Below are positions 1 to 33,436 of a stretch of 33,436 nt of DNA, in pieces. This stretch comes from Clostridia bacterium. GTDB lineage: Bacteria; Bacillota; Clostridia; Oscillospirales; CAG-272. The number at the start of each line of letters is the position of its first letter. The stretch's first letter is position 1. Made by a program: the position numbers and the translations under genes. The DNA lies in contig JAFTJZ010000038.1 in the NCBI GenBank assembly GCA_017456145.1, positions 1-33,436 on the forward strand, read 5' to 3'. The notes under the pieces were generated by a model that ran no database searches, was not told the DNA's origin, and saw nothing but the letters and a program-made list of their open reading frames with translations.

Positions 1-941
1 TCCCCCTGCTTGAGCAGATCGTTCATGACTGCAAGAAGCTTTTGATCATTTCAGAGGACGTTGAGGGCTAGGCTCTGACCACGCTGGTACTCAACAAGCT
101 GCGCGGCACCTTCGTTTGCGTTGCTGTCAAGGCACCCGGCTTTGGCGACCGCCGCAAGGAAATGCTGCGTGACATCGCAACCCTGACCGGCGGTGAGGTC
201 ATTTCCTCCGAGCTGGGTCTGGAGCTCAAGGACACCACCGTGGGTCAGCTCGGCTCTGCTCGTCAGGTCAAGGTAACCAAGGACAACACCATCATCGTTG
301 ACGGTGCGGGTGATTCCGATGAAATCAAGGCTCGCATCTCCCAGATCAAGTCTGCCATCGAGACCACCACCTCCGATTTCGACCGCGAAAAGCTGCAGGA
401 AAGACTTGCCAAGCTGGCAGGCGGCGTTGCCGTCATCAAGGTCGGTGCTGCAACCGAGGCTGAGATGAAGGAAAAGAAACTGCGCATCGAGGATGCACTC
501 AACGCAACCAAGGCTGCCGTTGAGGAAGGCATGGTTGCCGGCGGCGGTACGGCCTACCTCAACGTCATCGGCGAGGTCGAAAAGCTGCTGGAGACCACCG
601 AAGGTGACGAGCGCACCGGTGTTCGCATCGTGCTCAAGGCGCTGGAGGAGCCCGTCCGTCAGATCGCTGCCAACGCAGGCATCGACGGCTCGGTCGTTGT
701 TGACAAGATCGTCAACTCCGGCAAGGTCGGTTATGGCTTTGACGCATACAACGAGGTTTACTGCGACATGATGAGCGCGGGCATCGTTGACCCGACCAAG
801 GTCACCCGCTCCGCTCTGCAGAACGCAGCATCCATCGCATCCGTCATTCTCACCACCGAGAGCGTGGTTGCCAACCAGAAGGAAGAGGCACCCGCAGCTC
901 CCGCCGCAGGTATGGGCGGCGGCATGGGCGGTATGTATTAA
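1..941 (+). CDS. groEL: Chaperonin GroEL, 3' part, with an in-frame amber codon
   Basis: GroEL (Hsp60) forms the double-ring ATP-dependent folding chamber in the cytoplasm. The window opens inside the gene; codons are in frame from base 3. The fragment covers the end of the apical domain, the second intermediate segment and the C-terminal equatorial domain. Family motifs are the stretch [26 protein letters not shown], the GYGFDAYN segment followed by [20 protein letters not shown], and the usual Gly-Met tail ending [10 protein letters not shown]. The reading frame is broken once: bases 69-71 read TAG where the family has a conserved Glu codon (context EDVEG[18 protein letters not shown]). No frameshift accompanies it. 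A restart at the Met at 162 would leave 259 residues lacking the apical domain and could not make a working chaperonin. Identity is certain; whether the gene is intact depends on whether that base is real. Confidence 0.95.
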
Positions 942-963
942 GTTTAAGATAACGCTTATGAAG

Positions 964-998
964 GCGGGGGAAAGCTTTTTGAAAAGTTTTCCCCCGTC
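964..998 (+). repeat. Hairpin repeat A, likely groEL terminator
   Basis: A GGGGGAAA...TTTTCCCCC inverted repeat lies 25 bases after the groEL stop, with an A/T-rich upper stem and a following CCCTC. It shares its architecture (G-rich arm, AACTTTT-type stem, C-rich arm, GGGAGGG/CCCTCCC flank) with the hairpins at 5152, 6158 and 11739. Its position just past a gene end suggests a terminator, although it lacks a long U-tract. Confidence 0.6.
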
Positions 999-1066
999 CC
1001 TCTGTTCTATAACCTTGTATCAACGGAAATTGCTCGCATCAAACACGGACATTTTTTCATTTTATG

Positions 1067-1095
1067 TTGCAAAATCATGCGGCGTATGATATAAT
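1067..1095 (+). promoter_or_regulatory. Sigma-A promoter for the first small membrane protein
   Basis: TTGCAA at 1067-1072, a 17-nt spacer and a perfect TATAAT at 1090-1095. The start codon at 1151 follows after a leader of about 50 nt. Confidence 0.75.
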
Positions 1096-1150
1096 AAGAC
1101 ATCGGTGAGTATGATCTCCATCAATATAATAATAAAAGAAAGGTCATCGC

Positions 1151-1528
1151 ATGAACCACAGGGAAAACAGCACATCTCCGCAAGCAGCAGACGCCGAAAT
1201 TTCGCCAAGCTTGCCCGCTTGCACAGTCAGTTCCTCAGAGTCAGAGCAAAAAACAAAATATTCACTCTCAATCTTATCCTTGATCTTTGGCATCGCATCG
1301 CTATTCACCTATCCGTTTGCCATGACTGTAACCGGTTCCTTTTATATTATGTACTTTTCTTTTTCCTGTGCCATCGCGTTTTCTGTTCTGGCATTAACGA
1401 TTTCTCATCTCTCCCGTATGAAGAGGCGCAGAAACGGCATGGCGCTCTGCGGCATGGTGTGCGGCATCATCACGTTTTCGTTCTGTATGCTGACAATTCT
1501 GTTCATAATCGTTATTATCTTCTTGTGA
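1151..1528 (+). CDS. DUF4190-like small membrane protein
   Basis: A 125-residue protein of unknown function. Residues 1-37 are polar and Ser/Thr/Glu-rich. They are followed by three hydrophobic segments: SLSILSLIFGIASLFTYPFA, then a Phe/Tyr-rich segment around 60-85, and a C-terminal helix ending FIIVIIFL. The stretch RRNGMALCGMVCGIITF matches the NGxAxxGxxxGIIxxV signature of the DUF4190 family, also seen in the next gene, so the two look like divergent paralogues. The start ATG has GAAAGG at 1138-1143 at a suitable distance. The gene has its own promoter and is more AT-rich than groEL or the mannosidase. Other reading frames here give longer ORFs but lack a ribosome binding site and the hydrophobic pattern. 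Confidence 0.75.
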   Translation: MNHRENSTSPQAADAEISPSLPACTVSSSESEQKTKYSLSILSLIFGIASLFTYPFAMTVTGSFYIMYFSFSCAIAFSVLALTISHLSRMKRRRNGMALCGMVCGIITFSFCMLTILFIIVIIFL

Positions 1529-1596
1529 CAACATATTCCGTCATGTAAAGCAAAATCATGCAATTTTTAAGAATTTACTAATTTTTCGTTCGGTGG

Positions 1597-1625
1597 TTGA
1601 CAAAGAAGGAAAAGTATGCTACAAT
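1597..1625 (+). promoter_or_regulatory. Sigma-A promoter for the second DUF4190 protein
   Basis: TTGACA at 1597-1602, 17-nt spacer, TACAAT at 1620-1625. It separates this gene from the preceding paralogue, so the two are transcribed independently. Confidence 0.8.
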
Positions 1626-1689
1626 AATGACGACTTAAAAAACAAGAGATTTTAAGATTCCATCTTACACAACGAAAGGAAAAAACGTT

Positions 1690-2148
1690 ATGGATCAGAA
1701 TCAAAATCAAGACTTCAATCAGAATCAAAATACCACCGAGCAGCAAGACTACACACAGAAAAGTGACTTTGATATGGGGACCCGACAGACCTATGACTTC
1801 ACGCCGCCCTCAAAACCCGAGCCCAACGGTTACGCCATTGCATCGCTGATCCTTGGCATCGTATCGATCGTGCTCTGCTGCTGTAGCTGCATATCGATCG
1901 TCACATCGATCCTTGCGATCGTTTTCGCCATTCTCTCCCGTCAGGGGCAGCCCATGCAGGGCAACGCCATGGGCGGTATGATCTGTGGCATCATCTCCCT
2001 TGTCATCACCTTTGTTTCCGTGGTCTTTATGCTCTTTAGCATTGCCGAGACCAACACAGAGGATCTGATGGATATTTACGGTGAATATTCCAATATCTAC
2101 GGCACCTACGAAGAAGATTTCAATAACGATTATTACATTGTCGAATGA
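1690..2148 (+). CDS. DUF4190 domain-containing membrane protein
   Basis: A 152-residue protein. The N-terminal 50 residues are a low-complexity Gln/Asn-rich tail (repeats of NQNQ and DF, residues 1-25), probably cytosolic and disordered. Two long hydrophobic helices follow, at about 50-82 and 95-118. The first contains CCCCSC, a run of cysteines at the membrane face. The segment PNGYAIASLILGIVSIV and the later GNAMGGMICGIISLVI are the paired signatures of DUF4190. The C-terminus is acidic and Tyr-rich (EEDFNNDYYIVE). GAAAGGA precedes the start, and a terminator follows directly, so this is a single-gene unit. The family has no established function; proteins of this shape are common in Clostridia and Bacilli. 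Confidence 0.85.
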   Translation: MDQNQNQDFNQNQNTTEQQDYTQKSDFDMGTRQTYDFTPPSKPEPNGYAIASLILGIVSIVLCCCSCISIVTSILAIVFAILSRQGQPMQGNAMGGMICGIISLVITFVSVVFMLFSIAETNTEDLMDIYGEYSNIYGTYEEDFNNDYYIVE

Positions 2149-2154
2149 CACCTC

Positions 2155-2184
2155 AAAAGCCCCGGGTTCGCTCCGGGGCTTTTA
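2155..2184 (+). terminator. Rho-independent terminator
   Basis: AAAAGCCCCGG, a 7-nt loop, then CCGGGGCTTTT: a perfect 11-bp stem with A and T flanks, so it can work on both strands. Confidence 0.9.
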
Positions 2185-2225
2185 CTGTTTATTGCGTATT
2201 TTTTTCAAAAATTAGCAAGAAAGCC

Positions 2226-2254
2226 TTGACAAATGCCGCACGAACATATATAAT
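2226..2254 (+). promoter_or_regulatory. Consensus sigma-A promoter for the alpha-mannosidase
   Basis: TTGACA at 2226-2231, 17-nt spacer, TATAAT at 2249-2254, about 37 nt before the start codon. Both boxes are perfect consensus. No operator palindrome was seen around it. Confidence 0.85.
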
Positions 2255-2290
2255 GAAGTCATCCCGTTTTCTTTGAAAGGAAATATGCAT

Positions 2291-5137
2291 ATGCAACTTA
2301 CCAACCTTCTCAAACGGCTGGAATCCGTCGCTCGCTCCAATCGCTTTGCCGAGCGCATCTACGCCGAGCTGCTTTATCTGTACCATCTCAACCGTGCAAG
2401 AGACCTCGGATGGGAGGACAAGCTGTGCACTGCCGCGGCTTATCTGTGTGAAAATCTGGACAGTGCCGGTGCCATCGTCTCGGAGGATTGCGAGGCCATT
2501 GAGACCGCGCTGTCCGATCTGTCGGCAGAGGCAAAGAGCCTGACCATTCATTGCGTCGCGCACGCGCACATTGATATGAACTGGACATGGGGCTACATGG
2601 AGACCGTTTCCATCGCTACCGAGACCTTCCGCACCATGCTGGATCTGATGCGCGATTATCCTGATTATACCTTTTCGCAATCGCAGGCAGCGGTTTATGA
2701 GATCGTGGAAAAGCACGATCCTTCCCTGCTTGCCGAAATTCGTCAGCGCGTACACGAAGGCCGCTGGGAGCTTGCCGCGACCTCTTGGGTTGAGAACGAC
2801 AAGAATATGCCGAACGCAGAATCTCTCTGCCGCCACATTCTATACACCAAGGAATATCTCTCCCGTCTGTTTGACGTTGATCCCGACACGCTGCGTCTGG
2901 ATTTTGAGCCTGACACCTTCGGACACAATGCCAACGTCCCCGAGATCCTCAAGGACGGCGGTGTCGACTACTACTACCACTGCCGCGGCTGCCAGCCGCG
3001 CGGCGCTTACCGTTGGCGCGCGCCCTCGGGCAAGGAGGTCATTGCTTACAGTGATCCGACATGGTATCAGGGTCCTCTGGATGTCACCTGCTTTGCTACC
3101 TTCCCGCAGTTCGGCAAGAACATGGGCGACGGTACACTGACCGAATTTATCAAGGTCTACGGTGTGGGCGACCACGGTGGCGGACCCTCGCGCCGCGATC
3201 TGGAAAAATTGACCGATGCCATGACATGGCCTCTCTACCCCACGTTGAAATTCAGCCGCTACGACGCATATTATGCGTATCTGGAGACGGTACGTGACCG
3301 CCTGCCCGTATACGACGGCGAGCTCAACTTCGTCTTCACGGGCTGCTACACGGCGCAGAGCCGTATCAAACTTGCCAACCGCAACGCCGAGCTGCGTCTG
3401 TACGACGCCGAAACACTGGCAGCACAGGCAGCGATCCTGACCGACAAGCTCCCCCAGACCGATTTCACCAAGGGCTGGACGAACACGCTGTTCAACCAAT
3501 TCCACGACATTCTGCCGGGCTCCGGCACCATCGAGACTCGTGAGGCCGCGCTGGGACAGTTCCAGGAGACACTGGGCTACACCAACACCGCCTCCACCGA
3601 GGCTATGCGCGCCATCAGCGCAGCGATCGACACCTCAGCTCTTCCTTACGACTTTACGGCTGCTGACGTGGCAGAGGGCAGCGGTGCAGGATTCCATATC
3701 GGGCGCGACCGCGAATTTCAGATCAGCTGTGCCGAGAGAGGGCGCGGCAGCATCCGCATTCTGCATTTGTTCAACACGCTCCCCGTCGAGCGCGACGAGG
3801 TCGTGACCTATTATCTTTGGGACTACCCCGCCGACCTGCGTAATCTGATCGCAGAGCTGCCCGACGGCACCGGTGTTCCTTTGCAGCTGCAGGACGGCAA
3901 CCGCGGTTATTATCAGCATCAGTTCTGCACGCTGCTGCTGCGCGTCAAGCTGCCGCCGATGGGTTACACCACAATCGTCCTCAAGCAGCGGGATGCCTAC
4001 CCCGAGACCGCCTTCAACCTTCCTGCGCGTCCCGACAGACGTCTGGAATTTTTCGATGACGGCGACCTCTATTTAGAGAATGAATACATCCGCGCCGACT
4101 TTGATGCCGAGACCTGCGCATTGGTCTCTCTGATTGACAAAACGACAGGCAAGCAGCTGATCGCAAAAGACAACGACAGAACGGCTGCAACCTTTGCCGT
4201 GGTGCAGGTCAATCCCCGTTTCGGTCACAGCTCATGGACGCGCGGCCCCGTAGAGAAGATCGACAACATCAATCTGAACAATCGTGTTCGCGTCAGCACG
4301 TACAACCGCCAAGCGCTGTGCGGCACCATTTCCTATGACGTTCCCTTCATGCGCTCTTCCATGACGGTCACCATCCGTCTGTATGCAGGCAGCCGCACGC
4401 TGGACTTCGACACCCGCGTCAACTGGCTGGAGGTGGGCAACAACGACGCCTCTCCCCTGCTGGTCTTCCGTACCCCCGTCGCTTACGACGTTAAGGACTA
4501 CCGTTATGAGATCGCGGGCGGCACGCAGATTCGCGGCAGTATGCCGATGGATGTGCCCAGCATCGGGCGCATGGAGCTGCTCCCCACCGACGATGCGCAG
4601 GAGTCTTACGTTCAGCTGATGGCAGACACCAAGTACGGGTTCCGCGGTTGGGGCAACTACGGCGAAATTTCGCTGATCCACGCCTCCTTCCAGCCCGACC
4701 CCTATCCTGAGCTTGGCCAGCACCACTTCCACACGGCGATCAGCGTGGTCACGGGCGAGGCAGACGCGCAGAAGACCAGCGACTGCTACCACCACGCGCC
4801 CGCGACCTTTTCGGGTGTGCCGCAAAAGGGCAGCCTGCCGCTCTCCGGCTCGGCGCTGCTGATGCTCAACGGCGACGACATCACCCCCGCAACGCAGACC
4901 GCCATCTCGCTGAGCACGGTTCGCGTCACTGCACAGGGCAATCTCATCATTCGCCTTTGCAACCGCACCGACAGCGAGCAGTCCGCAACGCTCATCCTCC
5001 CCCGCACCATCGACGCCGCATTCCTCTGCGATATCACCGAGCAGAAGAACACACCCATCAACATCGAAACCGACCGCTCCGTCCGTGTCACCGTGGATGC
5101 ACGCGCGATGCAGACGTTGAGGATTGTGTTGGAGTAA
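2291..5137 (+). CDS. Alpha-mannosidase, glycoside hydrolase family 38
   Basis: A zinc-dependent retaining alpha-mannosidase that releases mannose from alpha-mannosides. From the ATG at 2291 it has 948 residues; GAAAGGA at 2275-2281 is about 9 nt upstream, a better spacing than for the ATG at 2285. There is no signal peptide, so it acts in the cytoplasm on imported oligosaccharides. GH38 landmarks are in order: the zinc site AHAHIDMNWTWGYMET (about 91-106), SWVENDKNMPNAES, EPDTFGHNANVPEIL with the nucleophile Asp (about 209), GDHGGGPSRRDLE (about 294), and NQFHDILPGSGT (about 405), which supplies another zinc-site His. The C-terminal half is the long beta-sandwich region typical of bacterial GH38 enzymes. 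It forms a single-gene unit between its own promoter and hairpin repeat B. The manA gene further along would feed released mannose, once phosphorylated, into glycolysis. Confidence 0.95.
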   Translation: MQLTNLLKRLESVARSNRFAERIYAELLYLYHLNRARDLGWEDKLCTAAAYLCENLDSAGAIVSEDCEAIETALSDLSAEAKSLTIHCVAHAHIDMNWTWGYMETVSIATETFRTMLDLMRDYPDYTFSQSQAAVYEIVEKHDPSLLAEIRQRVHEGRWELAATSWVENDKNMPNAESLCRHILYTKEYLSRLFDVDPDTLRLDFEPDTFGHNANVPEILKDGGVDYYYHCRGCQPRGAYRWRAPSGKEVIAYSDPTWYQGPLDVTCFATFPQFGKNMGDGTLTEFIKVYGVGDHGGGPSRRDLEKLTDAMTWPLYPTLKFSRYDAYYAYLETVRDRLPVYDGELNFVFTGCYTAQSRIKLANRNAELRLYDAETLAAQAAILTDKLPQTDFTKGWTNTLFNQFHDILPGSGTIETREAALGQFQETLGYTNTASTEAMRAISAAIDTSALPYDFTAADVAEGSGAGFHIGRDREFQISCAERGRGSIRILHLFNTLPVERDEVVTYYLWDYPADLRNLIAELPDGTGVPLQLQDGNRGYYQHQFCTLLLRVKLPPMGYTTIVLKQRDAYPETAFNLPARPDRRLEFFDDGDLYLENEYIRADFDAETCALVSLIDKTTGKQLIAKDNDRTAATFAVVQVNPRFGHSSWTRGPVEKIDNINLNNRVRVSTYNRQALCGTISYDVPFMRSSMTVTIRLYAGSRTLDFDTRVNWLEVGNNDASPLLVFRTPVAYDVKDYRYEIAGGTQIRGSMPMDVPSIGRMELLPTDDAQESYVQLMADTKYGFRGWGNYGEISLIHASFQPDPYPELGQHHFHTAISVVTGEADAQKTSDCYHHAPATFSGVPQKGSLPLSGSALLMLNGDDITPATQTAISLSTVRVTAQGNLIIRLCNRTDSEQSATLILPRTIDAAFLCDITEQKNTPINIETDRSVRVTVDARAMQTLRIVLE

Positions 5138-5151
5138 GGAATATAATGCGA

Positions 5152-5186
5152 GAGGAGAGAACTTCTTAAAAGAAGTTTTCTCCCCT
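5152..5186 (+). repeat. Hairpin repeat B, likely alpha-mannosidase terminator
   Basis: GAGGAGAGAACTTCTT, a short loop, then AAGAAGTTTTCTCCCCTC, starting 14 bases after the mannosidase stop. The flank CGCTCCCCTCTTTCAAGAACTTG is the reverse complement of the flank found at repeat C, so B is inserted in the opposite orientation to C. Confidence 0.65.
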
Positions 5187-5288
5187 CGCGCTCCCCTCTT
5201 TCAAGAACTTGATTAAAAAAAGATCGTATTCTTTTTTCTGTTGCTCTTAACGGAGGATTTACAAGCATAAAAAATTTCGGCAGAGATA

Positions 5289-5317
5289 TTGTTTTCTCTG
5301 CTGATTTGTGATAGTAT
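5289..5317 (+). promoter_or_regulatory. Possible promoter of the transposase remnant
   Basis: TTGTTT at 5289-5294, 17-nt spacer, TAGTAT at 5312-5317. AGGGGTGG follows, then tandem ATG codons at 5326 and 5329. That frame closes after 38 codons, so the promoter now drives a broken gene or the chimeric ORF downstream. Confidence 0.45.
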
Positions 5318-5325
5318 AGGGGTGG

Positions 5326-5620
5326 ATGATGAAAATGGATAAAGAAAAGAATACTATCGGATATCATCAAACCGTCGGTAGGGGTTGGCGCCCACGACGA
5401 CCCGTTGATCCCGCATATTCAGCTGACACGAATTGGTGAGATTGTTGAGAAATATTTACTGTCAAGCGAAAACATATCCGGTGTAAAAATTGACCGATAC
5501 GTAATTATGCCGGATCATATTCATATCTTCATTTTCCTTAATTCGAATGAATATCTAAAACGGAAAAACGGGTCGTCGAGGGCGCCGACCCCTACCAATG
5601 AGATGTTACCCCATATGGAT
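5326..5620 (+). mobile_element. REP-associated Y1 (HUH) transposase remnant
   Basis: This is the middle of a RAYT/IS200-like single-strand transposase. In the frame of bases 5333-5617 it reads a VGVGAHDD segment, then IGEIVEKYLL, then IDRYVIMPDHIHIFIFL. The last contains the HUH-type metal-binding His pair (HIH after MPD) typical of the family. The frame continues through RAPTPTNEMLPHM, which resembles the segment preceding the RAYT catalytic-Tyr helix. The N-terminal strand (usually YFVTICT-like) and the helix carrying the catalytic Tyr are both missing. The ATG at 5326, which has a ribosome binding site, leads into another frame, so the gene is both truncated and frameshifted. The segment is clearly more AT-rich than the flanking genes, which suggests transfer. 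Confidence 0.75.
5377..5596. repeat. 29-bp imperfect inverted repeat bounding the HUH core
   Basis: The left arm (5377-5405) begins GGTAGGGG and ends GACGACCCGT, with a central GGCGCC. The right arm (5568-5596) is its reverse complement at 27 of 29 positions. The 162 bases between the arms encode exactly the HUH-motif segment. RAYT genes are known to sit among REP palindromes, so the arms are probably REP-type sequences (inference). Confidence 0.85.
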
Positions 5621-5956
5621 GTTATTGATATGCAAAAATGGTGTATTGAAGATTGGCAATTTGAATTAACTGTAATAAGGGGAAAGGCAGAACATTGTAG
5701 GTTGGGTTTGGAAAAGGGAGATAAATTTGTTTTTTCCTATGAATGCCCCGCCGGAATGTGCCCTAAAACAATGATGGCAGTATATACATGGTGTGAAGTC
5801 ATTCGATGTGGTGGTGACTTTACATATAGGGGAGAAAAGGAACGATACGAAATAAATATCCCCTGCGCTGATGGGTGTATACAATTTCATTTGAAAGCAA
5901 CACCCATTAACCGTGAAGAGAACGGGAAAACACTACCCACCAGTTCAAGACAGTAA
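5405..5956 (+). CDS. Chimeric ORF: RAYT fragment joined to a TIGR04076-type domain
   Basis: A single open frame of 183 codons from a TTG at 5405. The first 70 or so residues are the transposase remnant. After TNEMLPHM the sequence changes to a different family: FELTVIRGKAEHCRLGLEKGD, then a CPAGMCPKTMMAVY segment, a Cys-Gly-Gly motif, and CADGCIQFHLKA. Cys spacing and the PxGxC / GG / DG order resemble the small TIGR04076 proteins, whose function is unknown. That domain alone could start at ATG 5603, 5615 or 5630, none of which has a convincing ribosome binding site. It may therefore be translated from upstream or be a dying gene. Base composition is much more AT-rich than in the mannosidase and topB on either side. 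Identity of the C-terminal domain is moderately sure; the true start is unknown. Confidence 0.6.
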   Translation: MIPHIQLTRIGEIVEKYLLSSENISGVKIDRYVIMPDHIHIFIFLNSNEYLKRKNGSSRAPTPTNEMLPHMDVIDMQKWCIEDWQFELTVIRGKAEHCRLGLEKGDKFVFSYECPAGMCPKTMMAVYTWCEVIRCGGDFTYRGEKERYEINIPCADGCIQFHLKATPINREENGKTLPTSSRQ

Positions 5957-6025
5957 GACTAAAATGATATAAAAAGCATTTGATTATTTGTTTTCAGCGG
6001 AATAAATTTTGATAAGTGATATATG

Positions 6026-6068
6026 CAAAAAACTCCATCACAGACTTTCGTCCATGGTGGAGTTTTTT
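6026..6068. terminator. Bidirectional rho-independent terminator
   Basis: AAAAACTCCATCA, a 14-nt loop and TGGTGGAGTTTTTTT, with one G-T wobble in a 9-bp core stem. It has A and T tracts on the two sides and lies between convergent genes (the chimeric ORF on plus, topB on minus). Confidence 0.85.
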
Positions 6069-6157
6069 TGTCCTGTTCGGCTTTTTATGATTTCTCCGAT
6101 TAAAACATCACCAATTCCCATACAATCTTTGCATTTTCCAAAGTTTTTTGAGGGGGT

Positions 6158-6192
6158 GCGGGGGAACTTTTTTCTCAAAAAAGTTCCCCCGC
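6158..6192. repeat. Hairpin repeat C, at the 3' end of topB
   Basis: A perfect 16-bp stem: GCGGGGGAACTTTTTT, loop CTC, AAAAAAGTTCCCCCGC. The preceding flank CATTTTCCAAAGTTTTTTG plus a G-rich run also occurs, inverted, next to repeat D at 11771-11801. It lies 13 bases past the topB stop. Confidence 0.85.
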
Positions 6193-6205
6193 TATTCAAT
6201 CCCGC

Positions 6206-8488
6206 TTATTCCCCATCATAAAACGCAGGTGGGAAGGGATTTTCGTCGACGGGCGGTGCGGGGCGATTGCTGCCGGTGGGGAGAGCAGGCGCGGTATCGG
6301 GCGGCATCGCAGGGGGCGCACCGTAAGCACGACGCGGCGTACTTGAGAAAACAAAGACCGCTTTCCCATCCTCCAGCTTGAGCGCCGCATCAAACGATTT
6401 TCCGCTTTTGGGCGAAACAAATCCGCGAATGACCTCGGTCTGCCCTGCGGTAAGCAGCTGTTTCAGGTGTCCAATTCCGATGGAGCGGCGACAAATATAA
6501 GTGTTGACGCTGAATTTGCAGCCGGCCTCCTTGTAACCTGTGCAGCCATAAAAGGAGCGGAATCGCTTGACCTCCTTGCCGCACAGAGGACATGCCCCCA
6601 ACACGTCACCAAACGAGCCGGTGTTCTCTCCGCTGCCCGCCTCGCTGCGATAACCGTCAAACACCGCCGCGATCTCGGCACGTGCCAGCGCAACGCTCTC
6701 GCCGACCGCCATTTGCCCGCGAAATACCTTCTTGAGCGCACGCCCCATATCACCCGTCTTGTATTTGTCCATGCTGATCTTCATCTGCTCCAACGACTCG
6801 ATCAGAAAAATACCGTCGGGCAGAATGGTGTAAACGTCCTTCTTCAAGTCGATGTACTTGCTCTTGCGGGCGTTGTCAATGATCCCCGTGCGCGTGGCCT
6901 CGGTGCCAAGCTCCAAGCCCTCTAACATTGCGCGATATTCCTGCGCGTCGTCCTCGCCCACACGGTCAGCCAGCTCCTCGTCGCTGGCGTTCTTGTCCTC
7001 TTTGAAGGGATTTTTCAAATAATTGTTCAGCGTTTCGATGGTGTAGTGCCGCGGCGGGGTCGTCTCCTTCTCCATTGGCTTGAAGTCAGTCACCACCACG
7101 TCGCCCTTCTTCAGCTTGGGCAGCACCTTGTCCTTTTGCGAAAAATCGTCATATTTTGTCCATCCCGGCTCGACCATGGTCATCCCCTTGAGAGAGAAGG
7201 TCTCCTCCTCTCCCAGTGTCACCGTGATCTCACTTCTGGAAACGACGCAGTCTTCACCGCAAAATACCGCAACAAATCGACGAAAAACGGTCGAATATAC
7301 CTGCATCTCTCGCTCGGATAGCTTGGTTTTGTCGGGGATCTTGTAGGTTGGAGTCAGTGCGGAGTGGGATTCGATCTTGCTGTCGTCAAAAATGGTCTTT
7401 GCGTCCTTGAACACGACGGGATAACCCAGCTTTTGCACGCCTCCGAGAATTTGTTTGATCTTATCCTTCTCCGCCGTGGCAAGATACTCCGAGTTGGTAC
7501 GCGGATAGGTCAGATATCCCTGCTCATACAGCTTTTGCACGATCTCCAGCGACTCCGCCATGGACATCTTATATTTCTTACCCAGCACGTTCTGGAGCTT
7601 GGAGAGCGAGTACAGCTTGCCCGGCTGCAGCTTGTCCTTTTTGTTCTTGACCGCTGTGACGACGGCGGGAATTTTGTTGTACTTATCGCACAGTGCTTGC
7701 GCCTGTGCGAATTCCTTTTCGTCGAATTTCTTTTTGCTCGTCAGCTCAACCATCTCGCCGTCCGTCTCGGCGCGGCTGACAATGGCATAGTATTTACCCG
7801 GGACAAAATGCGCGATGGCCATGTCACGCTCGTAAATTGCCCGTACAATGGGCACAATGACTCGACCCACACGGAGCAGCGTCCCCGTCCGCAGCGTGGC
7901 GTAGCGGGTCAAATTCACGCCGTAGAGCCAATCGATATAGGTGCGCGCAAAGCCTTCGTTTGCGAGATTGTCATACTCTCCCGCATCCTTCATCTCCGAG
8001 AGCGCCTTGCCGACGGTCTGTGGAGTTTGGTCGGGCAACCAAAGGCGACTCTGGCGGCACTGTAACGCCTTTTCCGGCTTGATGGCATTCTGTACGCACA
8101 ATCTAACGATGATCTCTCCCTCGCGATCGGCGTCTCCCGCGTTGGCAATGTGATCCACGTCGTCGCGGTTGATCAGGGTACTCAGCAGCGCAAACTGCTT
8201 TTTCACCCCCGGGTCGACCTTTTTATTCGCATCGCGGCGCAGCTCATACCGAAATTCGTTCGGAAAGCAAGGCAGCACGTCCATAGACCAGCGCGTACTT
8301 CTCTTGTCCTCGGGCAGGTAGCTCTCAATGTCGCAAAGCGAAAACAGGTGACCGAAGGCCCAACTGACCAAATATCCGCCGCCCTCATAATAGCCGTCCC
8401 GCTTGCTCATCTTGACCTTTTGCATCTGCTCGATGCCCGCTACGATGTTGCGCGCAAGGCTCGGCTTTTCTGCGATAATCAGTGTCAT
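6206..8488 (-). CDS. topB: DNA topoisomerase III (type IA)
   Basis: A type IA topoisomerase that cuts one DNA strand through a 5'-phosphotyrosine, decatenating and relaxing negatively supercoiled DNA. It has 760 residues. The Toprim domain starts at MTLIIAEKPSLARNI and holds the acidic motif NAGDADREGEII (116-127). The strand-passage segment includes TLLRVGRV. The catalytic Tyr is residue 328 in GYLTYPRTNSEYL. A Cys cluster CPLCGKEVKRFRSFYGC...GC near 655-685 looks like a topoisomerase zinc ribbon. After it comes the short SGKSFDAALKL repeat seen in TopB C-termini, and then a Pro-rich tail. The ATG is preceded by GAAGGAG. It is a monocistronic minus-strand gene, divergent from the TetR unit and ended by repeat C and the terminator at 6026-6068. 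The surroundings contain no conjugation genes, so a chromosomal housekeeping role is more likely than an ICE-borne one. Confidence 0.93.
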   Translation of the reverse strand: MTLIIAEKPSLARNIVAGIEQMQKVKMSKRDGYYEGGGYLVSWAFGHLFSLCDIESYLPEDKRSTRWSMDVLPCFPNEFRYELRRDANKKVDPGVKKQFALLSTLINRDDVDHIANAGDADREGEIIVRLCVQNAIKPEKALQCRQSRLWLPDQTPQTVGKALSEMKDAGEYDNLANEGFARTYIDWLYGVNLTRYATLRTGTLLRVGRVIVPIVRAIYERDMAIAHFVPGKYYAIVSRAETDGEMVELTSKKKFDEKEFAQAQALCDKYNKIPAVVTAVKNKKDKLQPGKLYSLSKLQNVLGKKYKMSMAESLEIVQKLYEQGYLTYPRTNSEYLATAEKDKIKQILGGVQKLGYPVVFKDAKTIFDDSKIESHSALTPTYKIPDKTKLSEREMQVYSTVFRRFVAVFCGEDCVVSRSEITVTLGEEETFSLKGMTMVEPGWTKYDDFSQKDKVLPKLKKGDVVVTDFKPMEKETTPPRHYTIETLNNYLKNPFKEDKNASDEELADRVGEDDAQEYRAMLEGLELGTEATRTGIIDNARKSKYIDLKKDVYTILPDGIFLIESLEQMKISMDKYKTGDMGRALKKVFRGQMAVGESVALARAEIAAVFDGYRSEAGSGENTGSFGDVLGACPLCGKEVKRFRSFYGCTGYKEAGCKFSVNTYICRRSIGIGHLKQLLTAGQTEVIRGFVSPKSGKSFDAALKLEDGKAVFVFSSTPRRAYGAPPAMPPDTAPALPTGSNRPAPPVDENPFPPAFYDGE

Positions 8489-8518
8489 GCTCTCTCTCCT
8501 TCGTACTTCACTGCCTAT

Positions 8519-8547
8519 ATTTTATCACAAATGCGCTGAAATTGCAA
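8519..8547 (-). promoter_or_regulatory. topB promoter
   Basis: Read on the minus strand: TTGCAA (8547-8542), 17-nt spacer, TAAAAT (8524-8519). It is back to back with the tetR promoter, their -35 boxes 19 bp apart. Confidence 0.7.
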
Positions 8548-8566
8548 GAGATTTTCCGCAGATGCC

Positions 8567-8595
8567 TTGACAAATCTGTTTTCAGGTGTTATAAT
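8567..8595 (+). promoter_or_regulatory. Promoter of the TetR-ABC operon
   Basis: TTGACA at 8567-8572, 17-nt spacer, TATAAT at 8590-8595: perfect consensus. The expected start site falls inside the palindrome at 8598-8621. Confidence 0.88.
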
Positions 8596-8597
8596 AA

Positions 8598-8621
8598 AAC
8601 AAATGTTGCGCAACATTTGTT
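8598..8621. promoter_or_regulatory. 24-bp perfect palindrome, likely TetR operator
   Basis: The half-site AACAAATGTTGC is followed immediately by its exact reverse complement. It begins two bases after the -10 box, covering the transcription start, and ends 17 bp before the tetR start codon. Repressor bound here would block its own operon, while the topB promoter, upstream on the other strand, is left clear. Confidence 0.85.
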
Positions 8622-8638
8622 GTAGATAAGGAGACATC

Positions 8639-9208
8639 ATGCCACCAAAAGCAAAATTCACCAAGCAAGAGATTGTAGATGCCGCACTCTCGCTCATCCG
8701 CGAGCGAGGCACGGACGCACTGACCGCCCGCAACTTAGGACAACAGCTGGGGAGCTCCTCCCGCCCCATCTTCACTTTATACCAATCGATGGCACAGCTG
8801 CAAGCAGACGTGATCGATGCCGCCTACGCCCTCTACCATGACTATATCGCCCGCGAGACCGCCACGGGACTCTATCCCCCCTACAAAGCCAGCGGCATGG
8901 CATATATTCGCTTTGCCGTTGAGGAAACGTCGCTGTTTGAGCTACTGTTCATGCGTAAGAGAACGCAGGAAGAGATCGCTGTGGGCATTTGTGATCCTGT
9001 AATCATTGAACGGATCTTGCAAGCCAACGCCATCACCCGAGAACAAGCGGAGCAATTATATCTGGAGATGTGGATCTGTGTTCACGGCATCGCCACCATG
9101 CTCGCCACCTCTTATTTTACCATGGAATGGGATCGGATCAGCGAGATATTGACCGACACCTACCAAGCCCTGCGCGAAAAAATCCAAAAGAAGGGTGGTC
9201 ACGCATGA
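8639..9208 (+). CDS. TetR/AcrR-family transcriptional repressor
   Basis: A 189-residue one-domain-plus-ligand-pocket repressor. The N-terminal helix-turn-helix reads KQEIVDAALSLIRERGTDALTARNLGQQLG, followed by SSSRPIFTLYQSMAQL (recognition region about 27-55), typical of TetR. The rest is helical and unlike any named subfamily I can recognise; it includes several Met, Tyr and Trp residues that could line a hydrophobic pocket. AAGGAG precedes the ATG. The stop codon overlaps the start of the ABC ATPase gene (ATGA), so regulator and transporter are translationally coupled. The operator over its own start site implies autorepression and control of the exporter. An inducing ligand, probably the exported compound, is inferred only. 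Confidence 0.9.
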   Translation: MPPKAKFTKQEIVDAALSLIRERGTDALTARNLGQQLGSSSRPIFTLYQSMAQLQADVIDAAYALYHDYIARETATGLYPPYKASGMAYIRFAVEETSLFELLFMRKRTQEEIAVGICDPVIIERILQANAITREQAEQLYLEMWICVHGIATMLATSYFTMEWDRISEILTDTYQALREKIQKKGGHA

Positions 9209-9933
9209 ACGCCATTGAGATCAAGAATCTGACCAAGGTTTATGGGAAACTGACCGCTGTCGACCGTCTCAACCTCACCGTCGCCCGTGGGGAGCTACTC
9301 TCCCTGCTCGGCATCAACGGTGCGGGCAAGTCCACCACCGTCAAAATGCTCTCATGCCTGTCCAAACCAACAAGCGGTGATGCCTATCTTCTGGGGCATA
9401 GTATTTTGAATCATAGCGCGCAAGTCAAAGCGATGATCGGTGTCTCTCCGCAGGAGACCGCCATCGCCCCCAATCTGACTGCCGAGGAAAACCTTGCACT
9501 GATGTGCGGTGTTCACGGCTTTGACCGAGTAAAAACCACCGCCCGCGTGACCGAGCTTTGCGAGCGTTTTTCCTTGTCAACCATCATGAATCGCAAGGCA
9601 GGAAAGCTCTCGGGCGGCTGGCAGCGTCGCCTCAGCATCGCCATGGCGCTGATCAGCGAGCCAAAGATCCTTTTTTTAGATGAACCTACACTGGGGCTGG
9701 ATGTCATTGCCCGTGCCGAGCTTTGGGAGATTATCCGCGCCCTTAAGGGAAATACCACCGTCATTCTCACGACGCATTATATGGAAGAGGCGGAGGCGCT
9801 GTCCGACCGCATCGCCATCATGAAGGACGGGCATCTGCTCACCCTCGGCACAGCGGACGAGATCAAGGCGGCAACGGGCAAAGATAAATTTGAGGATGCC
9901 TTTGTGGCAGTGGTGAAGGGAGAGACACGATGA
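9205..9933 (+). CDS. ABC exporter ATP-binding protein (ABC-2 type)
   Basis: The cytoplasmic ATPase of a two-gene ABC-2 exporter, 242 residues. Walker A is GINGAGKST (36-44), the Q-loop SPQE (81-84), Walker B ILFLDEPT (155-162), and the switch His lies in TTHYMEEAE. The signature is LSGGW (135-139), with Trp replacing the usual Gln and followed by QRRLSIAMAL, so the motif is shifted rather than absent. The start is the ATG at 9205, within the ATGA overlap with tetR; AAGGGTGG lies upstream. Frames extending further upstream would duplicate tetR sequence and are not used. It overlaps the permease by the same ATGA arrangement. Architecture resembles drug, bacteriocin or heme-type exporters; the substrate cannot be told. 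Confidence 0.93.
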   Translation: MNAIEIKNLTKVYGKLTAVDRLNLTVARGELLSLLGINGAGKSTTVKMLSCLSKPTSGDAYLLGHSILNHSAQVKAMIGVSPQETAIAPNLTAEENLALMCGVHGFDRVKTTARVTELCERFSLSTIMNRKAGKLSGGWQRRLSIAMALISEPKILFLDEPTLGLDVIARAELWEIIRALKGNTTVILTTHYMEEAEALSDRIAIMKDGHLLTLGTADEIKAATGKDKFEDAFVAVVKGETR

Positions 9934-10661
9934 AAATGTTGATTTTTTCACGGCGGTGTGCCAAAGAGATCCTTCGTGATCCTCTCACTCTCATCTTTAG
10001 TCTCGGCTTTCCTGTCGTGTTATTGCTCCTGCTGTCCGCCATTCAGGCCAACATTCCCGTCGATCTGTTTGAGATCTCCCGATTGACACCGGGAATCTGC
10101 GTCTTCGGATTATCGTTCATGGCGCTGTTTTCAGCCACTCTGCTCGCCAAGGATCGGGAAAGCGCCTTTTTACAACGTCTGTACACCACACCGCTGCGAG
10201 CCGTCGATTATATTTTAGGTTATGGATTGCCGATGATCCCCATCGCACTGGGACAAAGTGTCATATGCTACCTGCTCGCTCTTCTTCTCGGTCTGCCCTT
10301 CTCCATCGACATTCTGTTCGCACTGCTTGCCATCGTTCCCATCTCGCTTATATTCATCGCACTGGGGTTGCTCTTTGGCAGTGTATTGAGTGCCAAACAG
10401 GTGGGCGGTATCTGCGGCGCACTGCTGACCAATCTGACCGCTTGGCTGTCAGGGGTCTGGTTTGATCTTGAGCTTGTAGGCGGCACCTTCAAAGCGATCG
10501 CCGATGCCCTCCCCTTCGTTCATGCGGTCGAGCTGGAAAAATCGATCCTTTCTGCCTCCTACGATGGACTTCTCCCCCATATCGCGATTCTGCTTCTCTA
10601 CATCGTCGTCATCACTACAGCCGCCGTGCTGCTCTTTTTGCGGCAGATGAAACGACAATAA
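9930..10661 (+). CDS. ABC-2 type exporter permease
   Basis: A 243-residue membrane subunit with six predicted helices: about 20-40 (IFSLGFPVVLLLLLSAI), 60-80, 95-125, 130-155, 160-185 (GGICGALLTNLTAW) and 215-238. The N-terminal amphipathic stretch (FSRRCAKEILRDPLTLIF) and the KDRESAFLQRLYTTPLRAVDYILG segment are typical of ABC2_membrane proteins, which pair with the preceding ATPase as a homodimer. Its start overlaps the ATPase stop (ATGA). The manA promoter begins 12 bp after its stop, with no obvious terminator between them, so some read-through into manA is possible. Confidence 0.9.
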   Translation: MKMLIFSRRCAKEILRDPLTLIFSLGFPVVLLLLLSAIQANIPVDLFEISRLTPGICVFGLSFMALFSATLLAKDRESAFLQRLYTTPLRAVDYILGYGLPMIPIALGQSVICYLLALLLGLPFSIDILFALLAIVPISLIFIALGLLFGSVLSAKQVGGICGALLTNLTAWLSGVWFDLELVGGTFKAIADALPFVHAVELEKSILSASYDGLLPHIAILLLYIVVITTAAVLLFLRQMKRQ

Positions 10662-10672
10662 AAACAAGCCGC

Positions 10673-10701
10673 TTGACAAAGCCGTTACCGCGTGGTATAA
10701 T
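10673..10701 (+). promoter_or_regulatory. manA promoter
   Basis: TTGACA at 10673-10678, 17-nt spacer, TATAAT at 10696-10701: perfect consensus. Confidence 0.85.
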
Positions 10702-10738
10702 ATGGTATATCTTATCCAAGCACGAAAGGAACATACTT

Positions 10739-11725
10739 ATGCAGCATCTATATCCCTTGAAATTATCCTACGTAACCAAATCCCCCCTTTGGGGCGGCAA
10801 GCGCTTGCTTGACGGCTGGAACATTTCTGCCCCCGCAGGACAGGATACCATCGGCGAGGCCTGGATGCTGACCGTCCGCGAGAAGTATATGAGCGTAATC
10901 CAAAACGGGACGCTGCAGGGCATGACCATGCGGCAATACATCGACACTTACGGCAACGGTGTCGTCGGAGAAAGCTTTAACGGCGGCGATTTCCCGCTGC
11001 TGATCAAGCTGATCGATGCCTGCGACAAGCTCTCCGTGCAGGTGCATCCCGATGACGATTACGCCGCACGGGTCGAGAACGACCGCGGCAAGACCGAAAT
11101 GTGGGTCATCGTCGAGGCTGCAGACGACGCAGAGATCATATACGGCTTGCGCGACGGCATGAGTGCCCGGCAATTTCGCACAGCCGTGCGCGAGGGGCGT
11201 TTGTCCGAAACGATGCATCACTGCCCCGTCAAGGCGGGTGAGGTCTATTTCATTCCCTCCGGGATGCTCCACGCCATCGGCAAGGGGATTCTGATCGCCG
11301 AGATTCAACAAAACTGCGATCTGACCTACCGCGTATACGACTACGAGCGCCGTGGTGCGGACGGCTCGCTGCGTGAGCTACACGTAGACAAAGCGCTGGA
11401 TGTCACCGTTCCCTTTACCGAGGCCGAGGTGGACACCATTCGCTACGAGGCAGCCGACGCATCCGCAATCGACCGCAATACTCTGCTCGCACACTGCCGT
11501 TATTTCAAGACGCGCAAGCTGACCGTCTCCGAAGATGCAAAAGTTATGCTGACCGTGGATGCATCTTCCTTTGTCTTCTTGCTCTGCATCGACGGTGAAG
11601 GCGCGCTGCTCTGCGGCGATACGACCACCTCCATCCTTCGCGGTGAAGGCGTTTATCTCCCCGCCGGACTTGGCGAGGTCACGCTGCGCGGCAAGATGAC
11701 CGTTTTGGCAGCATCCATTCAATAA
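10739..11725 (+). CDS. manA: Mannose-6-phosphate isomerase, class I
   Basis: A zinc enzyme interconverting mannose 6-phosphate and fructose 6-phosphate in the cytoplasm. The start is the ATG at 10739, after GAAAGGA, giving 328 residues. It has the cupin zinc ligands of type I phosphomannose isomerases: QVHPDDDYA (His103), KTEMWVI (Glu120) and PSGMLHAIGKG (His178). The active-site segment EIQQNCDLTYRVYDYERRG follows. The size matches the short Firmicutes ManA form, with a small C-terminal cupin-like beta domain. It is a single-gene unit with its own strong promoter. With the GH38 mannosidase it would let the cell use mannose freed from imported glycans, although the phosphorylating enzyme is not in the window. 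Confidence 0.95.
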   Translation: MQHLYPLKLSYVTKSPLWGGKRLLDGWNISAPAGQDTIGEAWMLTVREKYMSVIQNGTLQGMTMRQYIDTYGNGVVGESFNGGDFPLLIKLIDACDKLSVQVHPDDDYAARVENDRGKTEMWVIVEAADDAEIIYGLRDGMSARQFRTAVREGRLSETMHHCPVKAGEVYFIPSGMLHAIGKGILIAEIQQNCDLTYRVYDYERRGADGSLRELHVDKALDVTVPFTEAEVDTIRYEAADASAIDRNTLLAHCRYFKTRKLTVSEDAKVMLTVDASSFVFLLCIDGEGALLCGDTTTSILRGEGVYLPAGLGEVTLRGKMTVLAASIQ

Positions 11726-11738
11726 TAAATAAAGGAGC

Positions 11739-11801
11739 GTTGAGGGAACCTTTTGTGAACAAAAGGTTCCCTCAACCTCCCTCCAAAAAACTTTGGAAAA
11801 T
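11739..11801. repeat. Hairpin repeat D, at the 3' end of manA
   Basis: A perfect 17-bp stem, GTTGAGGGAACCTTTTG / CAAAAGGTTCCCTCAAC with loop TGAA, occupies 11739-11776. It is followed by CCTCCCTCC and AAAAAACTTTGGAAAATG, the reverse complement of the flank before repeat C. It starts 13 bases after the manA stop. Confidence 0.85.
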
Positions 11802-11868
11802 GTATTGCTAAACATATTGCAGTTCTGTCCGGTACAGCCATTCTTTTGTTTAGTTCTTTGGATTCCAC

Positions 11869-11889
11869 AACCTTTCTTGAAGAAAGGTT
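11869..11889. repeat. Second hairpin of the same region (repeat E)
   Basis: AACCTTTCTT-G-AAGAAAGGTT is a perfect palindrome around one base, followed by TTTCGCGGGGC and a GGCGGCGCCC motif. It resembles repeat D in its AACCTTT stem but has a different GC-rich flank, so it may be a related family member or the other end of the same element. Confidence 0.5.
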
Positions 11890-11936
11890 TTCGCGGGGCA
11901 TAGGGCGGCGCCCAATGCCTGTCGCACAAACAAATC

Positions 11937-11969
11937 AGGCTTCCCCACCGAGGTGAGGAAGCCTTTTTT
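11937..11969 (+). terminator. Rho-independent terminator between convergent manA and the transport operon
   Basis: AGGCTTCC...GGAAGCCT with an inner CACC/GGTG pair, one mismatch, then TTTTT on the plus strand. The minus-strand side ends in a weaker GATTTGTTTG, so it may also stop the seven-gene operon that ends at 11997. Confidence 0.8.
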
Positions 11970-11996
11970 GCATATTCTTTGCTCGAAACAAAGATA

Positions 11997-13109
11997 TTAG
12001 TCTGCGGTCAGACCGGAGCGCTCGATACCTTGTACCAGGAAGTTCTGGCAGAACAGGAACAGGACAACCAGCGGAGCGATGATGACCAATCCGCAAGTAT
12101 TACGAATTGCGGAGTAGAACAGATTCTGACCTGCATAATCCGTCTTGAGCGAGTCCGGAATACCGACGATCTTAACCAGAAGGTTGGTCTTAGTCGAGGT
12201 AAAGAACATCGTCGTGTAGAAGTCATCGGTCCACTGCCAGCAGAATGCAAACAGGAACACGGTGATCATCATGGGCACGGACAGAGGCAGAATGATCTGA
12301 ACGAAGGTACGGAAGGTACCCGCACCATCGAGGTAAGCCGACTCCTCCAGAGCATCCGGCACGCCCGTGAAGAACTGACGGAGCATATAAATATACAGAC
12401 CGTTCTTAAAGGCGAGACCCGTCAAAGACAGGATGATCAGCGGGAAGTAGGTGTTACAGAGGTTCAGACCGGCCGTAGTCCAGATCTTCTGGAGGTCGGG
12501 GTTATCGGGACGAATGTCGATGACACCCTCAAGGAAGGTATGACCGAACAGCTCGATGCCGCCACCCGCCAGGAACTGGAAGATACCAAAGATATCAAAG
12601 TAACGGAAGGTCATAAACATGGACAACTGCAGCGTTCCGTGAGGAATGATCATGGTCAGCATGACCAACAGGAACAGCAGCTTGTTACCCTTGAAACGGA
12701 ACTTCGCAAAACCGTAACCGATCAAGCTACAGATCAGCATCTGGATCACAGCGGTGCTGAAGGAGAGAACGAAGGTGTTCAGGAAGGCAGACCAGTAGCC
12801 AAGCTCGGTCAACACTGCCTTGTAGGTTTTGAGCGTAAAGTTCTTAGGGATCAGACGTACCGTAACGTCGATGAAATCTTCTTCAGCCATGAAGGACGAT
12901 GCGATCTTGGTAAAGAAGGGATACAGGACGACGTAAGCAATACCGATCAGAAGGCAAAGGCGGAAGATGTACCATACGACGTTGGTCAGGAAGTATGTAG
13001 ACAGGAACTTTGCCTTCATACGCTCCAGGAGAGGTGTTCTTTCAAAATCAACGCGGATCTTGTTTTTTGTCTCTCTCTTGATTGTAGGTTTTGTATTTTG
13101 TGCGTTCAT
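11997..13109 (-). CDS. Carbohydrate ABC transporter permease, MalG type (second pair)
   Basis: An inner-membrane subunit of a CUT1-type sugar importer, 370 residues; MalG-type proteins are usually about 275-300. The extra length is a polar N-terminal extension (1-45) and an insertion of about 50 residues between helices (171-220, containing DIRPDNPDLQKIW), predicted extracytoplasmic. Six helices are visible. The cytoplasmic EAA loop reads EESAYLDGAGTFRTFVQIILP, the docking site for the ATPase. GGAAAGGAGG precedes the ATG, and it lies 21 bp after the MalF-type partner. Last gene of the operon. The insertion is unusual and may contact the DUF5696 protein or the large binding protein (inference). 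Confidence 0.92.
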   Translation of the reverse strand: MNAQNTKPTIKRETKNKIRVDFERTPLLERMKAKFLSTYFLTNVVWYIFRLCLLIGIAYVVLYPFFTKIASSFMAEEDFIDVTVRLIPKNFTLKTYKAVLTELGYWSAFLNTFVLSFSTAVIQMLICSLIGYGFAKFRFKGNKLLFLLVMLTMIIPHGTLQLSMFMTFRYFDIFGIFQFLAGGGIELFGHTFLEGVIDIRPDNPDLQKIWTTAGLNLCNTYFPLIILSLTGLAFKNGLYIYMLRQFFTGVPDALEESAYLDGAGTFRTFVQIILPLSVPMMITVFLFAFCWQWTDDFYTTMFFTSTKTNLLVKIVGIPDSLKTDYAGQNLFYSAIRNTCGLVIIAPLVVLFLFCQNFLVQGIERSGLTAD

Positions 13110-13130
13110 AGTATCAAATTCCTCCTTTCC

Positions 13131-14117
13131 TTACATATCCTTCTTCTGGTAGAAGACGTACGCCGAGAAGATACCACCGATGACCGCGACAATAAGCATA
13201 ATGATCAAGAAGTACATCCATGCCATTGCCGAGCTGAGTGTTTGACCATCTGCATCGTTGTAGACCTGACCAACGTAGCTCATGACCGCGTTGGAATCGG
13301 TGGTAAACGAGTCGATGATGGTATACACACCATTAACCAAAATCATCGGGCTGATCATCGGGAAGGTGATCTTCCAGAAGGTTTCCCACGAGGTCGCACC
13401 GTCAATACGGCAGGACTCGTAGATTGCGGGAGAGATGGACTGCAGAGCAGCCAGGAAGATAAGCATCTGTACACCGGAACGGTTAACGATATCATAGATT
13501 TCGTTGATCGCTCTGGCAACGTACTGAACCAGCTCTGTACCGACCTTCATGTTGGCGAACAGAACCTGGAGGTCCACAGCGGAGACGATCTCCGCTGCGG
13601 TATTTTGGTTAGAACCATCATCGATACCATTCGTGCTGTCCATGTAGGTATCCAGAGTGTTCTGCGCGTTGATGCTCTCCATGATACCGGTCGCAAGAAC
13701 GACAGGGATGAAGAAGATCGCACGGAACACGGCACGACCGACCATCTTCTGGTTCAAAAGCACTGCCATGAACAGAGAGAAGATCAGAATTGCGGGAATC
13801 TCAAACAGCATCTGACCCAGACCCGTGACCAGTGTCTGAACGAATCCGGTGTCCTCAAAGAGGGCATCCATGTAGTTCTCCAAGCCCACATACTCCAGAT
13901 AGAAACCACCACCTGTGATAATATGGACCTTATTGAAGCTCATAACGATGGAGTCAACAACCATCGGAAGGTAAACCAGGATAAATCCGATGATAAACGG
14001 GAGGACGAACATCCAACCCGCGCGCGCTTTACGGCGGTCAAGGGAGGCGATCTTACGCTTTTTCGGAGCCGCCTTCTTTGCACTGACGGCTGCATTTAAT
14101 TTCACGTCATTTGTCAT
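13131..14117 (-). CDS. Carbohydrate ABC transporter permease, MalF type (second pair)
   Basis: The partner of the preceding MalG-type subunit in a CUT1-type importer, 328 residues, six helices. The N-terminus (1-33) is Lys/Arg/Ala-rich and cytosolic. The first helix is GWMFVLPFIIGFILVYLPMV. Residues 148-212 form a polar, partly acidic loop (SINAQNTLDTYMDST...) between helices, much longer than in ordinary MalF-like proteins of Gram-positives. The EAA loop is YESCRIDGATSWETFWKITFP. GAAAGGAGAGG precedes the ATG. It lies 19 bp after the DUF5696 gene, in the same transcription unit. DUF5696 neighbours with such looped permeases recur in Clostridia and Bacilli, to my recollection. Confidence 0.92.
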   Translation of the reverse strand: MTNDVKLNAAVSAKKAAPKKRKIASLDRRKARAGWMFVLPFIIGFILVYLPMVVDSIVMSFNKVHIITGGGFYLEYVGLENYMDALFEDTGFVQTLVTGLGQMLFEIPAILIFSLFMAVLLNQKMVGRAVFRAIFFIPVVLATGIMESINAQNTLDTYMDSTNGIDDGSNQNTAAEIVSAVDLQVLFANMKVGTELVQYVARAINEIYDIVNRSGVQMLIFLAALQSISPAIYESCRIDGATSWETFWKITFPMISPMILVNGVYTIIDSFTTDSNAVMSYVGQVYNDADGQTLSSAMAWMYFLIIMLIVAVIGGIFSAYVFYQKKDM

Positions 14118-14136
14118 TGTTCACACCTCTCCTTTC

Positions 14137-17100
14137 TCAATAATAGATCTCGACATACTCGCTGCCGGGGATAGTGTAGAGGCGCACCTCATCACCAATG
14201 GTGTACTCAACCGTGACAGCAAAGTTGTTGTAGTTCAGAATGAAGGTCTTGTAAGCGGTACCGTCGTCCTCACCGTAGGTGACTGCAACGATGTTGTTGT
14301 CGACAAAGAATCTATCAACAACTTCCTCTTCTTCCTCTTCTTCCTCAAGGTACTCGTCGATTTCCTCGCGAGACAGACCACCCTCTTCAGCAGCTGCATA
14401 GATCTCATCAATGTAGCGCTGGCATTCGTTAACCTTGCTCTCGATATTGCCGAGATAGCTCAAGGTAGATGCCGCGCAGGACTCAGCCTCTTGGATCAGA
14501 GCATCGGATGCACCTGCCTCCTCCAGCAGCTCGACAGCCTGATTTGCCTGCTCAACCAGAGCAAGGACGGTCTCATGAACGTCAATAGACGCCATTGCAA
14601 GCGTGATAGCTTCGACAGCATTGTTTCTTGCACCATTCAAGTTGATGTTGTAATTCTTAAGGGCACGCTTTGCATTCGTTTCGTTACCCTCTGCAAGAGC
14701 CTCCTGGTAATTATCCCAGCTGTAGCTGCAAGTATTCAATGCGGTGGTAACCTTATCAACAGCAGAAGAAATTGACTTCATATCTGTCTCGAGCTGTTTC
14801 AGCGTCTCCTGCATGATCTCAACGCCGTTCTTCGCTGCGGCTCTTGCCTCGGCGATGGCGTTGATTTTTTCAAGACGCAGCTGCTCCTCATACTGAGCCT
14901 CGAATTCACTACGGGAAGTATTGGTGGACTCGATCTCTGCGATCAGCTCATCAACATCCAGAACACGCATACCACTCAAGAACTCATGGTCGATGATCAG
15001 CTTGGTCTGTACATCCGCAAGCACGGAGTTCAGCTCTGCATACTGTTCAACCACGTCGTCCTTCCAGATCGCGTAGTTGACGGAGTAATACTGAGACAGC
15101 ATACCTGCCTCCTTCAGCTCTGCGGTATTACGGTAAGACATAACGTAATACAGAGCAGCGCCGTTCTCAATTGCCTTCAGCATTGCATAGTTGGCATCGC
15201 CTTCCATGTTCAGCGCGTTACCTGTGAACTGTACGTAGCCGTGCAGAACCAGACCGATGAACGGAACGGAGTAGCTTGCCTTCATGAAACGGGAGGAATC
15301 GAGGTTTACGTTCAGCAGATGATCGATATACTGCAGCGTATATGCGTTACCGAGATCTGCCATGATACCACCGGTGACGCTTGCGTCATTGGAAATGGTA
15401 TCCAGAGCACTGATGATGAATGCCTTGCTGTCCTCGCGGTTGTAAGGCTCATCCTCATCAAAGTCGGTGTTCAGGTCACTACCCATCGTAGCAAGGGAAA
15501 CACCCATGCCGCCGTACTCTGTGTACTCTGCGTATTCAGCCAGCATCTTGTTATAGATGCGGTCGATATATGCGGGAGAGAGTGCGAGGTTATAAGTGCT
15601 GACGTAAGCCTGCTGGGAAGGATAGTAATAAGACTTCGAGGTATAACGGTTATCAATGGTACGGATACAATCGCGTTTCTGCGAAATACCGTCAAACAGC
15701 TCATTGATCACCAGATACAGCATCTCAAATTCGGGATAGACACCCAGATGCTCACCATCGCTCGCAGCCTGCTGTGCACGCTGCAGCAATGTGATCATAC
15801 CGTCCTCACCGCCGACAGCCTTTTCCCACTTGATCTTGGTAGGAGCGGTAGCGTACATACCACCGTTGGCAAAGCCGGTCAGCTTAAAGTTGATGTTCTT
15901 GATGCCCGCGTCGGAAAGCTCTTCATACATAGCAATGACGTCGTCAAAGGTCGTCAGAGGTTTCATAACGTCCACGGGGAAGGACATGATCTGCTCGGTC
16001 ACCTCAAGTGCACCGAAGGACTCGATGTAAAGAGGGATGTAATCCTCAAGGATATCGTCCGCGGTCAAGCGGGAGAGGATGCCCTTGTTGATCAGATAAT
16101 CGGAATAAGCATCTGCCATTCCCATGTAGTCTGCCTCGTAGTACGCAGGAGTCTCGGCAAAGCCGGTTTCCGTAGCCAGCGTCTCATCAGACAGCAGGAA
16201 GTAGCGGATCTTGAGGTTACCCGTATACTTACGGTCAGAAACGACCGTCAGTGTCTGGGAACCGGAGACGGAAATGGAGTCGCCAAGGTTGTAGGTATCC
16301 TTGGGGCGGGGGTTGAAGTAGTTCATCATGGTGTGGTAGTCGCTCAAGGAACCTGCATGATAGGTAGCAAGCTCGGTCAGGGACTCACCCTCCTCGATGA
16401 CTGCGAAGTAACCGTTTGTCGTGACGACTTCCTTGATGTCGGAATACTCGTCGATAAGACCCGCGGTCACATCTGCATCCAGAAGAAGCTCCAGATCATC
16501 CACGGTATGGACAACCGTCGTGCTGATTCTCTGCTCTTCGACGACGTTCACGGTTTCACCCGTTTCGTCGTTGGTCTCCTCAATCATGGTCTCATAGACA
16601 TACATCAGCTGGTCTTCCTTTACACCGAAGACGGGCATGGTGATTGCCTTCTGATACTTACCATCCAGCTGGTGATAAGCGAAATCAAGACCGTAGATCT
16701 TACGGGATGCGGTATAGGTCGACTTCCCTGCCAGATCCTCAAAGGCAAACAGTGCGCCGGAGCCGTCGGGATAGAAGGTATAACCGGTGTTGTAGCTGTT
16801 ACCTGCACCCATGTAGGGGAGAACGCTGATGTACTCCAAAGAGTACAGAGTGGAGTTGAAACGAACGCCGTTAGAGGGCAGACGAACGGTGAAACCGTCC
16901 TCATTGAGCGCATACTCCAGTGCCATCTTAAACACGGGGGACAGCTCATTTTCGCTCTCATAGCCGGTCTCGGCATGGTCGGCATCCATCTGATCGAAGG
17001 TGTAATCCGGGCAGAAACCCTTGATGTTCTCTTCGATAAAGCTCAGCTCGACGGGCGTGATATCGGCGTCCAAGCTGTAGATATCCATGTTGGCGCAGAC

Positions 17101-17778
17101 GGGATACTGCTTAAGCAAGCCCTCTTTTGCCTTTGTGGAGTTTTGCGTGGACAAGCTCTGCAGCGTATAGAACGCGCTGAATCTTGTAAAGGGGTGCGTA
17201 CCGCCGATTGCCTCCTCCAGAGGCGCCATGATCAGCGTCTGGAAGTTGGTGGCGGAGATCAGACGAGGAGCCAGCTTTCTGGTTGCCTCGTTACCGATGG
17301 TGTACTCAACACGAACACCTGTCTTGATCTTCTTGACCTTGATCTGCCCGTTTACGGCAGCGTGCTCGTAGGAGTTCATCAGTTTGGGGTTATCATTATC
17401 GGTATAACGGATAATGATCTGCGAAAGAACACTGTTCTTGGTGGATTCGGAACCGATGGAGCTTGCAACATCGTACGGGTTGGAAAGTGAAATCTGACCC
17501 GTGATCTTGTTGACAACGGCAAATGCACCTGTGAATTCATTGAAGTACATTGCGTAGTTATCGTTCTCCATGTAAAGCGTCATATACTCCAGAACCTCTT
17601 CGGGGGTATTGAACACTTCTTTGACATAGTCGATATCAGCGGCGGTGATAACCTCTTCTTCCGTAGCCTCCTCATCCGTCGCTGCTGCGCTGACGTTCAG
17701 CACAGTCAGAGAGGTCAGAGTGCCAAGCACCATCAAGACAGCCAAGAACGCAGAGAGTGTTTTCAAAAATATTTTCAT
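14137..17778 (-). CDS. Secreted DUF5696-domain protein with coiled-coil insertion
   Basis: A 1213-residue exported protein of unknown reaction. Residues 1-32 are a signal peptide (AFLAVLMVLGTLTSL...NVSA-A) without a lipobox. Residues 70-560 are beta-rich, including YFNEFTGAFAVVNKITGQISLSNP and PYMGAGNSYNTGYTFYPDGSGALF. Residues 565-935 look like an alpha/beta barrel (IPLYIESFGALEV, GIKNINFKLTGFANGG, LGVYPEFEMLY, GSDLNTDFDEDEPYNRED, GLVLHGYVQFTGNALNMEG). These segments match DUF5696 as I know it, and the arrangement recalls retaining glycosidases, but I cannot assign catalytic residues. Residues 945-1135 are a long helical coiled-coil insertion, ended by seven to nine Glu (1144-1152). The last 60 residues are a small beta domain (TFILNYNNFAVTVE). 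AGGAG precedes the ATG. It probably processes or binds the glycan imported by the permeases. Confidence 0.85.
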   Translation of the reverse strand: MKIFLKTLSAFLAVLMVLGTLTSLTVLNVSAAATDEEATEEEVITAADIDYVKEVFNTPEEVLEYMTLYMENDNYAMYFNEFTGAFAVVNKITGQISLSNPYDVASSIGSESTKNSVLSQIIIRYTDNDNPKLMNSYEHAAVNGQIKVKKIKTGVRVEYTIGNEATRKLAPRLISATNFQTLIMAPLEEAIGGTHPFTRFSAFYTLQSLSTQNSTKAKEGLLKQYPVCANMDIYSLDADITPVELSFIEENIKGFCPDYTFDQMDADHAETGYESENELSPVFKMALEYALNEDGFTVRLPSNGVRFNSTLYSLEYISVLPYMGAGNSYNTGYTFYPDGSGALFAFEDLAGKSTYTASRKIYGLDFAYHQLDGKYQKAITMPVFGVKEDQLMYVYETMIEETNDETGETVNVVEEQRISTTVVHTVDDLELLLDADVTAGLIDEYSDIKEVVTTNGYFAVIEEGESLTELATYHAGSLSDYHTMMNYFNPRPKDTYNLGDSISVSGSQTLTVVSDRKYTGNLKIRYFLLSDETLATETGFAETPAYYEADYMGMADAYSDYLINKGILSRLTADDILEDYIPLYIESFGALEVTEQIMSFPVDVMKPLTTFDDVIAMYEELSDAGIKNINFKLTGFANGGMYATAPTKIKWEKAVGGEDGMITLLQRAQQAASDGEHLGVYPEFEMLYLVINELFDGISQKRDCIRTIDNRYTSKSYYYPSQQAYVSTYNLALSPAYIDRIYNKMLAEYAEYTEYGGMGVSLATMGSDLNTDFDEDEPYNREDSKAFIISALDTISNDASVTGGIMADLGNAYTLQYIDHLLNVNLDSSRFMKASYSVPFIGLVLHGYVQFTGNALNMEGDANYAMLKAIENGAALYYVMSYRNTAELKEAGMLSQYYSVNYAIWKDDVVEQYAELNSVLADVQTKLIIDHEFLSGMRVLDVDELIAEIESTNTSRSEFEAQYEEQLRLEKINAIAEARAAAKNGVEIMQETLKQLETDMKSISSAVDKVTTALNTCSYSWDNYQEALAEGNETNAKRALKNYNINLNGARNNAVEAITLAMASIDVHETVLALVEQANQAVELLEEAGASDALIQEAESCAASTLSYLGNIESKVNECQRYIDEIYAAAEEGGLSREEIDEYLEEEEEEEEVVDRFFVDNNIVAVTYGEDDGTAYKTFILNYNNFAVTVEYTIGDEVRLYTIPGSEYVEIYY

Positions 17779-17799
17779 ATAACTTCTCCTATCTGTGTC

Positions 17800-19950
17800 T
17801 TATACACGGTACTGGATTTCTACAATAATGTTCGTAATCAAGCTGATGATCTTACCGACCAGCGTAGAGAACAGGACGGTAACGAAGATGATCAAAGCCA
17901 TACCGATGATCGTTCCGGCGAAGGTCGCCACGTTTCTACCCAAAGAGTAGTCGTGTGTGACCATGGTACCAAAGAAGATCAGAAGACCCATCCAAACCAT
18001 GGCAATCGTCACAATCAGCGAGATGATAGAGGCCTCGGTATCAACAACAAAGTTAGATGCGAAGGTCGAAGGAATGACCAGCAGCGGGACGGGCAGCAGC
18101 GAGTAGGAGGTTGCAATAAAGATATCCTTAAAGCTACCTTCACCCTCAAACAGCGTCGTCAAGCACCAGTTTGCCGTAACGAACAGCAGGAAAGGCACCA
18201 TAACACCGATGATCTGGATCCACAGCGTGGAATAATTTCCTCTCGGGTTGCTGACATAGCCCTGACCGATTGCCTGATAATAGAATGCGACCACAGTCAG
18301 AACGATGAAGACGATCGACGCACGCAGCGAACCGCGCTTTTCATGTTTCAGATCCCAGTAACCGTCAAACGGATGGAACATGGTATAGAAACCGTACATC
18401 AGCTCCTGCCAGAAGGTCTTGCGCTCGCGACCGTCGGTTGCAGCCTTCTTGTTCACCTTTGCGGCGTAACCGAAGAACTTGACGATCAGAACGATCAGAA
18501 CGACGATGCCGATGATCAGCCACAGGAAGTACTCAGACATCCATTCCTTACGAACTTCCTTAAAGGCGTTGGACCAGTTGGCAGTATCGTAAGCGACCTC
18601 GTAGTATTCCATAGCCTCTTCGTACTCACCGCTGCGGTAAAGGGCGTTACCGATACCGATATAAGCGGCGTCGAAGTTTGCGTTGTGCTGCAGAACGTCT
18701 CTCCAGCAGGTAATTGCGTAGGTGTAATCCAGAGAGTTCTCTGCGCCGATTGCCTCGAGCAGCAGGTCACCGTAAGGTGTTCTCTCATAAACGACGATAC
18801 AACCGCTGGAGCTGTCAAGGACCAGCATGGTGTCGTCCTGATAAGTAATAGCCTTGATGTTCTTAACGGAACCCAGCATGGAGCCCTCATCACCGAAGGC
18901 AAACAGCAAGTTACCGTTAAAATCGTAGGTGTAGATACGGCTGCGCTCGTCATCAATGATGGACCAGGTCTGGTCAGGACCGCAGGCGACGTCAACGATA
19001 CGGGAAACACCCTTTTGCGTATCAGTAGCACGGTACGACTGGAACTGGATCTCACCGGCGGGAGGATAGAAACCGTTACGTCTCATGATCTCGGTACCGG
19101 CGGAGTTGAGCATCTTGACAGGCAGGCTGTCGCCGCTCTTGGACTTGGAAAGGATCGCGGACTCAACGACAGAATCTTCGATCGAGGAGGTGGTTACGTA
19201 GATATAACCGCGATTCTCTTCATTGGTCGTGATGGTAATGTTGTTGAACTCCGTCGAGACGACACGCTCGGACTTTGCTCTTTGCTCCTCAGTCTGGAAT
19301 CTTCTCCAGATGATCTGCCACAAAGACAGCGTAACCTTCTGTGCGCCGATGAACTTGATAAATTCACCTTCCTCGGTCATGACGATGATACCCTGATAGG
19401 TCGTGGAAGACACGATGTACAGACGGTTCCAGTCGTCAACTGCGATGGCAACGGGCTTATAAACGGAATTTTCCTCAAAGAGAGCACTTTCAGGCTCCTT
19501 GATGGTCTTGATGAAGTTACCCTCACGGTCGAAGACAACGATACGAGCCTTGCCGGTATCGCAGACCCAGATGCGATCGGAGGTTACATAGACACCTTGA
19601 GGACCGGACAGGCTATCGTCGATACCCTGCTCGTTGATGAAGGTGCTGATGTAAAACTTCAATTTGTAATAACGGTCCAGAGCGATGATACGGTTATTAC
19701 CCGCATCAGCGATATAGACGTTCATGTCCTCGTCTGTAACAAGGTCAGATGCGTTGTTCAGACCCAGCTCATCCAGCCCCATACCGGCAGCGTCGATGGC
19801 GTTGTATGCAGAATATGCATCAGGAGAATACAGTGCGGTACCACTGATACTGTAGGTGTAGGTCTGATATGCAGAGGATGCACTGACGGGGATGGAAAGC
19901 AGCGTCACAAGGGCAAGGACGACGCAAAGAACAGATAAAATCTTTTTCAT
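17800..19950 (-). CDS. Beta-propeller/TPR/Yip1 membrane protein
   Basis: A 716-residue fusion. Residues 1-25 are a signal peptide. Residues 45-445 hold NHL/propeller-like blades, for example ASDLVTDEDMNVYIADAGNN, GPQGVYVTSDRIWVCDTGKA, PVAIAVDDWNRLYIVSS and IVDVACGPDQTWSIIDDERS. They are followed by a TPR-like pair of helices (about 450-515, FDAAYIGIGNALYRSGEYEEAMEYYEVAY). A membrane helix (521-543) leads to a basic cytosolic loop and then the Yip1 domain (about 560-716, five helices) starting MYGFYTMFHPFDGYWDLKHEKRG. Topology puts propeller and TPR outside. Yip1 proteins are known as small polytopic membrane proteins; their bacterial role is unclear. AAGGAGG precedes the ATG, 11 bp after malG. 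Its place between two permease pairs suggests a sensor or scaffold for substrate delivery (inference). Confidence 0.88.
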   Translation of the reverse strand: MKKILSVLCVVLALVTLLSIPVSASSAYQTYTYSISGTALYSPDAYSAYNAIDAAGMGLDELGLNNASDLVTDEDMNVYIADAGNNRIIALDRYYKLKFYISTFINEQGIDDSLSGPQGVYVTSDRIWVCDTGKARIVVFDREGNFIKTIKEPESALFEENSVYKPVAIAVDDWNRLYIVSSTTYQGIIVMTEEGEFIKFIGAQKVTLSLWQIIWRRFQTEEQRAKSERVVSTEFNNITITTNEENRGYIYVTTSSIEDSVVESAILSKSKSGDSLPVKMLNSAGTEIMRRNGFYPPAGEIQFQSYRATDTQKGVSRIVDVACGPDQTWSIIDDERSRIYTYDFNGNLLFAFGDEGSMLGSVKNIKAITYQDDTMLVLDSSSGCIVVYERTPYGDLLLEAIGAENSLDYTYAITCWRDVLQHNANFDAAYIGIGNALYRSGEYEEAMEYYEVAYDTANWSNAFKEVRKEWMSEYFLWLIIGIVVLIVLIVKFFGYAAKVNKKAATDGRERKTFWQELMYGFYTMFHPFDGYWDLKHEKRGSLRASIVFIVLTVVAFYYQAIGQGYVSNPRGNYSTLWIQIIGVMVPFLLFVTANWCLTTLFEGEGSFKDIFIATSYSLLPVPLLVIPSTFASNFVVDTEASIISLIVTIAMVWMGLLIFFGTMVTHDYSLGRNVATFAGTIIGMALIIFVTVLFSTLVGKIISLITNIIVEIQYRV

Positions 19951-19961
19951 TGAAATCCTCC

Positions 19962-20834
19962 TTAATCCTTCATACCACTGGAACCCATGGTCTCAATGAT
20001 ATTCGACTGCGAAATAACGAACACGATGATCGGCACGGACATCATCAGCACCTGCGAAGCACCACCGGCGCCCGCACGCTTGATACCACCTGCCAGGATC
20101 TGACCGATTGCGTAGTTGAACGATTTGAGCTGCTCGGAATAGATGTAGATCGATCCACCCGCGTTCCAGAGTCCCTGGAAGGAGAAGATGATCAGCGTCA
20201 GCCAAGCGGGCTTAACCATGGGCATTGCAATGGTCCAGAAGGTGCGCAGCTCGCTTGCGCCGTCAAGTCTTGCACTCTCAAGCACTGCGTCGGTAACGTT
20301 GGTATCCATGAACTGTTTCATCAGGTACAGACCCAGCGTCGAGCACCATGCGGGAACGATGATGGCCCAGTAGCTGTCGATCCACTTGAACGCAGCCATA
20401 ATGAAGAAGGAACAGACAGCGGTGATGGTCGAGTGGAACATCAGCGACATCTCAACCGTCTTAAACATGACGGTGCGGCCGGGGAACTTGATCTTTGCCA
20501 TGGCGTATGCACAAATGGAGGCAAGGAAGAGGTGTCCGAAGGTACCTGCGACCGAGATAAAGACGGTATTAAAAATGTAACGGGAGAACGGAACCCAAGA
20601 GGTGTTCATCAGAACGAACAGATCCCTGAAGTTTTTCAAGGTAGGGTTCATAACGTAGAATCGAGGGGGGTACATCCACAACTCGTCAAGGGGCTTGAGT
20701 GCCTGCATGATGACGTAAAGCATCGGCAGGAACATGAAGGCACCGAGAATGACAAGCAGGAACGTAATGCCCGCGTCACCTCCCGCAGAGCGGGAGAGGA
20801 CGACCTTATGCTTTCTTGTTCTTAATTTTGCCAT
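19962..20834 (-). CDS. Carbohydrate ABC transporter permease, MalG type (first pair)
   Basis: A 290-residue CUT1 permease of ordinary size with six helices. The EAA loop is LESARLDGASELRTFWTIAMP, contacting the ATPase. The conserved entrance segment MQALKPLDELWMYPPRFYVMNPTLKNF and the C-terminal periplasmic-face segment are standard for MalG-like proteins. The segment GGSIYIYSEQLKSFNYAIGQILAGG matches the region of MalG-type proteins just before the last helix. The ATG at 20834 lies one base past the stop of the MalF-type partner. Its ribosome binding site (AAAGGTAGG) is inside that gene's 3' end, so the two are translationally coupled. Substrate cannot be read from the permease. Confidence 0.93.
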   Translation of the reverse strand: MAKLRTRKHKVVLSRSAGGDAGITFLLVILGAFMFLPMLYVIMQALKPLDELWMYPPRFYVMNPTLKNFRDLFVLMNTSWVPFSRYIFNTVFISVAGTFGHLFLASICAYAMAKIKFPGRTVMFKTVEMSLMFHSTITAVCSFFIMAAFKWIDSYWAIIVPAWCSTLGLYLMKQFMDTNVTDAVLESARLDGASELRTFWTIAMPMVKPAWLTLIIFSFQGLWNAGGSIYIYSEQLKSFNYAIGQILAGGIKRAGAGGASQVLMMSVPIIVFVISQSNIIETMGSSGMKD

Positions 20835-20835
20835 A

Positions 20836-21786
20836 TTACGTACCTACCTTTGACAACATTTTCTTGATAAGCATGTTCGTACCGATCATGACGGCAAACA
20901 GGATAACGGCGATTGCGGACGCATAACCCATCTCGTAACGCTGACCTGCATAGTCGTCAAGGTGGTGCATGATGGTATGTGCGGCATAGTCAACGGAGGG
21001 GAAACCGCAAAGTGCGGTAACGACGCCACCGAAACCGAACGCACCGGTAATGGACATGACGGCACCGAACATCAGCTGCGGTCTCATGGAAGGCAACGTA
21101 ATGTACCAGAGCTCCTGCCAACGGTTGCGAACACCGTCCACGGCACCCGCCTCATAGAGCGCACGGTCGATACCCTGCAGACCTGCGATAAAGTTCAGGA
21201 AGGAGGTACCAAGCGAGGTCCACAAAGCGACCACGATACAAAGGGGCATGACGTATTCAGCTGTCTGGAACCAAGCAATAGGCTCATTCAGCACACCGAT
21301 CTCCATCAACGTTGCGTTGACCCAGCCGTATGCATCGGCGGAGAACAGCGTCTGCCAGATCAGGTAAACCGAACCCGAAATGGACGGTGCGTAGAAGATC
21401 AGGGTGACCACAGCGCGGACGCGGGGGTCAAGCTCGTTGATGAACCATGCAACGAGGAAGGACAGGATGTAAGACACAGGTCCGACGACGCTTGCGAAGA
21501 TCAGCGTGTTCTTGCAGGCGATCAGGAAGATGTCATCATCGAAAAACAAGGTGATGTAGTTGTCCAGCCAAACGAAGTTGGGGGGCAGCTGCAACATATT
21601 AAAGTCGGTAAAGCTGATAACGATGGACAGGATGACGGGCAAGACAGTGAAGATGGAGAAAAGGATCATATAAGGTGCGACCATGGCATAGGCGACCTTA
21701 TTTGTTTTCATCTCTTTCCAGATCCACTGACGGCGAGTCATATCTGTGCGCTGTACTGCTTGTAATTCTGCAGATTTCTTTGACAT
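20836..21786 (-). CDS. Carbohydrate ABC transporter permease, MalF type (first pair)
   Basis: A 316-residue CUT1 permease. A polar N-terminus (1-32, with WIWKEMKTNKVAY) is followed by AYMILFSIFTVLPVILSIVISF as the first helix and five more. The EAA loop is LYEAGAVDGVRNRWQELWYITLP. It forms the heterodimer with the MalG-type subunit directly downstream. The start ATG has AGGAGAG before it and lies 47 bp after the binding-protein stop, the longest gap inside the operon. Unlike the second pair it has no enlarged extracytoplasmic loop, so it is the conventional pair for the solute-binding protein. Confidence 0.93.
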   Translation of the reverse strand: MSKKSAELQAVQRTDMTRRQWIWKEMKTNKVAYAMVAPYMILFSIFTVLPVILSIVISFTDFNMLQLPPNFVWLDNYITLFFDDDIFLIACKNTLIFASVVGPVSYILSFLVAWFINELDPRVRAVVTLIFYAPSISGSVYLIWQTLFSADAYGWVNATLMEIGVLNEPIAWFQTAEYVMPLCIVVALWTSLGTSFLNFIAGLQGIDRALYEAGAVDGVRNRWQELWYITLPSMRPQLMFGAVMSITGAFGFGGVVTALCGFPSVDYAAHTIMHHLDDYAGQRYEMGYASAIAVILFAVMIGTNMLIKKMLSKVGT

Positions 21787-21833
21787 ATATGCTCTCTCCT
21801 TTTTCTTGATTTATAAATTCAAAGGGTACAGGA

Positions 21834-24800
21834 TCAGTAGGTAGACAGAGCGTTTGCAGCGTCGGCGATGCACTGTGCAGCAAAGTAAATCATCTGCTCA
21901 TAGCTCAACTCGTCGATGTCATAACCGCCATCGGATTTCTTTGCCTGATCTTGTCTTGAAACTTTGACGAAATAGGTGCTCTCATCCACGGAAGAAAGCT
22001 TTTCCATCAGTTGGTCGGAATAGTCTTGCAGAAGAACGATTTCCTCGTCACTGAATGCTGCGCTGACCGTGATGCTCAGATCTGTGAAGTAAGCATCGTC
22101 CTCACCAAGGATCTCCAGCGCGGTGATTGCCTGCGTAATTCTCTTATCGGCAAGCGTCTGACCAATCTCCAGCGTCTCGAGCTTAAACTCGGCGCGCTTA
22201 CGGTTGATCTCCTTGTTGATGCTGTTGATGTAGCTGAGCAAGCTTGCTACAGGGTCAGCATCGTCGTTGTATGCAGCAAGGAATGCAAAGTTGGTGTAAC
22301 GACCGATGTAGTAAGCACCGGGATAGTTGGGAACAGATGCAAGGTTGTTAAACTGCTTGCGGATCTCCACCAGCTCCTCCGTCGTCCAAGGCATGGACTC
22401 CAGAGCCTGACGGTTTGCGGTGTTGTGCTTTGCAGAGTCACCGATGATCGCAACCATGTCGTTTGCATATGCAGTCTGAGCATCTGCGCCGGTAAACCAC
22501 TTCAAAAATTCCCAAGCCTCGTCCTCGCGGTCGCAACCGTGAACGATTACGTCAGCGGTAACGCCTGCAATTGCGCAGTTGTTGATCTGACCGGTGGTCT
22601 TATCCATCGTACCGGGCAGCGGAACCATCTTCCACAGACCCTCGATCTCGGTTGCGAAGACCTTCAGCTGGTTGTACATACCCGTATAGTCGGCAACCAG
22701 AATGGGCATCTCACCCGTTCTGAAACGGTTCGCAGCACTGTAAGAATAGGGGAATCCGCGCATGGTAAACAGCGTACACATGGTCTCAAAGGCATCCAGA
22801 CCCTCCTTGGAGTCCAGATTGATTCTCATACCATCGTCAGCGAACAGCTCGCTGCCGCCCTGATACAGGAACACCTGATAGTCGGTGGTCAGACCGATCT
22901 CCATGTTGTTACCCTCAAGGACCGTCTGTGCCATGTAGATATCCTCCCAGGTCGTGGGAATATCGATATTCATCTCAGCCAGAACGTCGATACGAACGAA
23001 CATCATCGGGAAACCTTGAATCTCGGGCAGACCGTAGTAGTGATATTCATCATCTGCGTTGGCGATACCGAGAACCAGCATAGCAGCGTCGGTAAAGTTT
23101 TCGGTGACCTCATCGAAGTCCTCGCGAACCGTGCCGTCGGACTTGACGTCAACCGTCAGCAGCGCACCACGAATTGCGTAGTTGATAACGCTACCGGAAT
23201 CCAGTCCCAGATAAACGTCGGGACCCATGCCTGCCAGAATAGAAGGCAGCAGCGTACCGCCGGTGATCAGCTTAAGGTCAACGGGGATACCGGAATCGTA
23301 AGTAAAGTCGTTGGTAACCAGGTTACGAATGACCTGAGACTGGTCACGACCGTATGCAACCCAAACCTCAAGAGCCTCGCCCTCAATCTCCGACATTGCA
23401 CCCATTGCGTTGTAGTCACGCAGGAAGGACTGAATAAAGGAAGAGATCTCGTGGCCGACCTTCTTGAAGAATCCGGGCTCTGCGACGGGCAGATCATTGT
23501 CGTCGGACTGAACCAGGATGTAGTCCAGCAGCAGGGGCTGTTTCTTTGCATCGGAGAGGAAGGTACCCAGCGAACCGATGTGGGTCTTGAGCTGCTCCAG
23601 ATTGGGAGCGATCTTATCCTCATCATGCATCTCGAACAGTGTCTCTGCGACCTTTTCCAGAGATGCGACCGTGGAGGAGTTCTCACCTGCAACGGCCTTC
23701 AGCTCCTCGGCAACGGCATACAGTCTGTCGGACTGTCTGACCATATCCGCCAGCGTCTGAGGCATAACGCGAGTGAAGTTATAATCGCGGTAGTCGTCAG
23801 GGGAGGTACCCGTCAGACGGAGAATGCTCAGATAATCGGTGTTGATGCAATTCAGAATATCCTCAATCTCGTTGATGACGGATGCCATGCTGCCCAGCGT
23901 GACCTCCAGCTGCAGCGTGTACTCCACGCCCTCAACCAGATAGAACTCATGATTGATCTGCTCACCGTTTTCATCCAGCGAGCCGTCAACTACGCCACTG
24001 GACTGCCAGTAGGAGGAGTAGTTGAAACGAGCCGCAGACGCCTCAAGGAAGGGATAGCCGTCGTAGTAACCGTCAGCACCCTCTGCCAGGCCCTCGCTGT
24101 ACAGCTTGATGGCACGGCTGACAAACAGACCGTCCAGCACAGACTGCTTATAGCGGAAATCGAACGAATACAGACCCGTAGAATCGACCTTGAATTTGTA
24201 GGTAACGGTCTGACCGGGGGTTCCCCACTTCTCACCGCCGATGGTGTTCAGCAGCGTACGGGAGGTATCCACGGGAGAGGTTGCGGCAGATGCACGGTCC
24301 TCTGCGGGATAAACCGTATTGGTCGCGGTGGTATCGGTATACTCTGCCTCAAGCTTAATGACAGACTCGCCCTTGGGCGCGTTCGCATACTTGGCAATGT
24401 ACTCCGCATACGTAATGGTGTCCTCAACGGGATACAACTCGATCTTGGCGATCGCCATTGCCTCGTTGACGCCCTTCAGAGTCAGCATAACGTTTCCGTC
24501 CTCATCGGGCTCGATGATGTAACGGAAAGCCTCGGCATAAAAGCCCTGGCTGTCACACAGCTCATACGTACACCACTCGGGAGACTGAACGGCAGTGGGA
24601 CGCAGCTCGTTCTTTTCCAGGTCGGTGGTCATAAAGCGAGCACCGAGGGTGTCATTCAAATAGGTAGAGATCTCCTCGGTCCACAGATCGGGGAACTCAT
24701 AAAGAATGTAGGTTCCGTCCTCACGGTCCTCCTTGGTAGCGGTCAAGCCAAGTTCAGATGCCTTGGAGAGATAGCTGTCAGCGCTCTCGCCCTTGGCAAG

Positions 24801-25385
24801 TTTGTACTCTGCCTGATCGTAATCATTGGTCCATCTCTTGGCAAAGGTGATGGAACGGGACTCACTGAAGGCCGCACCGCCGTTGATATAGAACTCACGC
24901 TCAATCGCAGCGGACTTACCCACGATAGGGTAATAATACACACGAACGCTGTACAGACCGGGAGTCACGCCGCTCTTTTTGAAACTGACTTTGCCGTCAC
25001 CGGGGGTGTACAGGCAAGGTGTGCCTTCAATTTCAGCCTTGAAGATGCCCTGCAGGCTTGCGTCGTTGACGGTATTGCCGTCTGTCAGAAGTGCATACTG
25101 TTCTGCAGTCAGCCAATCCAGCGTCGTGTTTTCCTCATCGAGATCCTCGATGGCGTCGAATACCACAGCCTTATCGGGTGTGTCATACTGCCCGAACGTC
25201 TTCTGGTACTCGCTGTACGAAATTGACTCGAGCTCTTCCTTGTAATCAGCAATCGTCTTTTCTGTGACGGTGTTGAAGGCAGCCTCTTCGCCTTCTGCTG
25301 CGGAAACCGAAATAATTCCGGCACCGAGCATGAGCGTCAAAGCGAGCAAGAAAGAAACCACTCTTTGAAATTTCGCTTTTCTCAT
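21834..25385 (-). CDS. Giant extracellular solute-binding protein with N-terminal beta-sandwich domains
   Basis: First gene of the operon, 1183 residues; ordinary family 1 binding proteins have about 420-550. Residues 1-29 are a signal peptide (FLLALTLMLGAGIISVSA-A) with no lipobox Cys, so membrane anchoring is not by lipid. Residues 115-320 and 340-530 look like two carbohydrate-binding beta-sandwiches (SGVTPGLYSVRVYYYPIVGK; VDSTGLYSFDFRYKQS). Residues 535-660 are helical. The binding fold runs about 668-1085: ALEVWVAYGRDQSQVIRNLV, LPSILAGMGPDVYLGLDSG, GLPEIQGFPMMFVRIDVL, IPTTWEDIY, NCAIAGVTADVIV and the WEFLKWFTGADAQ motif. A further 100-residue helical tail follows INKEINRKRAEFKL. RBS AGGAGGAAA at 25399-25391. 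It probably captures an oligosaccharide for one or both permease pairs. Confidence 0.9.
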   Translation of the reverse strand: MRKAKFQRVVSFLLALTLMLGAGIISVSAAEGEEAAFNTVTEKTIADYKEELESISYSEYQKTFGQYDTPDKAVVFDAIEDLDEENTTLDWLTAEQYALLTDGNTVNDASLQGIFKAEIEGTPCLYTPGDGKVSFKKSGVTPGLYSVRVYYYPIVGKSAAIEREFYINGGAAFSESRSITFAKRWTNDYDQAEYKLAKGESADSYLSKASELGLTATKEDREDGTYILYEFPDLWTEEISTYLNDTLGARFMTTDLEKNELRPTAVQSPEWCTYELCDSQGFYAEAFRYIIEPDEDGNVMLTLKGVNEAMAIAKIELYPVEDTITYAEYIAKYANAPKGESVIKLEAEYTDTTATNTVYPAEDRASAATSPVDTSRTLLNTIGGEKWGTPGQTVTYKFKVDSTGLYSFDFRYKQSVLDGLFVSRAIKLYSEGLAEGADGYYDGYPFLEASAARFNYSSYWQSSGVVDGSLDENGEQINHEFYLVEGVEYTLQLEVTLGSMASVINEIEDILNCINTDYLSILRLTGTSPDDYRDYNFTRVMPQTLADMVRQSDRLYAVAEELKAVAGENSSTVASLEKVAETLFEMHDEDKIAPNLEQLKTHIGSLGTFLSDAKKQPLLLDYILVQSDDNDLPVAEPGFFKKVGHEISSFIQSFLRDYNAMGAMSEIEGEALEVWVAYGRDQSQVIRNLVTNDFTYDSGIPVDLKLITGGTLLPSILAGMGPDVYLGLDSGSVINYAIRGALLTVDVKSDGTVREDFDEVTENFTDAAMLVLGIANADDEYHYYGLPEIQGFPMMFVRIDVLAEMNIDIPTTWEDIYMAQTVLEGNNMEIGLTTDYQVFLYQGGSELFADDGMRINLDSKEGLDAFETMCTLFTMRGFPYSYSAANRFRTGEMPILVADYTGMYNQLKVFATEIEGLWKMVPLPGTMDKTTGQINNCAIAGVTADVIVHGCDREDEAWEFLKWFTGADAQTAYANDMVAIIGDSAKHNTANRQALESMPWTTEELVEIRKQFNNLASVPNYPGAYYIGRYTNFAFLAAYNDDADPVASLLSYINSINKEINRKRAEFKLETLEIGQTLADKRITQAITALEILGEDDAYFTDLSITVSAAFSDEEIVLLQDYSDQLMEKLSSVDESTYFVKVSRQDQAKKSDGGYDIDELSYEQMIYFAAQCIADAANALSTY

Positions 25386-25754
25386 GTAACTTTCCTCCTA
25401 CAAGATTTTCACAAAACGCATGGAAAAGTGCGTTTTGCGGCTTGGGTGCGCTCCCACAAATGCCGGATTCCCGCCGATATTCCGTCCCGGGAATGAGACG
25501 GCGGCAGGATCGCTTTTCCCCATTCGCGCTCGGCTTTTTGTCGTACGCGGACAGAGAGAACGGAGCTGCGCGGTTGTCCCGACCGTGCAAAGCCGTAAAA
25601 AAGCATGGGAACGCCACCGGTCACCGACCCGGAAGTCGGCATTATTGTGGATGTACAGGTGTCATCCTCGCACCCGAGAATGCCCTGTGCCTCACGAAAA
25701 AGGGTGAAATGCACCGCTCAGACGAGCATTTGCGCAGTACGCCCTAAATTGAGA
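25386..25754 (-). promoter_or_regulatory. Long structured 5' leader of the seven-gene operon
   Basis: About 370 nt separate the predicted transcription start (near 25754) from the start codon. The leader is GC-rich, unlike the AT-rich gap upstream of the promoter. Minus-strand hairpins include GGATG...CATCC (25667-25649), CCGAC...GTCGG (25639-25624) and, just before the ribosome binding site, a perfect 9-bp stem TGCGTTTTG/CAAAACGCA (25437-25412). I match it to no known riboswitch. It could hold an attenuator, a protein-binding site or a stability element. Confidence 0.5.
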
Positions 25755-25761
25755 TGCTAAT

Positions 25762-25790
25762 ATGATACCACAAGGCGGCGCAGATGTCAA
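25762..25790 (-). promoter_or_regulatory. Promoter of the seven-gene glycan transport operon
   Basis: Minus strand: TTGACA (25790-25785), 17-nt spacer, TATCAT (25767-25762). It is the only good promoter upstream of the binding-protein gene, and no gap inside the operon exceeds 47 bp. Confidence 0.8.
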
Positions 25791-25828
25791 GAGATTGATG
25801 AAAATGAAAATTTTGTGTGATCCCCATC

Positions 25829-25874
25829 AAAACGCCCACAAGCAGCCTTTCCCGCTCCTGCGGCGGTTTTTTTT
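25829..25874. terminator. Insulating terminator upstream of the transport operon
   Basis: AAAACGCC...GGCGGTTTTTTTT with an inner GCAG/CTGC pair; one bulged G in the outer stem. It has a run of eight T on the plus strand and TTTTGAT on the minus strand. It would stop read-through from the cysteine desulfurase gene into the operon. Confidence 0.6.
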
Positions 25875-26254
25875 CGCTGTTTTCGGCCAAAAATAATCTA
25901 CATCATAAAATTGCACAAACGCAAATGGTAACCGAAATTTACTTTTTCAAATATTTGCGCACGTTTTTCGTCTGATTTTCCCATGAAATTCGCGTAATCT
26001 CATAGAATCATTCCATCTCGGCTGTTTTAAGTAAATATATTTTACCCATTTCCGTTATCATCGGTTGCGCTCGCAACGGTTTGGCGAATATTCGACATAG
26101 GCAAGTTGCACAATTTTCGACATAAAATTTCTACGCCCATGAAAAGCAAAATTTTTCTCGATTTTTTTCGACTCCTCACGTCAAAAAAACAAATTACCCC
26201 TTTGTTTTTTCCATATTTTTCATTTATTTTACATTTGCACCCATATTTTTTATT
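25875..26254. other. AT-rich gene-free stretch
   Basis: Between the terminator and the cysteine desulfurase stop I see no ORF with a ribosome binding site, no tRNA and no clear terminator for the desulfurase gene. Two short motifs recur: TTGCACAA at 25911 and 26106, and TTCGACATA at 26091 and 26116. A small hairpin GTTGC-GCTC-GCAAC is at 26064-26077. The composition contrasts sharply with the GC-rich genes on either side. Confidence 0.5.
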
Positions 26255-27430
26255 TCATCCCAATTCAGGATATAAAACAGACCCGCGGAGGTCCAAGGAA
26301 CGCAATTTTCGAACCCCCTGCACGGTCACCGCAAGCGTCCGTTCCACCTCAGCAAACGTGTTTTCGGCACCAAGCGAATAACGGATCGCCGACATGGCGC
26401 TCTCCTTGTCGCGCCCCATGGACAAAAGCACCTTGGAAGGGCGTGTTCCCGCGGAGGAGCACGCCGATCCTGCCGACACGCAGATCCCGTGCCGATCCAA
26501 CCACAGCACCAGCGATGCGCCCGACACGCAATCGACGGAGACGTTTACCGTACCGGGCAGCTGCAAAGCCGCATCCGCCCAACCATTGACCGTCACGCCG
26601 GGAATGGCAAGCAGCCCATCCAACAGCAGCGCAGACAGCTGCCGCAGCTTTTTCGCTTTTTCTTCCCTGCCTTCTGCGGCCATGGCAAGCGCCGTTGACA
26701 TTCCCACCGCCAAGGCAACCGATTCTGTACCGCTGCGCCGTCCCATTTCCTGGCCTCCGCCCGTCAATAATGGTGCCGGATCCGTACCGCGTCGCGCGTA
26801 CAGTATGCCGACCCCTCGCGGCGCCCCCAATTTATGCCCGGAAACCGACAGATAATCCACGCCCAGCGCATGCGCGTCGATCCTTTGCGTAGGTGCGGCG
26901 GCAACCGCATCGCAGAGAATACGCACCCCTGCCGCACGTGCCAGCTCCGCTGCCTGCTCGATTGGCTGCAGTACACCCGTTTCGTGATTGGCGTACATCA
27001 GCGTCAAAAGCGAGCAATCGCCCGCCGCCAGTTCTCGCGAAAGCGCGTCTGTACATATTGTTCCACGCGGCAGCACGGGCAACATGGTCACATGCCGCCC
27101 CGCGGTTGCCATAGAAAGAGCGGTCTCCCGCACGGCGGGATGCTCCAGCTCCGAGGTCAGAATACGCCCCTTCCCTGCCCCGCAGCGAATCGCCCAATTG
27201 TCGCTCTCGGTTCCTCCCGAGGTAAAGTAAATTTCGTCGGGATGGGCACCAAGACAGGCCGCCGCGCCTTCTCGCGCCTCATCCAATGCTCTGCGCGCCC
27301 GGACGCCCTCCGCGTAAAGGGAAGAAGGATTTCCGTATTCCCCTCCAAAGTAGGGCAGCATCGCAGACAGCACCCGCGCATCGACAGCACATCCCGCCGC
27401 ATGATCCATAAATATCCGTTTTTCGTCCAT
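26255..27430 (-). CDS. Cysteine desulfurase, NifS/IscS type
   Basis: A PLP enzyme that takes sulfur from cysteine as a persulfide for Fe-S clusters or thiolated tRNA. The start is ATG 27430 (GGAGG 8 bp upstream), giving 391 residues. Fold-type I landmarks: MDHAAGCAVD, TSGGTESDN, the PLP-contact His in SELEHPAVRE, YANHETGVLQPI, the PLP Lys in VSGHKLGAPRG (residue 200), GGGQEMGRRSGTE, and the catalytic Cys in SAGSACSSAGTRPSKVLLSMG (residue 324). One conserved position differs: the family motif DAVQ (or DAAQ) reads DAVAAAPTQRID, so the Gln that normally contacts the PLP ring oxygen is Ala. There is no iscU, thiI or mnmA neighbour; the gene stands alone under its own promoter. A role in tRNA thiolation or general sulfur transfer is possible but not shown. 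Confidence 0.92.
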   Translation of the reverse strand: MDEKRIFMDHAAGCAVDARVLSAMLPYFGGEYGNPSSLYAEGVRARRALDEAREGAAACLGAHPDEIYFTSGGTESDNWAIRCGAGKGRILTSELEHPAVRETALSMATAGRHVTMLPVLPRGTICTDALSRELAAGDCSLLTLMYANHETGVLQPIEQAAELARAAGVRILCDAVAAAPTQRIDAHALGVDYLSVSGHKLGAPRGVGILYARRGTDPAPLLTGGGQEMGRRSGTESVALAVGMSTALAMAAEGREEKAKKLRQLSALLLDGLLAIPGVTVNGWADAALQLPGTVNVSVDCVSGASLVLWLDRHGICVSAGSACSSAGTRPSKVLLSMGRDKESAMSAIRYSLGAENTFAEVERTLAVTVQGVRKLRSLDLRGSVLYPELG

Positions 27431-27459
27431 CAACCAACCTCCGTGTTTTTTCTCTCATC

Positions 27460-27488
27460 AGTTTACCACACATGCCGCCCGCCGTCAA
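27460..27488 (-). promoter_or_regulatory. Cysteine desulfurase promoter
   Basis: Minus strand: TTGACG (27488-27483), 17-nt spacer, TAAACT (27465-27460). Confidence 0.7.
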
Positions 27489-27507
27489 GACTTTTTTCCG
27501 ATTTCAA

Positions 27508-27542
27508 GCAAAAAGGGCTGTTTCGCTTTCGCGATTCAGCCC
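27508..27542 (-). terminator. Terminator of the small transcript
   Basis: On the minus strand: GGGCTG, a 16-nt loop that can itself pair (CGCGAAAGCG), CAGCCC, then TTTTT. It lies 11 bp past the TAA at 27554 and also blocks read-through into the desulfurase promoter. Confidence 0.85.
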
Positions 27543-27553
27543 AAGGTATTGAC

Positions 27554-27649
27554 TTATTTTGCATATTCCCGCAGTGTTTCGACTACGGTGATAAAGCGCT
27601 CATGGTTGCGGATACCGTCATAACGACTGCTCTGTAAGCGATCCAGCAT
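27554..27649 (-). CDS. Possible short ORF or gene remnant inside a small transcript
   Basis: Unrecognised. From the ATG at 27649 it reads 31 codons, MLDRLQSSRYDGIRNHERFI then TVVETLREYAK and TAA. The frame stays open upstream through HELTEHTHCYY to a stop at about 27690. The composition looks like real protein, an amphipathic helical tail, but no ribosome binding site precedes the ATG and the longer frame has no start. A good promoter (27688-27715) and a strong terminator (27508-27542) frame it closely. It could therefore be a remnant of a longer gene, or the locus could be a small RNA of about 170 nt. No function is proposed. Confidence 0.3.
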   Translation of the reverse strand: MLDRLQSSRYDGIRNHERFITVVETLREYAK

Positions 27650-27687
27650 ATAGTAGCAATGCGTATGTTCTGTGAGCTCATGGTTAT

Positions 27688-27715
27688 ATTATAGCAAATC
27701 TTCACAGAAAATCAA
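27688..27715 (-). promoter_or_regulatory. Promoter of the small transcript
   Basis: Minus strand: TTGATT (27715-27710), 16-nt spacer, TATAAT (27693-27688). Transcription would start near 27681 and end at the terminator at 27508-27542. Confidence 0.6.
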
Positions 27716-27725
27716 GCATCAACTC

Positions 27726-27749
27726 CTTGTTAACAAGCTCAAGCGCTTG
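27726..27749. other. Two tandem short palindromes
   Basis: CTTGTTAACAAG (27726-27737) and CAAGCGCTTG (27740-27749) lie just upstream of the small-transcript promoter. Both are perfect. They share the CTTG/CAAG ends and could be operator half-sites. Confidence 0.4.
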
Positions 27750-27754
27750 TTGAG

Positions 27755-27784
27755 AAAAAGGCTGCCCCACAGCCGTGGACAGCC
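27755..27784 (-). terminator. Terminator of the 83-aa protein gene
   Basis: Minus strand: GGCTGTCCAC, loop GGCT, GTGGGGCAGCC, then TTTTT, six bases past the stop codon. Confidence 0.85.
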
Positions 27785-27790
27785 TAAGCA

Positions 27791-28042
27791 TCAGATATTC
27801 ATCTCTCCGTACCGAAGATCGCGCACCAACCGCTGCATCGGCTCGCCGTCGGGGGTATTGCGGGCTCTGTCAAGAAAGGCTGCCCGATCCCGCTCGTTCA
27901 TTTTCGCATAGACCTCCATGACGTGCATATCCCGCGCCACTGCCAGCATAAGGCCGCGCGGCATCCCCGCGTCCGGTGTCTCCCTCATCTCATCCTCGTC
28001 ATATGCACCTCTTTGTGCCGCCGTCAATTCTCCGTCTGCCAT
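27791..28042 (-). CDS. Small conserved-looking protein, function unknown
   Basis: An 83-residue, mostly helical, charged protein. I start it at ATG 28042, which has GAGGA 8 bp upstream; a GTG two codons earlier sits too close to that site. The N-terminal half is acidic (GAYDEDEMRETPDAG). The segment MPRGLMLAVARDMHVMEVYAKMNERDRAAFLDRA, then PMQRLVRDL, vaguely recalls small Firmicutes proteins with a PxGFGMALA...AM..F..M....K pattern, so it may belong to that uncharacterised group. It has its own terminator and possibly its own promoter at 28136-28165, with a hairpin in the leader. It is separate from deoD upstream. Confidence 0.7.
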   Translation of the reverse strand: MADGELTAAQRGAYDEDEMRETPDAGMPRGLMLAVARDMHVMEVYAKMNERDRAAFLDRARNTPDGEPMQRLVRDLRYGEMNI

Positions 28043-28085
28043 TTTCACAGTCCTCTTCTTTCCAAAGATTTGTGAAAATAGTATG

Positions 28086-28122
28086 CCACCCCGAGCGCGG
28101 CATCATGCGACGGACGGGGTGG
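28086..28122. terminator. GC hairpin between deoD and the 83-aa gene
   Basis: CCACCCCG / CGGGGTGG, an 8-bp perfect stem with a 21-nt loop. Flanks are TATTTTT on the plus strand and CATACTATTTTC on the minus strand. It may end deoD transcripts or sit in the leader of the small gene. Confidence 0.5.
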
Positions 28123-28135
28123 GTATTTTTAACAG

Positions 28136-28165
28136 ATGATAACAGCATCCAAGGTGCAAGGTCAA
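28136..28165 (-). promoter_or_regulatory. Possible promoter of the 83-aa gene
   Basis: Minus strand: TTGACC (28165-28160), 18-nt spacer, TATCAT (28141-28136), the same -10 as the transport operon. Confidence 0.45.
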
Positions 28166-28173
28166 CTTTAAAA

Positions 28174-28929
28174 TCAAAGTCGCGGCAGCTTTTCCAGCTC
28201 GACGGCCGTATCCAGCGCCAGAGTGATCATTTCGTTCAAGCCCTCCTGCCGCTCCATCACGGGCAGTTCCTCGCCCGTCAGAATATGATTGGACACGGTG
28301 CAGACGGTCAGTGCACGGCGGGCAAAGCGCGCCGCGTTCATGTACAGTGCAGCGCCCTCCATCTCAACCGCCAAAACTCCCATCTCAGCCCAGCGCTTGT
28401 TGATCTGCCGAGCCCGCTCCTCACCGTCCGTATAGTACCGATCGGTGGAAAGCAGATTGCCGACGTGACAGCAAAGCCCGCGCTCCTTTGCCAGAGCCGC
28501 CGCAATGCGCAGCGTGTCAAAATCGGCGATGGGTGCCATGCGTCCTCTCAACTCAAACATATCCTCGTAGGAGGAATCGGTGCAGCAGCCCATTCCCAGT
28601 ACGATCGAGCGAGTATGAACGTCCTCACGGATCGCCCCCGCCGTGCCAACACGGAGAATGGTCTCCACGCCATAATATTTGTACAGCTCATAAGAATACA
28701 GCGCGATCGACGGCATTCCCATTCCGCTGGCCATCACGCTGACCCGTGCGCCCTTATACTCTCCTGTATATCCCTGCACGCCGCGAATGTTGTTGACCAG
28801 CACCGCATCCTCCAGATATGTTTCTGCGATATATCGGGCGCGCAGCGGGTCGCCCGGCATCAGCACCGTGTTACCGAAATCCCCCTTCTTTGCCGCAATG
28901 TGCGGGGTGGGACACATCATTTCCGTCAT
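28174..28929 (-). CDS. deoD: Purine-nucleoside phosphorylase, hexameric DeoD type
   Basis: Phosphorolysis of purine (deoxy)nucleosides to base and (deoxy)ribose 1-phosphate, cytoplasmic. I choose ATG 28929, six bases after AGGAG, giving 251 residues. Family markers: TPHIAAKKGDFGNTVLMPGDPLRARYIAE (phosphate-binding Arg), GMGMPSIALYSYEL, RVGTAGAI, the substrate Glu in EMEGAALY, and the late ERQ segment that supplies the Arg of the active-site loop. The catalytic Asp of the SDHI motif (Asp204 in E. coli) is replaced: codons here read TCC AAT CAT ATT, that is SNHI. Hexameric enzymes use that Asp to protonate N7 of 6-aminopurines, so this enzyme may prefer inosine and guanosine (inference). It is third in an operon after the CPBP protease and tadA, with 65 bp to tadA. 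Confidence 0.93.
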   Translation of the reverse strand: MTEMMCPTPHIAAKKGDFGNTVLMPGDPLRARYIAETYLEDAVLVNNIRGVQGYTGEYKGARVSVMASGMGMPSIALYSYELYKYYGVETILRVGTAGAIREDVHTRSIVLGMGCCTDSSYEDMFELRGRMAPIADFDTLRIAAALAKERGLCCHVGNLLSTDRYYTDGEERARQINKRWAEMGVLAVEMEGAALYMNAARFARRALTVCTVSNHILTGEELPVMERQEGLNEMITLALDTAVELEKLPRL

Positions 28930-28994
28930 CAGCTGCTCCTTTCTCACGTTTCAAGAACGCGGATCAAATTTTCGGGAAATTTCAAAATATCTTT

Positions 28995-29486
28995 TCAACA
29001 TAAGCTCCTTGGTCGTCGAAGGCTCTCCCGTTTCTTCTCAAAAAATTCCGACAGCACCGCCGCGCATTCACACGCCAGCACACCGCCCTCGGCGCGCAAG
29101 CGATGATTGAGCGGATAGGCGTCCATGTTCAGTACACTGCCACACGCTCCCGCCTTGGCATCCTTGGCACCAAAGACCACCCGTCCGATCCGCGCGTTGA
29201 TCAGCGCACCCGCGCACATCGGGCAAGGCTCCAGCGTCACGTAGAGCGTGCAGTCACTCAATCGCCAGCGACCCAGCTTACGGCACGCCTGCTCGACGCA
29301 AAGCAGCTCGGCGTGTGCGGTCGCCACTCCATCCGCCTCTCTGCGGTTGCCCGCCGCGGCAATGGCCTCCCCCTCACGCACAAGCACTGCTCCCACGGGA
29401 ACGTCCCCATGCTCGGCAGCCTGCCTTGCAAGGGTCAGAGCGTAAGCCATCCACTCCTGATCCGTGTTTTTCAGCATATTTGCCAT
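28995..29486 (-). CDS. tadA: tRNA-specific adenosine deaminase
   Basis: Converts A34 to inosine in the anticodon of tRNA-Arg(ACG), letting it read CGN codons; a zinc cytidine-deaminase-fold dimer. It has 163 residues. The zinc and proton-shuttle motif is HAE (58-60), and the two zinc Cys are in LEPCPMCAGALINARI (87-91). The segments DVPVGAVLVREGE and GRWRLSDCTLYVTLEPC are typical. AAGGGTG precedes the ATG, 12 bp after the CPBP gene, so they are co-transcribed. The C-terminal helix ends in an Arg-rich tail (KKRESLRRPRSLC) that likely contacts tRNA. Confidence 0.94.
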   Translation of the reverse strand: MANMLKNTDQEWMAYALTLARQAAEHGDVPVGAVLVREGEAIAAAGNRREADGVATAHAELLCVEQACRKLGRWRLSDCTLYVTLEPCPMCAGALINARIGRVVFGAKDAKAGACGSVLNMDAYPLNHRLRAEGGVLACECAAVLSEFFEKKRESLRRPRSLC

Positions 29487-29498
29487 ATTGTCACCCTT

Positions 29499-30539
29499 TT
29501 ATCCGTATACGTATCGAATGGCGAAGGTCAGCAGCCACAGCATCTGTCCGATGACGCAAATGACAAAGGTCAGCATCAGCGGCGAGAGAAAATAACGAAC
29601 GCGATACGCAGCACTCGGCATCTGCCGCTCCACAGTATCCTCATTCCATACGCCGCTCAATACCCCGACACCCTTTTCTCCGCGCGCACGTGCCCGCTCT
29701 CCCTTGATGACCAACCAAAGCAGCGCGATCAGGCCAACGCCGAAGATCACAGCATCCATCAGAGCCATAATGCGATTGCTCGATGTCAAATCCAAGCGAT
29801 CAATGACAATATCGTATACCACCGAGGTCAGATTGTTAAACAAGTGCAAGAGCACCGATGTCCAGATCGACTTGGTCTCCAGATAAATCAACGCCAGCAC
29901 GATGCCCGCCATCGTGGTGTAGAACAATTGTCCGATGTTCTGATGCATCAAACCAAAGAGCAGCGCGCTCCCGAGCACTGCCACCGTCTTGCCGTACGGG
30001 CGAAGGTTGTTGCATATGATGCCGCGGAAAAGAAATTCCTCGCAAAAGGCGGGAACAATCGCCGTGGAGATAAACAGCAGTACCCCTTCATAATCCTGCA
30101 GCGTCGAGTTTTCCCACAAAACCTCGCTGGAAAACGAGCCGTAACCGACAATACTCACCATCCAAGAATTGATAATGGCGCTGGAGCTGATGACCATCAT
30201 ACCGATCAGGATCAGCGCTGCACTCCCCTTGGGGAAGGTGGGTGAGAGCATCATGGGCACACGCTCGCGCCGCGGTGTGATCAGATAGAACAAGATTCCC
30301 GGCAGCATGAAGGAAAGCAAATAATCCAAGCTGTTACAAAGATCCTCCACCGCATATGCCGCGTTCTCATCCAGATAGTATTCGGCAAGCTGCACAACAG
30401 GATCAAACAGCTGACCCAAAACGTCAAATAAGATCAAAAACAACACCAGCGTCGCACCGAGGCGATTGGTGGTTCTTCGATACGCCAGATCTGCGGGCGT
30501 TGGCTGCGGTCTCCCCCGCCGCGTTAATAATGCTTTCAT
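29499..30539 (-). CDS. CPBP-family intramembrane metalloprotease
   Basis: A 346-residue membrane protein of the CAAX protease/Abi (Rce1-like) family, with eight or so helices. The three active-site motifs are FCEEFLFRGII (paired Glu and Arg), FGLMHQNIGQL (His) and LLHLFNN (His-xxx-Asn). The N-terminus is basic and cytosolic; the C-terminal 70 residues add a polar loop (RARGEKGVGVLSG) and a last helix. Bacterial members act in peptide maturation, bacteriocin self-immunity or stress signalling; nothing nearby shows which. First gene of the operon with tadA and deoD, from the promoter at 30571-30599. No strong ribosome binding site precedes the ATG (GAGAAAGGCAGAG). Confidence 0.9.
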   Translation of the reverse strand: MKALLTRRGRPQPTPADLAYRRTTNRLGATLVLFLILFDVLGQLFDPVVQLAEYYLDENAAYAVEDLCNSLDYLLSFMLPGILFYLITPRRERVPMMLSPTFPKGSAALILIGMMVISSSAIINSWMVSIVGYGSFSSEVLWENSTLQDYEGVLLFISTAIVPAFCEEFLFRGIICNNLRPYGKTVAVLGSALLFGLMHQNIGQLFYTTMAGIVLALIYLETKSIWTSVLLHLFNNLTSVVYDIVIDRLDLTSSNRIMALMDAVIFGVGLIALLWLVIKGERARARGEKGVGVLSGVWNEDTVERQMPSAAYRVRYFLSPLMLTFVICVIGQMLWLLTFAIRYVYG

Positions 30540-30570
30540 CCAATCTCTGCCTTTCTCTTTTTCTTACTTT

Positions 30571-30599
30571 ATTATATACGCCTATGACCGATCTGTCAA
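30571..30599 (-). promoter_or_regulatory. Promoter of the CPBP-tadA-deoD operon
   Basis: Minus strand: TTGACA (30599-30594), 17-nt spacer, TATAAT (30576-30571): perfect consensus. Confidence 0.85.
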
Positions 30600-30630
30600 G
30601 ACGTCTTGGGAACTTTTCCGCCGATTTTGG

Positions 30631-30670
30631 AAAAAAAGCAAAAGCCGCAAATCATTCTTGCGACTTTGCT
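30631..30670 (-). terminator. Terminator of the glnN-DUF2500 operon
   Basis: Minus strand: AGCAAAGTCGCAA, a 7-nt loop, TTGCGGCTTTTGCT, then seven T; one wobble pair and a bulge. Confidence 0.85.
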
Positions 30671-30690
30671 CAAAATGAAATTCAATGCTG

Positions 30691-31071
30691 TTACGTCCTG
30701 ACAAACCCGAGATATCTCGTGCCTTGAAAGGACAAGTCGCCGCAGTCCCCTTCCACCAGATAGCCGTACTCGCTCGCAGGCACGTAAAGCTCGATGCGAT
30801 CTCCGCTTTGTACCTGAAAGGTGACGTAATAGTGCGTGGAGGTGGAGGTGTGGTGATGATGATGGTCATGTCCATGATGATGGTGATGCGAAACGTCGGT
30901 GCGCTTGGCAACCACGGTCGCAGGCACCGTCAATCGAGGTGCGTGATTATTTTTGTTCCACTGTCCGATGCCCTTGACCAATGCGATGATAAACACCGTG
31001 ATCACCAATCCGAAGATCAGGTAAAAGAAGATCGAAAACAGTATGGATGTACCAAAGCCAAACAAACCCAT
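30691..31071 (-). CDS. DUF2500 domain-containing protein, His-rich
   Basis: A 126-residue membrane-anchored protein. One N-terminal hydrophobic helix (about 8-33, ILFSIFFYLIFGLVITVFIIALV) is followed by a soluble beta domain of the DUF2500 family: LTVPATVVAKRTDVS, TSTSTHYYVTFQVQSGDRIELYVPASEYGYLVEGDCGDLSFQGTRYLGF. Inserted in the domain is HHHHHGHDHHHHH, ten His in 13 residues, which could bind zinc, nickel or copper. Other DUF2500 proteins carry a shorter Gly/His/Asp-rich stretch at this point. AGGAGG precedes the ATG, 12 bp after the glnN stop, and a terminator follows, so the pair is an operon. The family has no known function. Confidence 0.9.
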   Translation of the reverse strand: MGLFGFGTSILFSIFFYLIFGLVITVFIIALVKGIGQWNKNNHAPRLTVPATVVAKRTDVSHHHHHGHDHHHHHTSTSTHYYVTFQVQSGDRIELYVPASEYGYLVEGDCGDLSFQGTRYLGFVRT

Positions 31072-31083
31072 AACCGTCCTCCT

Positions 31084-33198
31084 TCAACGCACGCCGAAGA
31101 GCAGCTCGCCGTACCCGGGCACGGGCCAGACGTCCTCTGCCGTCAGCGTTTCCATTTCATCGACGATGTAGCGCAGATCCTCCATTGCGGGGATGATGCT
31201 GTCGCGGTAGGCAATCGCCTGCTCATCCAGAGATACCATGTGCCGCAGATCATCGGTCAGCTTATCCAGCGTCTTCACCTTGGTGTATGCACGGGCATTG
31301 AGTGCGGACAGCCGCCCGATCAGATCGGTCTCCATGGACAGATCGACCAGATCCATGACGTCTCTCTTGGCGCGGGCCGCCTCAGCCAGCTCGCGAACGT
31401 ATCTTGACACCGCAGGGATGATCTGTCTGCGCACCATGTCCGCCATGGTCAAGACCTCGATGTTCATGACTTTACAATAATTTTCGGTCATGATTTCATA
31501 TCGTGCGTGGATCTCCGCCTCACTGAAAACGCGGTTCTCCACAAACAGCTTGATATTCTTCTCACACAGCAGGTACGGCAGCGCGTCGGGCGTGGTCTTG
31601 AGATTGAGCAGCCCGCGCTCCTCGGTCGCCTCGCGGATCCAAGCCTCATCATAGCCGTTGCCGTTGAATATAATACGCTTGTGGTCGCGGATGGTCTTGC
31701 GGATCAGCTCATGCAGCGTCTCCTCAAAATTCTCTGCCCCCTCCAGAATGTCTGCAAACTCCCGCAGCACCTGCGCGACCGCCGTGTTGAGCACGACGTT
31801 GGCATCCGAGATCGACGCAGACGACCCCAGCATGCGGAACTCAAACTTGTTTCCCGTAAATGCAAAGGGAGAGGTACGGTTGCGGTCGGTGGTATCCTTG
31901 GGAAACTTGGGGAGAATATGTACGCCAACGCGCAAAAGCTCTTTTTCCTTGGAATCATATGCCGCATCCTTCTCCACCGCCTCCAGAATCGACATCAACT
32001 CGTCGCCAAGGTACATAGAAACGACAGCGGGCGGTGCCTCATGTGCCCCCAGACGGTGATCGTTCCCGGCAGAGGCAACGGAAATGCGCAGAAGATCCTG
32101 ATATTCATCCACCGCACGAATGACCGCGGTCAAAAACAGTAAAAATTGTGCGTTTTCGGCAGGGGTCTCACCGGGCTCCAGCAAATTGATGCCTGTGTTG
32201 GTCGAGAGCGACCAGTTGTTGTGCTTACCCGAGCCGTTGACGCCCTCAAAGGGCTTTTCGTGGAGCAGACAGACCATGTCGTGTTTCTTGGCCACCTTTT
32301 GCATGATCTCCATGGTCAGCTGGTTGTGGTCGGTAGCCAGGTTGGTCGTGGAGAAGATGGGTGCCAGCTCATGCTGTGCGGGGGCAGCCTCATTGTGCTC
32401 GGTCTTGGCAAGGATTCCCAATTTCCAGAGCTCCTCGTCCAGCTCCCGCATAAATGCCGCCACGCGAGGCTTGATCGAACCGAAATAGTGATCATCCAGC
32501 TCCTGCCCCTTGGGTGGCTTGGCACCAAAGAGCGTGCGCCCCGTGTAGATCAGGTCGCGTCGACGGTCAAACAGCGCACGATCCACCAAAAAATATTCCT
32601 GCTCTGCACCGACCGTCGTACGAACTGAGGTCACATCGTCGTTGCCAAAGCATTTGAGTACGCGCATCGCCTGCTTACCGATGGTCTCCATCGAGCGCAG
32701 CAGCGGTGTTTTCTTATCCAGCGCGTCACCGCTGTAGGAGCAGAACGCGGTGGGGATGCAAAGGGTATTCTCCTTGATAAAGGCATAAGAGGTAGGATCC
32801 CATGCGGTATAACCGCGCGCCTCAAAGGTAGCGCGCAGCCCACCCGAGGGAAAAGAAGACGCATCGGGCTCGCCCTGCACCAGCTCCTTGCCGGAAAACT
32901 CCATAATGACCCGACCGTCCTCCAATGGACTGATAAAGCTGTCGTGTTTTTCGGCGGTAATGCCCGTCATGGGTTGGAACCAGTGTGTAAAATGGGTCGC
33001 TCCCTTTTCAATCGCCCAGTCCTTCATCGCATTGGCAACCACATTTGCCACAGCAAGATCGAGATGCTTACCGTTTTTCGTTGTGCGCTGCAGAAGGCGA
33101 TAGGTCTCCTTGGGCAGCTTTGCCTTCATGGTCGCATCGTCAAACACCATGCAACCGAACAGCTCGGTCACCTGCGGCGTTGCCACTGTTTCGCTCAT
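31084..33198 (-). CDS. glnN: Glutamine synthetase type III
   Basis: ATP-dependent synthesis of glutamine from glutamate and ammonium; type III enzymes are large dodecamers found in Bacteroidetes, cyanobacteria and many Clostridia. The start is ATG 33198, after GGAG at 33211-33208, giving 704 residues, the normal GSIII length. Characteristic segments: [37 protein letters not shown], the metal site [23 protein letters not shown], the nucleotide-site [12 protein letters not shown], and [24 protein letters not shown]. The C-terminal helical region (about 600-690) is the extra GSIII domain. It is transcribed from a consensus promoter and followed by the DUF2500 gene. No GlnR-type operator is evident near the promoter, though I cannot exclude one. 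Confidence 0.95.
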
Positions 33199-33237
33199 AC
33201 CTTGTGTCTCCTTGAAAAAATAATGATACATTATAAG

Positions 33238-33266
33238 ATTATACCGCCCCGACGCCGTTTTGTCAA
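33238..33266 (-). promoter_or_regulatory. glnN promoter
   Basis: Minus strand: TTGACA (33266-33261), 17-nt spacer, TATAAT (33243-33238): perfect consensus. Confidence 0.88.
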
Positions 33267-33340
33267 GTGTTTTTGCGAAAAAAGCAAAAATCCTCCTGTA
33301 GTGTTACAATAGATGTGAGACTGAAATTCAAAAAAAAGAA

Positions 33341-33436
33341 TAGAAAAAGTGATTGAGTTCTGTTAAAATAGAATTACCCCTAACTCATCCCAACAGAAAG
33401 GACTCAATCACTTCATGAAACATTATACCACAAACA
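33341..33436 (+). mobile_element. Probable left end of an insertion sequence: promoter, hairpin and first codons of an ORF
   Basis: An ORF starts at ATG 33415 (MKHYTTN, cut by the window end), with GAAAGGA at 33396-33402. A weak promoter, TAGAAA (33341-33346) and TAAAAT (33364-33369), lies before it. An inverted repeat pairs 33347-33364 (AAGTGATTGAGT, TCTGTT) with 33392-33413, leaving the ribosome binding site at the bulge. This layout is typical of transposase genes, but seven codons cannot identify the family. Confidence 0.4.

Follow-up and report, generated by a model that had tools for sequence, protein, structure and literature searches.

Among described transport systems, one of the closest to the locus studied here is a CUT1 importer encoded by athe_0595-0598 of Anaerocellum bescii, which, according to the available part of its report, combines one permease pair with two solute-binding proteins (SBPs) and a distant, shared MsmK ATPase (PMC12838199). 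A permease serving several receptors is documented for Pseudomonas aeruginosa, in which DppBCDF is common to the paralogous binding proteins DppA1-A5, tested by mutants and complementation in the portion of the study available (PMC4206461). Among glycosidases, the catalytic domains of GH129 and GH101 are described as similar in the accessible part of another source (PMC8106489).

The window, that is, the whole stretch of 33,436 nucleotides from a Clostridia bacterium that was analyzed, carries seven genes on the minus strand, running from 25385 to 11997 with intergenic gaps of 47, 1, 11, 21, 19, and 21 bp in order. The single tight row of genes described in the first-pass annotation is thus borne out. 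The genes and the adjoining regulatory matches are as follows.

25762..25790, minus strand: sigma-70-like promoter match (11/12 consensus bases), ~370 nt before the first gene
21834..25385, minus strand: giant SBP, 1183 aa; signal peptide without lipobox; SBP domain at ~660-1075
20836..21786, minus strand: permease F1, MalF-like, pair 1
19962..20834, minus strand: permease G1, MalG-like, pair 1
17800..19950, minus strand: NHL beta-propeller + TPR-like + Yip1 membrane protein, 716 aa
14137..17778, minus strand: DUF5696 protein, secreted, 1213 aa; GH129-type fold with a long helical insert
13131..14117, minus strand: permease F2, MalF-like, pair 2; extra loop of tens of residues
11997..13109, minus strand: permease G2, MalG-like, pair 2; extra loop of tens of residues
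11964-11937 and 11776-11739, minus strand: two terminator-like hairpins past the last gene

Pfam places SBP_bac_8/1 at residues 687-977 of 1183 in the giant SBP (PF13416, 4.6e-14; PF01547, 1.8e-13), BPD_transp_1 on all four permeases (P0003 scoring below the cut-off, 24 versus 26.4 bits), NHL and Yip1 together with a TPR-like match below the cut-off on the 716-aa protein, and DUF5696 on the 1213-aa protein (E 2e-124). No ATPase or regulator is found by Pfam among the seven genes, in agreement with the first description of the operon. The statement in that description that no recognized glycosidase is present holds by family name but not by fold, since the DUF5696 protein has a GH129 fold. The single promoter that had been proposed fares similarly: a match with 11 of the 12 consensus bases exists, but the region holds 18 promoter-type matches versus 14.5 in shuffles, with further matches inside the operon, making it weak evidence. 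Rfam gives zero matches within the window, including the leader of ~370 nt (25386-25761). Near the operon, the window encodes a 954-aa protein (2273-5137) that we take to be GH38 alpha-mannosidase-like and, at 10673-11725, presumably a mannose-6-phosphate isomerase (manA)-like protein; the operon flanks consist of housekeeping-like genes, judged by eye.

DUF5696 was searched in 59 genomes and found above the cut-off in 46, some of the matches being GH129-like proteins outside the operon, and 40 loci from 40 genomes were then compared. In 38 of these 40 loci from relatives, the full order SBP-F1-G1-NHL/Yip1-DUF5696-F2-G2 is present; in the other two, L046 and L063, a contig end interrupts the operon. 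An alignment search of named genomes with the NHL-Yip1 protein confirmed at least 569 of 593 stretches, of which the best 80, from Clostridia/Oscillospiraceae MAGs, were kept; by their titles, many of these MAGs come from ruminant, horse, rabbit, or chicken gut. The operon is whole in 66 of these best 80 loci and has a contig end inside it in the other 14. All 104 loci without a contig-end cut (38 + 66) keep the whole order, in two sets that overlap (e.g., L033 and L073) and are not independent, some genomes being counted twice. The gene order is beyond chance. DUF5696 and Yip1 genes lie beside the permeases in both sets, contrary to the distant placement that the first-pass annotation named as its refutation, and the sequence data support the earlier assignment of a putative import operon of the CUT1 type that holds two pairs of permeases.

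Beyond these sets, eight further loci include five with the standard order, one permuted locus (L157), and two that are cut. Among 19 loci sampled more widely in the phylum, 11 match the standard gene content and arrangement (the Yip1 ORF being unresolved in L173), three (L181, L183, and L185) are permuted to NHL/Yip1-DUF5696-F2-G2-SBP-F1-G1, four (L175, L176, L186, and L187, the last at a contig end) have only NHL/Yip1-DUF5696-F2-G2, and L182 is only partly resolved by ORF picking. Both permease pairs are retained in the permuted loci (L157, L181, L183, and L185), NHL-TPR and Yip1 are two separate ORFs in several distant loci, and in resolved loci one giant SBP per operon directly precedes F1. 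The window's genome has one DUF5696 locus. Considering operon genes only, enzyme genes are absent in the window's family; in several distant copies, glycosidase genes (GH26-CBM35, GH43, GH31, GH106, GH78-like, and GH2) adjoin the operon. One genome (G045) carries six DUF5696 copies (L067 and L153-L157) with differing neighbors, namely, GH78-like, GH127-like, GH2 mannosidase-like, GH31 plus GH106, GHMP kinase, and AraC/LacI regulator genes. An Omp85/POTRA gene near the distant copy L184 (15273-17090) suggests that the system is also present in a two-membrane host.

The DUF5696 protein takes the GH129 glycosidase fold, which was traced via related GH129 genes; matches of the DUF5696 profile to PDB sequences were rejected because they look like chance. 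The fold is common to the alpha-N-acetylgalactosaminidase NagBb (5wzn) and the Zobellia GH129 enzyme (8rzk, which we take to be the same enzyme as 5opq), at 13-16% identity. The nucleophile Asp of these enzymes (presumably D435 in NagBb, with E478 as the acid/base) has given way to Thr or Ser in the window's family: of 110 sequences from the family and its near kin, 106 have T or S at the nucleophile position, none has an acidic residue there, and 2 have an acid within two residues of it; the window's protein carries Thr. The acid/base column reads D in 54, E in 23, and S in 19 of the 110, where the alignment could be shifted by a residue or two. Given the lack of acidic residues in the nucleophile column of these sequences, the DUF5696 protein would probably bind glycan rather than trim it. 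The trimming role first suggested for it is hence unlikely here, although an acidic residue occupies that column in 13 of 36 distant copies (D in 12, E in 1). The length of DUF5696 proteins ranges from 727 to 2061 aa (L041, L046, L052, and L067), and the insert of the window's protein is helical in the predicted structure. Relatives also encode GH129-type proteins away from the operon. One of these, L161, matches NagBb, and L162-L164 are 39-42% identical to it.

By sequence, the closest solved relative of the SBP domain of the giant is Listeria innocua Lin1841 (5ysb; E 2.4e-21), compared to which the giant has roughly 650 extra N-terminal residues; the specificity of Lin1841 cannot be carried over to it. 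The MalF/MalG-type EAA-loop motif E[SA]x..DG is present in 39/39 F1, 39/39 G1, 23/41 F2, and 37/41 G2 sequences, and the F2 sequences without DG, among those displayed, have EG instead. Extra loops of tens of residues in F2 and G2 are missing from F1, G1, and another CUT1 pair of the window's genome (C65), with eight copies aligned. MalF/MalG topology puts such loops on the outer face, so the F2 and G2 loops would point outward, where by analogy they could meet SBPs.

Which SBPs might these be? A PF01547 search of the window's genome revealed SBPs far from permeases. With a model derived from six of these and a threshold of 250 bits, 27 paralogous SBPs, one with a stop, are found on 14 contigs of this genome (G000); we refer to them as orphans. 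No F/G-type permease lies near them in the 16 stretches read, and four of the 27 start within ~1 kb of a contig end. All 27 carry a lipobox-like motif, which in the family plus near kin is seen in 16 of 99 giants and 10 of 110 DUF5696 proteins; the pattern used is permissive and also matches some cysteines by chance. Eight genomes together hold 101 SBP matches, including fragments; for 14 of them, a PF00528 domain of any kind is present on the same contig, at a distance of 8.8 kb or more. Set against all PF00528 domains, the SBP matches number 27 versus 15 in the window's genome, 18 versus 12 in G001, 20 versus 10 in G010, 30 versus 15 in G040, and at least 150 (150 of 184 candidates being scored) versus 13 in G030, in which the nearest permease among the matches listed, by eye, is ~2.8 kb away (C14, 215 aa). 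PF00528 domains, with permease classes unsorted, outnumber the SBP matches in G003 (17 versus 10), G004 (18 versus 14), and G005 (16 versus 10). Contamination of 7.5% in the window's MAG could inflate its own orphan count; relatives listed at 0-5% give 10 to 150 matches. Neighbors of orphan SBPs include two DUF4838/GH67N-like lipoproteins (L271:1429-5831) and a 770-aa SBP_bac_5 lipoprotein (L274:7670-9982).

Orphans and operon tend to occur together. Taking a best E value of ≤1e-30 for orphans and a DUF5696 E value of ≤1e-70 for the operon, 35 of the 59 genomes have both, 9 the operon only, 3 orphans only (G002, G007, and G009), and 12 neither (Fisher p 7e-5, without relatedness correction). 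A strong orphan is accordingly absent from 9 of 44 operon-positive genomes; among those with orphans and no operon, G002 is 73% complete, and G007 and G009 have one SBP each, on a contig without a permease.

G001 and G010, with 18 and 20 orphan matches, encode 14 permease proteins outside the operon, of which the 10 scanned belong to the Opp, amino-acid, Pot, and Sao/SsuC-like types and the remaining 4 give zero matches to the F/G models; no CUT1 permease outside the operon was found in these two genomes. None of the 8 of 11 permeases scanned in G040 is CUT1, a C2 pair and one C36 gene lying outside the scan. Many paralogous SBPs lie apart from permeases and, in the window's genome, G001, G010, G030, and G040, outnumber the permeases of their class. 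The C65 pair in the window's genome stands beside an SBP that is unmatched by the orphan model and beside what looks like an ATPase gene by eye. Two additional CUT1-like pairs are present in G030 (C21 and C109), and such pairs could serve orphans. Where an SBP might be expected after the CUT1-like pair of C21 (L286:675-5390), there is instead a 937-aa protein that, by eye, carries a membrane anchor. An OB_MalK domain is present in the window's genome at C61 8917-9084, in a gene that is cut off by the contig end, beside unrelated genes.

A second, conventional SBP (SBP2) is found near the operon in several other lineages. Of 36 loci from outside the window's family, 14 have an operon-adjacent SBP that the orphan model matches at ≥40 bits, compared to none of the 31 from within it; the count covers 68 sources, L200 included, and several of the 14 loci come from one genome. 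SBP2 lies directly after G2 in six loci (L153, L169, L175, L178, L180, and L186), further downstream in two (L176 and L177), and upstream of the giant SBP or the NHL/Yip1 gene in six (L154, L170-L173, and L183). Because 6 of the 14 lie upstream, it is unsure whether SBP2 is tied to pair 2 rather than pair 1. In a tree of 68 SBPs, made by a quick method and showing some long branches and deep support of 82-96, the 27 orphans by themselves make up one side of a branch, a single clade (SH-aLRT 100) placed among 18 of 19 operon-linked SBP2s, and the opposite side of the tree holds 17 giants, five other SBPs, and L174. The operon-linked SBPs of L179, L182, and L185, which match the orphan model weakly or not at all and are labeled "gen," group on the giants' side; the SBP2 and gen labels were assigned after the orphan-model HMM scores. 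By this tree, the orphans are kin to the operon-linked SBP2s and stand apart from the giants. The proposal of two importers fed by one capture system finds no support, given SBP2s beside the operon elsewhere and 27 unlinked relatives in the window's own genome.

The reading that we favor, with a probability of about 0.5, is that the operon may be a common carbohydrate-uptake hub for many dispersed orphan receptors, probably via pair 2 and with a distant MsmK-type ATPase. Pair 2 (F2-G2) would most likely be the common door for dispersed orphans, lipoproteins of the SBP2 type, each presumably catching a different oligosaccharide, and the giant SBP would deliver to pair 1 (F1-G1). The NHL-Yip1 protein would act as an anchor; DUF5696, a GH129 fold without its nucleophile, would keep glycan or binding proteins near the doors; and ATP hydrolysis would be supplied by a distant MsmK/UgpC-type ATPase. 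A hub-and-spoke version, held slightly more tentatively, has one seven-gene machine serving tens to >100 unlinked receptor lipoproteins, with the dead glycosidase and the propeller-Yip1 protein as a docking platform, so that diet range could evolve through receptor duplication alone. The recount of SBP2s, with 8 downstream and 6 upstream, lowered our confidence in the common hub from 0.55 and took the hub-and-spoke version from even odds to just under them. Also weighing against the common hub are the orphan SBPs of G007 and G009, which lack the operon, the 9 operon-positive genomes without a strong orphan, the other CUT1 pairs of the window's genome and of G030, the surplus of PF00528 domains in G003, G004, and G005, the four orphans close to contig ends, and the assignment of the SBP2 and gen labels after scoring.

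Three other explanations deserve consideration. The operon might encode two ordinary CUT1 importers for one glycan class, with orphans that never come into contact with these permeases and act as surface sensors, adhesins, or scavengers. The glycosidase genes adjoining several distant operons would suit such importers, and G007 and G009 retain one such SBP without the operon, but this explanation leaves 10 to 150 SBP2-kin matches per genome without an obvious transporter, and we consider it unlikely. The first-pass annotation instead had a single giant SBP feed both pairs while DUF5696 trims the catch. Separate SBP2 genes adjoining the operon in other lineages and the lack of any acidic nucleophile in the 110 sequences make this rather improbable, even though each resolved operon places a single giant SBP immediately ahead of F1. 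An envelope function, such as wall glycan recycling or surface assembly, is slightly less probable again; near-universal presence would then reflect an envelope role rather than feeding. The many plant-glycan enzymes that adjoin distant copies and the six copies in one genome argue against it, while the single DUF5696 locus in the window's genome, the lack of named enzymes in the operon, and the flanking genes that look housekeeping-like by eye are what it would predict.

If the common hub is correct, it would explain how few transporters could be enough for gut Clostridia to eat many glycans, give a first role to DUF5696 and the NHL-Yip1 protein, and offer one target for testing the sugar uptake of the whole family; permease counts may then underestimate the diet of these bacteria. 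Literature searches on Yip1 with permeases, DUFs, orphan SBPs, and shared permeases yielded, by titles and abstract openings, no recognized paper on this system, and searches by the names DUF5696 and DUF6259 found nothing. The available part of PMC8579813 contains no assignment attachable to these genes, and the orphan SBPs of PMC13311272 were discarded as a parallel, as the SBP studied in the accessible text has adjoining permease genes. Likewise, athe_0595-0598 was dropped as a candidate for the same system, its neighbor athe_0594 being given in the available text as a GH5-CBM28 endoglucanase and not DUF5696.

As far as the accessible part of its report goes, the A. bescii system resembles the window's operon in being a CUT1 oligosaccharide ABC importer with a distant ATPase, which is a proposal here. 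Unlike it, the window's operon has two permease pairs, a giant SBP, and the NHL-Yip1 and DUF5696 proteins, and its genome contains dozens of unlinked SBPs. The likeness to Dpp, as the available portion of that study describes it, would lie in several paralogous SBPs acting on one permease, again a proposal for the present system. Dpp handles peptides with five SBPs, whereas here the substrates are presumed to be sugars, the SBP matches number 10 to 150 per genome, and their coupling to a common permease is what we infer by analogy.
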